The position numbers were made by a program, and so were the translations under genes. The notes below the pieces were generated by a model. The model was not told the DNA's origin. It ran no database searches and worked only from the letters and a program-made list of their open reading frames with translations. A stretch of 64,000 nt of DNA from an uncultured Eubacteriales bacterium (GTDB taxonomy: Bacteria > Bacillota > Clostridia > Christensenellales > Aristaeellaceae), in the NCBI GenBank assembly GCA_902765395.1, contig CACWZP010000001.1, forward strand, positions 124,001-188,000, read 5' to 3'. Positions 1-64,000 of this stretch are shown one piece after another. Positions within the stretch are counted from its first letter, which is position 1. Every line of letters begins with the position of its first letter.

Positions 1-968
1 TACGGGATTCTACCCCAGTCCACTCCTGAGTTTACACTATCACGAACAATATAATCAAGACGGTCAGCATCAAATGGGCCATCTATAATCCGGTGTATTC
101 CAGTCCAAAATTGGTCTTTTTCCTCAAGAATTGCAAATGTAAACTCATATATTGTGATATAATATGGAATGTAATCAGGCTTGCATTGTTTTAGTGTCTT
201 AACAAAGCAACTAGAGAATGCTGTTTCTAAGAATTCCAGACCTATAGCCTCATGCAATGCTGGTGCCTTTCGATTAGTGGCACTTTTGATATAGCGTTCT
301 TTGGTTGCTCGACCAGAAAAATGATTAATAAGGTTAAAGAAATCCTGCTGTTTTTTAGTCCTATCCGAAGCCATATCGATATTCTCTCTCATTGTTGTCA
401 GAACATCTTCAATAATATGACTAAATGGGGGATGCCCAACATCATGAAACAATGCTGCAATTCGTATTGCTTCTAAAATGCATATATAGAGATATCGATG
501 ATTCTCGTCGGATAAATCTGGAATAAAATGCATTAATGCTTTATCAATTTCATTGCTGACGTCTTTATTTAGTGTTGTACTATCAAAACGATGTAGACGG
601 TTTAAACGGTCAATATATCCTCTAACTTCTGAAATTTGATATACTGGCAGATTTATGGGGTTCTTTTTAATATCATTCCAAAGAATATCAAATCGCTTGC
701 TTGCGTCTTGAAAGAAAAGATCAATTGTATCCTTTTCAGAATTTGCAACAGCATAATGGAACATCTCAGCTGCTAACTGCATTGTCCCAATTGAATGTTC
801 ATATCTTTTTGTTCGATTTGAAGGAAAAGTCATATAGACTGTTGAACTTTGATAAACATCATGCAGTCGGTAAAAAAACGCTGTTGAGGCCATGTCAGAC
901 TCTAATTGACTTAAGTAAATGGTATCATGTATACTATCAGTAATTTGGCGTAGGCGTCTCTTTTCCAT
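1..968 (-). CDS. HD-domain phosphohydrolase (dGTPase-like), C-terminus cut by window edge
   Basis: The minus-strand frame is open from an ATG at 968 to the window edge, about 322 codons. Motifs of the HD superfamily of metal-dependent phosphohydrolases are present: an RYEHSIGT segment near residue 55, the HD signature AALFHDVGHPPFSH near residue 182, and a DADRLDYIVRDS segment near the cut end, as in dGTP triphosphohydrolase-like proteins. These enzymes hydrolyse nucleotides or nucleotide phosphates in the cytoplasm; the substrate cannot be told here. An AAGGAGAAG Shine-Dalgarno lies 5 nt before the ATG. The coding strand is AT-rich, unlike the next genes at 1.2-4.8 kb. The family is secure, the substrate is not. 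Confidence 0.85.
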   Translation of the reverse strand, partial: MEKRRLRQITDSIHDTIYLSQLESDMASTAFFYRLHDVYQSSTVYMTFPSNRTKRYEHSIGTMQLAAEMFHYAVANSEKDTIDLFFQDASKRFDILWNDIKKNPINLPVYQISEVRGYIDRLNRLHRFDSTTLNKDVSNEIDKALMHFIPDLSDENHRYLYICILEAIRIAALFHDVGHPPFSHIIEDVLTTMRENIDMASDRTKKQQDFFNLINHFSGRATKERYIKSATNRKAPALHEAIGLEFLETAFSSCFVKTLKQCKPDYIPYYITIYEFTFAILEEKDQFWTGIHRIIDGPFDADRLDYIVRDSVNSGVDWGRIP

Positions 969-1176
969 GGTTGCTTCTCCTTCATCTTTGTATTATGTTA
1001 TGTTTTTACACAATACATTTCACTTTTTACCCAATATTATGAGTCACATCCTAAAGCTTTAAAAACTCCTTCTCCTTCCCGCACAAAACCTTTTAATGTA
1101 TCATGCTTTGTCATATAGATTGTCTTTATCTACCATTATAGACAATATATACCATCGATTTGCAAGTGCTTTTCTT

Positions 1177-2541
1177 TCATTTTTCTTTCATCAAGCTATT
1201 ACCCTGACTCGCTATGGTACATTCCAGGCATCGCTCTATGGCATTGTGAAAACCCTTAGGTGTAGCGGGGAAGCCATCATCTTCGCTTTCACGATTCCAA
1301 AACCGGTTTGGTCGTATCACAGGGTGCTTGTCCAGTATTTCGCAGATATAGCCGGCCGCCGTCTCCGTGGCCTTGCCCGTCTCGTGAGTGCCATAGTAAT
1401 TAAGGACCTGCCCACAGTTCTCCCTTGCCTTTTCCGGCGTGGTCTGGCGAATCAATGCGTCCAACTCTGCGGGCGTCCGGGCGCACCAATACGGGGTGTC
1501 CAGCGGGTTGACGCACAGCTTCCGGCTGTACTTGATATACTCGTCGATGTCCGCCACATAGAGCCATATGGGCTTCCCGCGCAGTGCGAAATCCCCGGCG
1601 GCGCAGGAATAGTCCGAGATCATGGCATCGGCCACCCGGAGCAGCTCCGCCATCTCCGGGTAATCGGTCATATCCCGAAGGCGCAGGGACTTTGGCAGAT
1701 GCTCCATATTCAGCCCCAGGGACAGATAGTGCGCCCGGACCAGGCATACCCAGCGCTCGCGGGTGGTTTCCTCCAGAACGTCCAGCACGTGGAGGAGGTC
1801 CAGCGTGACGGTCTCACGGCGTTCCTCCCGCTGATTCAAATCCCGATAGGTGGGCGCGAAGAGCAGGATCTTTGTCTTGGGTTCGATATTGAGTTTCTCC
1901 CGAATTCTCATCTCATCTGACGGATCATTCCTCACCAGGATGTCGTTGCGGGGCAGGCCCACGTCCAGATACGGCCCCTTGAAGTGGTAGGCCATGCGCA
2001 GGAACCGCTTACCGAAATCCGAGCCGGTGGTGGCCGCCGAGGCGTGGGATTCCACCATGCGGTTGTACAGCCTGTCCTTCTTCGTGAAGCCGCCGTGCTT
2101 GAACACGCGGTCGTGGTGCGGGGAATACAGATACGTCTGCTCGCGGCCCAGCCTAAGCCAGTCGTACTTCTGCCAGTTGTCCACGATCACCCGCGCGCAG
2201 CCCAGAAACAGGAAGGACATGGGCGTCTTCCACTCTACGCAGCGAACGTAATCCGGAATGTCATACTTCGCCTTCGCCGCCGCCACGTCCTTGAACAGCC
2301 AGACCAATGAAGTCTGCGGTCTCATTTCGTGCAGGGCTTCGCAGATGTACTTGGGATTGTCGTTATACGAGCGCATGTTGTACGAGCTGAACACTACCAG
2401 GTCGTTATCAATGCCCCATTGGGCCCGATTGTCCCGCATGGCGCGGTTCTTCCTGCGCTCAAACCACTGGGAGAATATGCGATACAGGTGCTTGTGCTGC
2501 TTGCAGTAAAGCCGAAATGCCTGTTTCTGTTTATTCAGCAT
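1177..2541 (-). CDS. CDP-glycerol/CDP-polyol phosphotransferase family protein (TagB/TagF-like)
   Basis: About 454 residues. The C-terminal half has the CDP-glycerol glycerophosphotransferase signatures: FAPTYRD near residue 230 and a later ISDYSCAAGDFALRGKP segment with the DYS and KP positions. Family members move polyol-phosphate units from a CDP-activated donor onto teichoic-acid-like or capsular polymers at the inner membrane face. I chose the ATG at 2541 because it overlaps the stop of the upstream kinase gene as TGATG and sits behind GGGGTGA; a longer reading frame (to 2616) would begin inside that kinase gene. It is the third gene of a coupled cassette with a nucleotidyltransferase and an FGGY kinase. 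The exact polyol is unknown. Confidence 0.85.
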   Translation of the reverse strand: MLNKQKQAFRLYCKQHKHLYRIFSQWFERRKNRAMRDNRAQWGIDNDLVVFSSYNMRSYNDNPKYICEALHEMRPQTSLVWLFKDVAAAKAKYDIPDYVRCVEWKTPMSFLFLGCARVIVDNWQKYDWLRLGREQTYLYSPHHDRVFKHGGFTKKDRLYNRMVESHASAATTGSDFGKRFLRMAYHFKGPYLDVGLPRNDILVRNDPSDEMRIREKLNIEPKTKILLFAPTYRDLNQREERRETVTLDLLHVLDVLEETTRERWVCLVRAHYLSLGLNMEHLPKSLRLRDMTDYPEMAELLRVADAMISDYSCAAGDFALRGKPIWLYVADIDEYIKYSRKLCVNPLDTPYWCARTPAELDALIRQTTPEKARENCGQVLNYYGTHETGKATETAAGYICEILDKHPVIRPNRFWNRESEDDGFPATPKGFHNAIERCLECTIASQGNSLMKEK

Positions 2542-4082
2542 CACTTCACCCCATTTCGTACCTTCGCCAGCGCGGGAAACGCCCGGTCGGAGAGGCCTTC
2601 CAGGCAGTTCAACCACGCACGATAGCTTTCCGTGTACATCTCGATATGGCCCGGATTCGGCTCATACCGGCGCTTCATACGTACCATGCCGCGCACCGCG
2701 TCCTTCAGGCTGGAATACAGGCCCGCGCCAGTGGCGGCGATCATCGCCGCGCCGAGGGCGCTGGCCTCCTGGGAGGCGATGGTTTCCACGGGACAGCCGT
2801 ACACGTCGGCCTGCATCTGGTTCCAGAGATCGGAACGGGCCGCGCCGCCCAGCAGCCGGATGGAGGCGAACGTCTGCCCGCTGGCTTCGAGAATCTGCCG
2901 CATTTCGTAGCATATGCCCTCCAGCGCGGAGTGCACCAGGGCGGCGCGCGTCGTGCTCAGGGAAGCGCCGATCCAGCCGCCCCGGATGGCGTCGTCCGCT
3001 TTCGGATAGATGCTGCCCGCCATCAGCGGCAGAAAGCACAGCCCGCCGGAGCCGATGGGAACGCCGGCCGCTTCCCCGTCCATCTTTGTGTAGATGTCGT
3101 CATGGCTGAACGTCCCCGCGGGATACAGCATATCCCGCACCCATCGGAACGCGGAGGCTGCCACCGGCACGGCGACCTCGCTGGCGAAGCCGCCACCCGG
3201 ATAATGGATGATGTAATAGCAACTCAGCGGATCGGGAATCGGGGCCTCGGACCAGGTCATAAAGACCCCGGCGGTGCCCATGCACAGCGTGCCGATTTCG
3301 GCGATGCCATGATTCCCCGCGCCGAGAGCCGCGCAGCACTGGTCCACCGCGCCCTGATAGAGTGGTGTTCCTACTTTCAGCCCCGTCCGCTCCGCCGCGT
3401 CCGGCGTCACCCGACCAACCAGGGTTCCGGGGGCGTGGAGCACGGGGAACATATCCGGGTTCAGGCCAAAGACTTCAAGCAATTCGGGATCGAGCTCCAG
3501 GGTGGCGCTGTCATGGGAGAGCCACCAGCCGCCGTCCGTGTGGTCCACCGTCACTTCCTCCGCGCCGAACGCACGAAGCAGTATGGCTTGTGGATTGGCG
3601 AGCCTGTGAATCCTTCCGTACAGGTCGGGCGCGTGCTCCCGCAGCCACAGCAGCTTCGCCCCGGAGAGCAGCGCATCCAATGGACGGAAGGTGCGTCGGT
3701 AGAGGTCCGCCTCCGTCATGCCGTGCGCCGCCAACTGTTTGCGCATCCACGGAAACATCTCCAGCCCGCGAGCGTCCTGCCACACGATGATGTTGGTCAG
3801 GAAATTGCCGCTTCTGTCCATGGGGGCGAAGGTGGTCTGCGTGCCGGTGGTGGTGACGCCGACAATCCGCGAGGCATCGATGTCGCCTTTGATAATCGCG
3901 CCGCGCACGGCGTCCCACGCACCCTTGATCAGCTGAACCGGGTCCTGCTCCGCGTGGCCGTCCGGGGTGTACACGGTCAGCATCTCCCGGTAGTCCTGGG
4001 TGACGACGTTGCCCTGCGCGTCGAAGATAACGCAGCGCACGCCGCCGGTTCCGGCGTCAATCGCCGCAATGTATTGGCTCAT
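2541..4082 (-). CDS. FGGY-family carbohydrate/polyol kinase
   Basis: 513 residues, the normal length for FGGY kinases. The N-terminal phosphate-binding segment AAIDAGTGGVRCVIFD starts near residue 6, an IVWQDARG segment lies near residue 97, and the C-terminal nucleotide-binding motif LLGGAARSDLW is near residue 420. The enzyme phosphorylates a sugar or polyol with ATP. GGAGG lies 6 nt before the ATG. The gene overlaps the cytidylyltransferase gene upstream by 26 nt and the phosphotransferase downstream by one base, so the three are probably translated together. In that setting it most likely makes the polyol phosphate that is then activated with CTP; this role is inferred from context. Confidence 0.88.
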   Translation of the reverse strand: MSQYIAAIDAGTGGVRCVIFDAQGNVVTQDYREMLTVYTPDGHAEQDPVQLIKGAWDAVRGAIIKGDIDASRIVGVTTTGTQTTFAPMDRSGNFLTNIIVWQDARGLEMFPWMRKQLAAHGMTEADLYRRTFRPLDALLSGAKLLWLREHAPDLYGRIHRLANPQAILLRAFGAEEVTVDHTDGGWWLSHDSATLELDPELLEVFGLNPDMFPVLHAPGTLVGRVTPDAAERTGLKVGTPLYQGAVDQCCAALGAGNHGIAEIGTLCMGTAGVFMTWSEAPIPDPLSCYYIIHYPGGGFASEVAVPVAASAFRWVRDMLYPAGTFSHDDIYTKMDGEAAGVPIGSGGLCFLPLMAGSIYPKADDAIRGGWIGASLSTTRAALVHSALEGICYEMRQILEASGQTFASIRLLGGAARSDLWNQMQADVYGCPVETIASQEASALGAAMIAATGAGLYSSLKDAVRGMVRMKRRYEPNPGHIEMYTESYRAWLNCLEGLSDRAFPALAKVRNGVK

Positions 4083-4797
4083 GTTCTGCCTCCTTCTGTT
4101 TCAGCAAGAGATAGCCCTCGAACAAATCCCGGTCGTGGCTGGTGGTGATCTTCATGCGGCCCGGTTCCGAACCGGGGACGTACCAGGCCTTGCGCCCGTC
4201 GGCCAGCCACAGGGTGAGGGTGTAGTCGGTCTCGGTGAGGACATGGCCCCGTTCCTCCAGCCGGCGATACAGGTCGTACAGTTCGCCGTACCGGAATGCC
4301 CAGGGGGTGTTCAGCTCGATGTACTTCTCCTTCGGCGCGTCCAGGTCTGCCCAGCCCTCGCCGCCGCCCTGGGCCATGCAAATGCGTATGGGGTGCATGG
4401 TGTAGCAGCACCCCTTTTCCTTGCAGAGCGCGATGGAGGCGGCAATGTCCTCCAGGGACACCAGCGGGCTGACGCCCATGTGCAGCACGAAGATATCGCC
4501 GTCGCTCAGGCCGCTGCGCAGGGCATAAACCCCGTTTCGTATGGAGACGGGACAGGTATCTCCGCCCGCCGTGATCCAGCGGATCTTGTCAATCCTGTAG
4601 TCGCGAACGATGTTGATGACGCGGTCTTTTTCCTCCGGCTGGCAGACGATCTGGATGGCGTCGATGTCCGGCGACCGCTGGAAGGTTTCCAGCGTCCAGG
4701 CCAGCACGGGCTTGCCCAGTACCTCGATAAACTGCTTCGGTACCTCCGCGCCAAAGCGTTTGCCCTGCCCAGCGGCAAGGATGGTTGCAATGTTCAT
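4057..4797 (-). CDS. IspD/TarI-like cytidylyltransferase
   Basis: 246 residues. The N-terminal nucleotide-binding motif AAGQGKRFGAEVPKQF and the C-terminal GSEPGRMKITTSHDRDLFEG segment are those of IspD/TarI nucleotidyltransferases, which join CTP to a methylerythritol or ribitol phosphate. The mid-protein HDxxRP-type active-site segment reads HMGVSP, so the usual Asp and Arg are missing and the substrate may differ from both. No isoprenoid genes are nearby; the kinase and CDP-polyol transferase downstream argue for an envelope role. GGGAAGGAT precedes the ATG. It is first in the cassette. The family is confident, the exact substrate is open. Confidence 0.82.
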   Translation of the reverse strand: MNIATILAAGQGKRFGAEVPKQFIEVLGKPVLAWTLETFQRSPDIDAIQIVCQPEEKDRVINIVRDYRIDKIRWITAGGDTCPVSIRNGVYALRSGLSDGDIFVLHMGVSPLVSLEDIAASIALCKEKGCCYTMHPIRICMAQGGGEGWADLDAPKEKYIELNTPWAFRYGELYDLYRRLEERGHVLTETDYTLTLWLADGRKAWYVPGSEPGRMKITTSHDRDLFEGYLLLKQKEAEHEPIHCGD

Positions 4798-5108
4798 CTT
4801 ATATCCTTCCCGTAGTCTTGTTGTACTACTTTCAGAAACAATGAAGTCATATCTTTGGCTGAATAGTAGATTAGTGCAATCTCATGATATATGTACATAA
4901 TCCAGCAGTTATATAAACACATTATGCCTATAAGAGAATGAACTGATTGTATATGGCAAAAAAATGTAGATAACAGGCAAATTTATTGAAAGTGAATTCA
5001 GAAAGGTAAAGGAATCACTGAGGAAAACAATAAAGTGCAAGTAATACATCAGATGATAGTGCATTGAAGTGTTTGGGATTTCTCATAACCAAATAAGATA
5101 ACCACCCT
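4798..5108. other. AT-rich intergenic stretch between cytidylyltransferase and xre genes
   Basis: About 310 nt, strongly AT-rich, marking the left edge of the AT-rich accessory block. It should hold the promoter of the minus-strand cassette ending at 1177, but no convincing -35/-10 pair was found. The right end contains the terminator of the gene at 5109. No coding potential seen. Confidence 0.5.
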
Positions 5109-5119
5109 TTATGGGTGGT
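5091..5119 (-). terminator. Intrinsic terminator of the agr/xre operon
   Basis: In the minus-strand transcript ACCACCC (5119-5113), a 5-nt loop and GGGTGGT (5107-5101) form a perfect 7-bp stem, followed by the U-rich run TATCTTATTT. The stem overlaps the stop codon of the xre gene. Confidence 0.75.
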
Positions 5120-5411
5120 CATGGTTTAATGCATTACTGATGTATAACTGACAGATTGCCCGAAGACAGTTTTGATCTTGTCGAGAGAGTGAACTTATGA
5201 CGATTGTTGATTGTGTATCGATACCCAGCAAATAATCTGCCGTAACTGAAAACAGTTTGGCAAGATGAACTACATTGCCTACAGATGGATCTGAGACTTC
5301 ATTTTCCCAGTTCTTTATGCTCTTAACGCTGACTCCGAGCTCTCGCGCAAGCCTTGACTGAGACCATCCAATTTTTTGCCGCATCTCAAGAATACGTAAT
5401 CCGATCATCAT
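5109..5411 (-). CDS. XRE-family helix-turn-helix regulator
   Basis: About 100 residues. Residues 8-60 form a Cro/C1-type helix-turn-helix with the core SQSRLARELGVSVKSIKNWEN, followed by the common LAKLFSVTADYLLG tail. It is a probable cytoplasmic DNA-binding repressor. Two tandem ATGs (5411 and 5408) follow GGGGTG; the second has the better spacing. It lies 70 nt after agrB in the same direction, so it is either the last gene of the agr operon or has its own promoter in the gap. The inverted repeat at 5452-5468 is a candidate operator. Confidence 0.82.
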   Translation of the reverse strand: MMIGLRILEMRQKIGWSQSRLARELGVSVKSIKNWENEVSDPSVGNVVHLAKLFSVTADYLLGIDTQSTIVISSLSRQDQNCLRAICQLYISNALNHDHP

Positions 5412-5451
5412 AGGACACCCCGGCTTTTTCCGTATTATATAATGCAAGCAG

Positions 5452-5468
5452 GGGTATTATAATTACCC
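5452..5468. promoter_or_regulatory. Inverted repeat upstream of xre, candidate operator
   Basis: GGGTA, 7 nt of AT, TACCC. On the minus strand it encloses a TATAAT-like element in the 70-nt gap between agrB and the xre gene. Autoregulation by the XRE protein is inferred from position only. Confidence 0.35.
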
Positions 5469-5481
5469 AAGAATGGAATAT

Positions 5482-6054
5482 TCATTCCACATCTGAGGGG
5501 TGTGTCCACTCTGCGGCATATCTGGATATTGCTGACAGAAATAAACCAAGGGAGAAGACGCTAATTAGTGGACATCTAAATAGAAGAAGAAGAGTTTGAG
5601 CAATAGCTGCCACAATCGTAGCCCCCCTTGAACAACGAGTAAACAAAGGCAGATTCTTTCTCAAAAAAAGCCGTTTCGGATGCAATACAACTGGGTATCT
5701 AAACAAAACCCAAAATGAGAGGCTGTTCATGACAAGCAAGATTTCAATAGAGAAATGGAGCTTCAACAATATCAGTGAAATGCTTAATGCAGTAATCATG
5801 GTAAGGATACAACTGAGACGGGTCTGAGTATGATAACCTCCACCTATTGTTTGATTTGTATAAAAAATCGAAATCAAGATGGCAGCATTATGGGTAGAAC
5901 AGAACAACCAGCCAACAACAATTAGTACAGTTAAACTAAAGAAGGTGTAAATCATTGTGCTTACACCGTAAAATAGAATCTGCGTGTCTCTGCAATCATT
6001 GTGAATATGCTTTACCAATCTACTCGTCAAACTATTAGAAATAGAGTGTATCAT
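5482..6054 (-). CDS. agrB: AgrB-type peptide-processing membrane endopeptidase
   Basis: 190 residues with several hydrophobic segments. It contains the AgrB active-site block GGGYHTQTRLSC: His75 and Cys82 match the spacing of the catalytic His and Cys of the family (His-x6-Cys). AgrB is an integral-membrane cysteine protease that trims the C-terminus of the AgrD propeptide and forms the cyclic thiolactone. The ATG overlaps the agrC stop as ATGA behind GGAGG, so translation is coupled. Its likely substrate is the small agrD-like gene at 8340-8489 on the opposite strand. High confidence. Confidence 0.9.
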   Translation of the reverse strand: MIHSISNSLTSRLVKHIHNDCRDTQILFYGVSTMIYTFFSLTVLIVVGWLFCSTHNAAILISIFYTNQTIGGGYHTQTRLSCILTMITALSISLILLKLHFSIEILLVMNSLSFWVLFRYPVVLHPKRLFLRKNLPLFTRCSRGATIVAAIAQTLLLLFRCPLISVFSLGLFLSAISRYAAEWTHPSDVE

Positions 6055-7367
6055 GTAATACCTCCCATATAAGGCAGTGTTATTTCTGCAGTAAAAACAG
6101 AATCCTTCTTATTAAAATAGCATACGCCCTCCGCCTGTTCAACGATATGCATGATGCTTAGAATTCCATAACCATTACTATTGTTCCGCTTTGATGAAAA
6201 GAATGTATCTCTATATGTCCTTAATGGCTTGTTATCGGTGGGATTAGAGCATGTGATATAGAGGACATCTCTACTACGAGAGAACGAAAAGTGAATCCGC
6301 TTATCGAGACTTTGATGAGGAAGACGACAAATTGCTTCAATAGCATTATCCAATAAATTCCCAACAATGGAACAGAAGGAAGGCTCGTTTATTGGCAATT
6401 CATTGAGTGGATAGGGAGAATACTCAAAGCTAATTCCAAGCTGTTTCATATAAGCTGCTTTTGCCGAGAGTAAAGCATCAACGGCGACACAACCCGTTAA
6501 ATACTGAACTGGCAGAGCGGTTATTTTCAGACCTTTAAGATAAACGCCGCTTTCTTCTATCTTGCCCTCATCAATCATCGCCTGTAAGGTACTGAACTGA
6601 TGCTTCATATCATGCCTAAGTTCCAGAATACTCTGATACAGACTGCGCATTTCATTTAGATGTGTTTCTTTTAAAGCTGTGATTTTGACTTGCAGTTCCA
6701 AGTCCGCTTTCTCCTTCGCCTTGGAAGATAGTAGCTCAAATAGTATAAGAAGGCCAGAAATGATAAACAGGAGACAGAACAGGGTGATAAAAACAGGCTT
6801 TTGAGGAACTAACTCTTGCCAACTCAAATTGTACTGCATTTCGATGGCTAATAAGGCAACGATGTTAAGTACAATAAAGAGAAGCAAAGAGGGCCAGGAC
6901 ATCGATTCTTGATGGAGCCTCACTTTTGAAACGGTGTAAAGAACAACAAACATTAAAACGTTAGCAAGAAGGACGTGGCATAACCTCAACATAGAAGGCA
7001 CCATTATAGCGTCCCCAGATACCCCAGCAAAGTTTATGAACATAGATAAAGTAGAACTTGCGATTGTCACGATTATAAGTTCAACAACCGCGTTCCATAG
7101 AACAATTACATACCACTTGGAATCAAAGACATAGAGCGAATAGATAAAGGGGAAAATTATCACGACACTATCAGTAATTAAAATCGGAAACCACATATAG
7201 AGAGAGTAAAAAAGCCCAACAGCGACAATTGTAAGAACAGATGCGAGATTGATCTCGCGAGTATTGCGATTTGGTTTTGTTGCAAGCATCCTTCGTAGGA
7301 AAAAAACATGTAACCATCCTTCAAATAGATTAATAAATATTTCAAAAACAGTCCAAATCACATTCAC
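6051..7367 (-). CDS. agrC: AgrC-type sensor histidine kinase
   Basis: 438 residues. The N-terminal half (about 1-215) has six or seven membrane segments, a linker coiled coil follows at 215-245, and the C-terminus is a GHKL ATPase. The H-box is ELRHDMKHQF with His252, the N-box is GNLLDNAIEA near 336-345, and a glycine-rich NGYGILSI segment is near 398. It should sense the cyclic peptide outside the cell and phosphorylate the response regulator. The start is GTG at 7367, behind GGGAGG and overlapping the agrA stop. Gene order and domain form match AgrC-class HPK10 kinases. Confidence 0.9.
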   Translation of the reverse strand: MNVIWTVFEIFINLFEGWLHVFFLRRMLATKPNRNTREINLASVLTIVAVGLFYSLYMWFPILITDSVVIIFPFIYSLYVFDSKWYVIVLWNAVVELIIVTIASSTLSMFINFAGVSGDAIMVPSMLRLCHVLLANVLMFVVLYTVSKVRLHQESMSWPSLLLFIVLNIVALLAIEMQYNLSWQELVPQKPVFITLFCLLFIISGLLILFELLSSKAKEKADLELQVKITALKETHLNEMRSLYQSILELRHDMKHQFSTLQAMIDEGKIEESGVYLKGLKITALPVQYLTGCVAVDALLSAKAAYMKQLGISFEYSPYPLNELPINEPSFCSIVGNLLDNAIEAICRLPHQSLDKRIHFSFSRSRDVLYITCSNPTDNKPLRTYRDTFFSSKRNNSNGYGILSIMHIVEQAEGVCYFNKKDSVFTAEITLPYMGGIT

Positions 7368-8101
7368 TTAATGTTTCCTCCCTGATATAATAGCTTGAAC
7401 TGGTGAAACACAGTGTCGCGAAATTTAAGGCTTATGGGGGCTTCTTGATTGTTTGTCAGTGTAACAGAAGTTCTTGTCAACCTTTGTACATACAAAAGAT
7501 TTACAATATAGCTCTGATGGCATTGTACAAATATGTCAGGAGGCAGATCCTTAAGCAGCTCACCAATTTTCTTACGAATCGTAATGATGGAGTTTTCGTC
7601 GTTAACAGTGTGAATACTTAAATAGTGAGCACGTGATTCGATGTAAACGATTGACTTATAAGCAACTCTATATATTTGTTGTTTGTTTTCCAGTATGATG
7701 AATGAACCAGATGATGCTATCTGCCATTGTCGGTATGCGATGTTCAGGCATTCAAAGACTTGGACATCGGATACAGGTTTGGCTAAAAAACGCAGTGCAT
7801 TGACTTTATAACCATCAATAGCGTATTCATCATAATTCGAAACAAAAACAATAACTACCTGATCATTAAGCATACGTAACTGCGTTGCCACTTGGAGGCC
7901 ACTTAATTCGGCAGGAAATTGAATGTCAAGGAAAACCAAATCGTATATCGTGTGGCTGCTTAAGGAATCAAGCATATCTTCAGAGGATTTAAAAACATCA
8001 TATGCTATGCTATTATTTCCTGTTTGTTTTTTCCATCTGTCAATAGATTCTTTGATTGCATTTGCGTAATGGATTTCGTCATCACAAATCAATATACGCA
8101 T
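7364..8101 (-). CDS. agrA: AgrA-type LytTR response regulator
   Basis: 245 residues from the ATG at 8101, preceded by AAAGGAG; the frame extends 20 codons further upstream without a better start. Residues 1-125 are a receiver domain with acidic residues at 8-9, the phospho-acceptor Asp59 in VFLDIQF and a conserved Lys in FLAKPV. Residues 140-245 form a LytTR DNA-binding domain (IVYIESRAHYLSIHT, IFVQCHQSYIVNL). It should be phosphorylated by the adjacent kinase and activate target promoters such as agrD upstream. It is the first gene of agrA-agrC-agrB-xre, a different order from the staphylococcal BDCA. Confidence 0.9.
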   Translation of the reverse strand: MRILICDDEIHYANAIKESIDRWKKQTGNNSIAYDVFKSSEDMLDSLSSHTIYDLVFLDIQFPAELSGLQVATQLRMLNDQVVIVFVSNYDEYAIDGYKVNALRFLAKPVSDVQVFECLNIAYRQWQIASSGSFIILENKQQIYRVAYKSIVYIESRAHYLSIHTVNDENSIITIRKKIGELLKDLPPDIFVQCHQSYIVNLLYVQRLTRTSVTLTNNQEAPISLKFRDTVFHQFKLLYQGGNIK

Positions 8102-8263
8102 GTGAAGGACTCTCCTTTCATATACTAATGGTATTATAGAATAGATTTGACAGCAAATCAACTCTAATAACTAGCGAATGTGGACATTTCTTCTGTTTTT
8201 AGGAATATTTATTACACTTTTACTGCGTTATGATTTGATGTATGCCATAATGTATATATTTTT

Positions 8264-8271
8264 GCTATGAT
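8264..8271 (+). promoter_or_regulatory. Extended -10 promoter candidate for agrD
   Basis: TGC-TATGAT, an extended -10 element 69 nt upstream of the agrD ATG, in the 238-nt gap between the divergent agrA and agrD genes. No good -35 is visible, as expected for a promoter needing an activator such as AgrA. Specific LytTR direct repeats could not be called with confidence. Confidence 0.4.
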
Positions 8272-8339
8272 ACGCATAAATGCAAAAATTCTGTTAAAGT
8301 GTATGCTGAGAATAAGACATGGAAAGGAAGGGGTATTAC

Positions 8340-8489
8340 ATGTTAAACAAGCTATGCACTGTATTTGTAGAGCTTCTATTCAAATACGGATATTGGACAG
8401 CGGGATTGCCTAGTAGTCATACTTGCTTTGAAGACAATATACCCATGGAAAGAGAAGGAGAGAATGCAAAAACCACCAATAATCTTTGA
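8340..8489 (+). CDS. agrD: AgrD-like cyclic autoinducer propeptide (49 aa)
   Basis: A 49-codon frame, ATG at 8340 and TGA at 8487-8489, behind AAGGAAGGGG. Its layout is that of AgrD: a short amphipathic/aromatic N-terminal helix (residues 1-19), a core with one candidate thiolactone Cys at 29 (context SSHTCFEDNIP), and a highly charged acidic tail starting at Pro35 (MEREGEN). Cys6 lies in the helix. AgrB would cut near residues 33-35 and join the carboxyl to Cys29. The gene is divergent from agrA and separated from agrB, which is unusual. It is followed by a strong terminator, so it is a single-gene transcript. The exact mature peptide cannot be fixed by eye. Confidence 0.78.
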   Translation: MLNKLCTVFVELLFKYGYWTAGLPSSHTCFEDNIPMEREGENAKTTNNL

Positions 8490-8513
8490 TAATAAGCCTA
8501 TAACAATATAAGT

Positions 8514-8562
8514 GGAGGACTTGATAGGTAGCACTTATGCTTTATCATCAAGTCCTTTTTTT
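8514..8562 (+). terminator. Intrinsic terminator after agrD
   Basis: GGACTTGAT (8517-8525) pairs with ATCAAGTCC (8547-8555), followed immediately by seven T residues (8556-8562). It lies 27 nt after the agrD stop. Confidence 0.85.
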
Positions 8563-8836
8563 GTGCTGATATTAGTGCTAGGTAATGAAAACGTTGTACA
8601 ACAAAGAAAAAGCCAAGGCAATCGATTAGGTTTAACACGTATCATTAGTCGTCTATTTATGCCATAAATCCATGCAAATCTGTCTATTAGGTCCATAGAT
8701 AAGGGATAGCTGGTATTATAATATTGTAGGCAATGCATTGCGAATCCTCAGGACAGGGAGAGGGGAGTGAGAGAATTCAACTAGAGATTGATACTCAGAT
8801 TTGTTAGACAGCAATAGAACGAAAGGATGTATCATA
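8563..8836. other. Intergenic stretch between agrD terminator and secreted-protein gene
   Basis: AT-rich noncoding DNA expected to carry the promoter of the gene at 8837. A TATAAT lies near 8715 but has no recognisable -35 at 17 nt, so the promoter may be activator-dependent. A 67-codon minus-strand frame here lacks support. Confidence 0.4.
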
Positions 8837-9298
8837 ATGAATAAGATCAGCAAGATGGTTGCCATCACTTTGGCCTGCATGATCATGATGTGCATGGCAG
8901 TACCCGCATTTGCAACTACAGGGTTTGAAGAAGGACCGACTGGTTGGCTTCAGGGCAATGGAACCAGCACTATTGGTAACAATATTGTCGCTACGGCTAC
9001 AGGCAACTCGCTTTATGTGGGTGGCAGGGCCTCGTTTAAAACTACCGGATCAGTAGCGAAACGAACGATTACTGTTATTGTTGGCTTATACGATGTTGAT
9101 GCAGAGTACTGTTTGGGAACTGCAAGTAAATCCAGGGAAGTTTCTTGTACTGGAGCAATGGCACCTACAGGTTATTACAGCTTTAAGGGAACTTCAACGA
9201 TAAGCTATTATACAGGGCAAGAATGCCGGTATAAAGTTACGCGCAGTAACTTCACTAATGCAATCTATGGAAAGTATAAGGGATACTTGTCCGACTAA
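8837..9298 (+). CDS. Small secreted protein of unknown function
   Basis: 153 residues from the ATG at 8837, behind GAAAGGATG. A clear Sec signal peptide (residues 1-26, hydrophobic core with Met-rich segment, AFA-T cleavage) leads a mature domain of about 127 residues rich in Gly, Ser, Thr and Tyr with three cysteines, which looks like a small beta-rich extracellular domain. I do not recognise the family. It lies downstream of the agr locus on the same strand as agrD, but the agrD terminator separates them. The minus-strand gene at 10917 encodes a similarly built secreted protein. Confidence 0.75.
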   Translation: MNKISKMVAITLACMIMMCMAVPAFATTGFEEGPTGWLQGNGTSTIGNNIVATATGNSLYVGGRASFKTTGSVAKRTITVIVGLYDVDAEYCLGTASKSREVSCTGAMAPTGYYSFKGTSTISYYTGQECRYKVTRSNFTNAIYGKYKGYLSD

Positions 9299-9337
9299 TC
9301 CAATAGATTGGGAGAATGATTATCATTGGGGTAATGA

Positions 9338-9368
9338 ACGTCAACCAGGCTATTTGTCTGGTTGACGT
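9338..9368 (+). terminator. Perfect 11-bp hairpin after the secreted-protein gene
   Basis: ACGTCAACCAG (9338-9348) pairs with CTGGTTGACGT (9358-9368), 9-nt loop. The stem is strong but lacks a T-run, so it could be a terminator, an mRNA 3' stabiliser or an attenuator ahead of the gene at 9442. Confidence 0.55.
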
Positions 9369-9441
9369 ATTGATATTCAGAAGTCTTGAAGTGTGCTGTG
9401 GAATGCCTTTTTCCAAATTTGCATATTAAGGAGAGCATAGA

Positions 9442-10761
9442 ATGTTTCGCAAGTTACTATCAACAATTGTTTCTTTATTGGTCTTTTCTTTGTTGAGCTA
9501 TACATCTATAGGATATGCTCTGACGATTGCCGGAGAAGCATATCCAGAGATTCTGAATAATTATCTGGCGAGTCACCCAGAAATAAAAGTGATACCGATG
9601 TATGATGATACCGAATTCATCCGAGATGCCCTGGATCATTCAGATGCAATTGACGTTTACTTCTTTCATACACTCCAGTCAACTGTTTTTGAAACTTTGC
9701 GGGACAAAGGATATCTCCTGCCTCTCAGCGATCCGGAACTAATGGCGTTCACGCAATCGCTATATCCAGAACTCCAGACGATCACGGTCTATGACGGGGA
9801 AGTATGCGCACTTCCGTTCGCAATGGTGATTCAACCGGGCATAGGTGTGTATATGGATACCTGGGAGAAATGTGGGCTTAGCGACGAAGCTCTACCGACG
9901 ACATGGGGGCAACTGATGCATTTTGTCGTCGAAGAATGGCCCGCAATATCTGACCAATACGAAGGAGTGAGGCTGTTTGATGCGACGAATACTTCTTATG
10001 CCTTGCTGACGCAGATCGGAAATAATTACGAAGCCTATCGTGCCAGACACAACTACGAGTTTGGGTATGATACTCCGGAATTTCGAGAAATCCTTCAACT
10101 GTTCCAGCAGATGAGCAGAGACGAAGAAAACAACGAATACGACGATGCTGAAGAATTCCTGTTTTGCTGCACTTATTATCCTTCTGTCAAGGAATTTGGG
10201 GGAAACTCTCGTGCTTTGCAGCTATCCTTCAGGGAAGGGGAAGGACCTTGCTGGGCCACAGGTATGCTTGTAATGGCGATCAATCCCGAATCGAGATGTA
10301 TTGATGAAGCAGTTGAGTTGGTTAAGTATGTTGTGGAAAATATGAATATCTACGACAGAATGGATATGTGTCCCGAAGAGAACGAACCGGTTATCGGTGA
10401 TTTGTACTATGAAGGTCAGGCAGACTATGAAAGCCAGATGAAACTGTATTCTGAAAGGCTTGAAACCGCCGAAGATGAAGCGACCTACAGAGAAATCGAG
10501 ATGGAACGCGATGCTTACGATCAGGAAACCCAAGCTTGGTTGTCGGAGAACAAATACGCTGCCAGTACTGAATCCATCCAGCAGTATCGTTGGGAGGTCG
10601 AGAATGCGCTCACGCCAATCTATCGGACCGGCCTCAGCCGAGAGGAATACCGTGCCGTAAATGAAAAAAGGCAGCAATTCCTTGATGGACAGATTTCTGC
10701 TGATCAGTATATATCTGAGTTGGAAAGGCGGTTTGTTTTCAACAGGCTTGAAAACCAGTAA
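9442..10761 (+). CDS. Secreted solute-binding-protein-like protein, orphan
   Basis: 439 residues. The N-terminal signal peptide (about 1-26, ending near GYALT) has no lipobox cysteine, unlike typical Firmicute ABC solute-binding lipoproteins. The body resembles family 1 extracellular solute-binding proteins (a VYDGEVCALPFAM segment near 112 and TWGQLMHFVVEEW near 153). The C-terminal third (about 325-439) is strongly charged and helical, with coiled-coil-like heptads. No permease or ATPase gene is adjacent. It may have been recruited to a role other than uptake, such as capturing a ligand outside the cell. The fold assignment is moderate. Confidence 0.6.
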   Translation: MFRKLLSTIVSLLVFSLLSYTSIGYALTIAGEAYPEILNNYLASHPEIKVIPMYDDTEFIRDALDHSDAIDVYFFHTLQSTVFETLRDKGYLLPLSDPELMAFTQSLYPELQTITVYDGEVCALPFAMVIQPGIGVYMDTWEKCGLSDEALPTTWGQLMHFVVEEWPAISDQYEGVRLFDATNTSYALLTQIGNNYEAYRARHNYEFGYDTPEFREILQLFQQMSRDEENNEYDDAEEFLFCCTYYPSVKEFGGNSRALQLSFREGEGPCWATGMLVMAINPESRCIDEAVELVKYVVENMNIYDRMDMCPEENEPVIGDLYYEGQADYESQMKLYSERLETAEDEATYREIEMERDAYDQETQAWLSENKYAASTESIQQYRWEVENALTPIYRTGLSREEYRAVNEKRQQFLDGQISADQYISELERRFVFNRLENQ

Positions 10762-10875
10762 TCCTGATGACGCAGTTATGCTGTTATCTAAGAAATGTTG
10801 ATGCAGAGCGGTGTTACATGCGTTGTTTCCTGGAAGCATATTAAATCCAACGATGAATTATTTGGAGATAAACAA

Positions 10876-10906
10876 CAGCCGGCGAACAGGATATGTTCGC
10901 CGGCTG
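10876..10906 (-). terminator. Hairpin between convergent genes
   Basis: CAGCCGGCGAACA (10876-10888) pairs perfectly over 13 bp with TGTTCGCCGGCTG (10894-10906), 5-nt loop. On the minus strand it is followed by TTGTTTATC just after the stop of the gene at 10917, so it probably ends that operon; it may also stop plus-strand transcripts. Confidence 0.7.
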
Positions 10907-10916
10907 ACATCATTGA

Positions 10917-11336
10917 TTAGCAGGTCTTGGTTCCTGAATATTTGTACGGATGTTCAGACTCGCCATTGTAGGTTACGGTTGCGGTCACGCAGGTGCGGTA
11001 GGAACCGGAAGATACTGAGACATCGCCACCAGCAGAGGTACTCCATGTGCCTGAATTGGTCCAACTCTTCACTCCATACCATGTGCCGTTGATCTTCTTC
11101 TGAAGCTGTACTTTAATCGAGCAGTTAGCACTGGTATACATTGCGCTGACTCTGCCAGTTACATGAGCAGTACCACCGCTGATCGACAATCCGGCAGAAA
11201 TGCTTGAAGTCAGTGTGTACCTCATCGGGTTATCCGGCGACTCAATAGACTCTTCTCCAACGGCTAGGCAAAGTCCAGGTGCCATCACGGTAGCAATGAA
11301 TAGAACAGACAGGAACATACAGAGCAACTTTTTCAT
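10917..11336 (-). CDS. Small secreted beta-rich protein, last gene of sigma-factor operon
   Basis: 139 residues with a Sec signal peptide (1-25, ending LCLAV). The mature part is Ser/Thr/Gly-rich with repeated short beta-strand patterns (SAGLSISGGTAHVTGRVSA and similar) and three cysteines, including one near the C-terminus. This resembles small secreted proteins of Clostridia of unknown function. It follows an anti-sigma-like gene by 67 nt, so it is probably a target or output of that operon. Its Shine-Dalgarno is inside the inverted repeat at 11341-11390, which suggests translational control. Confidence 0.75.
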   Translation of the reverse strand: MKKLLCMFLSVLFIATVMAPGLCLAVGEESIESPDNPMRYTLTSSISAGLSISGGTAHVTGRVSAMYTSANCSIKVQLQKKINGTWYGVKSWTNSGTWSTSAGGDVSVSSGSYRTCVTATVTYNGESEHPYKYSGTKTC

Positions 11337-11390
11337 AGTGATTCCCTCCTAAAAATGTTGGTATCATATTCTATGATACCTGGAGGGAAT
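11337..11390 (-). promoter_or_regulatory. Nested hairpin that can sequester a ribosome-binding site
   Basis: In the minus-strand mRNA, ATTCCCTCC (11390-11382) is perfectly complementary to GGAGGGAAT (11349-11341), the Shine-Dalgarno that lies 4 nt before the ATG at 11336. Between them sits a second perfect 8-bp stem, GGTATCAT and ATGATACC, with a 5-nt loop. The paired structure would block ribosome entry. The pairing is seen directly; its regulatory role is inferred. Confidence 0.6.
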
Positions 11391-11403
11391 ATATGTCAGT
11401 TTT

Positions 11404-12171
11404 TTACAGATTTGATGAATCAATCAATCGAACGCTTTCGGCAATACGCTCGGCTTCATCAAAATCACCATTAAAATACAGATATAGGTAGGTATCGTCG
11501 ATGCACCATGTGATTATGGTACTCTGATTATTCGACGTGGCGATTCCAGAGTATCCATTAATCGTGATATCGATGGCATCTTCATCATCAATATTAACAT
11601 TGGTATAGACGTTATCTTGAAACTCGCCAAATTCCAATGCTCGGTTATTCGTCGAGGTATAATAAACTGAGTTAAAATGTTCATCTATATGAGAAAACAT
11701 AAAAGAATCGGGGATATAACTAGGATAATACATCCCCTTCCACTCATCAGGCACATCAAGCTCTTCATTCTCGCTGAAAACAAGACTGACAGCCGAATAG
11801 TTTTCCTCAATCCGAGCTATGAAATCCAGTACCCTCAATCGTATCGGGCGCACCGTTGCAACAGCGGTGGTCAGTCCGATGAAGAACAGGAGCAGCGTTA
11901 TGGTGACAATGTGAAGCGTGCGAGGAAGAGTCTTCAGAACAAACTGCTTTCTAAGTCGCTTATTCAGCTTGTGCTCAATTAGCTTCAAAGTCTTCTTCTG
12001 CGCGGCATCAGAATAATCAGATTCTGAAACGGACGACGGATTCCGCTCATATTCATTGAGCTCATCCTCGTCGATTTCAGCAAAGGCAATGCGAATCTTA
12101 AGCCCTTCCAATTCGTTATAGAGGGATTGGCTTAACGATGAGTTTTGTTTGGTTGAATTGCTCTGGGTCAT
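11404..12171 (-). CDS. Anti-sigma-factor-like membrane protein with DUF4367-type domain
   Basis: 255 residues. The cytoplasmic N-terminus (1-87) is charged, a single membrane helix spans about 90-112 (TLHIVTITLLLFFIGLTTAVATV), and the extracellular C-terminal half has the YYPSYIPDSFMFSHI and W-C-I-D-D-T-Y-L-Y-L pattern of DUF4367 domains often attached to anti-sigma factors. The ATG at 12171 overlaps the sigma-factor stop as ATGA behind GGAG, so the two proteins are made together, as expected for a sigma/anti-sigma pair. What the external domain senses is unknown. Confidence 0.75.
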   Translation of the reverse strand: MTQSNSTKQNSSLSQSLYNELEGLKIRIAFAEIDEDELNEYERNPSSVSESDYSDAAQKKTLKLIEHKLNKRLRKQFVLKTLPRTLHIVTITLLLFFIGLTTAVATVRPIRLRVLDFIARIEENYSAVSLVFSENEELDVPDEWKGMYYPSYIPDSFMFSHIDEHFNSVYYTSTNNRALEFGEFQDNVYTNVNIDDEDAIDITINGYSGIATSNNQSTIITWCIDDTYLYLYFNGDFDEAERIAESVRLIDSSNL

Positions 12172-12755
12172 AAGCACTCCATTTCAGACAATATGGCTTT
12201 CAATTGACGACGGGCGAGGGTGAAATAGTAGCGGACACTATCTATCTTTATCGCAAGGTAGGACGCAATTTCTTTGTCAGAGAGTTGGTCAAAGTATTTC
12301 ATTCTCAGTATTGTACGATCCCTTTCAGACAGCTTGAGCAATGCTTTCCGCACAGACTCAATATCACTCTCCTGGAGCAGACGGTCATCCACACTTTCGT
12401 CAGAAACGGTTCCATCGAATACCTGTTCATTCTCGGAGAGAAAGCTATATTTGCTTCTCCGATTGCGCTTAACGACATAATTGATTGAACAGTTCTTGAC
12501 TATAGAGACAATGTAAGCGCGCTGTTTGCAAGGCTCAACGCCTCTGATCTTATCTAAGTTGTCAATAATAGTAATACAGCAGTCTTGAACAAGATCTTCT
12601 GCTGTATGGGTATCCTCGACGATATTATACGCTGTTTTGAACATAATGAATTTGTATTGCTGATATAGCTCCATGACAAATTGACGATCATCATCGTTCT
12701 CAATTTGCAGGATTACTATTGGAACAGAACACAATAGAGAAGCCGGGAAATACAT
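12168..12755 (-). CDS. ECF-like RNA polymerase sigma factor
   Basis: 195 residues. Sigma region 2 is around residues 25-90 (core EDLVQDCCITIIDNLDKIR) and region 4 around 133-190 (LSERDRTILRMKYFDQLSDKEIASYL and a C-terminal recognition helix). It should direct RNA polymerase to a small regulon and be held by the membrane protein encoded next. AGAGGG precedes the ATG at 12755. It lies 36 nt after an XRE gene and probably shares its transcript. Confidence 0.88.
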   Translation of the reverse strand: MYFPASLLCSVPIVILQIENDDDRQFVMELYQQYKFIMFKTAYNIVEDTHTAEDLVQDCCITIIDNLDKIRGVEPCKQRAYIVSIVKNCSINYVVKRNRRSKYSFLSENEQVFDGTVSDESVDDRLLQESDIESVRKALLKLSERDRTILRMKYFDQLSDKEIASYLAIKIDSVRYYFTLARRQLKAILSEMECL

Positions 12756-12791
12756 TTTGAATACCCTCTTCTTATGTAAATAGTACTTGGC

Positions 12792-13151
12792 TTATCGGGG
12801 GAAATTGGCAAGGATTCGACACACACTTAGTATATACTCAATTCTCTTTGGAGAGCAACCGTAAATAATCTTGGAGAACTCGTAAACAGCGTCATTATTG
12901 CTTTCGGCCAGGTCTTCGTCTGGGAGTATCTTAGCTGGCGTTGCGCCAAGGAGGAGGTCTCCAAAGCTAACGCCTAATTTCTCACATATTTGATTGAGAG
13001 CTTCGAACTGAATAGGGCGATTGCCATGCTCCAGTTGTGAGATATGCTCGGGGGAGTAATCAAGCATCTCTGCAAATTCCTGTTGTGTCAGCTTATGCTT
13101 TTTCCGAGCGGCATATATGTTTTTGCCAAGCCGTTTGTAGTCAATGGGCAT
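12792..13151 (-). CDS. XRE-family transcriptional regulator
   Basis: 119 residues from the ATG at 13151, which is preceded by GGGAGG; the frame is open further upstream but that part is hydrophobic noise. Residues 7-62 form a helix-turn-helix (LGKNIYAARKKHKLTQQEF, then YSPEHISQLEHGNR). The C-terminal half is helical, perhaps for dimerisation. It is the first gene of the xre/sigma/anti-sigma/secreted-protein operon and is divergent from the PHP-ATPase gene at 13582, so it may control both. Confidence 0.85.
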   Translation of the reverse strand: MPIDYKRLGKNIYAARKKHKLTQQEFAEMLDYSPEHISQLEHGNRPIQFEALNQICEKLGVSFGDLLLGATPAKILPDEDLAESNNDAVYEFSKIIYGCSPKRIEYILSVCRILANFPR

Positions 13152-13581
13152 ATAGAACCTCCCAGTTGTCTTTTGTTTATTGTATGTGAATTGATAGAGA
13201 ACGAGAATGATGTGACAGATAATAATAACAGAGAAGTCAAATATGATAAAACTTAACGCAATAGATATTATTAACACATGAATCAAGAATGTAAGAAAGA
13301 CAGAAAGCCGATGGTCAGCATAATGAAATTATGCTTTGGATGTTTGCACATCATAATGCAGCATTGTCTATATCTATAATTGGCGTATATGTATGCCAAA
13401 CTGAAGCTATTGTTCATGCGTTTGAATTGTTGAGTTTGGGCCTTGTATATAGTATAATAGTGACATAAATAGAGTTGGATTTGTATCTTGCGATTATGAT
13501 GTAATACTGTTGGACAAAGAGATTAGCTTAGTTCTTGGATAAACAAGAAAAGGTATATTAGCTACAGGAGAGTACAAAAGT
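13152..13581. other. Divergent regulatory region, xre versus PHP-ATPase
   Basis: About 430 nt of AT-rich noncoding DNA. It contains an inverted repeat AGCATAAT-gaa-ATTATGCT (13317-13335), a 14-bp word AGCATTGTCTATAT (13360-13373) that recurs at 18221-18234, and the plus-strand promoter at 13430-13458. The inverted repeat is a possible operator for the XRE protein. Confidence 0.5.
13430..13458 (+). promoter_or_regulatory. Sigma-A promoter for the PHP-ATPase gene cluster
   Basis: TTGAGT, 17-nt spacer, TATAAT, placed 124 nt upstream of the ATG at 13582. Confidence 0.7.
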
Positions 13582-15705
13582 ATGAGAATAGACTTGCATT
13601 GCCATACAAAAGCAATCAAAAAGGGGGACGGCGCGGGTCGAAATGTCACGCCGGAGCTTTTTAAGCGGCAAGTAGAAGATGCTGATATCAAAATAATAGC
13701 AATAACTAACCACAATGCATTTGACTATGACCAGTTTAAGGTTCTTTCTGAGTGCGTGAAAGAGTCTTGTATTGTATGGCCCGGGGTTGAAATAGATGTA
13801 TTGGATATAAGCTCGAAGAGGTGGCATTTGATTGTTGTAGTAAACCCCAAAGAAGCCGAAGCGTTTTCTAAAAGCGTATCTTCACTCTTTTCTGGTGATG
13901 ATTTGAACGAATGTACTCATACGCTTGATGAAATCTGCAGTACATTTCGAGTGCATGATGCTATCTATATAGCACATTATCACGAGAAAAAACCGGCTGT
14001 ACCAGATGAGGATGCAGACAAACTGGATAGATTAGTTGGGGAACCGTATCGAGTATTCAAGGAGACCGCAAATGAGAAGTCCATGAGCATATTTGCCAAT
14101 TATAGGTATAATGTGCTTGTTGGAAGTGATGTAAAAGATTGGAGCCACTATGGAGAGTGCTCCTTCTCAGAGCTGAAGCTTCCGGTTTCAAGCTTTGAGC
14201 AATTTTGCTTGCTGGCAAGGCGTGATGTAAATGTCGTTGAGACATTAATGAATAAAAAGCAGTCCAAAATGCTTACGGCACATCCGGCTGCCTCTGTAGA
14301 TTTGCCCATTCGCATATTTTCTGATATGAATATCGTTTTTGGCCAAAAAGGAACGGGAAAAACAGAAATTATCAATAGCCTCCATGACAACATGAAAGCC
14401 AGCGGGTACAGATGCGTTGAATATGTCGCTTCGGAACGGGATGAAGAGTTTAAGGGCCTGCTGCGTACAAAAGGCTTGGAGCGCGATCCTGCAAAGCTTG
14501 GTATCTCAACATGTGAGGATGAATTTGGAATCATCTCTCGGTGGGTTGATTCAAGTCCGACCCATTTTGAAAACTACATAAATTGGAAGAAAACTGAAGG
14601 ATATAATGTGAACAAACAGAGGATGCGGATTACCCAAGCGACTGCTCTTTCAAAGACTGAGAATGAGGAAGAGGAGGCTCATGCATCAGATAAAGTCTCT
14701 GTTGATAGAGTGATCTCTGAGATTGGAAAGATTTGTATATCTGACTATCTCTCTAAGGAAGAAACCGAGCAACTGATTTCGTTGCTTAAACTACTTAGGG
14801 AAAGGATCTATAGTTGTCGTATCAATGATCTTGTTGATTCATATGCAGTTCATTTGGTGAACTATAGTATCAATAAGATCAAGAGAATTGCAGATAAAAG
14901 CACTAATTCAGTTTCAAAACCATCAGTAACAGGATTTGAACAGTTTGTGGATAACCGTCTACAGCTATATAGGGCAGTAAAAACAATATTGGATAATCTG
15001 GAACATGAAGAGAGCAACGAACAAGAGAAGATAGGCTCTTTGGATGAAAAAGGAGAAATCTTCATTAATACAAAATATAGAATGCTTTGTGATTCCTCGA
15101 GGACAGATGAGTTCCTAAATGGGATAAGGAAACTCAAGGATGTCAAGGTAAAACTGGAGTTTATTAGAAGCCATGTCTTTGACGCGGAGATCTCCGAAGC
15201 CATCCGACAGCTAAATGAGTTATGCGAGGAGGAGATTAAATCCGTATTGCAATTTGTAGGAGTATCCAAGCAAGTGGTGAATGATAATGGGGAAGTGTAT
15301 TCGCCATCTAATGGCGAGAAAGGAATGTTACTTCTCCAGCGTGCTTTAATGAATGAGGCAGATGCCTATTTCCTGGATGAGCCCGAATTAGGGATGGGGA
15401 ATTCATATATTGATACCAGCATTCGGCCATTGCTTGTTGACTTGTCAAAACAACACAAGTATGTAGTTGTTGCAACCCACAACGCGAATATTGCAGTAAG
15501 GACTTTACCTTATACGTCGATCTATAGGACACATAGCAATGGAAAGTATTCGACCTATATCGGGAACCCGTTTACAGATCAGCTTGTGAATTGTAACGAT
15601 CCGACAGACATTCTGAATTGGGCAGAGGAAAGCCTGAAATCGCTGGAAGGCAGCAGAGACGCATTTTACGAAAGGAAGGATATATATGAATCAAATCACA
15701 CTTAA
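13582..15705 (+). CDS. PHP-domain/ABC-type ATPase fusion (TrlF/Ppl-like, putative defence protein)
   Basis: 707 residues. Residues 1-200 form a PHP metal-dependent phosphoesterase domain with DLHCHT (His6, His8), ITNHNAF near 41, IAHYHEKKP near 130 and GSD near 181. From about 245 there is an SMC/ABC-like ATPase: Walker A GQKGTGKT at 254-261, a long helical middle, the signature-like SNGEKG near 575, Walker B AYFLDEPE near 595 and an H-loop ATHN near 632. Such fusions occur in phage-defence settings (TrlF family, Ppl). AGGAGAG precedes the ATG. A small gene overlaps its 3' end. A nuclease or nucleotide target is possible but unproven. Confidence 0.8.
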   Translation: MRIDLHCHTKAIKKGDGAGRNVTPELFKRQVEDADIKIIAITNHNAFDYDQFKVLSECVKESCIVWPGVEIDVLDISSKRWHLIVVVNPKEAEAFSKSVSSLFSGDDLNECTHTLDEICSTFRVHDAIYIAHYHEKKPAVPDEDADKLDRLVGEPYRVFKETANEKSMSIFANYRYNVLVGSDVKDWSHYGECSFSELKLPVSSFEQFCLLARRDVNVVETLMNKKQSKMLTAHPAASVDLPIRIFSDMNIVFGQKGTGKTEIINSLHDNMKASGYRCVEYVASERDEEFKGLLRTKGLERDPAKLGISTCEDEFGIISRWVDSSPTHFENYINWKKTEGYNVNKQRMRITQATALSKTENEEEEAHASDKVSVDRVISEIGKICISDYLSKEETEQLISLLKLLRERIYSCRINDLVDSYAVHLVNYSINKIKRIADKSTNSVSKPSVTGFEQFVDNRLQLYRAVKTILDNLEHEESNEQEKIGSLDEKGEIFINTKYRMLCDSSRTDEFLNGIRKLKDVKVKLEFIRSHVFDAEISEAIRQLNELCEEEIKSVLQFVGVSKQVVNDNGEVYSPSNGEKGMLLLQRALMNEADAYFLDEPELGMGNSYIDTSIRPLLVDLSKQHKYVVVATHNANIAVRTLPYTSIYRTHSNGKYSTYIGNPFTDQLVNCNDPTDILNWAEESLKSLEGSRDAFYERKDIYESNHT

Positions 15706-16009
15706 TGTAAAACTCTTTGCGGAAGGCGAAGATGAAGACATTCTTGCTTTCTGTTTTGAGGAAGGCGAAGGAAGAATAAACCTGAATTCTGATGCATGCC
15801 AAGCACAGATGAAAGAGGTATTTTCAAAGCTTGTGTGGTTATCTATAAACAACGATGTCGAATTATCACTGGTGATTGAAGAAGGATATGCTCGAGGTTT
15901 GTACAAAGATGTATGTCAAGAATATGTGCGCGAACTCCAAAGAGAGATGAATAATGTGAGGGAAAAGATTAGAAAAGAATTCAATGGTTCAGAGGGAAAA
16001 GCAGAATAA
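15686..16009 (+). CDS. Small companion protein overlapping the PHP-ATPase gene
   Basis: 107 residues. No recognised family. The start lies 20 nt before the ATPase stop, with GGAAGGAT at good spacing, so translation is probably coupled. The N-terminal half is acidic with beta-strand-like pattern; the C-terminal third (about 75-107) is a charged helix. The overlap suggests a partner or inhibitor of the ATPase, an inference from position only. Confidence 0.6.
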   Translation: MNQITLNVKLFAEGEDEDILAFCFEEGEGRINLNSDACQAQMKEVFSKLVWLSINNDVELSLVIEEGYARGLYKDVCQEYVRELQREMNNVREKIRKEFNGSEGKAE

Positions 16010-16094
16010 AGTGAGATATCTGTTATCGTGTGTGAAACAGAATTTCATAGTCTATTATATGAAAAAGCAGTATTGAACGGGAAGTGGATCAATT

Positions 16095-17051
16095 ATGACG
16101 GATGAGGAACGGATGGCTGCAAGTATAGATCAGATCTACACCTATGCAAACTGCCAATATACGAAGTGGCGTGTCGCAGTCGTTAGATCGATTCAGAAGA
16201 TACTTTTGAATCTGGATGATTTCTATGCTGATATTCTTCCAGAAATTGAACAAGAGAACGATCCATATGATATTGTTCATTGCCAAATCCGAAATGGCTG
16301 GTTCTATGAAGCGGTTTCACAAGCGGAACAGGCCATAGAGGACTTGTTTTCCACAATCATGAATTTAGAGAATTTGGCTTTCTTTGCGAAGAAAGTAGTT
16401 CGGTATAGTCCAACTGCCGTTAAGAACTACATATGGGATTTCAAAGTGGATGATCTGGAGTATGTTTGCTCTCAGTTTGGAATGCCTTATTTCCCTTTAA
16501 CTGAGCCGTGGGAGCATGAAGATGTTTTTGAAGCTTACAAGCAATCAGTGGTCGACACCCAAAAGCTTGTTCGGGAGCTTAAGGCCTTCCACCAAAGATA
16601 CTATCAGGATTACAACCAGTACAAACATGGATTATCTGTTGCATTGATTCCGATGCAGAATCCCTTGATGAAAAATGATGCTGAACGACGAGAAATGATG
16701 ATGAAGAATCCTTTGGAAAATGGTTTGGAAACATTTCATCAGGGGACATTAGATCAGTATCAGAAGATAAACAGAACGCTGCCGGCTATGGGAATTCTAC
16801 TTAAGCCTACCATGCAGAAACACATTCATGAACTCTATGATGAAGGGAACCTCTTGTTCTTTACTACACACGTTGTAAGAATGGAAGAGGTGGTATCAGT
16901 CGTAGAACATGCAGGCCTTTTACTGGATACTGTATGGCAAAACATCCTATGGAGATGCGAGGAAAAAGATGAGGACAAATGTCATAAAGTGGCGTTTCCG
17001 GCGATTGATTCTGGAAAAATATACGAGATAGGATTTCCAAGGGATGAATGA
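16095..17051 (+). CDS. Uncharacterised protein in the defence-like cluster
   Basis: 318 residues, cytoplasmic, mostly helical. It contains a DYNQYKHG segment near residue 180, of the kind seen in some HEPN-like and other all-helical proteins, but no complete catalytic motif was found. It starts 85 nt after the small gene behind a moderate GGGAAGTGG site, and its stop overlaps the next gene by 8 nt, so the two are likely expressed together. I do not recognise the family. Confidence 0.6.
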   Translation: MTDEERMAASIDQIYTYANCQYTKWRVAVVRSIQKILLNLDDFYADILPEIEQENDPYDIVHCQIRNGWFYEAVSQAEQAIEDLFSTIMNLENLAFFAKKVVRYSPTAVKNYIWDFKVDDLEYVCSQFGMPYFPLTEPWEHEDVFEAYKQSVVDTQKLVRELKAFHQRYYQDYNQYKHGLSVALIPMQNPLMKNDAERREMMMKNPLENGLETFHQGTLDQYQKINRTLPAMGILLKPTMQKHIHELYDEGNLLFFTTHVVRMEEVVSVVEHAGLLLDTVWQNILWRCEEKDEDKCHKVAFPAIDSGKIYEIGFPRDE

Positions 17052-17916
17052 TCATAATGAATATATAGAGTATCTGGAGGGAAATATGCAGGAAATGGAA
17101 TCTGGACTTGCAAAGATTATAAAAGAGATTATCAACTCCCCTGAGGCAAGATACATGTCTGAGATGGGTAAGAAAGTGCAAGATGAATTGCCTGTTGTGC
17201 TGAAACAGTTTGCAAAGGAGATTGCTCCGTACGCTGATATGGCAAGACAGTTTACTGTGAATGTGGCACCTTATCTTCTGCAGCTTGCTCAGGTTTCTGC
17301 AAGATTGCGCGTCTATGCGCTTGCTGGGGAGGCTGAATATGTTGCTTGGGAAGTATTCCCTGAGTCTTTTATGGAGGAAGCCTGTACTGTCCAATCAAAG
17401 GAAGCCCTGCTTGAATTGATTCGGCGTTGGTTGAATAACCGTGACTTCATTGATGTCGGTGAAGTAATCAATTCACTTGCGACCAATGAGTATTTGAAAG
17501 AGGTACCTGTGTTTTGCCAAGCAGCGAAAGCATATGAGCGAAATGATTATGATTTGGCTTCGCTTGGGTTTACCGCTATGCTGGATAGGTTATTATCCGC
17601 TTATTCAGGGCTTATTACCAATACAAGTATCAGTAAGAGAGTTAAGGCGATAAGCGAAAAGATAGCGAATGATGGCGAAGAGGCACTGGATGATTACGAT
17701 GCGAAGGATTATATATTGATTACGACATACACAAAATCGATAGAACTATTTGGAGCGGATAGTAGATTCAATGAAGTCACGCCAGATCTAAATCGGCATT
17801 GGATTATGCATGGCAGGATGGGACGGAAAATGGAACAGGTTGATTGCGTAAGACTAATCAATATGTTGCAAGGGACAATACTTTTAGCAAAGCTACAAGC
17901 GGGACTAAATATCTGA
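17044..17916 (+). CDS. Uncharacterised protein with C-terminal HEPN-like R-x4-H motif
   Basis: 290 residues, all-helical by pattern. Near the C-terminus NRHWIMHGRMG gives Arg251 and His256 in the R-x4-H arrangement of HEPN ribonucleases, followed by a helix with VDCVRLINMLQGT. HEPN proteins often act as RNA-cleaving toxins in defence systems. It overlaps the previous gene by 8 nt. The motif is real, but one motif is weak proof of the fold, so the nuclease role is tentative. Confidence 0.6.
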   Translation: MNDHNEYIEYLEGNMQEMESGLAKIIKEIINSPEARYMSEMGKKVQDELPVVLKQFAKEIAPYADMARQFTVNVAPYLLQLAQVSARLRVYALAGEAEYVAWEVFPESFMEEACTVQSKEALLELIRRWLNNRDFIDVGEVINSLATNEYLKEVPVFCQAAKAYERNDYDLASLGFTAMLDRLLSAYSGLITNTSISKRVKAISEKIANDGEEALDDYDAKDYILITTYTKSIELFGADSRFNEVTPDLNRHWIMHGRMGRKMEQVDCVRLINMLQGTILLAKLQAGLNI

Positions 17917-18271
17917 TAGCTATTTATAATGAGCTTATTAGTTCAAAGAATATCTAACTAACGCAATAAATATTGTATACTACTATATGGAGTAAGGCAG
18001 ACATAAAAGACTATAGGACGTAAAGTGATGGGAAAGTTTTGCACGATAGATAATTCTTTTTGCATAAGGAATATAATCATATGATATTTGTATCAGTATT
18101 GATTTGGATGTCGTAATGGCTTAAGTGTGTAGAACCTTATCGATATAGTACATTGTTTTCGATAGACTAAAGCATAACAGGCTTGTTTTCTAATCTATAC
18201 GGTTTGCAATGTTATAAAGAAGCATTGTCTATATAAATGAGACAACTAATAAACTAGAACGAAGGGATAAA
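17917..18271. other. AT-rich intergenic stretch
   Basis: About 355 nt without coding potential. It contains the 14-bp word AGCATTGTCTATAT (18221-18234), preceded by GTTTGCA at 18202-18208; the same pair of words occurs at 13342-13373. No convincing terminator or consensus promoter was found. Confidence 0.4.
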
Positions 18272-18640
18272 ATGCAAAAGAATAAGAAGGACTTCACAGG
18301 TTGGCTCGTTACAATTGTATTGCCATGTTTTATACCCTGCATATTTACGTGTCTGTTATATTTCGCTAAAGATGGTACATTTGGGGTAGGGAAAATAATA
18401 TATGACGGTGAGATGGTGCTAGCTGCTTTTCTATTGATACTTCCAATTATCATAAGTCAGATCGACAAAAAGAATACAGAAGGGAAAACGACATTACTTA
18501 TTCTGTTTTATGCCTTTTGCGAAGTGTGTACATACGCTTCAATCAGGACTTCAGATCAGCATCCATTTGCTACGTCTTTTGTGTCTATTGTATTTATATT
18601 ATCATCGTTGTGTATTTCATATAGCAAGCATTCTACATGA
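18272..18640 (+). CDS. Small integral membrane protein
   Basis: 122 residues with three or four hydrophobic helices (about 10-32, 48-65, 74-92, 98-118). GAAGGG precedes the ATG. No family recognised. It is followed 16 nt later by another membrane-anchored protein gene, and the pair is probably an operon. Confidence 0.55.
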   Translation: MQKNKKDFTGWLVTIVLPCFIPCIFTCLLYFAKDGTFGVGKIIYDGEMVLAAFLLILPIIISQIDKKNTEGKTTLLILFYAFCEVCTYASIRTSDQHPFATSFVSIVFILSSLCISYSKHST

Positions 18641-18656
18641 AAGGAGAGGAATAACA

Positions 18657-19127
18657 ATGTTTGCTGTCATAGAATCTATAATCAGTAAGGTGGGAATTGA
18701 ATCACTTTTAATCCTTATATTGAGTGTGATTGGTTTTGTTCTTTCTGTTTTCATTATTAAGTATGACAAAGAATCATCAATGAAAGCAGAAAATAGTAAC
18801 ACGATAAGTCGTGCGGATATACAAGAATCAAGATTTCAAGAATGCAGCGGAATAACTAAAGAGGTAGATGATGCAGATTGTATATCAATAAAAGCGTCAT
18901 TGAAAAAAGATTACGATATGCCATTGCATGTTAATGTTTATGTATATGATAAGCATATGAAACTACTAGAATCATCAGATAAATGGTGCGTTGTCAGGGA
19001 TCCTGAGTTTAAGCAATTGCATGAGAATAATGTAGAAGAGAAAGCTTTACGGGATGAGTTAAGTAGATTAAAGAAACAATCTATAGAATCCATTGCCACA
19101 TTAAAACAAGTACACAAAGGATTGTGA
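18657..19127 (+). CDS. Membrane-anchored protein with coiled-coil tail
   Basis: 156 residues from the ATG at 18657, behind AAGGAGAGG; the frame is open upstream but overlaps the previous gene. One membrane helix lies at about 14-37 (LLILILSVIGFVLSVFII). The remainder is a soluble domain, probably cytoplasmic, ending in a charged helix (about 120-156) with coiled-coil character. Function unknown. Confidence 0.55.
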   Translation: MFAVIESIISKVGIESLLILILSVIGFVLSVFIIKYDKESSMKAENSNTISRADIQESRFQECSGITKEVDDADCISIKASLKKDYDMPLHVNVYVYDKHMKLLESSDKWCVVRDPEFKQLHENNVEEKALRDELSRLKKQSIESIATLKQVHKGL

Positions 19128-19516
19128 TAGGTATGCCTCAAATTTAAATGCATCTAAGCACACGAAGCTAATACGATTGGAAAATTATAATCATGTTATT
19201 GAAGCCATCCAGCTTCCTTGTATTGATCGGAAAAAGGAGGGGTTCAAAAATCTCTGTAAGCGCACGAACTACGATATGTCAATGATTCTTGGAGCCTAAG
19301 TCGTGCCCCGGCGGATGACCTCAAACGCAACCACCGCCTTAGCGGCCTGACTTTGCTAAGTTGCCGAGGAGATACATAAATGGATAAGCAATGGGGGAGT
19401 CAGCGCAACATCTGATTCCCATCGCCGTCGGTGAAGACAGCATAGCATTGCCCCGGCGTTCTATCAAGGCTGGCGTCAACATAATGTGCATCCTCCGTTC
19501 CCGCCCCGGTCAGACG
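19128..19516. other. Noncoding stretch with mobile-element debris
   Basis: About 390 nt; the left half is AT-rich and from about 19290 it turns GC-rich. The GC-rich part adjoins the decayed IS256-type transposase and is probably remnant of the same element. No terminal inverted repeats recognised. Confidence 0.4.
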
Positions 19517-19798
19517 CTAATTCCGGGCCAGTCTGCCGGGGTACATGATGTCCAACTCCGCGTAGACCTGCCCCCAGTTTCGGACGGGCGTGTTTTTTTT
19601 CGTCAGCTCTCAGGTCGCTAGGTCGAGCGCCTTGGTCAGAACCATGGCGTTGGGGAAGATTGTGGGGCCATGGGTCAGGCGGCAAAAGCCGTTGTTCAGG
19701 CTCTCTATGGCATTGGTCGAATACATTAACCTTTCGAGCGGATTGGAAGACTTGCACATGGGGCTGGTATAGTCCAAGTTGTTGTTCCAGCGGTTCAT
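19517..19798 (-). pseudogene. IS256-family (mutator-type) transposase fragment
   Basis: The minus strand encodes the C-terminal part of an IS256-type transposase: NPLERLMYSTNAIESLNNGF, then FPNAMVLTKALDLAT, an in-frame TGA at 19612-19610, and after it PVRNWGQVYAELDIMYPGRL. Only about 94 of the usual roughly 400 residues remain. It lies just after the stop of the protease gene at 19928 and is a scar of past transposition. Confidence 0.8.
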
Positions 19799-19927
19799 GC
19801 AGCTTGGATATTTGGTCCCCTGGGCATCCGAACCTTGTTCAAATGGGTATGCTGTTGGCCATGATTTCCGATTGTTGCATGGTGTTTATTTCTTGCCAGT
19901 ATTACAACCTGCTTTTTTGTCAGATTC

Positions 19928-22264
19928 TTAGTTCACGATGGCAATATGTTCAGATACCTTAATGTTGCTATACCAGAAATTATACTCGTTCAGTTTTTGT
20001 GTTATTCCATTATAGGCTTTCCCACGATGAAGGGGGTCTTTTATTGTAATGATTAAGCAAAACTCCTGACTTAAGTCTGTTCCATTGATTGCTGCCTGAT
20101 CTTCTGTATGGCTACGGTACGTGCCTTCCAGATTCAGGTACCACTGTTTTCCACCAGTTATGTATTTTATCCTATTCCCTTCCGTTAATTCCGACAAGTC
20201 AACTGCGTATTTCTTTACTGGATAGTACTTATCGGCGTACTGAATGAGCATTCTTTCCTTAAGAGCGAAGTCATCTATCGCATCGCTCATTTTCAGCTTG
20301 CTGTAAAGACTTCCTCGAAGTATATTTTGAGATCCTTTTCTACCTACGGGATTGAGAATGCCGTTCCGCGTTGTGTCTCTTGCCTCTTTCTCATCATAGG
20401 TGCCAAACCGCACATCCATATTTGATTGGCAATACTCAAATCCCTGAGAGGGATCAAGAATCGGACTATATGCCAAGGTAACAATGACCTGTCCAGTATA
20501 AAACCCGTCCACAACCAAGCAGTCTGGCATCGGGAAGTCTTTTATATCAATATAGCTTCCCTTAGGAAGGGTATCGCGTAATATCAAAGTGGCTTCATCA
20601 GGAGAATTATAGAGTATCTGTCGAACGGTTCCAGGCACTCCAAATCCAAGATATTTTGTTCGCTCAACCTCTGGCACCAACAGTTCCGGAGCATAATTGG
20701 CCGAATGGATAATCAGCGATTTCAAAAGAAGTGGATCAAATTCTTCGTTCATTTCGTTCAGTAGGCCTGCTGCTAAAGCGGATACTCTTGGAGTAGAAAA
20801 GCTTGTGCCGGCCTTTTCAATAATATAACCATTCTGCGCAAAAGAGTATACGCCCGTCTGAAGTACTCTACCAGTCCTGTCTGTGCCCGCATTTCCGCCA
20901 AAGTGTACAATATCCGGTTTAATAATATAAGCTGGACCCGGGCCCTTTCTTGAAAATGGAGAAGGGTTGTTTGGCTCAGAAATATCTGCTCCTTCTTTCT
21001 TTTCTGCAACAGAACCAACTACCAAGGAACGTACAGAATCAGCACCTTCGTTTAATCGGCCCAATGGTTTGCCAGACGCGAAATTCATACAGTTCCCCGC
21101 CGACTTACAGATAAGTACATTATACTCATCCTGTATTGCGTCAAGGGCTACAGCAAAATCACTAAACTTATTTCCAGAAATCTCTCTGGTTATGCTTATT
21201 GAGAGATTCCATATTTTGATTTCTTGGTGCTTCATTTTGATGATTTCCCGGATGTTTTCAATCAGTTCGTCTTCTTCCAACCTTTCCTTGTTCAGATCCG
21301 GGAAAACAGCTCCATCAAATACCTTGACATTATCGGAACCAGTCAATTCTTTTTGCTGAAGCTTATCTCCATACGTTATTATCCCTGCCACAAAAGTACC
21401 ATGAGTAGCTTGGATAGAACTGTTCGGATAAACAGATTCTCTCCTTCCTTCAATCCATGGGCGAAGATGATCAATGGGTTCAATACCATTATCAAGCACG
21501 CCGACCGTGGTAGTTTTGCTGTTTTCATTAGGATATCTGATCGGTATTACCCTTTGTGAGGGGAGTGAATCAAGTGTTATATCGAAAATAGGCATAGGGA
21601 CAATCTCCTCAGCCATTTCGAACAGATCGGCCTGCATAAGCTCGTCAAGTTGTAGAATACTTATATCTCGTAGCTTGTATATTACAAGCGTACTGGTATA
21701 TACAGTCCGACTAAACTCGACATTTCTGGATACAAGCATATGCTCAAAGCGTGTATGAATACTTTGGTTGGTGCTGTAGTCATGAAAATCAAACAATTTT
21801 ATCTTGTAATTTGCCTGTCTAGTAGAGCGTTCCACAGGTGTATGAAACCGAGAGATTTCTTCAATCCCGGATATGCCATATGCATTTTTTTCGGTATCCA
21901 TTAGCCTGCTTTGTATTTCTTTTGCGTCCTCCAAGGAATCGACTTTTATGATTAGTGTATCCTCGTCACCAACACCTATGATATTGTTCGGCTTGGTTGT
22001 AAAAACTGATTCGATTTTACGCCTGTGACTCTTTGCGTGAGCATCTTTCGTCATAGTAGCCTGCACTATGACAGGAACCGTACGTGTTTCCCATTCCGTT
22101 TCATCTACTATACTGGCCATTCCCGTTGAAAGGTGTAGCGATCTTTCAAACAATTCGGAGCCTGTCAGTACCCATTTAGGCAAATCCTTTGATGAATTAC
22201 CCTCAACACGTTGTTTGTCTTCATCGCGCTTGCTGAAGAATTTGATTGGTAGCAATTCTGCCAT
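19928..22264 (-). CDS. ietS: Subtilisin-like serine protease of an IetAS-type pair
   Basis: 778 residues. The S8 catalytic triad is complete: Asp258 in TVGVLDNGI, His288 in ATHGTFVAG and Ser488 in AGTSFSTPRVSALAAG, with the oxyanion Asn391 in SAGN. About 240 residues precede and 270 follow the protease core. There is no signal peptide, so it acts in the cytoplasm. Its gene overlaps the AAA ATPase gene by 44 nt behind AAGGAGG. The ATPase plus subtilase combination matches the IetAS anti-phage system (ietA, ietS), in which the ATPase presumably controls the protease. Confidence 0.85.
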   Translation of the reverse strand: MAELLPIKFFSKRDEDKQRVEGNSSKDLPKWVLTGSELFERSLHLSTGMASIVDETEWETRTVPVIVQATMTKDAHAKSHRRKIESVFTTKPNNIIGVGDEDTLIIKVDSLEDAKEIQSRLMDTEKNAYGISGIEEISRFHTPVERSTRQANYKIKLFDFHDYSTNQSIHTRFEHMLVSRNVEFSRTVYTSTLVIYKLRDISILQLDELMQADLFEMAEEIVPMPIFDITLDSLPSQRVIPIRYPNENSKTTTVGVLDNGIEPIDHLRPWIEGRRESVYPNSSIQATHGTFVAGIITYGDKLQQKELTGSDNVKVFDGAVFPDLNKERLEEDELIENIREIIKMKHQEIKIWNLSISITREISGNKFSDFAVALDAIQDEYNVLICKSAGNCMNFASGKPLGRLNEGADSVRSLVVGSVAEKKEGADISEPNNPSPFSRKGPGPAYIIKPDIVHFGGNAGTDRTGRVLQTGVYSFAQNGYIIEKAGTSFSTPRVSALAAGLLNEMNEEFDPLLLKSLIIHSANYAPELLVPEVERTKYLGFGVPGTVRQILYNSPDEATLILRDTLPKGSYIDIKDFPMPDCLVVDGFYTGQVIVTLAYSPILDPSQGFEYCQSNMDVRFGTYDEKEARDTTRNGILNPVGRKGSQNILRGSLYSKLKMSDAIDDFALKERMLIQYADKYYPVKKYAVDLSELTEGNRIKYITGGKQWYLNLEGTYRSHTEDQAAINGTDLSQEFCLIITIKDPLHRGKAYNGITQKLNEYNFWYSNIKVSEHIAIVN

Positions 22265-23366
22265 TTTCGTCAGTCCTCCTTAACATTTTGGATATCGCCT
22301 GTACTTTCCGCAACGGAAAACCACGTTTCTGTAACTCTCGGTGAGTCATTCCATTTTCGATCAAATAAGTGAGATAATCATTCTCGTCATTTATCAAATG
22401 ATTCCGAAAGAGAAATGCTTCTCTCAGGATATCATACATTGATACCTCTTCAGAATCACTGATCAGGCTATTCTTTATCGCATTGCCAATCACCGTTTTT
22501 ACATCTGCATGACTAAGGCCATCCAACGTCACAGATATAGTATGTATGTTTTTCTCGCTCAGTTTAAACCTGATATTTCCAGCATTAATGTATGAATAAA
22601 CTAATATTTTAATCTCTTTCGTAGTAGGCTTCTCAACTGCCAAAACTCGATTAAATCGTCGCCAAATAGCAGGGTCTAGGAGTTCATGGTGATTTGTTGC
22701 CGCAATTATGATATTGCTCCGACTGAAAACATCGATATTTTGAATTAAGCTATTGACGACTCTTTTTAGTTCACCAGTCTCATTCTTGTCATCCCTTACT
22801 TTGGCTATAACGTCAAATTCATCCAGAAACAGAATACACTCTTGCCTAGAGGCAAAATCAAAGACTTTGCGTATATTCTTAGCTGTGCTTCCGAGAAGCG
22901 ATGAGATTAGGCCATCCAACCTAACTGTAATCAATGGCAGTCCGGTCTGTGACGAGATATATTTTGCCAACGTTGTTTTTCCACAGCCTGGAGGCCCATA
23001 CAAAAGTAATGAGCTTCCCTCATCAATCCCTGCAGCAATCAGTTTATCTCGGTTTATATAACACCGAATAAAATCTTGTATCTCAATCTTGGTATCCTTA
23101 TTAAGAACAAGAGAGCTATCGTCAATGGATGGGTAGGATATGTCCACCATATCCATCCGGCTCTCTCCATCTACAGGTTTTGAAGAAAGAGAATCCAATG
23201 CAAGCATCCCAGCCTTCCTGCCAGAGATAACATTTCTGATTTTCTTTGCCAAAGCTTTGTCCCCAGAGGCATCCAGGTTGTCTGCAAGTACCTTGGCATA
23301 ATTATATACCTTTTCTCGGTCGCCATTAAGGCCACCTTCGATGATCTTTGAAATCTCCGTATACAT
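22221..23366 (-). CDS. ietA: AAA ATPase of an IetAS-type pair
   Basis: 381 residues from the ATG at 23366. An AAA+ core has Walker A GPPGCGKTT at 124-132, Walker B ILFLDEFD at 178-185, a sensor-1 AATNHHELLDP segment and an arginine-finger-like WRRFNR. The N-terminal 90 residues are a small helical domain. I chose 23366 because GAGGTGG lies 6 nt upstream and because a consensus promoter (23386-23414) sits inside the longer frame that starts at 23429. It is the first gene of the two-gene operon. Confidence 0.85.
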   Translation of the reverse strand: MYTEISKIIEGGLNGDREKVYNYAKVLADNLDASGDKALAKKIRNVISGRKAGMLALDSLSSKPVDGESRMDMVDISYPSIDDSSLVLNKDTKIEIQDFIRCYINRDKLIAAGIDEGSSLLLYGPPGCGKTTLAKYISSQTGLPLITVRLDGLISSLLGSTAKNIRKVFDFASRQECILFLDEFDVIAKVRDDKNETGELKRVVNSLIQNIDVFSRSNIIIAATNHHELLDPAIWRRFNRVLAVEKPTTKEIKILVYSYINAGNIRFKLSEKNIHTISVTLDGLSHADVKTVIGNAIKNSLISDSEEVSMYDILREAFLFRNHLINDENDYLTYLIENGMTHRELQKRGFPLRKVQAISKMLRRTDENGRIATNQILQQAR

Positions 23367-23385
23367 GGGAAGCCACCTCGTGATC

Positions 23386-23414
23386 ATTTTAGCAGAAATG
23401 CCATCAGATGTCAA
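23386..23414 (-). promoter_or_regulatory. Promoter of the ietAS operon
   Basis: On the minus strand TTGACA, 17-nt spacer, TAAAAT, with the predicted transcription start about 13 nt before the ATG at 23366. Confidence 0.75.
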
Positions 23415-23429
23415 GAGTTGTGTTATCAA

Positions 23430-23933
23430 ATTTATAATTTATGTTATCATACTTCTGATATGGTTATCAGTCATGACGTCTATGTAATCGGAATAAAACG
23501 TTTCGATTATTCCGTTCTACCCTTTTTACAGAAAGAAGGATCAACAACTTTATGCGTAAATGGCTTACCCGAATGAACGAGAACCATACTGGGTTAACTA
23601 CGGAGGATCAATGCTCCGAGTCAAAGCATAATTGGTCGCATATGTGTTGACTCTTGTCCATTGGATTTTAAGCGGAACATTATTCAACTACAGTTTTGCA
23701 TATATGGAATATGTAGTGTCATTTATAATATGAGTATTATGTGGCTGTTATTCATTGAAATAAAGATATGAATGTGTTATAGTATGAAGAAAGACTCGAA
23801 AGTGTTATCTGAAAAGTGGAAGTAATCAGGCATAGTTTCTGATCTGTTTCTTTATTTCTCACGTCTCAACAAGCTATGTTACCAAATCAATATGAGGGAA
23901 ACCATCTAAACAAAATGTGGGAGGTAAATCAAA
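23430..23933. other. Intergenic stretch between ietA and the NYN gene
   Basis: About 500 nt, AT-rich. It holds the plus-strand promoter at 23755-23783. A 32-codon frame at about 23552 has no supporting homology. Nothing else recognised. Confidence 0.4.
23755..23783 (+). promoter_or_regulatory. Promoter of the NYN-domain gene
   Basis: TTGAAA, 17-nt spacer, TATAGT, about 150 nt upstream of the ATG at 23934, which implies a long 5' leader. Confidence 0.65.
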
Positions 23934-24716
23934 ATGAAAGAGAACAGTGTGAGCCATAAAGTGGCAGTTCTGATTGATGCAGAGAATATAGCTTACAAAT
24001 ATGCGCAGTTGATTCTTAGTGAAGCAAGCAATTTTGGTAATGTTGTGTGTAGAAGAATCTATGGTGACTGGTCTTTAGAAGCACTGTCATCCTGGAAGGC
24101 ACCTATTATGGATTATTCTATTAATCCAATACAGCAATTCCATAATACAACAGGAAAAAACGCTTCAGATTCAGCTTTGATCATTGATGCAATGGATTTG
24201 CTACACGAAGAAAGGTACCAGTGTGTTTGTATTGTCTCCTCAGATAGTGATTTTACAAGACTAGCGGCACGCTTGAGAGAATCGGAAATCTTTGTAGTTG
24301 GAATGGGCGAACAGAAGACACCAGCCTCTTTCCGGAGTGCATGTGATAAATTTCTTTACCTCGATCTTCTTGAAAAAGAAGAAGAGAAGAAGATTGAAAG
24401 CTTAGTAGCAGACAAAAAAGGCAAACAAATAGTAGCCTTGCGAGACAATGATCAAAATGGGCTAAACCTTCAAACAGTAATTGCGACAATTAATGGTATT
24501 ATTGATACAGAATCGGACGAAGATGGATGGGTCGGTTTGGCTGCAGTGGGATCCAAGCTAAATGCAAAGATATCAGATTTTGATGTTCGGAACTTTGGGT
24601 GCAGTAAACTTGCCCAGTTTATTAGGGGGCAAGCCGTCTTTGAGGTAAAAGAAGTGAAGCTACAATCAGACCCAAACATCAAAGTGGTATATATAAGGAA
24701 AAAGACTAAAAGTTAG
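23934..24716 (+). CDS. NYN-domain (PIN-like) protein with C-terminal OST-HTH/LOTUS-like domain
   Basis: 260 residues. Residues 9-150 form an NYN/LabA-type PIN-like domain with the acidic positions LIDAENIA (Asp14, Glu16), DSALIIDAMDLL near 79 and SSDSDFTRLAARLRE near 102. Residues about 175-255 (VGLAAVGSKLNAKISDFDVRNFGCSKLAQFI) fit an OST-HTH/LOTUS RNA-binding domain. Such proteins are predicted metal-dependent ribonucleases. GGGAGG precedes the ATG. It stands alone next to the IetAS operon, in a region rich in defence-like genes. Confidence 0.85.
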   Translation: MKENSVSHKVAVLIDAENIAYKYAQLILSEASNFGNVVCRRIYGDWSLEALSSWKAPIMDYSINPIQQFHNTTGKNASDSALIIDAMDLLHEERYQCVCIVSSDSDFTRLAARLRESEIFVVGMGEQKTPASFRSACDKFLYLDLLEKEEEKKIESLVADKKGKQIVALRDNDQNGLNLQTVIATINGIIDTESDEDGWVGLAAVGSKLNAKISDFDVRNFGCSKLAQFIRGQAVFEVKEVKLQSDPNIKVVYIRKKTKS

Positions 24717-24959
24717 ATTACAGAAGAGCCAGTTAAGCCTTTGCGACATATTCCGCTAACAGACGATTACTAATGCGCGGTTAAACGGAGGTTAGGCGCA
24801 GAGCCAACGGTCGCGATATGCAAAGCAAAATAGCAACTTAATAAGGACTGTACTATTACATAGGGAAGGGCATTTTTGTTTTTTTGTAAAGAGGAGTAAT
24901 TTCAATATAAGTATATATAATTAGAGGAATTAATAATGGACGAATAAGGGAATAGAAAA

Positions 24960-25673
24960 ATGAGACGAGAAGACTATTTGTTAGAAGAATACCGTATGCT
25001 GCGGCAAGAAATCAATGATAAGTTACGAGCCCAAGATGATATATTAAAAACATGCCTAACATTTGTGACTGCAATAATAACATTATCGCTATCTAATGGG
25101 AACAGATATATATTATTGCTTATACAGCCTATAATTTTGGTATGCTTACTAAGATACAATTCATATCGGAGCGATTTGGCTCGAAAACTAGGATATATTG
25201 TTGTCTGTATTGAGAAGAATATAAATATAAAATGGGAAACATATAATGCTCTATCCTATAAAGAGTTAAAGGATATTAGAATTACTGGGGTCTTACCGCA
25301 TTTGTTGTGGGTTTTTATGTCGATAATAGGGATTATTGGTGATATTATTATCAATTATAGCAAAAAGGAGACTGCGCATGGGATGTTAGTTCTGATTCAT
25401 ATGTTCTTCTTGGTACTTATACTGTTTCTTATTTACAAAGGGCGATTCAATATACAAAGAGAAAGAAGCATCAATGATTGGGCAGAACTAAATGTAAAAT
25501 TTCAAGACAAAATACAAAATAATAGCGATGGAATTATCGACATTATAACTCGACACAAACGAAAAGATAGAAGAAGAATACGCACAATCAAGGATTTTAG
25601 GTGTAGGCTTTGTAGACAGCTCTGCCCTTGGGACAGCGTCCCATGCCGTAGACAGAAAGAGTCTGTCAAATGA
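24960..25673 (+). CDS. Membrane protein of unknown function
   Basis: 237 residues. The N-terminal 30 residues are a charged helix, followed by four hydrophobic helices (about 33-50, 52-65, 112-130, 140-162) and a basic C-terminal tail with three clustered cysteines after residue 200. The tail reads through a compositional boundary and may not be original sequence. No family recognised; small membrane proteins of this shape occur in defence cassettes as effectors, but nothing here proves it. Confidence 0.5.
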   Translation: MRREDYLLEEYRMLRQEINDKLRAQDDILKTCLTFVTAIITLSLSNGNRYILLLIQPIILVCLLRYNSYRSDLARKLGYIVVCIEKNINIKWETYNALSYKELKDIRITGVLPHLLWVFMSIIGIIGDIIINYSKKETAHGMLVLIHMFFLVLILFLIYKGRFNIQRERSINDWAELNVKFQDKIQNNSDGIIDIITRHKRKDRRRIRTIKDFRCRLCRQLCPWDSVPCRRQKESVK

Positions 25674-25708
25674 TACGATTGCCATAGTTTCCTCTATATC
25701 TCGTTATG

Positions 25709-25751
25709 AAATAAGCTGCCGACTGGCGGGTATTCCCAACCAGCCGGCAGC
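25709..25751 (-). terminator. Terminator at the left end of the conjugative-element operon
   Basis: GCTGCCGACTGG (25715-25726) pairs with CCAGCCGGCAGC (25740-25751), one A-C mismatch, 13-nt loop. On the minus strand the stem is followed by TTATTTCAT. It lies just after the VanW/SH3 gene, the last gene of the long minus-strand block. Confidence 0.65.
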
Positions 25752-25765
25752 GTCGTTCTTGTGGG

Positions 25766-26770
25766 CTACTCCTGATTCTCCTCCAAATAATCCTTCAGGA
25801 TAAAGCCGCGTGTTCCGTTGTACTCCACTTCGAGGAAGCCGTTTTCCTCATGGTCGAAGCTCCTGACCCTCTCTCCCAGCGCCACGTCCGCAAGCTTATC
25901 CGCTTTTTTTGACGCGGATTCCCGGAGGGAAACGCCGGTGCTACAGTTCACGACGGTCAGCCAAATCTCCGTGGGCGCGCCCTTGGCAAGATATTTGGAA
26001 TGGATGTAGCCGATCTTACCGTCGTACTCCACGCGCATGAAGTCATCCACCGTTTCTCCCGTGGACTGTACCGCGCTGCCCTTCGATACGCCCGCCAGAA
26101 TCGCGGAATCCGTGGACGGCTCCTCGCGCAGGTTGACGTGGGACTTGATGTTCACGACATAGTAGGTGTTGTCCGATGCGGGAGCCGGTGCCGGGATCGG
26201 CGTTGCCTCGGCTGCGGGTGCGGGTTCCTCCGTGGGCGCATCCGTTATGATACTGGCGTCCGTCAGCTGGCAGAAAAGCGTGCCGCCGCCATCCCACATG
26301 GAGATGACAAGATCATCGGCGGTATTGTTGGTGAACTTGAAGTCCAGCCCGTGCCTGTAGTCCGTCAGCGCCGTATCCTTGACATCCTCCGCATAACCGG
26401 CGTTGAACGCGTTGCCAAAGGTGTGCCTCTCGTCGTAGGTGATTTCCTCGCCCAGCTCCTTCAAGGCCAGGTATAGCGTGGTGGCCACCTGGGACACGCC
26501 GCCGCCCATGACCTCCACGCCGTTGCCGTTCAGCGCCGGCGCGTAGCCGTTTCCCTCGGTGCGCGGGCCGAGGACTTTGTTGAGGGAGAAGGTCTTGCCC
26601 TTCTCGATGATCTGGTTGTTCAGCGTCTCGATGGCATGGGTCAGGTTCTGCGTCATGCCCTCGGAATCGTCGTAGGTGGGCGTGCCGGTGACGATCATGA
26701 CGCTGGCGAAAGCCTGCGAGCTGCAAAGCATCATGGCAACGATGAGCGTGAGTGCAAATATCTTCTTCAT
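25766..26770 (-). CDS. Secreted VanW-like protein with two SH3 domains
   Basis: 334 residues. A signal peptide (1-22, ending AFA-S) is followed by a VanW-like domain (about 25-165, with TFSLNKVLGPRTEGNGY and GGGVSQVATTLYLAL), a Pro/Ala/Glu linker (about 178-200) and two bacterial SH3 domains (about 203-262 and 268-330). SH3b domains bind cell wall; VanW-like domains are found in wall-associated proteins. In a conjugative element it probably helps remodel or bind the envelope at the transfer channel. AAGGAGAG precedes the ATG. Last gene of the element visible on this side. Confidence 0.85.
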   Translation of the reverse strand: MKKIFALTLIVAMMLCSSQAFASVMIVTGTPTYDDSEGMTQNLTHAIETLNNQIIEKGKTFSLNKVLGPRTEGNGYAPALNGNGVEVMGGGVSQVATTLYLALKELGEEITYDERHTFGNAFNAGYAEDVKDTALTDYRHGLDFKFTNNTADDLVISMWDGGGTLFCQLTDASIITDAPTEEPAPAAEATPIPAPAPASDNTYYVVNIKSHVNLREEPSTDSAILAGVSKGSAVQSTGETVDDFMRVEYDGKIGYIHSKYLAKGAPTEIWLTVVNCSTGVSLRESASKKADKLADVALGERVRSFDHEENGFLEVEYNGTRGFILKDYLEENQE

Positions 26771-26785
26771 AATCTTTCTCTCCTT

Positions 26786-29320
26786 CTATTTTGCCCTTGA
26801 ACAGATCATAAAGGGCGTTGAGGTCTTTCCTTGCTTCAAAATGGTGGACAGGGGATATGCCTTCTTTGTGCGGGACGAGCTGGCCGGGTCGTTGACGAGT
26901 ATCTTCCCATCCTTTGTCACGCCGCGCAGCACGATGTAGTGCCCGTTCTTGGTGAACGTGCCTGGTCCCATGTGGGCGATCACGGGATGCCCGGTCAGCA
27001 GCGCCTTGACGATCTTCTTGCCGTCTTTCCCGACCCACTTGCCGGTCACGCCGCACAGCTTGCCCATCGCGCTGACCGCGCCATGGTCGAGGCCTTTGCC
27101 GTTGTAGTGGCCGTTTTCATAGGCCCACTTGAACAGCAGGTACGGCGTGGGCTTGGTGTTGCCGGTCAGGTAGTGGATGACCATGCACATGGAGGTCGCG
27201 CCGCAGCCGGAGGAGGACGCGGACTTGTTCTCGCCGTCGATCCTACAGACGGTTTTCTTGTAGTCGTACTGATAGATCTTCGGGATCTTCATCGAGCTGC
27301 CGGAGAAACCGGACCGGCTGGAAGACATGGGGACGTAATCCGAATCGTCGTCGAAGTCGGCGTCTGTCAGGGGAATATCCTCCAGGAAGTCGTCGCCCGG
27401 CGCGGTGGTGACATCCGTCCAGTTGTCGCCGCCGTAACCCAGGCCTTCGCTGATAAAGTTGCTCCAGAAGGCGTAATACTCATCGCTCATGATCTCCTTC
27501 AGGAGCTCGATCTGCTGCTCGGTGAAGTGGTACTTTTCCACCATGTCCATGTAGCCAAGGCTCTTGCCCAGCACATAGGTGGTGGTCTCGCCGTCCTCCG
27601 TTTCCCGCTCCACGGTGATCTGGTTCATGTCCCAGAACACCGTTCGCAGCTCCTTCAGCTGTGCCTCGCTCAGATCTACCACGTTCATGGCGTTGTCATC
27701 GCGCATGGTGACGTGGACGGCGAATACGCCCAGCACATCCACCCAGTTCACCGGCTCGATGTCGCCCTCAAGATTCCCTTCGATCAGTATGGAAACATTG
27801 TCCGCGCCCCTGGCCTTGCTCTTGACCTCGTTGACATATTCCGCGTTGATGTCGGAGATGGCCTTGGTCAGCGTGTAGGAATTGGGGTCCTCGATGCCGT
27901 CCGAATGGGTGAAGATACCGAATGGAGACGAGAGAATGGACGCGCACATCAGAATGACCAGGATAATCACCACGACTACTCCTCCTCCCGAGGTGATCGC
28001 GTTGACGAGCGCCTTCCCTGCGGCTTGCACGGCGCGCAGGGCAGACTTCGCGGACTTCTTCAAAGCCTTCGCGGAGCGTTCGGCGGCTTTCCTGGACAGT
28101 TCCTTCATGTGGCTGGCCACGCGCTTGGAGGCTTCGTCCGCCACCTTCTCCTTTGCGGCCTGGGCAGCGGCGTTGGTAACCTTTCCCGTGGCCTTCCCGC
28201 CGACATCTGCCGTCTTGATCTCCACGCGGGGCGCGCTTTCGATCACGCGGCTGCCAATCACCGGCTCATGCAGCGTCTCCTTTTCCCTGGGAAGCAGCGG
28301 CGCAGGGCGCTCATGGTAGAGGTCGGTTTTCTGTTGGCGGGTGCGCGGCGGGGGCTGCCCTTCCACCGCGGTTTCTTGGACAGGTGCGACCGATGCAGTC
28401 TTTGCAGGAGGCGGTTCCTCCGTGCCGATGCGCCCGAACTTGCGCTCTCTGGCGCTTTCCAGTTCGTCAGCGGACAGCATCCGGCTTCGCGGAGTGGATG
28501 CCGGTTGGCCCTGGGGCTTTGCGTCCGTGCTACCGGTTGCGGTGCCGTCAGCCCTTTCTGATGTTATGTTTTCCTTGCGTTTCAGCCTGGAGCGGTTTTG
28601 CCTTGCTCTGCAGGGTTCGACTGAATCGGCGGCTGGTGCATCAGAAGACTGTGCGCCTGGGGATTGTACGTCGGGGGTGAGCTGGCCGGGTTTGCACTTC
28701 TCTGCCGCTATGTCCGGCTGTGAAGGTGTAAGTACTTCGGTGGAATCGGAAACTTTGAGATCAGTCGGCTTTTCCGCATCGCGCCAGACGGTTTCGGAAG
28801 CGGGCTGGTTTTCGCCAGTACGGGAATGCGTCGTTTCATGTTCAGGCACATCCGTATTTTCGGGATGGGATTGTGGTGCATCATGCCCAGGCACGTCCGT
28901 ATCTTCGGAACGGGGCTGCGTTGCCTCCTGACGAGCTTCTCCCTTCTCCCTGTCGCTGGTCTGTGGCACTTCCTGATCGGCTTCGCCCTGGTCATGTGCA
29001 GCGTTGCCCTCTGCACCACTTTCTTTCTCTTCCGAAAGGCGCGCAGCCTCCCGCTTCTTTCGGGAGACTGCGCTGGCGTGACGGAGCAGCGACTTGCCGG
29101 TGTGTTCCACGTCTGCGGTAAGCTGCTGCCCGGTATCCTCAACGGTGCCCACGGCATCGCCTTCGGGCTTGCTCTCATCCGCCTGGGCTTTGGCGCGCCG
29201 CTGGGCGAAGCGCGCCTTTTCAGCGCCGTGCTTCGCCGCGTCGTTCGCCGTCATCGCCCTGTCGCGGATGGAGTGGGGCTTCGTGCGTATGCCGGGGCCG
29301 GTTTTCCGGTTCTCGCTCAT
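26786..29320 (-). CDS. Conjugation protein with C39-like cysteine peptidase domain
   Basis: 844 residues. Residues 1-420 are low-complexity, charged and cytoplasmic (Glu/Ala/Lys-rich); one membrane helix lies at about 440-462; a lytic/assembly-type extracellular region follows; and residues about 690-844 form a C39-like papain-fold domain with CGATS (Cys near 702) and GHYIVL. Large membrane-anchored proteins with a peptidase or wall-hydrolase end are typical next to VirB4 in Gram-positive conjugative elements, where they open the peptidoglycan or shape the channel. The start overlaps the SpoVG-like gene's stop as ATGA. Confidence 0.78.
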   Translation of the reverse strand: MSENRKTGPGIRTKPHSIRDRAMTANDAAKHGAEKARFAQRRAKAQADESKPEGDAVGTVEDTGQQLTADVEHTGKSLLRHASAVSRKKREAARLSEEKESGAEGNAAHDQGEADQEVPQTSDREKGEARQEATQPRSEDTDVPGHDAPQSHPENTDVPEHETTHSRTGENQPASETVWRDAEKPTDLKVSDSTEVLTPSQPDIAAEKCKPGQLTPDVQSPGAQSSDAPAADSVEPCRARQNRSRLKRKENITSERADGTATGSTDAKPQGQPASTPRSRMLSADELESARERKFGRIGTEEPPPAKTASVAPVQETAVEGQPPPRTRQQKTDLYHERPAPLLPREKETLHEPVIGSRVIESAPRVEIKTADVGGKATGKVTNAAAQAAKEKVADEASKRVASHMKELSRKAAERSAKALKKSAKSALRAVQAAGKALVNAITSGGGVVVVIILVILMCASILSSPFGIFTHSDGIEDPNSYTLTKAISDINAEYVNEVKSKARGADNVSILIEGNLEGDIEPVNWVDVLGVFAVHVTMRDDNAMNVVDLSEAQLKELRTVFWDMNQITVERETEDGETTTYVLGKSLGYMDMVEKYHFTEQQIELLKEIMSDEYYAFWSNFISEGLGYGGDNWTDVTTAPGDDFLEDIPLTDADFDDDSDYVPMSSSRSGFSGSSMKIPKIYQYDYKKTVCRIDGENKSASSSGCGATSMCMVIHYLTGNTKPTPYLLFKWAYENGHYNGKGLDHGAVSAMGKLCGVTGKWVGKDGKKIVKALLTGHPVIAHMGPGTFTKNGHYIVLRGVTKDGKILVNDPASSSRTKKAYPLSTILKQGKTSTPFMICSRAK

Positions 29321-29691
29321 CTGGCGTAGCTGTCACGCTGCGGGGCGCTCTGCTGCGGGGCGGCCTGCTGGGGCTGGCTCTGCTGCACAGGCTCCTTTGC
29401 CGGAGCGTCCTTCACCTTCTGGTACTCCTCCAGCACGACCTTGTTGACCGCTTCGCGCCCTTCCTTCGTGGTCGGGAACGCGATGTCGTGCCACTCGCCC
29501 TGCTTGTTCTTCATCTGCGGCATGGCGACGAACGGCCCGTTCTTGCCCTGCAGGACCTTCACGCCCTGCACGGCAAAGCCGCTGCCCAGGTTCAGACTGG
29601 CGAAGGCCAGCAGGTTCTCCTTCGGCTCCTTCACGGGGTAGACCTTCGCGGTGATCTCCAGATTGGCGTTGTTCTCGTAATTCTGTTCCAT
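29317..29691 (-). CDS. SpoVG-family protein
   Basis: 124 residues. The core FASLNLGSGFAVQGVKVLQGKNGPFVAMPQMKN with a following DIAFPTTKEGREAVNKVVLEEY matches SpoVG, a small nucleic-acid-binding regulator. A Gln/Pro/Ala-rich tail of about 30 residues is added. It lies between VirB4 and the C39-like gene in a coupled operon, so it is an element-borne copy rather than the housekeeping gene. GGAG precedes the ATG. Possible role: RNA or DNA binding during transfer or regulation. Confidence 0.85.
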   Translation of the reverse strand: MEQNYENNANLEITAKVYPVKEPKENLLAFASLNLGSGFAVQGVKVLQGKNGPFVAMPQMKNKQGEWHDIAFPTTKEGREAVNKVVLEEYQKVKDAPAKEPVQQSQPQQAAPQQSAPQRDSYAR

Positions 29692-29712
29692 GATGATTTC
29701 TCCTTATGATTC

Positions 29713-32046
29713 TTATTTCTCGATCTCGTCGAGCTTGGTGGTCATGAGCTGGTACAACTGTGTGCCCTTGGGGAATGGCGACTCAAACGGGACGATGTTG
29801 CCGGAGCAGCGGATCAGCCCCTTGCCGACGCCGGTGTTGTTGATGTAGTTGAGCTGGGTGTTGCTGATGTTCAACAGGCGCGCCAGCTCCACCTGGTCGG
29901 AGGCTGCCTGGTTCAGCAGGATCAGGAACTCGCTGTTGCCCAGCATCGTGCGCGCCGTGTGGCTCTGGAGCATATCCTCCAGGTTCTGGCTGATGCCCGT
30001 GCAGTACGCGCCGCACTTGCGCACGCGCTTCCACAGCTCGAACAGGAAGTTGGAGCTGTAGTCGTTGGCGAACAGCAGGTAGATCTCGTCGATGTAGATC
30101 CAGGTGTTCCGCTTGAGCTCGCGGTTGCGGGAAATGCGGTTGTACACAGCATCCAGCACCACCAGCATCCCGATGGGCTTGAGCTGCTTACCCAGCTCGT
30201 GGATGTCGTAGCAGACGATGCGGTTGTTGGTGTCCACATTGGTCTGCTGGGCGAAGGTGTTGAGGCTGCCGCGCGTGAACAGCTCGATGGCCAGCGCGAT
30301 TTCCCGCGCCTCTGGCTCTGTCTGCTTCAAAAGCTCCTGGTGGAAGTTTTGCAGCGTCGGCGGGTTGCCGGTGTAGTCCCGCTTGACGTAGCCCCGGTAG
30401 GTGTCGGTGATGCAGCGGTCGATCAGGGACTTCTCCTTCGCGTTCAGCGTGCCGCCCACGGCCATCTCGCACAGCGACAGTATGAATTCCGATTTCAGGA
30501 TGATCGGGTTCTCCACGTCGCCGTATTCCCTGGACACGTCCATGGCGTTGATATGGTTGGGACTGGTGGCGGAAATGTTGATGACCTCGCCGCCCAGCGC
30601 GCGCACCAGCCTGCCGTACTCCGCTTCGGGGTCGATCAGCAGGATTTCGTCGTCGGTGTTCAGCACGATGTTGATGAACTCTTCCTTGCTGATGAAGGAC
30701 TTGCCGGAGCCGGACACGCCGAACACGAAGCCGTTGCCGTTCAACAGGTGCTTGCGGTTGATGACGATCAGGTTCTTCGAGATGGCGTTGTGCCCGTAGC
30801 AGATGCCGCCGCCGTCGAACAGCTCCTGGGTCTTGAAGGGCATCAGCACCGCCGTGCTCTCCGTGGTCATCGTGCGCAGCGCGTCGATCATCCGCACGCC
30901 GTAGGGCAGCACGGTGTTCAGGCCGTCCGCCTGCTGAAAGCGCAGCGTGGAGATCTGGCACAGGTCGGTGCGGGCGATGGACAGCAGCGATTCCGTGTCG
31001 CTGTCCAGCTCCTCCTTCGTCTCGGCCATGTGAACCAGCGTCACGCAGCACAGCATCATGCGCTGGTCGCGGGTGGTCAGGTCGTCCAGGAACTCCTTGG
31101 CCTCCTTGCGCTGCACCTCCATGTCGTGGGGAATGGTGCCGGTGAAGTTCTGGTTGTTCTGCTGACGGCGGTTGTAGTTGGTGATGTTCGTCTCCACCTT
31201 CAGAAGCTGGTTGCCCGCCTGCTTCACGGCTTCGTCGGTGGGGATGGGGATGATGTCGATGGTCAGCATCATGGTGCGGTTGAGCGCGCACAGCTTCTGG
31301 ATCATCTCATCCTTGATGTAGTTGGCGTACTCGCGCAGGAACAGCACCCGGCCCCAGCGCCCGTCGATCTTGAAGTGGTTGCTTTCCATCTCCACGGAAT
31401 CCGGGCAGATGTAGTCGATGGGCGAATGCCCGCGCCGGGCCGACTGGCGCAGGTCAAAGTGGTACTCCTCCTCCTTTCCGGTGCGGAAGAAGTCGTGGAA
31501 GATGCGCAGCCGCTCCGTGGTGTCCAGCGGCGTCAGCGCCGAGGACAGCGCCGAGAACCGGGACTGGAGCTCCGCCGTGATGCGCACAAAGTAGTTCCGG
31601 GCTTCCTCGATGTTCTTCTTGGCCACGCTCACCGTCAGCAGCTTGTCCTGGGTGATGTTGTTGTTGGCGCTCATGGCCTGCTCCAGAATAAAGTCGTTCA
31701 TCTCGCGCCGGTACAGATCGTGCTCGTCGTGCCGCATGGGCATCATGATGGACTGCTCGAAGTCCGCGCGGTTGACGCGCCGATTGTACAGCGTGATCTT
31801 GATGTTCGCGCCGGTATCCAGCGCGTTGATGACCTCGCACCATTGGAGGAACATCGTGCGCTGATCGTCCGGGCTGGCGATGGAGTAGTTGATGTCGGTG
31901 AAGCGGTAGGTCTTGCTGAACTTTCCGTCGCAAAAGAAAATGCCGTCCGCGTACACCCGCTGGATCGGCATCCACTGCTGCACCGACTTGGGGACGGCAC
32001 AGTGTTCCTTGTCGCGCCTGGTAAGCAAATTCAGGGTTTTGCTCAT
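29713..32046 (-). CDS. virB4: VirB4/TraE-type conjugation ATPase
   Basis: 777 residues. The C-terminal half is the motor: Walker A VSGSGKSF around 442-450, Walker B TWIYIDEIYLLF near 645. The N-terminal half is the family's channel-binding region. VirB4 energises assembly of the type IV secretion channel from the cytoplasmic face. It follows the PrgI gene by about 120 nt, the standard arrangement (PrgI corresponds to VirB3). Length is usual. High confidence. Confidence 0.93.
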   Translation of the reverse strand: MSKTLNLLTRRDKEHCAVPKSVQQWMPIQRVYADGIFFCDGKFSKTYRFTDINYSIASPDDQRTMFLQWCEVINALDTGANIKITLYNRRVNRADFEQSIMMPMRHDEHDLYRREMNDFILEQAMSANNNITQDKLLTVSVAKKNIEEARNYFVRITAELQSRFSALSSALTPLDTTERLRIFHDFFRTGKEEEYHFDLRQSARRGHSPIDYICPDSVEMESNHFKIDGRWGRVLFLREYANYIKDEMIQKLCALNRTMMLTIDIIPIPTDEAVKQAGNQLLKVETNITNYNRRQQNNQNFTGTIPHDMEVQRKEAKEFLDDLTTRDQRMMLCCVTLVHMAETKEELDSDTESLLSIARTDLCQISTLRFQQADGLNTVLPYGVRMIDALRTMTTESTAVLMPFKTQELFDGGGICYGHNAISKNLIVINRKHLLNGNGFVFGVSGSGKSFISKEEFINIVLNTDDEILLIDPEAEYGRLVRALGGEVINISATSPNHINAMDVSREYGDVENPIILKSEFILSLCEMAVGGTLNAKEKSLIDRCITDTYRGYVKRDYTGNPPTLQNFHQELLKQTEPEAREIALAIELFTRGSLNTFAQQTNVDTNNRIVCYDIHELGKQLKPIGMLVVLDAVYNRISRNRELKRNTWIYIDEIYLLFANDYSSNFLFELWKRVRKCGAYCTGISQNLEDMLQSHTARTMLGNSEFLILLNQAASDQVELARLLNISNTQLNYINNTGVGKGLIRCSGNIVPFESPFPKGTQLYQLMTTKLDEIEK

Positions 32047-32166
32047 TTCATCCCTCGCTTTTTGTCGGCTGCCCCGGCCCGCAGGGGGCCGTCGCAGCTA
32101 CGCGGCGGGCCAGCCAAATGGCCTCGCCGCTACTCGTCACTTCGGTGATTAACCATGAATGGTTCA

Positions 32167-32643
32167 TCACCTTGTTCCTCGCTTATGGAATTTGTAGATG
32201 TTCCTGCCGCGCCGTTCAAAGTCCTTTTCCCGGCGCTTCTTGATCTGCTTGGCCTTGTCGGGCTGCTTGTCGGGCTTGCCGGGGCGCGGCTTGCGCCTGG
32301 GCTTGCTGTCCTCCAAACGGCCCTGCTCGATCATGTCCATGTAGAGGTTGCTGCTCTGGTAGACCAGCACCTTCGGGAACAGGATTTCCGAGCGTACCCA
32401 CGTCCGGGCGAACTGATCTGCCGACATTCCGTTGTAGCGGATGAAGCCCAGCGCCGCGAAGGGCGCCGCGCACATGATGCAGATCCAGCTGGTCGTCTCC
32501 AGCCCCAGCGTGGGGTTGAAGATAAAATACGCTCCGACGGCGCTTCCCACCGCTAGCAGCGCAAACATGAATTGACGCAGGGACAGCCCGAAAAACATGG
32601 CCTCCTCAAAGCGAAGGATGTCCTTGGGGATTTTGACTTCTAT
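32167..32643 (-). CDS. prgI: PrgI-family conjugation membrane protein (VirB3-like), probable ATA start
   Basis: About 159 residues. The first ATG (32598) would give a truncated protein, because the 15 codons before it spell IEVKIPKDILRFEEA, the conserved N-terminus of PrgI proteins, and an in-frame stop lies just beyond at 32649-32647. Translation therefore probably begins at the ATA at 32643-32641, with AGGAG 11 nt upstream. Two membrane helices (about 22-38 and 45-65 counted from the ATA) and a basic Lys/Arg/Pro-rich tail follow. The protein forms part of the inner-membrane channel. If the ATA is not used, the protein starts at 32598. Confidence 0.85.
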   Translation of the reverse strand: MEVKIPKDILRFEEAMFFGLSLRQFMFALLAVGSAVGAYFIFNPTLGLETTSWICIMCAAPFAALGFIRYNGMSADQFARTWVRSEILFPKVLVYQSSNLYMDMIEQGRLEDSKPRRKPRPGKPDKQPDKAKQIKKRREKDFERRGRNIYKFHKRGTR

Positions 32644-32696
32644 GGTTTATCACGCTCCTGATAGGGTTCTCAATGTCCTGATGGTCGAAAATGGGG

Positions 32697-33533
32697 CTAT
32701 AAGCCCATCATTTCCTTGCATACCCGGTCGCTCATCTTGATGGCTCCGACGAGTATGAGCATGGAAAAGATCGTCTCTCCGATGTACGCCCAAACCGCGT
32801 TGGTGGGCGACATGGCATCGCTGACGTTAGGCGGGCTGGATGAAAACGCGGTGAAGATCATGCAGGCGATCACCACCACGGCTCCCTCCAGGCACACGCC
32901 GGCGTAGGATTTCAGGAAATGGATGCCGATGCTGCTGGTACCCTCGCCGCCGAAGGTTGATAGCGGTATCGGGGCCAGCGCCGTGTAGGTGTACAGCCGG
33001 AAGAACCGCCCGTAGATGCTGAGGATCATCACAAAGGACAGCACCGTGATGAACAGCGATCCCAGCAGCGTTACCGCCCACAGCGGTATGCTCTCCCAGA
33101 AGCCCACCTTCAATATCTTCTCCTGCACCGCGTCCGGCAGCGAGGCCGTCACCGAGGCCAGCGAGCCAAACTTACTGGTAGCGGCGCTCATCACGCCCTG
33201 GCAGATCTTGAAGATCGCCATCATAATGTCCATGCCGTAGGTCACGGCGGTCTTGGCCAGCACGAAGCGCAGAAAGAAGCGCACCGCCTGCTCCGGGCGC
33301 TTCAGCTCCGTCAGGTTCATCGTGCTTTTCACGATGCCCATGACGAAGAACAGCACCAGCAGCGCCAGGCCGATGGCCACCAGCGAGCCGTGGATGCCCT
33401 TGATGACCGACCACACGTTGCCGCCCTTGAAGGATTCCGGCGATTGCGTCACCAGCTGCCATATCTCAGCGAGCTTGGAGTTCCAGGTGTTCAGGGCATT
33501 GGTAAGGTTTTGTACGATCCAGTTGTCGCTCAA
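32697..33533 (-). CDS. TrbL/VirB6-like channel membrane protein
   Basis: 278 residues with about six membrane segments (near 55-75, 100-120, 150-185, 190-205, 218-235, 250-270). Its position between Maff2 and PrgI is typical of the TrbL/VirB6-like protein of Tn1549-type elements (CD0411-like). It forms the inner-membrane core of the transfer channel. The gene ends 53 nt before the ATA start of prgI. Confidence 0.85.
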   Translation of the reverse strand: MSDNWIVQNLTNALNTWNSKLAEIWQLVTQSPESFKGGNVWSVIKGIHGSLVAIGLALLVLFFVMGIVKSTMNLTELKRPEQAVRFFLRFVLAKTAVTYGMDIMMAIFKICQGVMSAATSKFGSLASVTASLPDAVQEKILKVGFWESIPLWAVTLLGSLFITVLSFVMILSIYGRFFRLYTYTALAPIPLSTFGGEGTSSIGIHFLKSYAGVCLEGAVVVIACMIFTAFSSSPPNVSDAMSPTNAVWAYIGETIFSMLILVGAIKMSDRVCKEMMGL

Positions 33534-33592
33534 AAGGGTGTCTCACCTCCCAGTGCGGCGCGCCGCTGAGCGACGCGCCGCCGTCGCGCATA

Positions 33593-33910
33593 TCACTTGG
33601 TAATCAGGTCGAGGATTTCCTTGGCGAACATTATGATGACGCCGCCCGCCAGCGTCATAAAGCCGTTGGCGCGCTGGCTGGGGTCATGGCCCTTCAGGGA
33701 CAGGCCGATCTGCACAATGCCGAAGCCCAGCAGGATCAGGCCTATGGCCCGGATGACGCTGAACATGAACGTGGACAGGTTATTGATGACCGAGATGGGG
33801 TTGTCCGCAGCGTAGGCGGTCATGCCGCACATACAGGCCAGCATGATGGAGAAGGCGCACCAGGCCCGGAAGCTCCGGCTGGAAAGCGCCTTGTACAGAG
33901 AGTTCTTCAT
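33593..33910 (-). CDS. Maff2-family mobile element membrane protein
   Basis: 105 residues. A signal-like N-terminal helix (about 15-33, ending AYAAD) and two further helices (48-68, 80-98) resemble VirB2/TrbC pilin-like proteins. The ISVINNLSTFMFSVIRAIGLILLGFG core and the GHDPSQRANGFMTLAGG stretch are those of the Maff2 family found beside TraG in clostridial conjugative elements. Role in the channel is inferred from the family. Confidence 0.87.
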   Translation of the reverse strand: MKNSLYKALSSRSFRAWCAFSIMLACMCGMTAYAADNPISVINNLSTFMFSVIRAIGLILLGFGIVQIGLSLKGHDPSQRANGFMTLAGGVIIMFAKEILDLITK

Positions 33911-33923
33911 AGTCGTGATCTCC

Positions 33924-35759
33924 TTACAGATTGTTCGTGTAGATATGTTCGTTTTGCTCGTCCGGGGACTCGAAGTAGTCGATCTGTCCGGTCAGCAGAC
34001 CCGCCAGCTCGTCGCCGTCCAGCAGGGTGTAATCCTCGGTGCGGCTGGCATCGAAGGAAACCTCGCGCTCCACGCCGTCCAGCCCGTCGTGGTTGTAGGG
34101 CTTCCCGCCGCCGTCCGGCGTATATTTGATGTTCGGGTGCTTTGTCAGGTCGAACTTCTCGTCCACGATGGGACGTTCGCCGCGAATAAAGAGAAGCGCG
34201 TAGCGGTTGTCCAGCATGCGCACTTCATCCGAGGTTAGCAGCTCGCGGCCCGTCTGCTGATAGTTGTCGGAGTAGCTGCCGTTCTTGCCCTTGTTCAGGC
34301 CGTGGGTGGTGGTGTCGATGGTGCCCTTGCCCATCAGCTTGGAGACGTATTCATGGGTGGACTGTTCGTTGCCTCCGAGGTAGACGAAGGTATCACAGTT
34401 GCCCACCAGGGATTCCCAGCTGTCCTTGAACAGCGCCTTCAGCTGGGCCATGTTCTGGATGATGATGGACACGGAGATTTCTCGGCTGCGCATGGTGGCC
34501 AGCAGCTTTTCAAAATCGTCCGGCAGGGCGACGTTGGCGAACTCGTCCATCAGGAAATGCACATGGACCGGCAGCCTGCCGCCGTACTTCCTGTCGGCCA
34601 GGTTGTAGAGCTGCTGGAAGGTCTGGGTGTAGAACATTCCGATCAGGTAGTTGAAGGAGGTGTCGTTGTCGGGGATGCAGCAATACACCACGGTCTTCCG
34701 TTCGCCGATGGAGGGTATGTCCATCTCGTCGAAGTCCGTCATGCGCGTCACCTGGGACAGGTTGAAGGTCGCCAGACGCACGCCCACGGACACGAGGATG
34801 GACTTCGCCGTTTTGCCCGCCGCCATTTTGAATATGCGGTATTGCTTCACGGCGATGTGGTCGGGGTCGCGCATTTCCAGATTCTGGAAGAGGATGTCGA
34901 GGTCGCTCATGTAATTCTTTTCATCCTCCTTGACATCCGCGGCTTGCAGCATCTCCATGACCGTCGCAAAGTTGCGCTCGTTCTTGGGCGCGCAGTGAAC
35001 GAGAAACAGGATCAGGGCTTCCAACAGCGCCGTCTCCGACTTCTCCCAGAAGGGGTCGTTGTTGCTGGCGTTCTTCGGCGTGGTGTTCTTGATGAGGTTC
35101 GTCACCAGCCGAAGCACGTCGTTGTCCGATTCGATATACTCCAGGGGATTGTAGCACCAGGATTGGTTCATGTTGATGAGGTCGATCACCTTCACGTCGT
35201 AGCCGAGGCGCTTCATCAGCTCGCCGGTGTCCCGGCAGATCTCGCCCTTCGGGTCGGTGATGATGAAGGAGGTGTTGCCCTGGAGCACGTTGGGCTTGGC
35301 GTAGAAGCGGGTCTTGCCAGCGCCGGAGCCGCCGACGATCAGCACGTTCAGGTTGCGGCGGTGGATGTGGCTATCCAGGCCGAGGCGCACGCTGTTGGTC
35401 AGCAGGATGTTTTCGGCCGGGTCGCTGCCGGCGTATTTCTTGTTGACCTGCTTTGCATCTCCCCAGCGAGCCGAGCCGTATTCCTCCAGCGGCTTCACCC
35501 TGCGCCTTGAAGCTGCCCAAGCCAGGACGGACACGGCGTAGGTGCCGCACAGCAGAAACAGCATCTTGGGGGTCTTGTCCACCCAGCGGACGCTGAACGG
35601 CTGTGCCATCGCCGCGTTGAGGCCTTCCAGCAGTCCGGACAGGCCCACGTCCTCCGTCACAAGCGGCGCGACCAGCAGTGCCAGCCACGCCACCAGCAGG
35701 AGGCCCGCGACCATCAGGATGACGGTGGCCTTGTCGAGGGTTCCCACTTGTTTGGGCAT
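33924..35759 (-). CDS. virD4: VirD4/TraG-type type IV coupling protein
   Basis: 611 residues from the ATG at 35759, which overlaps the preceding stop as TGATG. Two N-terminal membrane helices (about 14-35 and 66-84), Walker A GGSGAGKT near 144-151, DPKGEI near 165, and LMDEFANV with a following QNMAQLKALFKDSW. The coupling protein delivers the relaxase-DNA complex to the channel using ATP. Standard length. High confidence. Confidence 0.93.
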   Translation of the reverse strand: MPKQVGTLDKATVILMVAGLLLVAWLALLVAPLVTEDVGLSGLLEGLNAAMAQPFSVRWVDKTPKMLFLLCGTYAVSVLAWAASRRRVKPLEEYGSARWGDAKQVNKKYAGSDPAENILLTNSVRLGLDSHIHRRNLNVLIVGGSGAGKTRFYAKPNVLQGNTSFIITDPKGEICRDTGELMKRLGYDVKVIDLINMNQSWCYNPLEYIESDNDVLRLVTNLIKNTTPKNASNNDPFWEKSETALLEALILFLVHCAPKNERNFATVMEMLQAADVKEDEKNYMSDLDILFQNLEMRDPDHIAVKQYRIFKMAAGKTAKSILVSVGVRLATFNLSQVTRMTDFDEMDIPSIGERKTVVYCCIPDNDTSFNYLIGMFYTQTFQQLYNLADRKYGGRLPVHVHFLMDEFANVALPDDFEKLLATMRSREISVSIIIQNMAQLKALFKDSWESLVGNCDTFVYLGGNEQSTHEYVSKLMGKGTIDTTTHGLNKGKNGSYSDNYQQTGRELLTSDEVRMLDNRYALLFIRGERPIVDEKFDLTKHPNIKYTPDGGGKPYNHDGLDGVEREVSFDASRTEDYTLLDGDELAGLLTGQIDYFESPDEQNEHIYTNNL

Positions 35760-35959
35760 CAACGGGCGTCACCCCGACTGACGCTTCGCCGCTTCTCCTT
35801 TCTGGTCGGCGCCTCAATGGTCTTGATCAGCAGTTCGTCAATGATGTCCGTGGTGTAGCCCTCGGAGAGCTTGGCGGTTCGGTAGTCGTTCAGAGCGTTG
35901 ATGACGACGCCCTGTTCGTGTTCGTCTATTTCGAGGATCAATTTGTCATCCCGAAACAA
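35759..35959 (-). CDS. Small conserved conjugation-operon protein (66 aa, TTG start)
   Basis: 66 residues starting at TTG 35959; the Shine-Dalgarno GAGGTGA is formed by the last codons of the pcfB-like gene, and the stop overlaps the virD4 ATG. The protein is charged and helical (ILEIDEHEQGVVINALNDYR, then GYTTDIIDELLIKTIE). Small proteins of this kind sit before TraG in related elements. Function unknown. The same frame is open further upstream, but that part is antisense-like noise. Confidence 0.7.
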   Translation of the reverse strand: MFRDDKLILEIDEHEQGVVINALNDYRTAKLSEGYTTDIIDELLIKTIEAPTRKEKRRSVSRGDAR

Positions 35960-35963
35960 AGCA

Positions 35964-36611
35964 TCACCTCGTTTGATTGTTCGTGCGGGGCATGGGGGAG
36001 CGTGGCGTCCGCGACGGCACGGAGGGCTGTGCATCGCCCGCCAGTCGCGCATTGCGCAGCTCGCGCAGCTGGGCGCGCACGGAGGGCAGCTCATCGCTTC
36101 CAGCCTCGCGCGCGTGCGAGGGCCTCCCGGACGGAGTATAATCCCTCGCCGCCCTCGTAGGGTTTCCGCCCACACCATGCTCCTGCTGGTTCTCTCTGCG
36201 CTCCCGCTGAATCTCGCTCCTGATATGGGCGACGTCGGGATGCTCGGAGATCGCCAGGCGGTCAAAGATACGGTTGACGCGGGCGGCATCGTCGGCGCGG
36301 AACATGATGTCACAGGTTCCGTCCGCTCGCTGCTTGTCCCGGATGGCGACAAACATCACGCCGTACTTCTTCGCCATGTCGTTGAAGTAGGGGATTTCAT
36401 CCACCTTGATGCGTTGCACAGTCAGCGGGCTGCCGTCCGCGATCATGCGCTTCAGGGTGGTCTTGCCCTTGCTGGGGCCGCCCTCCTTCAAGGCGTTGGC
36501 GAGATACACGGCAAGATTCTTTGCCGCGCTGCCGGACAAACGAAGCACCACTTCGCCGCCCTTGAATGCGTAGGATACCATCTGATCAGCGGCTTCACCG
36601 CCGTTCATCAT
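35964..36611 (-). CDS. pcfB: PcfB-family (DUF3801) conjugation protein
   Basis: 215 residues. Residues 5-130 match PcfB: VSYAFKGGEVVLRLSGSAAKNLAVYL, a KTTLKRMI segment and IPYFNDMAKKYGVMFVAIRD. PcfB helps dock the relaxosome at the coupling protein. The C-terminal 80 residues are Arg/Pro-rich and disordered. AAAGGA lies before two close ATGs (36611, 36608); a GTG at 36620 is possible but too near the ribosome site. Confidence 0.87.
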   Translation of the reverse strand: MMNGGEAADQMVSYAFKGGEVVLRLSGSAAKNLAVYLANALKEGGPSKGKTTLKRMIADGSPLTVQRIKVDEIPYFNDMAKKYGVMFVAIRDKQRADGTCDIMFRADDAARVNRIFDRLAISEHPDVAHIRSEIQRERRENQQEHGVGGNPTRAARDYTPSGRPSHAREAGSDELPSVRAQLRELRNARLAGDAQPSVPSRTPRSPMPRTNNQTR

Positions 36612-36703
36612 GGGGATCACCGTCCTTTATGCTTTGAATTATTGCCGCGCTGGCTGGGCGGCCCTCGGATGACATATCCCATTGCGAAATGTTGACCTCC
36701 GTT

Positions 36704-37588
36704 TCAATAAGGGATATTCAGATAGTCCAACACTGGCATGAGGCCCAGCCCGCCCTCCGATAGAGGCTTCATGGCATATTCGTACTGCTTCGGATGCAGG
36801 CGCTTCAATCGCTCGTAGCGGGATTCCGTGCCCTTCCTCCGACGCATACACTGTCCCAGCGGGCAGGCATAGCAGCCGGTGCGCTGCTCCATCGTGGTGG
36901 CGAGGTGGCCCTTCCTGTCCTCGACGATTTCGCCGTAGATGTCCTTCGCATAGGGGATGCCGGTTTCCTTGATATAGCGCAGCACGTCCTGTCCCGTCCA
37001 GAATCCAAGCGGCATAGATCGGGGCTTGCGGCTCTTATAGGCGTTGCAGCCGGTGTGGAGATAGGCCACGGTGCGGCGCTCACTCTCAGAGGCAAGCATC
37101 CCGATAAAGGGCTTGCGCTCTTTCTCGATCTCAGCGAGGGGTCTCACCTTCAATTCGTGGCAGCACTGATCGCTGATGGCGAAGTCCGCGGACAGTATCC
37201 GTTTCCATCGTCCATGTCGCTGGGCGTACCATTCGGAGGGCGTGCCGTCCGGCCTCTGCCCGTCGAAGCGTCGAATGGCCCAAACGCTTCCGTGGCGGGC
37301 ATAGTAGGCGGTTCGGGAGATGTCCTTGCTGATTACGGGGTAGCCGTATTCCATGAACACCTGGGCTGGCGTCATGGCGGGGGTGATTTCGCGGATGTTG
37401 GGCAAGGTGCGCACAAAGCGCACGATTTCGGGAAACTCCATCCGCGTGTTGACGAAGATGCCGGGGACATCGGGATACAGGCCGTGGATCAGGTCATACA
37501 TCACCGTGGAGTCGATACCGCCCGACACTGAGGCATATACCATGCCGTCCCAGTATTCGTACCAATCCCGGATGCGCCGTTGGGACAT
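36704..37588 (-). CDS. PAPS reductase-like (DndC-type) PP-loop ATPase
   Basis: 294 residues. The PP-loop SGGIDSTVM near residue 22 and a later cysteine cluster (GCNAY, CYACPLGQC near 240) fit the phosphoadenosine-phosphosulphate reductase/DndC family, which adenylates substrates and can carry an iron-sulphur centre. The frame is open upstream of the ATG, and the 19 codons before it (to a CTG at 37645) read LELYELRQRQSLPLEAKII, like the N-terminus of the family, with GGAGG 9 nt before that CTG. The true start may therefore be upstream. No Dnd or other sulphur-modification partners are in the window. Confidence 0.78.
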   Translation of the reverse strand: MSQRRIRDWYEYWDGMVYASVSGGIDSTVMYDLIHGLYPDVPGIFVNTRMEFPEIVRFVRTLPNIREITPAMTPAQVFMEYGYPVISKDISRTAYYARHGSVWAIRRFDGQRPDGTPSEWYAQRHGRWKRILSADFAISDQCCHELKVRPLAEIEKERKPFIGMLASESERRTVAYLHTGCNAYKSRKPRSMPLGFWTGQDVLRYIKETGIPYAKDIYGEIVEDRKGHLATTMEQRTGCYACPLGQCMRRRKGTESRYERLKRLHPKQYEYAMKPLSEGGLGLMPVLDYLNIPY

Positions 37589-37659
37589 GATTATCTTCGC
37601 CTCCAGCGGCAGGGATTGTCTCTGTCTCAGTTCATATAATTCCAGTATCCATTTCCTCC

Positions 37660-37688
37660 AAAAATGGAAATGCCCGCACAGGTGCGGG
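37660..37688 (-). terminator. Terminator after the relaxase gene
   Basis: CCCGCAC and GTGCGGG form a tight hairpin (37673-37688); on the minus strand it is followed by CATTTCCATTTTT. It separates the relaxase gene from the PAPS-reductase-like gene. Confidence 0.65.
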
Positions 37689-37689
37689 T

Positions 37690-39060
37690 TTATCGGATGG
37701 GCTGGCGCGGCTTGGCCGGCTCTCCCTTGCTATTCAGTTGTCGTTCGGCTTCGCGCATCACGGCGCGCTTTTTTTCAAGCTGTCGGGAATCCTCCTCCAC
37801 CTTTCCGCACAGCCAGACTTCTCTGCGCAGCGTCTTCAGCTGGTCGCGGATATGCGCCAGGGAAGCCTCTGCGTCCGGGCTGGCCCTGTCCCTTTGCAGT
37901 GTCCTGCGCTTGGCGCAGAGGTAGCCGATCATCTCCCGGCATTCATCGCGGTGAGCGTGAAGCTGCTCGTAGGTTTCAATGCGGTTTGTTACCAGCAGTC
38001 GGGTCATTTCATCCCGCATTTTCAGCTTGTACAGATCCTCCCGCAGCAGATAATGAGCGCGCTTGGAGCCAGTGCGCCGCCGTTTGATATTGCCCATACG
38101 GTAGGCATACCAGAGGTACAGTGCCATCAGGCCGCGCACCTTCTTTTTGCGCACCTTTCGGAAGGAGCCGGCAAAGCGGGCGCGATAGACCTTCGGAACA
38201 GCTGGTTCCGCTTTCTGCGGGGCGGGGATTTTGGCTGGATCGTTACACAGGATGCGCTGACGGATGGCTTCTTCGGTGTACTCATCGCCCAGTCTGCGCA
38301 GACGGGTGAATCGTTCCTTGCCGGGCGGTCGCACCGCCATGTGCTTTACGCCGGTCTTGACCTCGTAGCCCCTCTCCCGTAGCAGCCTGACAAACTGCTC
38401 AAAGGAGAGGCTTCTGGCCAGTGCCTCGTCCACGTCCTGCCTGATGGCGCTGCACCAGGTCGGCTGGCCGCTGCGCTCCGCCTGCCATTCGGCGTATGCC
38501 TGCCGTCGCTTACCTATGTCGTCCGGGGGAATGACGGACAGGCCGTACTTCCGGCAAAGGTCGTCGGAAACCTCGCGCAGTTCCGTATAGTAGCTCTTCT
38601 GGCTGCTGTGATACTTGTGCCCGTCCACACAGTTTACCGAGTTCAGCACGATATGGTTGTGGATATGCGCGTGATCCAGGTGCGTGCCCACGACGGCTTC
38701 GAAGCCTGGAAAGCACTTCTCCACGAACTCCACACCGATGCGGTGGGCCAGATCAGGCGTGATTTCGCCGGGCTTGAAGGACTGGACGACGTGGAAGCCC
38801 TGAATCCCGTCCGTCTTGCCCCAGCGTTCCTTGGTGACCTTCATTTCCCGCCATGCTGTCTCCACGCTGTCCAGGTTGATCGCTGTCTGGTACAGCTTGG
38901 TCGTGCCCTTCTCCGGGTTCAGCGCGTAGGCAATGTTCCGCGTCATGCTGGCATCCTCGGCCCTCTGAGCGTTGTAGGCGGTCTTGACGGGATTGACGGC
39001 GTAGTTTACCGTCCTGTCCATGCGAGTATGGCGTATGGAGCCGATCCATGTGTAGGCCAT
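37690..39060 (-). CDS. MOBP-type relaxase
   Basis: 456 residues. The histidine triad of MOBP relaxases is in HLDHAHIHNHIVLNS (His127, His130, His132, His134 region); a Tyr-containing NYAVNP segment near residue 20 may provide the nicking tyrosine. The C-terminal half is basic and helical. The enzyme nicks oriT and pilots the strand into the recipient. The gene starts right after the mobC stop. oriT itself was not identified. High confidence in the family. Confidence 0.92.
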   Translation of the reverse strand: MAYTWIGSIRHTRMDRTVNYAVNPVKTAYNAQRAEDASMTRNIAYALNPEKGTTKLYQTAINLDSVETAWREMKVTKERWGKTDGIQGFHVVQSFKPGEITPDLAHRIGVEFVEKCFPGFEAVVGTHLDHAHIHNHIVLNSVNCVDGHKYHSSQKSYYTELREVSDDLCRKYGLSVIPPDDIGKRRQAYAEWQAERSGQPTWCSAIRQDVDEALARSLSFEQFVRLLRERGYEVKTGVKHMAVRPPGKERFTRLRRLGDEYTEEAIRQRILCNDPAKIPAPQKAEPAVPKVYRARFAGSFRKVRKKKVRGLMALYLWYAYRMGNIKRRRTGSKRAHYLLREDLYKLKMRDEMTRLLVTNRIETYEQLHAHRDECREMIGYLCAKRRTLQRDRASPDAEASLAHIRDQLKTLRREVWLCGKVEEDSRQLEKKRAVMREAERQLNSKGEPAKPRQPIR

Positions 39061-39369
39061 TTACGTCAGCTTCTTCACTTCCGACAGCAGCTCTTTGTAG
39101 GTCTGCCTGAGCTCGTCCACATGGTCGGCGCTGACGCCGCCGCGTTCCAGCGCGTCCTGCGCCACGGCGGCCAGCAGATGGCCTTGCTTGCGCACTTCCT
39201 TCAGCAGATCCACGCAGTCCTGCTGGGGACGCTCCCTGACCTCCCGGCCTATCACCAGCTTGCGGACGTAGACCTCCCTGGACAGCCCGCTTTTCTCCAC
39301 CTGCTTCTTCAGATGGTGCATCTCATCGTTGTTCAGCCTCAGAATGAAAGCGTGTTCCCGCTTCCTCAA
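39061..39369 (-). CDS. mobC: MobC relaxosome accessory protein
   Basis: 102 residues with a TTG start at 39369 behind GAGGTGA. A ribbon-helix-helix-like N-terminus (FILRLNNDEMHHLKKQVEKSGLSREVYVRKLV) and a helical C-terminus match MobC, which binds oriT and assists the relaxase. Directly adjacent to the relaxase gene, stop and start abutting. Confidence 0.88.
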   Translation of the reverse strand: MRKREHAFILRLNNDEMHHLKKQVEKSGLSREVYVRKLVIGREVRERPQQDCVDLLKEVRKQGHLLAAVAQDALERGGVSADHVDELRQTYKELLSEVKKLT

Positions 39370-39424
39370 TGTGTATCACCTCGAAAATGGTATTGTTCAT
39401 ATCTCACTTCACCTCCTTGGCATG

Positions 39425-39452
39425 AAAAAAGCGCCTGCCGAAACAAGCGCTT
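39425..39452 (-). terminator. Intrinsic terminator of the AbiE operon
   Basis: On the minus strand AAGCGC (39452-39447), a 12-nt loop, GCGCTT (39434-39429), then T residues. Placed 22 nt after the abiEii stop. Confidence 0.75.
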
Positions 39453-39473
39453 GTCTTATAAATTTGTCGCTAC

Positions 39474-40316
39474 TCAACCTTGGATTTGGCTCTTCTCCTT
39501 CAGAAGCCTAACACTGTCATTCACTTTTTCCCATGCCAAATCCCCGACGAAGTAGTTATCCTGCCGGTATTTTTCCCACATTTCTCGCATAACAGGATCG
39601 GACTTAACCGCATCAAGAATCGAATCGAACCTCGGAATCATCTGTGTTGTCTCACGCTTTATGCTGGTCGCCATAAAAGCATCATGGAGGACCTCATAAT
39701 CTATGGTTTCCTGTTCCGTCAGGATATAGATGTCATAGAAATCCCTCATTCTGGTGTTGGCAGTTTCCCGCGCCATGATGGTTTCCAGCTTCTCGCCGAG
39801 CAAGGTTTCCAAATTGTATGTCCAGATGGAGATGGAGCGATCATCAAACATCAGTTTATAGGAATACTCCACAGCTTGAGGCGTGATAACATCCCCGGTT
39901 GAGATGTCAATCTTTATCGTCTGACGCAGCTTTTCCAACGTCGCTTCAAGCATAAACCGAATGCCGGGATAATCGTGCCCTTCCATGATATCCGAGACCT
40001 TCGTAATTGCAAAGGACATACCATCCGGAACATCAATTTGGATGATGTCCTCGACAACCTTCCTCGCGTTCTCCATGGTCAGAGGAAGCGATTTCACTGT
40101 AGTGTCGATGTCCATCGTGGCTCTGGTTTCCAGTCCCACGACAGCCGCGACGAGCATTCCGCCTTTCAGGATGAAATTGTTTCGATACTGTGAAAGCGCC
40201 ACCCGTTCCAGGAATCGCTCCATGACAAAATTGCGGATCAATACCCTTGCGCGGTCATTGTCTCCTCCGGACAAATTGCGAATCTTCGCTTTGAGCTGAG
40301 TAGCTGTTTTGATCAT
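39474..40316 (-). CDS. abiEii: AbiEii-type nucleotidyltransferase toxin
   Basis: 280 residues. The nucleotidyltransferase motif LKGGMLVAAVVGLETRATMDID (GG near 53, DxD near 70) and the later ETLLGEKLETIMARE and MRDFYDIYIL segments are typical of AbiEii/AbiGii. The toxin of the type IV AbiE system transfers nucleotides and stops growth during phage infection. Its start overlaps the antitoxin stop as ATGA. The pair has its own promoter and terminator and is carried as cargo in the conjugative element. Confidence 0.9.
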   Translation of the reverse strand: MIKTATQLKAKIRNLSGGDNDRARVLIRNFVMERFLERVALSQYRNNFILKGGMLVAAVVGLETRATMDIDTTVKSLPLTMENARKVVEDIIQIDVPDGMSFAITKVSDIMEGHDYPGIRFMLEATLEKLRQTIKIDISTGDVITPQAVEYSYKLMFDDRSISIWTYNLETLLGEKLETIMARETANTRMRDFYDIYILTEQETIDYEVLHDAFMATSIKRETTQMIPRFDSILDAVKSDPVMREMWEKYRQDNYFVGDLAWEKVNDSVRLLKEKSQIQG

Positions 40317-40906
40317 AACATGACCTCCGTATAAGTCCTCACAATATCTTCGATGCCGAAAGCCCTCGCATAGCTGATCAGGTTTCCGAGGTTCTTTCCC
40401 TTGCTGCTCATGTACTCTTTCATGGCGGTTTGGAAGGTTTGGATTTCAATTTCCTTTTTGCTTCGGATGATGTCGCAGATGGTCCTTTCCCTGTCATAAA
40501 CAGAAACTTCATTTCCAAAACCGGTGTTCACTCTCGAAAGGCCAATGCCATACCATTCCAGCTTTGTGTGAATGACGCGCACATTCTGTTTGACAATGTG
40601 GGAAGCATTGTAGTCCTTCGGAACGGTTACTGTAGTCATTGTTGGTTCTCTATCCATCAAACCATGAAGATAGAGGGCGCTCTCATGCGAGAATACGACG
40701 CGGCTGTTTCTGAGATAAAGAAGATAATAGGTGTCAGGCCACGCTTCATCCGTCATATAAACGCCGTGAGCCACGCGTTCCAGCCCGCGCTCTGAGACAT
40801 ATCTTGCCAACGTCAGCTTTGAAATGTTGTGCTCCAGAGCGGTGGAGGTTTGAAGATAACCGTTTCCTTCTTCCACAAGCTGATCCAGCAGTTCAATCTT
40901 TCCCAT
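40313..40906 (-). CDS. abiEi: AbiEi-type antitoxin/transcriptional repressor
   Basis: 197 residues from the ATG at 40906, which follows GAGGTGAGG; a GTG at 40924 lies inside the operator and is less likely. The N-terminal winged helix (QTSTALEHNISKLTLARYVSERGLERVAHGVY) and the C-terminal domain with FSHESALYLHGL and DRERTICDIIR match AbiEi. It represses its own promoter by binding inverted repeats and neutralises the toxin. Confidence 0.9.
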   Translation of the reverse strand: MGKIELLDQLVEEGNGYLQTSTALEHNISKLTLARYVSERGLERVAHGVYMTDEAWPDTYYLLYLRNSRVVFSHESALYLHGLMDREPTMTTVTVPKDYNASHIVKQNVRVIHTKLEWYGIGLSRVNTGFGNEVSVYDRERTICDIIRSKKEIEIQTFQTAMKEYMSSKGKNLGNLISYARAFGIEDIVRTYTEVML

Positions 40907-40925
40907 CTGCCTCACCTCGCTCACA

Positions 40926-40974
40926 GTTTACTTTCTCGCCACCTATAATAGCATAGAATGGCGAGAAAGTAAAC
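40926..40974 (-). promoter_or_regulatory. AbiE promoter with 16-bp inverted-repeat operator
   Basis: GTTTACTTTCTCGCCA (40926-40941) and its exact reverse complement (40959-40974) flank 17 nt. On the minus strand a promoter is embedded: TTTACT (40973-40968), 17-nt spacer, TATTAT (40950-40945). The repeat overlaps both the -35 and the start site, as expected for AbiEi autorepression. Confidence 0.85.
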
Positions 40975-41045
40975 CCCTGCCATGAGATTATCGACGATTT
41001 TCATCGACGCGCATATAGTGTTTCCATCACTTGTGGCAATATGAT

Positions 41046-41771
41046 TCATTGTGAATCGCCCTTGTTTTTCTTCGCCTTCGCCATCGCAAGAACAGTAGCA
41101 ATATCCGTTTCTCGCACCTGATCGGGCTGTCTTTCCTGAAAGTTAAGCAGTATGGCTTCCGCTTCGGATTCCGAGGCGCGGCATCTCTCATACAGAGCGG
41201 AGGCATCCGGCGTGTTCAGTGCGGATTTCACCAAATCTATGGTATCTGCCGAGATACGGTCCCAGGAGCCGTACAATTCCCGAACGGCACGGTCGATACG
41301 GTCAAATGTCAGCGGCGCGTTCTTCCGCTGATGCTCGCCGATAATCCCCACGATGTCGGACAGATCGTTCTTGTACTGCCGCGCCGACATCATCTTCATG
41401 GCGACAAGGTATTCCGCGGTCACGGTACGGACTGTGACGACGCCATAGAAGCTCTTGTAGTATTGAGAGTATTGCACCAGCTTCGGGGAATAGGAGGCCG
41501 TCTTGCGAAAGTCCTCGTTCAGCCAGCCATTCGGGAGATTAAATTCATCGCCCACGGCACGGATGGCATCCTTCATCACCGACGAGGCCGTGATGATGGC
41601 ATCGATGTCATAGGTGGCTTCCCTGAAGCCGTAGTCCGCGAGAACGGCTGCACCGCCGATCAGTATGATCTCCGCGGGCGTATTCCTGCCACCCAGTTTC
41701 CTGTAGGCTTTGGCAAGCGCCTTCATGTACTGGTCGATGTTTTCCGTCGTAAAGCGCACATCAGACGACAT
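41046..41771 (-). CDS. Nucleotidyltransferase (DUF6036-like), putative toxin
   Basis: 241 residues from the ATG at 41771 behind GAGGTG. The nucleotidyltransferase core IILIGGAAVLADYGFREATYDIDAII carries the GG and DxD motifs. The rest is helical. It overlaps the HTH gene upstream by 11 nt. The pair looks like a toxin-antitoxin module of the minimal-nucleotidyltransferase kind, but the partner is an XRE protein rather than HEPN, so the type is uncertain. Confidence 0.8.
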   Translation of the reverse strand: MSSDVRFTTENIDQYMKALAKAYRKLGGRNTPAEIILIGGAAVLADYGFREATYDIDAIITASSVMKDAIRAVGDEFNLPNGWLNEDFRKTASYSPKLVQYSQYYKSFYGVVTVRTVTAEYLVAMKMMSARQYKNDLSDIVGIIGEHQRKNAPLTFDRIDRAVRELYGSWDRISADTIDLVKSALNTPDASALYERCRASESEAEAILLNFQERQPDQVRETDIATVLAMAKAKKNKGDSQ

Positions 41772-42330
41772 TTCGCACCTCACTCTCTACGATGTTGAAT
41801 CGCATGAACTCAGGGATTGCGTCACGATAGCTCTGTTCTTCTCGGTGGTGGCTGTTCGTGATCGCGTCGGAAATCTGCACGCTCATGGGTAAAAGTGGCG
41901 TGGCCAGCTTCATGGCGCGTATATCATTGTATTCGGAGCATAGGGGAAGGTCGTTCTCCCTGCTCAGATAGTCCAGCATGGCGAGCAGGTAGAAGCATTC
42001 CGCATACCACTTCCTGTCAAAGAGGATTCTGATCTGGTTGCTATTCAGGGTGTCGATGATGAAGTCCAGGTCGCCCATATCCTTGACGCGGTGACAGACG
42101 TTGCTCTTGTACACGTCAAAGCTGCTCCGGGGCATCATCGCGTCCCTGAGCAAATCCTCCATTGGCACCTTCAGTGCGGCTGCCAGCTTGTACAGCGTTT
42201 CGCCGGAGCATTTCTCGATCTTCGTCTTGCCGTTGCATAGATCATTGATCGTAGTCATAGGTACGCGGCTCAACTTGGAAAGCGCGTACATACTCATGTG
42301 GCGAAGCGCCAGCATATCCTTGATCGTCAT
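41761..42330 (-). CDS. XRE-type regulator paired with nucleotidyltransferase
   Basis: 189 residues. Residues 5-60 form a helix-turn-helix (MLALRHMSMYALSKLSRVPMTTINDLCNGK, then LYKLAAALKVPMEDLL). The C-terminal 120 residues are an uncharacterised domain, perhaps for antitoxin activity. GGAGGG precedes the ATG and the gene is driven by a near-perfect promoter with a palindrome in its spacer, consistent with autoregulation. Confidence 0.82.
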   Translation of the reverse strand: MTIKDMLALRHMSMYALSKLSRVPMTTINDLCNGKTKIEKCSGETLYKLAAALKVPMEDLLRDAMMPRSSFDVYKSNVCHRVKDMGDLDFIIDTLNSNQIRILFDRKWYAECFYLLAMLDYLSRENDLPLCSEYNDIRAMKLATPLLPMSVQISDAITNSHHREEQSYRDAIPEFMRFNIVESEVRNVV

Positions 42331-42348
42331 CAGAATCCCTCCAACACC

Positions 42349-42377
42349 ATTATATCGGTATACCGATGCAATGTCAA
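42349..42377 (-). promoter_or_regulatory. Consensus promoter with palindromic operator, HTH/nucleotidyltransferase operon
   Basis: On the minus strand TTGACA (42377-42372), 17-nt spacer, TATAAT (42354-42349). The spacer holds the perfect 14-bp palindrome ATCGGTATACCGAT (42354-42367), an ideal site for a dimeric repressor to block RNA polymerase. Confidence 0.85.
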
Positions 42378-42393
42378 CAGGGAACCCAGGGTT

Positions 42394-42477
42394 TTAGGGG
42401 CGGGAGCCCCTAACAAGCATTGGCTGTCCTTTGGACAGCCGATGGGCGTTCGGATGGATATCCGAATGCGATGCTTG
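42394..42477. other. Multi-stem structured element
   Basis: Four perfect or near-perfect stems in 84 nt. Stem 1: TTAGGGGC/GCCCCTAA (42394-42413). An outer stem CAAGCAT (42414-42420)/ATGCTTG (42471-42477) encloses GGCTGTCC/GGACAGCC (42422-42440) and a 10-bp stem GCGTTCGGAT/ATCCGAATGC (42446-42469, one G-T pair). Together they can form a three-way junction beside a hairpin. It lies after the stop of the gene at 42492 (minus), so it could be a complex terminator, a structured RNA or a small palindromic repeat. Confidence 0.6.
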
Positions 42478-42491
42478 CCAGATCATAAGCC

Positions 42492-43064
42492 CTACGTCCG
42501 TTCCTCATTCGGTACGATCCGTTTTACCGTGTCGTTTGCCGGTATCTCAGGCGATTCCTTTGCCTTTACAGGCGTGTCGAAGAAGTCCGGAAGCTCTTTG
42601 AAGCCGAAGCTGTCCACGAAATGTGCCGTTTTCGATGCGCCATCATGGAGAACGATCACATCGCTGACAGACAGCGAGTGTCCCTTGAAATCCTCCGGGC
42701 GCTTGATGTTGAACATGGCGAAAATGCTCTCCAGGTTCATGCCATCTTCCATGTTGCCCTTATACACGGAATCATAGCAGGAAACGTCCAGCTTCACACC
42801 TTTCTGTTGGAGAAAAGAATGATTGCAGAAGGCATAGATATGGTTGGCGCGGTTGAGCTGGAGTATCTCATATTCGCGCTGTCCGTCGTTACGGATGGGC
42901 TGGATGTCCAGAACATCATAATCCGTTCCGCAGATCTCTCCGGGTTTCAGCTTTCCTTCCTTTTGCCATGCCATGATCTGTGCAACGGCGTCCTGCTCAT
43001 TTTCCGCCTTGACCTCAACTTGCTGTTTTCTCGTCTCATAAAAAAGTACCGTATACTTGTCCAT
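42492..43064 (-). CDS. YodL-domain protein of the conjugative element
   Basis: 190 residues from the ATG at 43064; the Shine-Dalgarno GAGGTGAG contains the stop of the TOPRIM gene. Residues 60-150 include GHSLSVSDVIVLHDG and AHFVDSFGFKELPDF, the pattern of the YodL-like domain common in these elements. Function unknown. The protein at 57016 shares the same pattern. Confidence 0.75.
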   Translation of the reverse strand: MDKYTVLFYETRKQQVEVKAENEQDAVAQIMAWQKEGKLKPGEICGTDYDVLDIQPIRNDGQREYEILQLNRANHIYAFCNHSFLQQKGVKLDVSCYDSVYKGNMEDGMNLESIFAMFNIKRPEDFKGHSLSVSDVIVLHDGASKTAHFVDSFGFKELPDFFDTPVKAKESPEIPANDTVKRIVPNEERT

Positions 43065-43068
43065 TTTC

Positions 43069-44016
43069 TCACCTCGTTTTCCTTTGCTCCTGTTGCCTTT
43101 CGGTATGCTCGGCCATCCACCGCGCCTCGTCGTTGAAATCCTTGCCATGAGCCGGGAAAGCTGTCTTGACATCATAGCTTTCTCCCAAAGAAGCAGCGAT
43201 ATGACGGGCCGCTTCACGACCTGCCTTGTCGTTGTCCAGCATCAGGTGGATTTGCCTGATCGAAGGATGATCGTTCAGATATTGAACCAACGCCCGGGGT
43301 ACGGTGCTCATTTTCTCAGATATGCCGCCGAGGGACAGGTAGTGTGGGGAACGCCATTTCATTCCGTGCCTGCACAGGAGCGTGGCGACGGAGAGCGCGT
43401 CAATGGCGCTCTCTGTTACCATCAGCGTATCGTCCGTTCCCGGCATGGAAAAGCTGAATCGCTTGTCGCTGCCCTCCGCCTCGATCTTGAACGTACCGCC
43501 ATCTGTGGCGCGCAGCATCGCGTAGCGTGCCGCTCCCTGTGTGTCCCTTCCGATGAACACGGCGTTGTGATAACCACACGATTCATATAGCGTTCCGTTT
43601 TCCAGGCAACGAGCGATAACAGAGAAGTGTACTCCGCGCCGCATCAGGTACATCGTTACAATGGAATCATCGCCGTTGTGCCGCGGGAGGGCGAAGGGCT
43701 TTGTCTGGGGCTTCGCATGGGCTTTGACGGGTTCCGCCAGCGCAGGCTGTAATTCATCGCACAGCAGCTGAACCGCCGGGACAAAATCCATGCCCTTGAC
43801 GTGAATCAGGTAGTCCAGCGCGGTCTTGCCTCCGATGCCCCGGCTGTGCCAATGCCACAGACCATTGGAAATCTTCAAGCTGTCGTGGGTCCGGGTGCGA
43901 TAACCCTTGCCGCACTTCACCAGCTCCTCCGGCTCGCAGGCGCGCAGATAGCTCTCCAGGTCGATCTCCTTCGCCCGCGCGATCTCATCCCGCGTCACAT
44001 AGCCCTTCGCTGTCAT
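43069..44016 (-). CDS. DUF3991/TOPRIM primase-like protein
   Basis: 315 residues. The N-terminal DUF3991-type domain (RTRTHDSLKISNGLWHWHSRGIGGKTALDYLIHV) resembles zinc-free primase helpers; a TOPRIM domain follows with VTESAIDAL near 205 and LMLDNDKAGR near 270. Such proteins act in replication or priming of conjugative DNA. Starts 6 nt before the next upstream gene's stop region; operon with the YodL gene. Confidence 0.85.
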   Translation of the reverse strand: MTAKGYVTRDEIARAKEIDLESYLRACEPEELVKCGKGYRTRTHDSLKISNGLWHWHSRGIGGKTALDYLIHVKGMDFVPAVQLLCDELQPALAEPVKAHAKPQTKPFALPRHNGDDSIVTMYLMRRGVHFSVIARCLENGTLYESCGYHNAVFIGRDTQGAARYAMLRATDGGTFKIEAEGSDKRFSFSMPGTDDTLMVTESAIDALSVATLLCRHGMKWRSPHYLSLGGISEKMSTVPRALVQYLNDHPSIRQIHLMLDNDKAGREAARHIAASLGESYDVKTAFPAHGKDFNDEARWMAEHTERQQEQRKTR

Positions 44017-44022
44017 TGCAGA

Positions 44023-44430
44023 TCAGATGTACTCGTCCAGCTCGTCGGGCAGTAGGATGATCCTGTCCACCCGGATGAAGCCGGACATACTCTCCTTGGT
44101 AACGGACACGCGGATTGCGTCGCTGGCCTTCAGCTCGGCATAGTCGATCTCCTGGCCGTTGATGTCCTCCACATACAGATCATCCGCGCAGGAGAGCTTG
44201 ATTTCGCCCTTGCCCAGCTTGCCGGATTCAGACTCCACCACCAGGCCGGTGCTGGTCAGTTCCTTGATCGTCACATCGTACTTCGGGATGACCTTCTCGC
44301 TTCTGGAAGCGCAGAACAGTATGACGAACAGGACGATCAGACCGGCGATCACAAAGAGGACGGTCATGCTGGTGTTCGAGGTGGACGAGGTTCCGGGGTT
44401 TTTCTGCTTCATATTCGGGGTCTGTTTCAT
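44023..44430 (-). CDS. Small membrane-anchored protein
   Basis: 135 residues from the ATG at 44430, behind AAGGAGG (an ATG at 44448 precedes the ribosome site). A Thr/Ser-rich N-terminus, one membrane helix (about 22-42, TVLFVIAGLIVLFVILFCA), then a beta-rich extracytoplasmic domain of about 90 residues. Found between the giant helicase gene and the TOPRIM gene. No family recognised. Confidence 0.6.
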   Translation of the reverse strand: MKQTPNMKQKNPGTSSTSNTSMTVLFVIAGLIVLFVILFCASRSEKVIPKYDVTIKELTSTGLVVESESGKLGKGEIKLSCADDLYVEDINGQEIDYAELKASDAIRVSVTKESMSGFIRVDRIILLPDELDEYI

Positions 44431-44454
44431 TATGGTTTCCTCCTTCATCTGCCG

Positions 44455-47400
44455 TCATCGGACGGCTGTTCTCTCGCGGGAAGGGGCTTCCCGTTCGGGT
44501 TCTTCGTCATCGTCGCCCATTGCGGCGGCGCTGTTGTCCCTGCCGCCCACGTCCAGCTCGACGTTCAGCTGGGCAAGGCGTTCGGACTTCTCCTTCAATT
44601 CCTGCTCCTGCGCCCAGGGGCGGGCCAGTTCTTCCTTTGTGGCCTTTAACTGCTCCTTCGCGTTGGCCAGCTGCGCTTCGGCCTTTTCCTTGGCCGCGAC
44701 CATGCCTTTTGCCAGGTTCTCGACGCGGGTGATGTTGCCCAGCACGCTCTCGCCAAGCTCGGCCATGTACGTTCCTTCGCCCTCGATTTCCAGCTTTGGA
44801 GGAGACATCATTTCCGGCCTGCGGATGCGCAGCGTGAAGCCGCAGTATTCGCCGACCTTCATCACCTCTCCCAGCGGCACCAGTTCCGAAAGCCTGGTCA
44901 GCTTCTCGCCGGCCTCCACGCGCTTGTCATAGGTGCTGCCCATCAGGGTTATGGAAAAGCCGCCCTCTTCGGACGGCCTGTGCTGCTCATAGATTTGCAT
45001 ATCCTTGTTCAGGTGGTCGATCTGGTGCTCCAGCCGCGTGATTTCCGTGGGAAGCTCCGTGGAGACGCGCCGCTCCAGCCGGTATCGCTCGGATTGCCAG
45101 TTGCTCTTCAGCAGCTTCAGCCTGGCGACCTGCACATCCAAATCCATCTTCTCCCGGATTGCCGGATTGCCGGCCGCCAGCGCCTTGACCTCCGCGTAGG
45201 AGAGTGCCATTTCGTCCAGGTCCTCCGCGCCGCGGGCCGGGGATTTGCTGGTGAATATCTGGCTGATGAACTTCTGCTTGTTCTCCACCAGCTGGTAGGA
45301 ATAGGCGTCGAAGGTATCCTGGGTGATGTAGCGGAGAACCTCCACCTCCTTGTTGCCATTGCCCTGGCGCAGTATGCGCCCGTCCCGCTGTTGCAGATCG
45401 CTGGGCCGCCAGGGGCAGTCCAGGTGATGCAGAGCCTTTAGCTTTGTCTGGACATTGGTGCCCGCGCCCATCTTCGCCGTGGAGCCGATCAGTACGCGCA
45501 CTGCGCCCTTGCGCACCTTGGCGAAGAGATCATCCTTCTGCTGCTCGGTGTTCGCGTCGTGGATGAAGGCGATCTCATTTTCAGGGATGCCCTCGCGGAT
45601 CAGCTTGCGGCGCAGGTCGTGGTAAACATCGTCGAAGACGCCGTCCACGCGCTCTGTCCTGGGGGTGGACAAATCGCAGAAAACCAGCTGCGTCAGCCTC
45701 TCCGGGTCGCCCTCTTTGTAGATGCGCATGATCTCCCGCACGCAGGTGTTGACCTTGCTGTTGGGATCGTCGGGTAGCGTCGGGTCGATCAGGCGAGCGT
45801 CCAGCGCCAGCAGCCGCCCGTCGTTGGTGACGTTCAGCATATTGTCCTCGTGGGGATCGACGCCGCCTTGCCTGATTTTCTCGGCGCGCTCCGCCAGCTG
45901 CGCTACCATCTCCTTCTGATATTCGCTGGCCTCCGTCTTGATGTTCTGCGTCTTGCCGCCCTTCAATTCGGGGACGGGCAGGTTCAGCATATCCGGGGTC
46001 TGTATGTCCGCCACCTGCTTGAACATCGCCATCAGCTCCGGCAGGTTGAAAAACTTGGCGAAGCGCGTTTTCAGCCGGTAGCCGGTGCCCTCCGGGGCCA
46101 GCTCTATCGCCGTCTGCGTCTCGCCAAAGTTGGCGGCCCAGCTGTCGAAATGGGCCAGCCCGCGCCGCTGCAATTCCGTGTGCTGAAGGTATCGCTGCAT
46201 GGTGAACAGTTCCGTCATGGAGTTGCTGATGGGCGTGCCCGTGGCGAATACCACGCCCCGGTCGCCGGTCAGCTCGGAGATGTAGCGGCACTTCATGTAC
46301 ATATCGCTGGACTTCTTCGCCTCGACGGTGTTGATGCCGGCGACATTGCGCATCTTTGTTATACACGCGAGGTTTTTGTAGCCGTGCGCCTCGTCCACAT
46401 AGAGCATATCCACACCCAGCTCCTCGAAGGTGACAACGGAATCCTTGTTTTCGTCGCTGTTCAGCTTCTTCAGCCGAGTCTCCAGCGACTTTTTCGTGCG
46501 CTCCATCTCCTTGATAGAGAAACGTTCGCCACGGGAGTATTTCAGCTCCTCAATGCCATCCACGATTTCCTGGATCTGCGCCTCCAGCATCTCCCTCTGT
46601 CGCTCCCTGGAGATGGGGATGCGCTCAAATTGACTGTGACCCATGATGATGGCATCGTAGTCACCGGTGGCGATGCGGCCCACGAATCGCTTTCGGTTCT
46701 GCTTCTCAAAGTCCTTTCTGGTCGCTACTAGCACCTTTGCCGCGGGAAAGAAGCGCAAGAACTCGGCGGCAGTTTGCTCCGTCAGGTGGTTCGGCACGGC
46801 GATCAGCGCCTTGTGGCCCAGGCCGATGCGCATCTTCTCCATGACGCTGGCCACCATGACGGCGGTCTTGCCCGCGCCAACGGTGTGCGCCAGCAGCGTG
46901 TTGCCGCCGTAGAGGACGCGCGCCACGGCGTTCTTCTGATGGGGTCGCAGCTGCAATTCCGGGTTCATGCCGGAGAAGCGCAGGTGTGAGCCGTCGTATT
47001 CGCGGGGACGGATGCAGTTGTAGGTATCGTTGTAGACCCGGCAAAGGCGCTCCCGCCGATTGGGATCTCGCCATATCCAATCCTGAAAGGCCTCGCGAAT
47101 GGCGGTCTGCTTCTGCTGGGCGAGGATGGTTTCCTTCTGGTTCAGCACGCGCTTTTCTCTGCCATTCTCATCCAGCACAGTATCAAACACCCGCACGTCC
47201 CGCAGGTTCAGGGAATCCTCGATGATTCGGTAGGCGTTGCGCCGGTCCGTGCCGTACTGGGTGTTGGCGACGACATTGTTGAGGTCAACCGTCTTGTTGG
47301 TGATATTCCAGGTGCCGGTGAGTGGAACGAACTCGGCCTGAATCCTGCGGCGAAGATAGTAGGGCGTGTTCAGAAGCTCGTGCACAAAGTCGGTGATGTC

Positions 47401-50400
47401 GCTGGCGGGAATCCACGTCGCGCCGAGGCGCACGCCGATCTCGTGGGGTTCCAGGTCCTTGGGGACTACGGCTTGCAGCGCCTCAATGTTGGGCTTGAAG
47501 CGTTCGCCGCCCTCCTGAAACTCCACGGCCGCCTCCGCCGCCTTCAGCTTCTGCCGGATGTCGCCGGACAGGTATTCGTCCGCGGTCTGCCATTGTTCAT
47601 AGGGACCGGGATTGCCGATGGGGTTCTGGTAGATGAGACCGGTCAGCTCGTCGATGAGTTTGTCCTTGTCCATGCCGGTGAGGTCCGCCATGAAGTCCAG
47701 ATCAACCATCGCGCGCTCCGCCATGCTGACCGCCAGCGCCTCCGGGGCGGTGTCCACATGGTCGATGGGGCGGCTGACGGCGATGGTGCGCCGGGTGAAC
47801 ATATCCGCCTTGCGCTCCAGCTTGTGTTCGTCGTCCAGTATCTCCAGGGAGGTCAGCAGGTAGTAGCCGTCATCCTCGCCAAAGACCTGGGCGTTCTTAC
47901 GGCTGGACAACAGGCCGTATTGCTTCGTGAAGTCGTCGTAACGCTCGTTCAGCTCTATTTGCAGGGTGCCGACCACCTGATCGTCAGCGCCGGCGAGCTG
48001 TGCCTGGATCAGCTGCCGTGTGGTGTCCCGCAGGGCGATCATGCCGCGCATACGGCGCTCGTCCGGCGCGCTCAGGGTCTGCTTCTCCATCCATTCATTC
48101 CGCCGGTAATAGATCTTGCCGTCCTGAATGGCATAGGAGAAGTTGGGTACGGCGGGGTCGGCGGGAATCTGGCTGTCGTCCTGCACAGGCGCGTCCACGG
48201 TGCGCTCCACATACTGCCCTTGAATATTCTGGATGGCATGGGCAAGCTGCTCAGACAGCTCCGCGCCGGGGATGGCGTGGCAGGTGGTATCCTTTTCGCT
48301 GCCGTACATGCTGTCGTCAAAGGACATCGTGCCCAGCAGCATATCCGGGTTTTCAAGGAAGTACGCATTGACCGGCACGCCGTTTTCATCTGTGCCGACG
48401 TGAATCCACGAGGGCTCAATATCTATCGGATTTTTGCGCTTTTGCAGGAAGAGGATGTCCGTGGTAACGTCCGTGCCGGCGTTGGCCTTGAAAGCCGTGT
48501 TGGGCAGGCGAATCGCGCCGAGCAGATCTGCGCGCTGGGCGATATACCGGCGGACGGAAGAATCCTGCTTGTCCATCGTGCCCTTGCTGGTGATGAAGGC
48601 CACGATGCCGCCCGGACGCACCTTGTCCAGCGCCTTGGCGAAAAAGTAATCGTGGATTCGGAAATGGTATTTGTCGTATCGGGTATCCGGCAGCGAATAC
48701 GCGCCGAAGGGGACGTTGCCCACGGCGGCGTCGAAGAAGCTGTCGAGGAAGGGGGCGCTCTCAAAGCCCTGCACGCTGATCTTCGCTTCGGGGTACAACT
48801 TCTGCGCGATGCGTCCCGTGATGCTGTCCAGCTCCACGCCGGTCAGCTTGCTGTCCTGCATGGCCTCCGGCAGCATCCCAAAGAAGTTGCCCACGCCGCA
48901 GGACGGCTCCAGGATGTTGCCGCGCCGGAAACCGAGGTTTTCAAGCCCCTGGTAGATGGCGCGGATGACCGTGGGGCTGGTGTAGTGGGCGTTCAGGGTG
49001 GAGGCCCGCGCCGCTTTATACTCATCTTCCGTCAGCAGGGATTTCAGCGTCTCACGCCGGTCTGACCAATCGCCATTGGCCTCGTCGAAGATCTGCGGGA
49101 TGCCGCCCCAGCCGACGTATTGCGCCAGCGTTTCCTGCTCTGCCGCCGTCGCGCCGCGTCCCTCGCTCTCAATGGTTTTCAGCGTGCGGACGGCCTCTAT
49201 GTTGCGGTCTGCTTTGGTGCGCTGCCCGCCTTCGCCCAGGTGATCGTCGTGGATACGGTAGTTGGTGACAGCGGGTTCCTGCGTGGTGTCAGTTGACACC
49301 CTCCCATCCTCGTCGATTGGGGTGTCACTTGACACCGTGGGTTCAGACGCATCTTGGGTGTCATTTGACACCCTCTCCGCAGAGAGCTGCCGCCAATGTT
49401 CGCTAAAGAAGTAATCCTGTTCATCCAGCAGATCATGCACATATTCGATAGGCTCATTTCTGAACAGGGGATAGCCGGAGGCGAACATGGTCATGTCCCT
49501 CAGAGAAACCGTCGCCGTCATTCGGTTGACGGAATCCACCTGAAAATCATGGCCTTCGATTTTCAGCGTCGCTCCGATGGGGACGTACTCCTCCGCTCTC
49601 ACATCCTGCACGGTTTCATATTCACCGGACTCCGAAAGCCCGCGCAGCAGCACGCTGTTCCCTTGGTCGCACAGCTGCTTCAGATAGTAACGCCACTGTG
49701 ATGCAGGGTCAAAGCCGGACATGGCGACGGGGTGCTTGCCGTCGAATATCCGGGTGTATTCCGCATGGGGAAGCGCGCGCTGAACGAGGGCGGCGTCCTC
49801 GCCGTAGGTTTCATAGTGGCTGCCCACCTGTACCAGCACGATGCTGTCGGGGTGGAGGTGTTTCTGCTGATTGTACTCAGCCATCGCTGCCTGGACCTCC
49901 GGCGCGTCGTTCGGCTCAAGCTGCGGCCTGGCGGGCTCTTCCTCTGCCGGTTGCGCAGCCTCCCGATGAAGCTCCGGGTGTTCCGCAGCCTGTCGCTGGT
50001 AGTCCTGAACGGTTTGCTCCAGGATGTATTCATGCAGTCCGTCCCGGAACTCAGGATAGTCACAGTAGGCGCGATACAGGTCGATGTCCTCTGCCGCCAA
50101 TCCCGCGGCGATGCCCTCGATGATGCTGTCAACCTCCATGCGGAAGTTGCCCTCGTCCGGGCTGCCCAGGGCTTTGGGATAGTCCGGGGACTCCGTGACG
50201 CGGCGCAGCAGGTCGTCCCGATGCTGTTCCAGCATATCGCTGACCCAGGTCTGCTCCGAGGGAGAGACGGCGGCGGTCTGCTGCTCGGTAGAAGCGGGCG
50301 AATACGCATCTGCTCCCTCTGCTGGTTCAGGTTCAATGGTAATCGGCTCTTCCAGATGATTCTGCATATAGCGATCCATCTCGGCAGCCGTCAGGAACCA

Positions 50401-52767
50401 GCCGTGGTCGATCAGCTCTCCCACGCATTTGGCGGCTTGCTTCCAGTTCAGCTTCACAACGGCGCTTGGGTTTGTGATGTCGCCACGCTTGAGGACGATC
50501 CCCTTGCTGTCGTAATCCGCCCAGCTGTCGTCCGCGCCGGAAAGCGCGTGGGAGCTGCCTCCGATGCCATAGGCTTCTTTCAGATATGCGGCCCGCTCGT
50601 CCTGGGTGTGCGGTTCGGTGAAGTAGCGATAGGTGCGCTCTTTGGAGCCGGAGTAGCTTCCGCCTCTGGTGAGGAAAGCGTCGATTTCATCCTGCGTGAT
50701 GAACGTCTCCGGCATAGCGGGCATCGGGAAGTCGCCGGTAAACTCTATGGTCGGTCTGCGCAGAGCCTGGGCGTCTGCTTTGAGCCTGCCCAGGTCATGC
50801 CAGCGTCGCCTGTCGCTCGGTGCGCTGTTTGCCCGGTCAATATCGTCCTCCAGCCTGGCGATCAGCATATCGCGGGAGGTGGGCTCGATCAGCATCCCGG
50901 CGATCTGGCCGCTTTCATCGGGATAGGTTCCTCTGTCCCATAGGGGACGGGCGTCCGGCATATCGTCGCGGTAGGCGTCGCAAATGCGGTTGGCGATTTC
51001 CCGCCGTTCGATCTGATCCACAAAGCCTAATTCATCATTGGACATATACCGGCCCAAATCCAGCAGTTCCCGGATGCGAGCTGCGGCCTGCTCATAGGGG
51101 ATAAGGGTCGCGTCCTGGGTGCGTGCCGTCGTACCCTGGCTGATGCGGATGCCCTCCGCGTTCCACCATACGGCATACTGCTTGCCATCCAGCATGAAGC
51201 CTCTGCCGCCTGTCTTGTATTCCCGAATCAGGAAAGCGCGGTTTTCCTCCGCAGGGAAGTCCTTCTTGAAATGCGCGGCAATTCGGTAACGGCTGTTCCC
51301 TTGATTGCTTCCCAGCACCAGCGCCTGGTCTATGACCTCCTGGGGCAGTCCGAAGGCGGGTGAGGAGAACATGGAGATCTGCTGGGCAGGCTGCGAGGGC
51401 GTAAAAAAGGAGCTGCGCTCTTCGCGTAGCTCCCATCCTCTGTCGCCCAGCTCGAAGACCATTGAGTTTAAGCGTATACCACCGTTTCCCTCACGATCTC
51501 CTCCGCCTGGGCCTTTAGGCTGTTCATCCGTTGAATCCAGCCCAGCGGATCGCTGTTCTTGTCCGGCATCGGCTCGGCCTGCTGCATCTGATTCACCAGC
51601 TCTTCGACCTTCGCCTTCGCCTGTTCGTTCACGTCCATCAGGTGCTGCTTCAGCGTCCCCTCCATGCTCATCCGAGCGTAGGTCGCCTTGCGGTGCTGCT
51701 GGAGGTAGTCCCTCCGCATCCCGCCGTACTTCCCGATGTTGCCCTCCGGTTGCTTCGGGAACGTCAGCACCGGATCGAGCATCCCGTCCGGGCTCTCCCT
51801 GTACTGAATCTCCGGCCACTGGATCGCCATGTTCATCCTCCCTTTCTGTCGGTGTCGGCTCGGCGGCCTCCACGTTGGGCGGCTCGCCTCGATCTCCGTC
51901 AGTCGGTTCCGAAGGAACCTGCAAGGAAGTATTAATAGACTGACTTTGACTTAATCCGTCACCCATATTATTCCACATTCCGGCTCGGTTGTCAAGGGTC
52001 TTTTCGGCGGTTTTCGGATTGTTCCGCTCCGCCGCCTTGACGCCGCGCTCGATCTCCCGCAGCACAGTCCCCGCGATCTCATGGGCGGCCTGCCCGATGG
52101 CGATCTGCGTGCCCCAGCTGGTAAAGAAGTCGATGTCGCCCAGCAGCCCCTCCGCGTCCACGCCCTCCGGCATCGGAAGGTTCAGGCGATAGGAGGCGAT
52201 GACATAGGCGCTGTTGCAGGCAAGATTGGCGAACGTGCTTTCCGCCAGCTGCTCGTCCATGTCCGCCATCGGGCCGTCCACGCGGGCATCTTGAAAGTCG
52301 TTCTGGTACCCGCCGGCGATCTCCGCCGTCGCCTCCATGATGGCGCTGTACAGCGTGAGGCTGGGGTCGCTTGCGTCCGCTTCGATCCCCCAGCGGCTGG
52401 TCAGGGCATCCTCCAACACGCTCCGCTGATCCTCCCGCAGCTGCCAGATCTGCGGCAGGCGGTTGGGGCGGGCGTTGATGTCCGAGATGTCGAACACGCG
52501 CAGGGTCTGGTAGGGATTGTTGGGATCGATGGCGTGGATGGCCTTGCTGCCCTTGCGAATCCAAAGGTTGTGGCGATTCCACTGCTGCATGGTGGCGCAG
52601 GCCACGGCATCCGGCCGCTGCGAGGAGATCAGCAGCGCGTTTTCAAAGGAGTATTTGTAAAACGGAGCCACTGAGCGCAGCAGCTCCATCCAGTTTTCAG
52701 GGGTTTGTGTCGCTTCGTGCAGCGCGACCATCGCGCTCTCGTGAAGCTGTGCGGCCTTTACAGCCAA
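44455..52767 (-). CDS. Giant ArdC-like/N6-methylase/SNF2-type helicase fusion protein
   Basis: 2770 residues from a TTG at 52767 behind GAGGTGA. Residues 1-250 resemble the ArdC/LtrC N-terminal domain; about 270-430 is a low-complexity linker; several small element-type domains follow; an adenine-methylase-like domain has motif I ILEPSCGVGNFFG near 1283 and NVPFG near 1347 in the NPPY position; and a superfamily 2 helicase has VGAGKT near 1960, DEAH near 2120 and QQRDGRILRQG near 2455. It ends in a coiled coil. Such proteins are hallmarks of Tn1549-like elements and may protect or process incoming DNA. Whether the methylase is active is uncertain, since NVPFG is not the usual NPPY/F. Confidence 0.85.
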   Translation of the reverse strand: MAVKAAQLHESAMVALHEATQTPENWMELLRSVAPFYKYSFENALLISSQRPDAVACATMQQWNRHNLWIRKGSKAIHAIDPNNPYQTLRVFDISDINARPNRLPQIWQLREDQRSVLEDALTSRWGIEADASDPSLTLYSAIMEATAEIAGGYQNDFQDARVDGPMADMDEQLAESTFANLACNSAYVIASYRLNLPMPEGVDAEGLLGDIDFFTSWGTQIAIGQAAHEIAGTVLREIERGVKAAERNNPKTAEKTLDNRAGMWNNMGDGLSQSQSINTSLQVPSEPTDGDRGEPPNVEAAEPTPTEREDEHGDPVAGDSVQGEPGRDARSGADVPEATGGQHREVRRDAEGLPPAAPQGDLRSDEHGGDAEAAPDGRERTGEGEGRRAGESDAAGRADAGQEQRSAGLDSTDEQPKGPGGGDREGNGGIRLNSMVFELGDRGWELREERSSFFTPSQPAQQISMFSSPAFGLPQEVIDQALVLGSNQGNSRYRIAAHFKKDFPAEENRAFLIREYKTGGRGFMLDGKQYAVWWNAEGIRISQGTTARTQDATLIPYEQAAARIRELLDLGRYMSNDELGFVDQIERREIANRICDAYRDDMPDARPLWDRGTYPDESGQIAGMLIEPTSRDMLIARLEDDIDRANSAPSDRRRWHDLGRLKADAQALRRPTIEFTGDFPMPAMPETFITQDEIDAFLTRGGSYSGSKERTYRYFTEPHTQDERAAYLKEAYGIGGSSHALSGADDSWADYDSKGIVLKRGDITNPSAVVKLNWKQAAKCVGELIDHGWFLTAAEMDRYMQNHLEEPITIEPEPAEGADAYSPASTEQQTAAVSPSEQTWVSDMLEQHRDDLLRRVTESPDYPKALGSPDEGNFRMEVDSIIEGIAAGLAAEDIDLYRAYCDYPEFRDGLHEYILEQTVQDYQRQAAEHPELHREAAQPAEEEPARPQLEPNDAPEVQAAMAEYNQQKHLHPDSIVLVQVGSHYETYGEDAALVQRALPHAEYTRIFDGKHPVAMSGFDPASQWRYYLKQLCDQGNSVLLRGLSESGEYETVQDVRAEEYVPIGATLKIEGHDFQVDSVNRMTATVSLRDMTMFASGYPLFRNEPIEYVHDLLDEQDYFFSEHWRQLSAERVSNDTQDASEPTVSSDTPIDEDGRVSTDTTQEPAVTNYRIHDDHLGEGGQRTKADRNIEAVRTLKTIESEGRGATAAEQETLAQYVGWGGIPQIFDEANGDWSDRRETLKSLLTEDEYKAARASTLNAHYTSPTVIRAIYQGLENLGFRRGNILEPSCGVGNFFGMLPEAMQDSKLTGVELDSITGRIAQKLYPEAKISVQGFESAPFLDSFFDAAVGNVPFGAYSLPDTRYDKYHFRIHDYFFAKALDKVRPGGIVAFITSKGTMDKQDSSVRRYIAQRADLLGAIRLPNTAFKANAGTDVTTDILFLQKRKNPIDIEPSWIHVGTDENGVPVNAYFLENPDMLLGTMSFDDSMYGSEKDTTCHAIPGAELSEQLAHAIQNIQGQYVERTVDAPVQDDSQIPADPAVPNFSYAIQDGKIYYRRNEWMEKQTLSAPDERRMRGMIALRDTTRQLIQAQLAGADDQVVGTLQIELNERYDDFTKQYGLLSSRKNAQVFGEDDGYYLLTSLEILDDEHKLERKADMFTRRTIAVSRPIDHVDTAPEALAVSMAERAMVDLDFMADLTGMDKDKLIDELTGLIYQNPIGNPGPYEQWQTADEYLSGDIRQKLKAAEAAVEFQEGGERFKPNIEALQAVVPKDLEPHEIGVRLGATWIPASDITDFVHELLNTPYYLRRRIQAEFVPLTGTWNITNKTVDLNNVVANTQYGTDRRNAYRIIEDSLNLRDVRVFDTVLDENGREKRVLNQKETILAQQKQTAIREAFQDWIWRDPNRRERLCRVYNDTYNCIRPREYDGSHLRFSGMNPELQLRPHQKNAVARVLYGGNTLLAHTVGAGKTAVMVASVMEKMRIGLGHKALIAVPNHLTEQTAAEFLRFFPAAKVLVATRKDFEKQNRKRFVGRIATGDYDAIIMGHSQFERIPISRERQREMLEAQIQEIVDGIEELKYSRGERFSIKEMERTKKSLETRLKKLNSDENKDSVVTFEELGVDMLYVDEAHGYKNLACITKMRNVAGINTVEAKKSSDMYMKCRYISELTGDRGVVFATGTPISNSMTELFTMQRYLQHTELQRRGLAHFDSWAANFGETQTAIELAPEGTGYRLKTRFAKFFNLPELMAMFKQVADIQTPDMLNLPVPELKGGKTQNIKTEASEYQKEMVAQLAERAEKIRQGGVDPHEDNMLNVTNDGRLLALDARLIDPTLPDDPNSKVNTCVREIMRIYKEGDPERLTQLVFCDLSTPRTERVDGVFDDVYHDLRRKLIREGIPENEIAFIHDANTEQQKDDLFAKVRKGAVRVLIGSTAKMGAGTNVQTKLKALHHLDCPWRPSDLQQRDGRILRQGNGNKEVEVLRYITQDTFDAYSYQLVENKQKFISQIFTSKSPARGAEDLDEMALSYAEVKALAAGNPAIREKMDLDVQVARLKLLKSNWQSERYRLERRVSTELPTEITRLEHQIDHLNKDMQIYEQHRPSEEGGFSITLMGSTYDKRVEAGEKLTRLSELVPLGEVMKVGEYCGFTLRIRRPEMMSPPKLEIEGEGTYMAELGESVLGNITRVENLAKGMVAAKEKAEAQLANAKEQLKATKEELARPWAQEQELKEKSERLAQLNVELDVGGRDNSAAAMGDDDEEPEREAPSRERTAVR
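51468..51830 (-). CDS. TnpV-like small protein encoded in another frame inside the giant gene
   Basis: 120 residues from the ATG at 51830, behind AAAGGGAGG at 6-nt spacing. It matches the TnpV pattern: PVLTFPKQPEGNIGKYG, YLQQHRKATYARM, LKQHLMDVNEQAKAKVEELVNQM, then LGWIQRMNSLKAQAEEIV ending VVYA. It lies in the same direction as, but out of frame with, the 2770-residue protein, inside its low-complexity linker (about residues 313-433 of that protein). Both frames are fully open. TnpV is encoded by some clostridial transposons; its role is unknown. Confidence 0.7.
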   Translation of the reverse strand: MAIQWPEIQYRESPDGMLDPVLTFPKQPEGNIGKYGGMRRDYLQQHRKATYARMSMEGTLKQHLMDVNEQAKAKVEELVNQMQQAEPMPDKNSDPLGWIQRMNSLKAQAEEIVRETVVYA

Positions 52768-52799
52768 CGGTGATCACCTCGATTACTTTGGTTCATTAT

Positions 52800-52961
52800 C
52801 TATTCTCCTGTCAGTTCTTTTTGTCGTTCTTCGCGTTTTCGCCTCTGTTCGATGTACGCCTCCGATTGGCGCTCATAATCGCTTCCTACAATAAGACAGG
52901 CATAGCACATCAGGGCGAGGAACAGCGCGATCAGTATGAGTAAGATGACCAATGGGTTCAT
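52800..52961 (-). CDS. Very small membrane protein (53 aa)
   Basis: ATG at 52961, TAG at 52802-52800. A single membrane helix (about 4-25, LVILLILIALFLALMCYACLIV) is followed by a highly charged tail (ERQSEAYIEQRRKREERQ). GGAGAG lies about 11 nt upstream, near the stop of the prepilin-peptidase gene. It fills the gap between that gene and the giant gene on the same strand. Function unknown. Confidence 0.6.
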   Translation of the reverse strand: MNPLVILLILIALFLALMCYACLIVGSDYERQSEAYIEQRRKREERQKELTGE

Positions 52962-52977
52962 GTCCGGCTGATCTCTC

Positions 52978-53433
52978 CTATCTGAAAATGGCGAGCGCGT
53001 ACTGCGCCGCCAGCGTCGCGGCGCCTCCCAGCGCCAGGGATGGGGCGAGAGGAATCCGCTTTTCGGTAATACCTTTCTTCCACAGGAGGCTGTATATACC
53101 GGCCACGCCGAGAATCAGGCAGGACACCGAGCAGGAGATGACCGTCATATTGATCCCCATATAGAAGCACATCAGCGCCATCAGCTTCACGTCCCCGCCT
53201 CCAATGAAGCCCCTGTGCCAGAAGATGAGCAGCAGCACAAACACGGGAAAAGCGCACAGATAGGGCCAAACGGCCTGACCCGCGCCGATGGAATAGCCGA
53301 ATTGCAGCAGTCCCGGCAGCGCGACGCTCCACAGGAACAGTCCCGGGATTTCATGGATGCGGCGGTCGCTGTCCGCGCAGAGCAGCAGCGCTGCCACAAA
53401 GGACACATCCATGACGATCTTGAACGCGCTCAT
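52978..53433 (-). CDS. tadV: Prepilin peptidase (TadV/CpaA-like, A24)
   Basis: 151 residues with five or six membrane helices. The aspartic protease motif GGGDVKLM near residue 78 and an earlier Asp (SDRRIHEIP near 24) are those of A24 prepilin peptidases. It cleaves the leader of the Flp-like pilins encoded at 57.8-59.1 kb. Placed in the Tad pilus operon. Confidence 0.88.
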   Translation of the reverse strand: MSAFKIVMDVSFVAALLLCADSDRRIHEIPGLFLWSVALPGLLQFGYSIGAGQAVWPYLCAFPVFVLLLIFWHRGFIGGGDVKLMALMCFYMGINMTVISCSVSCLILGVAGIYSLLWKKGITEKRIPLAPSLALGGAATLAAQYALAIFR

Positions 53434-53439
53434 GGGTGC

Positions 53440-56400
53440 CTACCTCCCCTGGATGGCCGTCACCCGGTCATACATATCGCCCAGGATGTCCACGCTGCCC
53501 GCATCGTACCAATACATCTGCCCCGCGGGGGACCATGCGTAGAACGCCTGGGACAGCACGGTGTATTGCCCGTCCGGGAACCACAGCGGCGTGTAGTGAA
53601 GCCGGCTGCCGCTCTCTGACCACGGATTGACGGCATATCGCCATTGGGTGTTCTTGTCGCCGGACGAACCGGCGCTGATCTCCAGCGCGTCGAACACGCT
53701 GCTCCACTTGGAATACTGCCCGTAGCCCGCCTCCGGGCTGAACACCCATGCCATCTGAACACCCACCAGCTTTTCGGGATGATCGTAGTTGGTGGTGAGC
53801 TGGGTGCGCAGCGCGACCTGCACGCCAAACCCGGACTCCATGCGCTTCGGCTCGGCGGGATAGGCAATTCGCGGGTCCGGCGCGAGGGCGAACACGGTTT
53901 GCAGCCTTGCCCAGTAGGTTTTGGTCACATAGGAGCCACCCTCATAGCGCACCTCTTGCCAGATATGGTAATCTGAATTGGTAGTGTCGGGAATGGGAAG
54001 CAGGCCCCGGGTCTTGTAGGTCTGCTCCAAGTCCGACAGGTCCGGGTCAAGCACGACACCGGCTGGCACCGCCAAGATCTGAACCGACTTGCTCAGGCCA
54101 TTGTTGTTCTCGTTGCCCTCCGGGATAGCGTTGTAGGGGTCGACGACAAAGGCCAGCGAGGTCGTGCCCGTGGTCGCGGGCAGCTGAATCCTGAACACCG
54201 CCAGATTGCTGCCGTTGCCGGGCATGGGTATGACTTCCTCATATCGCTTGCCGCCGAGGGTCAGGCGCACCGTGACCTCCGGCACCGCGCGCTTGGTGTA
54301 GTTCACCACGGTGGCCGTGACCACCGCCTCCTTGCCCGCGTACCAGTTCTGCGCGTTGGTGGCGATGATCGCAAGATCCGGCGGGATGGGCTTGACCGCC
54401 AGCGTGCTGGTCAGGGTGTTGTTGTTCTCATTGGATTCGGTGATCTCGTTGGTGGGGTCGGTGGTCGCGGTGGCAGTGACGGTCATGCGCTCAAGTGTCT
54501 CCGGCGCGATGAAATCGAACGTCACCTGGGCGGCGCTGCCCACGGCGATCATGCCCGTGGTCTTGGTCTCTGAGAAGAAGTCACCCAATACCAACCGCAG
54601 CTTGGAGCTGTTCACGGCCTTGGAGCCCTGGTTCACCACCGTGACGGTCACGCGGCCCGTCTCGTCCTCGGTGTACTCGTTCTTGTTGGCCTGGATCTTG
54701 GTGACGGTCAGGTCGGGCAGCGGATTGGAGACCGAGAAGCTGCCGTTTCGGGAGTTGTTGTTCTCATTCGATTCCGCGATCTGATTGTCGGGGTCCGCCG
54801 TCGCGGTGATGGCGAAGGTCTTGTCCCCGATGACGTAGGGCGCGGTGAAGGTGAATGCCACCGTCGTGGAGCCTCCTGCCGCCAGCGCAGGGACATTCTT
54901 CGTCTGCGCGGTGATGCCATCGCCCGACAGCCGCAGCTTGCTGGCCGGACAGGGCACGATGCCGTTGTTTTTGACCGTGGCGGTGATCGTCACCGTCTCG
55001 TTGGGCTTGTACTTCGCCGCGTCCGCTATGAGGTTTGTGATAGTCAGATCGGGCTTCTCCCCGATGATCGTCACGCTGCCGATGCCGGTGTTGTTGCTCT
55101 CGTTGCTCTCCGTGACGGCGTGGGTGGAATCCGCGACAACAGTAAGTGTCTTGTTCTGCGTGGAGGTCAGGATCGGCGCGGTGAACGTCCACCGAAGCGT
55201 CTTGGTCGCGCCGACTGCCAGCCCCGTCATGGTCTGCGTCTGCGCACTCATGCCCTGGGGCGTGAAGGAGACTACGAAGGTCCCCGCGTCCTTGTCCCCG
55301 CTGTTCTTGATGACGGAGTTGACCACCACGGTGCTGCCCGCCGTGTAGCTGGGCTGCTCCGGCGTGACAGAGGTGACTGTGAGATCGGGGTATTTGCGAG
55401 CGATCACCGATACGGACGTGGTCGCTGTGTTGTTGTTCTCGTTGCTCTCCAACACGTTCCCGTCACAGTCCGCGTAGCCAGTCAAGGTGAGTGTGCAGGG
55501 CGATGCCGGGGCTGTCCAGGTCCAGGTCAGCGTGGTAAACGCGCCGACGTTCAGTCCGCCGCAATAGGCTTTTGCGGACGCGCCGTTGGAGCCAGTCAGG
55601 GAGGTATAGAACGCGCCGCTGGCGGCGCTTCCCTGGTTTTTCACCGTAGCCGATATGGTCATGCTGTCCTCGACGGTGTAGCTGCTCGCGTTCGTCGTGA
55701 GCGCGGTGATCACCAGGTCGGGATAGGACGGCGCAACGACCGTCACCGATGTGGACGCGGTGTTGTTATTCTCGTTGCTCTCGTCAATCCCGCCCAAACT
55801 GTCCGCCTTGCCGTTCAGCGTCACGGTCTGCGCCGTGGAGGGGGCCGTGAACTCAAAGGAAACCGTCTGGGAGGCGCCAACCGCGAGGCTGTCGATATAG
55901 GAATAGTGGGTCAGGTCGCCCATCGTCAGGCCGACATCAAAGCGCCCCACCGCTGCCGCGCCCTGGTTCTTGACCGTCGCGGAGAAGGTCATATTCTCGC
56001 CGGTCAGGTAGGTGGTCTTTCCAGGCGTGAGCGAGGTGATGATCAGGTCGGGCTTCGGCGTTTCAAAGGCTCCCGTGGTGACGGTGAAGGTCTTGGTGAC
56101 AACCTCCGTGTACCAGGAGGTGCCGATGCGCACGGTCACGACGCGCTGGAAGCTGGCATTGCTGTTGTGCCCGATGGCGGCGATATTGGCCCGGCAGCGG
56201 TCATCCTTGCCCGTGACCGTCAGCGTGTAGGTCTTGTTGGCCGCGGCCGCCGACGCGGGAATGCTGATCGTGACGGTTTCCGTCTTTGTTCCCGTGTAGC
56301 CCGTGACCGTCGAATCGGCGGGCAGCGCCGAGGTGTCCAACGTGTAGCCCCCGCGCAGGTTCGTGACCGTGATCGACGTGGAGCCGGAGAACACGCTGCC

Positions 56401-57015
56401 AGAGCGCGCCGCGGAGACGTTGGTCGCGCCGAGGCCGACATCATGGGTGATGGTCTGCTGCGCCCTGGCCTTGATGAGCAGCTCCACCGAGAATTGGAGC
56501 GCGGGGATGTAGCTTGCGTCCCGAGCGCGAATCTTCTTCGTGATCGTTCCAGACGCCGCCAGTGTGCGCAGCTGTGCGTCCGTGAAGCTGCCGAGGTTGG
56601 TCTGGTTGTAGAACTCGCTGTCGCCGCACTCCGAGAGCCAGAAGCGGACGGCGTTCGCCGTGGCGTACTCCGCCTGGGCCGCCGTCAGACCGCCGGTCTC
56701 CCAGGGATAGCCGTTGGTGAGGATGATCTGCAAGCCCTTCTTGACCTTGTCCGAATAGTTGTCGTAGAGGTCGTCCAGCTTGTAGGTCTCGGAGTTCGGC
56801 ACGGACTTTTTGTGCTGGAGGCAGTAGGCCACATAGGTGGAGGATAGCCGGTGCTGGGCCGTTTTCAGTTCATTCCACGCCTTTGACGTGGCGTTGTAGG
56901 CGTCAAAGAGGTTGGTAGTGGTCTTGGTCGTCACCTTGCCCGTCGCGGCATAGGCCGGAATGGCCGCCAATGCCAGCGCCAGCAGCAGAAGGAGTATGAG
57001 TATTCTCTTTTTCAT
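53440..57015 (-). CDS. Large surface protein with degenerate thioester domain and CARDB repeats
   Basis: 1191 residues. Signal peptide 1-23 (AYA-A). Residues 30-190 resemble a TQxA thioester adhesin domain with Cys65 (AYCLQ), but the Gln position reads Ala120 (ATANAVRFW). From about 330 to 930 there are six CARDB-type beta-sandwich repeats, each marked by an S-N-E-N-N-N-type segment (for example DESNENNNT, LESNENNNT, TESNESNNT). No LPXTG anchor or C-terminal membrane helix is seen, so attachment may be through the pilus. It probably acts as an adhesin for the Tad pilus of this element. Confidence 0.75.
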   Translation of the reverse strand: MKKRILILLLLLALALAAIPAYAATGKVTTKTTTNLFDAYNATSKAWNELKTAQHRLSSTYVAYCLQHKKSVPNSETYKLDDLYDNYSDKVKKGLQIILTNGYPWETGGLTAAQAEYATANAVRFWLSECGDSEFYNQTNLGSFTDAQLRTLAASGTITKKIRARDASYIPALQFSVELLIKARAQQTITHDVGLGATNVSAARSGSVFSGSTSITVTNLRGGYTLDTSALPADSTVTGYTGTKTETVTISIPASAAAANKTYTLTVTGKDDRCRANIAAIGHNSNASFQRVVTVRIGTSWYTEVVTKTFTVTTGAFETPKPDLIITSLTPGKTTYLTGENMTFSATVKNQGAAAVGRFDVGLTMGDLTHYSYIDSLAVGASQTVSFEFTAPSTAQTVTLNGKADSLGGIDESNENNNTASTSVTVVAPSYPDLVITALTTNASSYTVEDSMTISATVKNQGSAASGAFYTSLTGSNGASAKAYCGGLNVGAFTTLTWTWTAPASPCTLTLTGYADCDGNVLESNENNNTATTSVSVIARKYPDLTVTSVTPEQPSYTAGSTVVVNSVIKNSGDKDAGTFVVSFTPQGMSAQTQTMTGLAVGATKTLRWTFTAPILTSTQNKTLTVVADSTHAVTESNESNNTGIGSVTIIGEKPDLTITNLIADAAKYKPNETVTITATVKNNGIVPCPASKLRLSGDGITAQTKNVPALAAGGSTTVAFTFTAPYVIGDKTFAITATADPDNQIAESNENNNSRNGSFSVSNPLPDLTVTKIQANKNEYTEDETGRVTVTVVNQGSKAVNSSKLRLVLGDFFSETKTTGMIAVGSAAQVTFDFIAPETLERMTVTATATTDPTNEITESNENNNTLTSTLAVKPIPPDLAIIATNAQNWYAGKEAVVTATVVNYTKRAVPEVTVRLTLGGKRYEEVIPMPGNGSNLAVFRIQLPATTGTTSLAFVVDPYNAIPEGNENNNGLSKSVQILAVPAGVVLDPDLSDLEQTYKTRGLLPIPDTTNSDYHIWQEVRYEGGSYVTKTYWARLQTVFALAPDPRIAYPAEPKRMESGFGVQVALRTQLTTNYDHPEKLVGVQMAWVFSPEAGYGQYSKWSSVFDALEISAGSSGDKNTQWRYAVNPWSESGSRLHYTPLWFPDGQYTVLSQAFYAWSPAGQMYWYDAGSVDILGDMYDRVTAIQGR

Positions 57016-57753
57016 CTATCTGGCCTCTCCTTTCAGGGCATAGATGGGGTCATGTATGAGATCTTCCGGCCTGTGCCAGCCGGGAGGCCGCATGAATCGC
57101 TGCACCAACTCGAAGCCGAGGCTGTCGATGTACAGCGCGTGGCAGCCGCTGCGGGTCTGGTACACCAGCACATCGCTTACCGAAGGAGCGTACCCTTGGT
57201 AGCCAGTCGGCACTTCCAGGTGATAGCGTTTGCACACGTCCACCATCGCCTCGCCCGGCTGCACTGCCTCGGAGTAGATCAGGTCGTACTTGTCCATCGT
57301 CGGCTCCACGCCCAGCCGCTCCACCGTCTCCCGGCTTTTCAGGAAACAGGGGCGCAGCTCCTCGGTGTCCTTCATGCGCATGACGTGCAGCCTCTCCTCA
57401 AACGGGCGGGTCATGCAGTGTGCGTCCATCTGGCGGTGGATATCCAGGTTGGCGATCAGCAGGCTGACGGCGGCGATGCAGACATAGGGATCATGCTTCC
57501 ATTCGTCCATCTCCTGATAGTCCGATACCAGCACGTTTTCTTCGTCCAGCCGGTGAACAAGGTCAGTCTCCACACCGTTCTTCATCACGCCAAGGACGGA
57601 TTGTTGCTCGGCGGCGTATCCGTTGTAGATCGTGATGGCATTGGGAAGCGTCAGGTTATAGTTGGCGACAACGGCCTCGTTGTTCGATTCAGGGTTTCGG
57701 TTGCTGACCACATAGAAGGCCAGCTCGTTGTCCTTGAGCGTGGAATGATTCAT
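57016..57753 (-). CDS. YodL-like domain protein of the conjugative element (second copy type)
   Basis: 245 residues, cytoplasmic. The C-terminal part includes GYAPSVSDVLVYQTRSG and ALYIDSLGFELV, the same pattern as the protein at 42492. The N-terminal 120 residues have an AITIYNGY and LVHRLDEENVLV pattern of unknown meaning. AGGAGG lies before the ATG. It sits between pilin-like and adhesin genes, with the stop abutting the CARDB gene. Confidence 0.7.
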   Translation of the reverse strand: MNHSTLKDNELAFYVVSNRNPESNNEAVVANYNLTLPNAITIYNGYAAEQQSVLGVMKNGVETDLVHRLDEENVLVSDYQEMDEWKHDPYVCIAAVSLLIANLDIHRQMDAHCMTRPFEERLHVMRMKDTEELRPCFLKSRETVERLGVEPTMDKYDLIYSEAVQPGEAMVDVCKRYHLEVPTGYQGYAPSVSDVLVYQTRSGCHALYIDSLGFELVQRFMRPPGWHRPEDLIHDPIYALKGEAR

Positions 57754-57771
57754 ACTCGTACCTCCTGATAT

Positions 57772-58239
57772 TCAGTTGATGTATAGGATTTTTGCGTACA
57801 GGTCGATGGGAAACTGCACTGTCAGCTGATTGGCCAGCTTCCAGGGAAGCGGAATCGTCAGCGTGGCGGTCAGGTGCAGATTGGAACCGCTGACGCTGTA
57901 GCTCACGCTGGTCAGCCGGTAGGCCCAGCGCCCGTTTTCATACTTGGCCCAGCCATTGGCCTCCCGCGTCCAGCCCCGGTTCGTCAGGTTCTGCTCCAGC
58001 ACATTCACCACGGGCTGATACTGCACGTCCGTGATCACGTCGCGCAGCTTCGCGTTGTGGATGTTGCTGTCCAGGGTGATGGAGGCGCATCGGGTCAGCT
58101 CGTCCTCCACAGCGTAATACTTGGAGTAGAGCGCGTGGGCGTTGTACAGCACGGCGGCAAGCATAAAGAACATGAGGATGTAGAAAGCAACCCACATCTG
58201 CGCGCTGCCGCGGTTGTCCTTCGCAAAGCGTTTCAGCAT
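57772..58239 (-). CDS. TadE-like pseudopilin
   Basis: 155 residues from the ATG at 58239, behind AAGGGG. The N-terminus KRFAKDNRGSAQMWVAFYILMFFMLAAVLYNAH is a basic leader with a Gly cleavage site and one hydrophobic helix, as in TadE-type pilins. The extracytoplasmic domain is about 120 residues. One of three pilin-like proteins with the same K/R-D-x-x-G leader in the operon. Confidence 0.75.
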   Translation of the reverse strand: MLKRFAKDNRGSAQMWVAFYILMFFMLAAVLYNAHALYSKYYAVEDELTRCASITLDSNIHNAKLRDVITDVQYQPVVNVLEQNLTNRGWTREANGWAKYENGRWAYRLTSVSYSVSGSNLHLTATLTIPLPWKLANQLTVQFPIDLYAKILYIN

Positions 58240-58243
58240 ACCG

Positions 58244-58669
58244 TCACCCCTTCCAGTAAACCTCGGATATGCCACTGGCAGACGCGCTCACTCGTACCTT
58301 GATCCCAATGGCGTGACCGCCAACGGGCTTGAGGATGGGAATGAGGATTTGCTTGGTGAGCGTGATCGTGAACGGGGTTTTCAGTTGAATCTTCTTTTGC
58401 GAGGCGTTGTACCATGTGGTTTCAATGGTGGTGTCGTCCGGCGCGAGCAGCTTGCCATTGGATGTGACCAGAGCAAGCGTCGCGCTGTCCGCCTGTCCGC
58501 AGACTTCGACCACATGGGCCATCTGTTTGGCGGTAGCGTTCAGGCTTTGGTAGGTGGTATAGATGGGGAACAGGGAAAAGATGCCGGCGACCAGAGCGAA
58601 GATGATGAGCATGGCAATCGCCACATCCACATAGCCCTCACCGGTGCGATCTCTGATAAACTTCTTAAT
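58244..58669 (-). CDS. Flp/TadE-like pseudopilin, probable ATT start
   Basis: 141 residues if translation begins at the ATT 58669-58667: GGAGGTG lies exactly 7 nt upstream, and the leader it gives (KKFIRDRTGEGYVDVAIAML) has the same K/R-D-x-x-G-E-G-Y layout as the Flp-like protein at 58859. The first standard start, a GTG at 58630, has no ribosome site and would remove the leader. One membrane helix is followed by about 110 extracytoplasmic residues. Confidence 0.72.
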   Translation of the reverse strand: MKKFIRDRTGEGYVDVAIAMLIIFALVAGIFSLFPIYTTYQSLNATAKQMAHVVEVCGQADSATLALVTSNGKLLAPDDTTIETTWYNASQKKIQLKTPFTITLTKQILIPILKPVGGHAIGIKVRVSASASGISEVYWKG

Positions 58670-58858
58670 GGTGATGCACCTCCGAAAGATTGTCGGCGTG
58701 ACGCAAGCATCCCGCCGACCCGCGCAACCGCAGGCTTTGCCTGCCGGTTCGCTAATCTTGCAAATGCAGAGAGCACCGCTTGCGCAGCGCCCTCCGCTGG
58801 GTGTTGCCCCTGCGACAGAGGTGTTATCCCTGCCGCAGCTGCTGCCAGGTTTTACCGA

Positions 58859-59095
58859 TCAGGGCAGCACGGTCACCTTGACCAGCTCGTTGCTGATCTT
58901 GTTGATCAGGGACTGGAACAGGTTGGGCATGGCGGTGTTCATGATGGCCAGGATCGCCGCGCCGACCACGACGACGATCAGGATCTTCATGGCCATGTCC
59001 AGGTAGCCCTCGCCGCGGTTGTCCTTGGCGAAGCGGGTCATGGCAGCGGTGATGCGGGAAGCGACGGTGTTCTTGACAGCATTGATTTTCTTCAT
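58859..59095 (-). CDS. Flp-like pilin
   Basis: 78 residues from the ATG at 59095 (8 nt after GGAG; an ATG at 59101 is too close). A basic leader ends in DNRGEGYLD, the prepilin peptidase site, followed by one long hydrophobic helix (KILIVVVVGAAILAIM). Probably the main pilin subunit. A hairpin lies upstream between this gene and tadC. Confidence 0.75.
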   Translation of the reverse strand: MKKINAVKNTVASRITAAMTRFAKDNRGEGYLDMAMKILIVVVVGAAILAIMNTAMPNLFQSLINKISNELVKVTVLP

Positions 59096-59211
59096 GGGCA
59101 TTTCTCCATTTCATTGTTATGGGTCGTTGGGGGGAATGAGTTGCGCGGATGAAAGGTCGCCGCCCCATGCCCGACACATGAAGGTCGGCGCTTTTCACCC
59201 ATCTATGTAAA

Positions 59212-59237
59212 CACCCGCCTGTCGGGTAAGGCGGGTG
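59212..59237 (-). terminator. Hairpin between tadC and pilin genes
   Basis: CACCCGCC (59212-59219) and GGCGGGTG (59230-59237) form a perfect 8-bp stem, 10-nt loop. On the minus strand TTTACAT follows. It may end or attenuate the tadZABC transcript, or protect a processed end, so that pilin expression differs from that of the motor genes. Confidence 0.55.
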
Positions 59238-59255
59238 GGACATAGTGTTGTGGAA

Positions 59256-60134
59256 TCAGAGGCCGACCTCAGTCAGCGTGTCAATGATCATCAGCACCAT
59301 CGGGATCATGAACATGAAGATCATCTCCACGGTGAGGATGAAGCAGGCGGCCTTGATGCGTCCGGGCCGCTTTTCCATGCGCCGCCGCTGAAGCTCGCGC
59401 TCCTTGGTGCGAATGTCGCGGGAGAGGATGGCGAGGCTGGTGCGCTGATCGGTGCCCTGGTCTACGCCGAGCAGTATCATGATCAGCGCGGAGAGGTTGC
59501 TGGATTGGACGCGCCCCTCCATGCGGCGCAGGGCAAGCTCCTGATTGCCGGTCTGAAGGTCGGTCAGCAGCACGTCCAGCTCCTGGCCCATGACCTTTCC
59601 GGCAACCCGGCGATACCGGCTGAAAAAACCGATCAGGTCGCGGTTGTCGCTCAGGGTACACTCCATCGTGCCCACCATGCGCGGCAGCTCCGCGTTGATC
59701 GCCCGGTTCAGCTTTTCAATCTCCCGACGCAGCTTCTGGTCGGACTGGAAGTAGGCCAGGATGCCCGCGATGCAGGTGAGGATACTCAGCCACGGGATGC
59801 CCAGCGGGATAAACGCCAGCCCCAGCAGCGCCAGCATCAGGCTTCGGGCGATTTTGCCGGAGGTATACTCCTGGGGAGATACCGTCATGCCCAGCCGCGC
59901 GAAGTCGGATTCATATCGGGTGCGCTTGTACTCGCTCATGGGAAACAGGCGTCCCAGCAGCGCGGTCAACGGGCGCAGGGCCTTGGCAAACTGTTCTTCC
60001 GTGGTGGGCTTGCCGTGGGGATGCCGGATGACATTCTGTGTGGTCTTGTTCGGAAGGAAAAGCACATGGCTGGCGACCAAGTAGAAGCCCGTCGTGGTCA
60101 GCACCATGAAAAGCACGCGAAGGATCAGGCTCAT
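59256..60134 (-). CDS. tadC: TadC-like pilus platform protein
   Basis: 292 residues, type II secretion F family, with several membrane helices (near 8-25, 100-130, 265-285) and the conserved LRREIEKLNRAINAELPRMV stretch. It pairs with TadB in the inner membrane. The start overlaps the tadB stop as ATGA. Confidence 0.85.
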   Translation of the reverse strand: MSLILRVLFMVLTTTGFYLVASHVLFLPNKTTQNVIRHPHGKPTTEEQFAKALRPLTALLGRLFPMSEYKRTRYESDFARLGMTVSPQEYTSGKIARSLMLALLGLAFIPLGIPWLSILTCIAGILAYFQSDQKLRREIEKLNRAINAELPRMVGTMECTLSDNRDLIGFFSRYRRVAGKVMGQELDVLLTDLQTGNQELALRRMEGRVQSSNLSALIMILLGVDQGTDQRTSLAILSRDIRTKERELQRRRMEKRPGRIKAACFILTVEMIFMFMIPMVLMIIDTLTEVGL

Positions 60135-61057
60135 GTCTGCTCAGCTCCTTCCGCGGGTGCGTTGGCCCTTGATACCCAGACAGATGTGACCAGCACCGTG
60201 CCCAGCACGACGGCCAGCGTGATCTTGCCGGGGATGGTGTTCATCAGCATATCGTACCAATCCGCGATCATAAAGGCCATCAGGGGGATGCTGCCCAGCA
60301 CCAGCAGCACGGTGATGATGTAATCGCTGATGTGCTTGCGCAGGGTGGTATCCACTTCCATCTGGATCTGCCGCATCTCGGAAAGACGCTCCACAATGCC
60401 ATTGAGGGTCCGGTTCAGGTTCACGTCGTCCTGGCATTGGATGAGGGCGTTGCACCACTCCTGCCAGTACCAGTTGTCCACGCTTTCGCGCATTCGCTGG
60501 ATGGCGTGGACGATATTGCCGTCCACATATTGTACATCGGCCATGAACCGCTTGAAGATGTCGCTGACCGGCGCGGGCAGCATGGGCAGCACGCGCTCCA
60601 CGGCGATGACGAGATTGCCCGTGGCGATGTAGCTGTTGGTGACGCTGCTCATGGCCATCTCCAGCTTCTCGTTTACCATGCGGGTATAGTCCGCCGTTCT
60701 CAGTCGGATGATGGTCAGCGGGGTCATGGCCAGGCCGATGCCCAGCACCGCGCTCACCAGCAGGTTGTCGATGACGATGCCAAACATCACGCCGGCCATC
60801 GCCAGCAGCACCGCCATGTTCCGGTAGGTGACAAATTGCTCGCCCATGCCGGAGGCATCCAGCATCACGGAGGCTTCCTCCATCATGCGCTGGGCGAAGG
60901 AGGGCTTCTTGCCGGTGATGTGGCGGATGCGCTTTTTCCGGCTGACGCTGCGCTGGAAGGGCTTTTTCAGCTCGTCCGTCACGTCGCGGGGGCGAACGTC
61001 CGCCATAATAAACAGCCCCGTCGTTACGAAGAGGGCGCATAGCAGATAGGCGATCAT
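60131..61057 (-). CDS. tadB: TadB-like pilus platform protein
   Basis: 308 residues of the type II secretion F family with membrane segments near 2-18, 75-115, 252-268 and 276-296. The cytoplasmic middle (YTRMVNEKLEMAMSSVTNSYIATGNL, then VERVLPMLPAPVSDIFKRF) is typical. ATGA overlap with tadA. Confidence 0.85.
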   Translation of the reverse strand: MIAYLLCALFVTTGLFIMADVRPRDVTDELKKPFQRSVSRKKRIRHITGKKPSFAQRMMEEASVMLDASGMGEQFVTYRNMAVLLAMAGVMFGIVIDNLLVSAVLGIGLAMTPLTIIRLRTADYTRMVNEKLEMAMSSVTNSYIATGNLVIAVERVLPMLPAPVSDIFKRFMADVQYVDGNIVHAIQRMRESVDNWYWQEWCNALIQCQDDVNLNRTLNGIVERLSEMRQIQMEVDTTLRKHISDYIITVLLVLGSIPLMAFMIADWYDMLMNTIPGKITLAVVLGTVLVTSVWVSRANAPAEGAEQT

Positions 61058-62442
61058 GTCGAAGTACCTCCCTTCGATCTGCTCTTGGTGGTCGGGGTCG
61101 GCTCACGGCTGAAATAGGAGACCTGCTTCTCGTCGGCTCCGTTGCTCAGCATCAGCTCGGCAATGCGGGGCGATATGGCCCCGACGCGCCTCCAGCTGTC
61201 GCCGCTCCTGGTCTTTTCGTATTGGAAAAGTGTCCGGGTCTTGGCGACCCCGTCGCAGGCGGAGGTGGCCTCCACGACCTCCGTGATGCACCGCTTGTTG
61301 TCGGACAGCTGCTTGCAGAAGATGGTGATGGGGAACGCCTCCACGATCAGGTCCATCAGGAGAGTGGGCGTCAATGTATTGCCCGGATTCATCTGGCACA
61401 TAGTCAGTATGCGGGAATAGGTCTGCTTGGCGCTGTTGGCGTGGAGGGTGCTGGTGACGGTATGCCCGGTGCGGGCGGCCTCCTGCGCGTCGTAGGCTTC
61501 GCCGCCGCGCATCTCCGCCATCGTGATGATGTCGGGCCGCATTCGGAGCGTGGAGCGTACCAAGCTCTGCATATTCACGTCAAGGCGGGGGTCGTCGCTG
61601 GGGCGGGTGCAGAGCGTTACCACGCTCTTGAGCTTCTGATTGTTCTCGTCCAGCGGATTGACGATCAGGATCTCGCGGGTCTCCTCAATGGTGACGATGC
61701 GCAGCTTCTCGTCCAGGTTGTTCAGCAGGTAGCTGGTCAGCGTGGTCTTGCCGGAGCCGGTCTTGCCCGCGACGCTGACAGATACGCCGTGATTCAGGCA
61801 CAGACTGATGAAGTCAAGCAGCTCGTCATTGGCGGTTCCCCAGCGGATCAGCTGGTCGCGGGTGACGTTGAACAGGTGCTGCTTGCGGATAGTGAAGGCG
61901 ATTCCATCCTTCTCGTCGATGACCGGCGGGAAGAAGGCGGTGATGCGCACGCCGGTGGTGATGTAGGCATCCACGATGGGATGGGCCGTGTCGATGGTCT
62001 GCCCAGAAATGCGCACCAGGCGGCGGGCAATGTCGCGGCCCTGCTCCGGGGTGGCAAAGCTCTCATGGTACTTGTGGCGGCCCTTCTCGTCGATGATCTC
62101 CACGTCGTTATAGGCGTTGACCAGGATTTCCTCCACGCTGGGATCGGCCAGCGGTTCCTCCAGAATGGAATAACCCGCCATGTCCCGATAGAGGCGGTTC
62201 GTTAGCTCCCGGATACTCATGCCCGCCACATAGACCTTGTTCGAGGTCAGGAACTGCTCAGTCAGGTAGCGCACAGTATCGCGGGCTTGTTCCTGAAGCA
62301 CGGTCTCCGCGAGGGTCTGGGCATGATGCTCGCTCAGGTAGGCTTGGGTCTTTGCCAGCGCGCTCTCATAGGTGTTGTCCTCCGCGGGTGCGGCTTCGCT
62401 GGCGCTGTTGTACAGTATCTTGGAAAGGGTCGCTTCGCTCAT
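61054..62442 (-). CDS. tadA: TadA/CpaF secretion ATPase
   Basis: 462 residues. Walker A GKTGSGKTT at 226-234, an Asp box TIEETRE near 253, a Walker B-like MAEMRGGEAYDA near 305 and the His box GHTVTSTLHA. It powers assembly of the Tad pilus. The C-terminus adds a short basic tail. ATGA overlap with the tadZ gene. Confidence 0.92.
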   Translation of the reverse strand: MSEATLSKILYNSASEAAPAEDNTYESALAKTQAYLSEHHAQTLAETVLQEQARDTVRYLTEQFLTSNKVYVAGMSIRELTNRLYRDMAGYSILEEPLADPSVEEILVNAYNDVEIIDEKGRHKYHESFATPEQGRDIARRLVRISGQTIDTAHPIVDAYITTGVRITAFFPPVIDEKDGIAFTIRKQHLFNVTRDQLIRWGTANDELLDFISLCLNHGVSVSVAGKTGSGKTTLTSYLLNNLDEKLRIVTIEETREILIVNPLDENNQKLKSVVTLCTRPSDDPRLDVNMQSLVRSTLRMRPDIITMAEMRGGEAYDAQEAARTGHTVTSTLHANSAKQTYSRILTMCQMNPGNTLTPTLLMDLIVEAFPITIFCKQLSDNKRCITEVVEATSACDGVAKTRTLFQYEKTRSGDSWRRVGAISPRIAELMLSNGADEKQVSYFSREPTPTTKSRSKGGTST

Positions 62443-63206
62443 TCAGTAGCCTCCAGTGTCATGGTATCCAGATTGTCGCGGCGCGCCTCCACCGCGTCGT
62501 AGAGTCGATGCAGGTTCTTCGTCCACGCGATGCCCTCGCGCCAGATCTCCTCCGTCGCCAAGCGGCACTCGTCGTGCAGCCGTCCGAGATCGCGGCTGTA
62601 CTTGAACTGGGCGGCAAAGCGGATTCCAAGCTGGCCCTCAACCTCCGAGATCAGATGGAAGGGCTGTACCATCGTGGCGGCGGGGACGGTTTTCTCCAGC
62701 ACGCCGGCGTTTTGCAGCATGGGCAGGATGGCGCTGTACCAATACACCGCGCCGACGCTCGGAACGATGGGCAGCACGATGCAGTCCGCCTCACGGAGCA
62801 TGACCGGCAGGAAGGGGTCGGTGCGCTGGACGCTGCAATCGAGGATCACGGTGCCCAGCAGCTCCTCGCTTTGCAGCAGGAACTCCCTGGCCCGGTCGAT
62901 GCCCTCGTAGCCGATCTCATAGTCGATGAAGGTGTCCCTGTCCGTCAGTCCCGCGAGGAACATCCCGCTGCACTGGGGATGCTGGTGGAAATAGGGGCGA
63001 ATCTCGTTGGTGCCCAGGCGGTTCAGATGGCGGCCCAGGCTGTGCTCCCGCTCCAGCCGTGTGCCCGCCAGCTGGATTGGCAGGGTCGGACTGCAAAGGC
63101 TGGTGTCGATGACGCCCACGGTGCCGTGGTTCGCATAGATGCTGCCCAGCCCGGTGGCCAATGTGGTCTTGCCGGTGCCGCCACAGCCCCAAATCGCAAT
63201 AATCAT
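62439..63206 (-). CDS. tadZ: TadZ/CpaE-like ParA-type ATPase
   Basis: 255 residues. A deviant Walker A GCGGTGKTT lies at residues 7-15 at the extreme N-terminus, with an Asp in VIDTSLCSP near 34 and a VILDCSV switch near 122. It positions the pilus machine at the cell pole. No N-terminal receiver domain is present. ATGA overlaps on both sides show a coupled operon. Confidence 0.85.
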   Translation of the reverse strand: MIIAIWGCGGTGKTTLATGLGSIYANHGTVGVIDTSLCSPTLPIQLAGTRLEREHSLGRHLNRLGTNEIRPYFHQHPQCSGMFLAGLTDRDTFIDYEIGYEGIDRAREFLLQSEELLGTVILDCSVQRTDPFLPVMLREADCIVLPIVPSVGAVYWYSAILPMLQNAGVLEKTVPAATMVQPFHLISEVEGQLGIRFAAQFKYSRDLGRLHDECRLATEEIWREGIAWTKNLHRLYDAVEARRDNLDTMTLEATE

Positions 63207-64000
63207 TCGCCCACCCCCGGATCGTTGAAGTCGATTTCAGAGGGATAGACGGGTTCGGAGGGTTCCTGCGTCGCGGCGGGCTCCGCCGTCACAGCGACAG
63301 TCTCGGTTTCAGCCGGTTCGACGGAAGCCTCCGGCGCGGTCGTCGCGGCTGGAGCCTCAGTCGCCTGAGCAGTCGTCGTCTTCTGTGGCACTTCGGGAGT
63401 CGGCTGTGCCGATTCGGAAGTCGCGGCAGGCGAGGCCGTGGGTTCGGCAGTGGGCGTGGGCTCCGGGATCGGCTCCTCCACCAGCACGCGCTCCTCGCGG
63501 GGAATGAACACGTCCGCCGCGTCACCGCGGGCGAGAAAGGCGATGTGGATGTCTCCGTTCTGCTCGATCTCCGCCAGCTTCAAAGCCTGTTCTTCCGTGA
63601 CATAGAAGGTGATGGTGGCGGGCAGGCGGTTGGGCACGTCCGGGTCCTTTGCTGCGTTTACCAGCGCGTCGGTGCCGTCCGAGGACGTGACCTTACAGAC
63701 CTCCAGGTAGCGCAGCTCCTCCGGGATGTAGGTTTCCGATTCCTTTTGGATGCTGGAGATCAGCGTCTGGTTGATGCCCGAATTGATGTCGCCGTCGCTG
63801 TCCTCGCCTTCGCCGTCCTCCGATTCCGGGGTCGTGGTGATGGTGGATTGCTCCGTTGCCACCAACAGGCCCAGCTGCTGGTTGAACTGAGTGATCTTGC
63901 TCGTCACCATGACCGCCACCACATCGCCGGGCAGCAGCGTGCCGGACACGCCCGCGGTCAGGGTGGGAATGGTCAGGGAGACCAGCTGCTTGCCTTTGGC
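63203..64000 (-). CDS. cpaB: CpaB/RcpC-like pilus assembly protein, N-terminus beyond the window
   Basis: 266 codons are visible; the frame continues past the window edge. The visible start, VSLTIPTLTAGVSGTLLPGDVVAV, fits the SAF-type domain of CpaB/RcpC. The remaining C-terminus carries an acidic insert and a long Glu/Pro/Thr/Ala-rich tail. CpaB is an envelope-exposed component of the Tad machine. It is the most upstream gene seen in the operon. Any GTG start inside the window would cut the domain, so the real start is outside. Confidence 0.78.
   Translation of the reverse strand, partial: AKGKQLVSLTIPTLTAGVSGTLLPGDVVAVMVTSKITQFNQQLGLLVATEQSTITTTPESEDGEGEDSDGDINSGINQTLISSIQKESETYIPEELRYLEVCKVTSSDGTDALVNAAKDPDVPNRLPATITFYVTEEQALKLAEIEQNGDIHIAFLARGDAADVFIPREERVLVEEPIPEPTPTAEPTASPAATSESAQPTPEVPQKTTTAQATEAPAATTAPEASVEPAETETVAVTAEPAATQEPSEPVYPSEIDFNDPGVGE

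Follow-up and report, generated by a model that had tools for sequence, protein, structure and literature searches.

The window, that is, the whole stretch of 64,000 nucleotides that was analysed, comes from a relative of uncultured gut Clostridia and carries an agr system on its minus strand. The agrA-like gene (7364-8101) encodes a response regulator in which a receiver and a LytTR domain both score over the Pfam cut-off (PF00072, E 3.8e-14; PF04397, E 2.6e-18). It is followed by an agrC-like histidine kinase with a GHKL-type HATPase_c_5 domain over cut-off (6051-7367; PF14501, E 2.7e-14), whose N-terminal half was judged from the sequence by eye to be hydrophobic, by an agrB-like membrane endopeptidase (5482-6054; PF04647, E 2.5e-13, 50.2 bits against a cut-off of 23) and, downstream of agrB, by an xre-type regulator (5109-5411; PF01381, E 1.1e-12). 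By their coordinates, agrA overlaps agrC and agrC overlaps agrB by 4 nt each, and coordinates and domain matches together confirm the order agrA-agrC-agrB-xre given in the initial annotation. The catalytic pair that it had named in AgrB, His75 and Cys82, was also found: both residues are invariant in 11 aligned rows, and H-x6-C is present in all 30 AgrBs examined. This AgrB is the sole PF04647 match in its own genome assembly (95.9% complete). Its predicted fold has a mean pLDDT of 91.5 and found no match in the PDB, by fold at E 0.001 or by sequence at E 10, so the fold model adds nothing to the assignment.

On the opposite strand to agrA lies an open reading frame of 49 codons followed by TGA (8340-8489, +), with the translation MLNKLCTVFVELLFKYGYWTAGLPSSHTCFEDNIPMEREGENAKTTNNL. 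A purine-rich ribosome-binding site, GGAAAGGAAGGGG, was found 7-19 nt upstream (8321-8333, +). An ATG at 8319 is in frame with it and overlaps this ribosome site, and the similarity to the peptide of the nearest related locus, L054, begins at 8340 (MLN...); the start codon is therefore likely to be the one at 8340. Residues 1-17 have a hydrophobic moment of 0.41, a value reached by 3.6% of 2000 shuffles, and the tail from residue 31 contains five D/E against two K/R, giving an amphipathic leader and a charged tail in a peptide whose 49 aa lie within the size range of AgrD (40-50 residues). The gene with its good ribosome site, the amphipathic N-terminal helix, the acidic tail and the placement opposite agrA were all recovered as first described.

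Comparison with relatives establishes this frame as a real gene. With the lone window peptide as query, 60 relatives gave chance-level matches only, the best outside its own genome at E 0.235. A hidden Markov model (HMM) built from six relatives, with the window left out, picked the frame of the window out of 8132 at E 6.6e-6, in a search set in which some contigs occur twice. L054 (contig CACZNZ010000153.1, from a metagenome-assembled genome (MAG) recorded as Lachnospiraceae) contains agrA-agrC-agrB, xre and a divergent peptide; this peptide occupies the same place in the locus and is 51% identical to that of the window over 37 aa (E 4.6e-9). Over the 37 codons in common, the differences fall at 25 third positions against 16 first and 13 second positions. 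Furthermore, the pattern [SC]x4[FYH]Exx[VIM]P, written after the family had been seen, the window peptide included, fits one of the 885 window frames of 30-100 aa.

Within the genus, this AgrB was found in none of the 27 other genomes searched, nor was an AgrC orthologue; AgrC matches at E 0.001 occur in 25 of the 27, and among the matches listed identity is at most 30%, with the N-terminal part missing. In the wider family, AgrB scores over the Pfam cut-off in 24 of 300 genomes. The loci compared were those of the ten AgrBs that tblastn placed closest to that of the window (27-35% identity in the alignment) and the more distant L053. The order agrA-agrC-agrB is present in nine of the ten nearest, while L043 begins inside agrC at a contig end. 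On the opposite strand before agrA, the relatives carry short frames with strong ribosome sites, which align to the window peptide and are ungapped in its middle. The conservation of the peptide frame next to AgrB homologues, on which the initial annotation had made its reading depend, was thus found.

An AgrB tree of 30 rows, which excluded partial or below-cut-off matches (L026, L037, L038, L042) and a single place lacking a locus, separated a clade of 15 that includes the window from 15 ordinary AgrBs (L014-L025, L039-L041) with support of 100/99. With one count per genome (L055-L058, L061, L062 and L064 were not counted, as they show the same contigs via another collection), a homologous peptide gene is present on the same contig in 13 of the 15 clade loci, and in those 13 it is never directly beside agrB on agrB's strand. 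It is directly divergent from agrA in eight (the window, L048, L049, L050, L051, L052, L054 and L063), divergent from an xre gene preceding agrA in two (L044, L046), divergent from agrC in one (L060, read as L097, where agrA was not found) and located beyond agrB, divergent from xre, in two (L045, L059). As for the remaining clade members, L043 has its peptide on another contig of the same genome, and L047 has only a damaged-looking frame, MNRVRNFLSLFSIKCGKVSAKSPSMEKPPPKK... (2444-2575, -), which lacks the ring motif, is flanked by two genes that are 93% identical and have signal-like starts, and is perhaps a broken agrD. An xre homologue occurs in seven of the other 12 peptide-bearing loci of the clade. 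L059, on a 3.2-kb contig of a MAG recorded as Spirochaetales, may be mis-binned, since its peptide is nearly identical to that of a genome of the window's own family (G301). The genome of L053 (G091), whose AgrB is a weakly supported sister of the clade (84/77), matched neither the peptide profile nor the AgrD model TIGR04223.

The relation of this peptide family to AgrD is remote. Neither Pfam nor NCBIfam, including TIGR04223 (quorum_AgrD, cut-off 19 bits), matched the window peptide even at E 10, and the window's genome assembly has no TIGR04223 match at E 0.1. Four of the 14 members of the peptide family match this model at E 10, with scores among the relatives of 19.3 bits for L095, 18.8 for L060 and 13.5 for L063; because L095 barely passes the cut-off and L060 barely fails it, the family, by its sequences, grades into known AgrD. 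Across genomes, TIGR04223 scores over cut-off in 12 of 13 with an ordinary AgrB, G091 being the exception, and in 0 of 13 with a divergent AgrB, so the peptide fills an AgrD slot that would otherwise be empty. When the 14 peptides were aligned by hhalign with 13 ordinary AgrDs, found by TIGR04223 in the same bacterial family, the probability was 92.8 (E 4e-7), with Ser25 placed on the ordinary Cys and Pro35 on Pro. The spacing of 10 from nucleophile to Pro (Ser25-Pro35) is shared by all 14 peptides and all 13 ordinary AgrDs. This remote homology, together with the blank result in Pfam and NCBIfam, bears out the earlier suggestion of an unrecognised AgrD-like pro-peptide.

The peptide also departs from ordinary AgrD. 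All 13 ordinary AgrDs carry Pro-x-x-Leu/Met after the ring, whereas the window has PMER, and ordinary agrD genes lie within 250 nt of agrB in ten of 13 cases and about 3 kb off in two, whereas the window gene is not beside agrB on the agrB strand. In the thirteenth, genome G084, a Cys-type AgrD, GLACKGTFHQPETPEALR, stands opposite the strand of its own agrC-agrB (L128:2187-2282, -), so a divergent layout also exists outside the Ser-type clade. By a strict test the window peptide falls outside TIGR04223, because it is below cut-off, is not beside agrB and lacks Leu38; it is classed as a divergent AgrD-like subfamily that would work like AgrD. The frame is conserved, keeps its place beside a distinct AgrB clade and is remotely homologous to ordinary AgrD, and the peptide is very likely the substrate of AgrB. 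That ORF 8340-8489 is the AgrD pro-peptide of the adjoining agr system, of a divergent subfamily encoded apart from agrB, is considered highly probable, and its core, that the strand opposite the other agr genes encodes an unrecognised AgrD, is well supported.

The agr locus is located in a stretch with a GC content of 0.37-0.48 (2-kb windows, 4 to 26 kb), with 0.57-0.63 on either side (at 1-5 kb and at 26-30 kb); the first 2 kb of the window have 0.44. This stretch is probably imported cargo and may have been carried by the conjugation element at 29716-40316 (-), where a TraG P-loop ATPase, a coupling protein and a relaxase are found together with an AbiEii-type gene; the ends of the putative imported element were not found. 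The same stretch holds a subtilase and AAA ATPase pair (19931-23429, -) that matches the anti-phage defence system IetAS in PADLOC (IetS, E 0; IetA, E 8e-132). An ATPase at 13585-15702 (+) matches the candidate defence model PDC-M49A (E 6e-31), and a protein at 23934-24713 (+) combines NYN and OST-HTH/LOTUS domains. In addition, an ECF sigma factor and a DUF4367 gene lie near the agr locus (11404-12740, -), and sigma-factor-like genes also occur near the agr loci of L045 and L054.

The window copy could conceivably be a decaying or silent agrD on such an imported island, with the circuit not closed in this strain. It departs from its family in carrying Thr at Gly28 and Arg at Leu38 (Leu in 12 of 14 members), and from these departures it could be drifting; furthermore, neither this AgrB nor an AgrC orthologue was found in the other 27 genomes searched within the genus, and L047 suggests that damaged copies exist. 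Against this stand the open frame, its ribosome site, the terminator-like hairpin that follows it, the intact frames of AgrA, AgrC and AgrB, and the excess of third-position differences from L054, and decay is regarded as unlikely. The alignment also bears on which residue closes the ring.

The initial annotation had assigned this role to Cys29, as the thiolactone residue. Column 29 of the 14 aligned peptides is variable (C, A, S, S, S, T, S, N, T, S, M, S, T, R), while column 25 carries Ser in 13 peptides and Cys in the other. In addition, two similar peptides, L049 (AQSACFRGRYEAPVPAS) and L151 (AQRASFHGCYEAPVPAS), differ by a Cys/Ser swap at position 25 among other differences. Cysteine is the commoner nucleophile, being used in 17 of 20 tabulated autoinducing peptides (AIPs) (PMC12312760), but Cys29 was rejected on the unconserved column and on its distance of six residues to the conserved Pro, against 10 in 13 of 13 ordinary AgrDs; an AgrD with a thiolactone closed by Cys29 is thus very improbable. 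The ring is probably closed by serine, and the signal is likely a lactone between Ser25 and the carboxyl group of Cys29, with the predicted ring S25-S26-H27-T28-C29 encoded by codons 25-29 (8412-8426, +). This assignment follows from the alignment columns, the AgrD profile alignment and the precedent of Clostridium thermocellum, where the AgrD-type peptide Clo1313_2818 (S25, F29, Y30, P35) was confirmed by LC-MS/MS to yield a pentapeptide lactone from S25 to F29 (PMC5322536). A six-residue ring ending at Phe30 is conceivable as an alternative, because six-residue AIP rings have been reported (PMC12312760).

The composition of the ring is also distinctive. Position 3 is basic in 13 of the 14 peptides and position 4 is Gly in 13 of 14; the window has His-Thr at these positions. 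Among the 20 rings of the published table, Ser closes three, the last residue is M, F, L, I, V or W in 17, and Gly occurs at position 4 in a single AIP, CHLGI of C. botulinum (PMC12312760). The basic-Gly pair of this family is therefore unlike most of the AIPs listed there.

A first profile of seven peptides, run on 396 genomes of the order, had matches at E 0.1 in 42 of them, of which only five reached E 1e-6 (G000, G075, G080, G346, G451) and the others lay at 0.001 or worse; owing to this split, E 0.001 was adopted as the later cut-off. With the 14-row profile, the peptide was found at E 0.001 in 14 of 308 genomes of the family, at 16 places, and in two of 391 genomes drawn over the class, namely that of the window and G905, in which it lies near AgrC- and AgrA-like genes while an AgrB match is absent. 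Ten of the 16 places have agr genes alongside, four are on short contigs or at contig ends, and two have room but none: in G301 and G276:C34, with 6-8 kb on each side, tblastn at 1e-4 detected no agrA, agrC or agrB. In G273, one of the ten, xre-agrA-agrC stands beside the peptide and agrB was not found. The peptide and AgrB are thus not strictly coupled. All five places outside the 14-row profile (G301, G258:C164, G273, G266, G276:C34) fit Sx[HR]Gx[FY]ExxVP, an agreement favoured by their detection with the profile itself, G301 and G276:C34 being near-copies of profile row L059. With the lone window AgrB as query, no relative was found in viral contigs or genome contigs; its alignment as query found 11 loci in genome contigs and none in viral contigs. 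Although some homologues lack agr genes and adjoin genes for small secreted proteins, it is hardly credible that the ORF encodes another small secreted peptide (bacteriocin-like or another RiPP) or a leader, with the AgrB substrate elsewhere in the genome, given its remote AgrD homology and nucleophile-Pro spacing, its conserved position beside AgrB and the lack of a TIGR04223 match at E 0.1 in the window's genome.

The genes around this agrD include possible targets of the circuit. The next gene downstream (8837-9298, +) encodes a 153-aa protein with a hydrophobic, signal-like N-terminus, and is followed by a gene for a solute-binding-like protein (9442-10761, +), homologues of which lie near the peptide gene in L054 (E 8e-29), L046 (E 2e-14), L050 (E 5e-11) and L095 (E 1.6e-6). 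Leaving aside three of 18 peptide loci with too little contig, nine of the other 15 have a frame with a hydrophobic N-terminus at most 350 nt on and on the same strand, in a count that uses mechanical frames and in which L095 and L096 come from one genome and L148 and L152 are near-copies. The last two carry copies of the peptide gene (L148:7515-7658, +; L152:7587-7673, +) with no agrA, agrC or agrB found nearby, and 108 nt on, a gene for a 191-aa secreted-looking protein, whose two versions are 99% identical. A single family of small secreted proteins was considered and rejected: among the 10 compared, clear mutual matches were limited to L046, L095 and L096, beside the near-identical pair of L148 and L152, and the best match of the window's 153-aa protein was at E 0.025 over 25 residues of its signal-like start.

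Several candidate control signals accompany the peptide gene. The extended -10 that had been assigned to it is present, as a TG before TATGAT in a promoter-like site at 8242-8271 (+) found by consensus scan, but it is weak evidence for a promoter of its own, because 9 such sites occur between 8050 and 9450 against 5.3 (sd 1.8) in shuffles. The terminator claimed for it corresponds to a hairpin with a T-run after the stop codon (8514-8562, +; -23.3 kcal/mol, z -3.65), equalled in stability by none of 200 shuffles, although the consensus terminator scan did not list it. A 13-mer at 8232-8244 (+), GATTTGATGTATG, recurs identically in the same intergenic region of L054 and is a candidate regulatory element. 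Furthermore, the 10-mer TATGCCATAA has just two copies in the window, one before the peptide gene (8241-8250) and one before the 8837 gene (8658-8667, +), against 0.11 expected and with at least two copies in 1 of 100 shuffles, the 10-mer having been picked after inspection; this candidate shared element hints that both genes are under shared control.

A two-box motif search on 14 upstream regions, the window included, scored 97.2 to 111.9 in eight runs, compared with 86.9 to 93.1 (best of two runs each) for the same type of search on 12 shuffled sets. A TTCRTGCCAA-like repeat, about 21 nt apart, is found in several relatives. Without the window the search settled on a different mixture and was unstable on the relatives alone, and a LytTR-type repeat could not be demonstrated in the window, where the best site in 8102-8339 ranked 57th in the 64 kb and lies on the minus strand; for these reasons, no LytTR site is claimed for the window.

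Among known systems, Clo1313_2818 of C. thermocellum is similar in its Ser25 lactone (predicted for the window peptide), ring end at residue 29, aromatic residue 30 and Pro35, and its gene is likewise outside an apparent agr operon (PMC5322536). The description of a stand-alone agrD therefore holds in that the gene is apart from agrB and divergent from agrA, but it has a precedent in this peptide. In contrast to the window, where the opposite strand encodes AgrB, AgrC and AgrA next to the peptide gene, none of these three was identified as a cognate partner of Clo1313_2818 in that study, and its ring ends in Phe rather than having the composition S-S-H-T-C (PMC5322536). With the ordinary agrBDCA or agrBD systems of staphylococci, Listeria and clostridia, the window system shares the AgrB H-x6-C, a LytTR regulator and a GHKL kinase (PMC12312760), and with ordinary AgrD an amphipathic N-terminus, a nucleophile 10 residues before Pro and a charged tail. 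It differs in that agrD is not beside agrB, in the order A-C-B with a frequent xre and in the predicted Ser nucleophile (PMC12312760), as well as in the basic-Gly ring positions 3-4 of its family and the lack of an AgrD-model match.

Serine-closed rings are known from S. pseudintermedius (RIPT[STGFF]), C. difficile agr2 (NSA[SSWVA]) and the GBAP of E. faecalis; the predicted window ring would resemble these in being closed through Ser, whereas their agrD or fsrD stands with the B gene and their rings end in Phe-Phe, Val-Ala or Trp-Met (PMC12312760). In the published AIP table, agrD or fsrD is named with the B gene in each locus (PMC12312760), and the C. thermocellum peptide is the exception to this layout in the literature compared. 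Within the titles and abstract openings of open-access literature, no agrD divergent from an agrA-agrC-agrB operon was found, nor anything joining agrD with Christensenella.

From these parts a circuit can be proposed. The peptide would sit on the membrane through its amphipathic N-terminus, where AgrB, using His75 and Cys82, would cut after residue 29 and pass the acyl group to Ser25. The product would be a lactone ring of five residues, S-S-H-T-C, bearing a short tail at its N-terminus, and a second protease would free the ring peptide. The ring would then activate AgrC, which would phosphorylate AgrA, and AgrA would act in the 8102-8339 intergenic region to raise expression of the peptide gene, possibly also of agrA-agrC-agrB and perhaps of the neighbouring secreted-protein genes. 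Splitting agrD from agrB in this way would place signal dose and processing capacity under separate promoters.

Altogether, the standard model overlooks the pro-peptide of an entire AgrB clade, TIGR04223 scoring over cut-off in 0 of 13 such genomes, so that automatic annotation probably presents such loci as agr systems without a signal. The peptide profile fills this gap, and the specific rings that it predicts are open to synthesis and to assay with AgrC reporters. Confirmation of the polar basic-Gly ring would widen the known AIP chemistry, in which 17 of 20 tabulated rings have a hydrophobic end (M, F, L, I, V or W; PMC12312760), and density signalling would become testable in poorly cultured Clostridia. 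In the broadest reading, a separate agr branch, so far without a recognised signal, would exist in two or more families of a single, mostly uncultured order of Clostridia, with signal and processing genes on divergent transcripts, agrD tied to genes for small secreted proteins and a distinct Ser-lactone class, S-x-[His/Arg/Lys]-Gly-x, replacing the hydrophobic-ended rings; the case for and against this reading is evenly balanced. In this reading, signal-gene copies that stand alone, with no agrB or agrC, suggest cheating, eavesdropping or cross-strain activation. The agr system of the window itself resides in a low-GC stretch with phage-defence genes, near conjugation genes.
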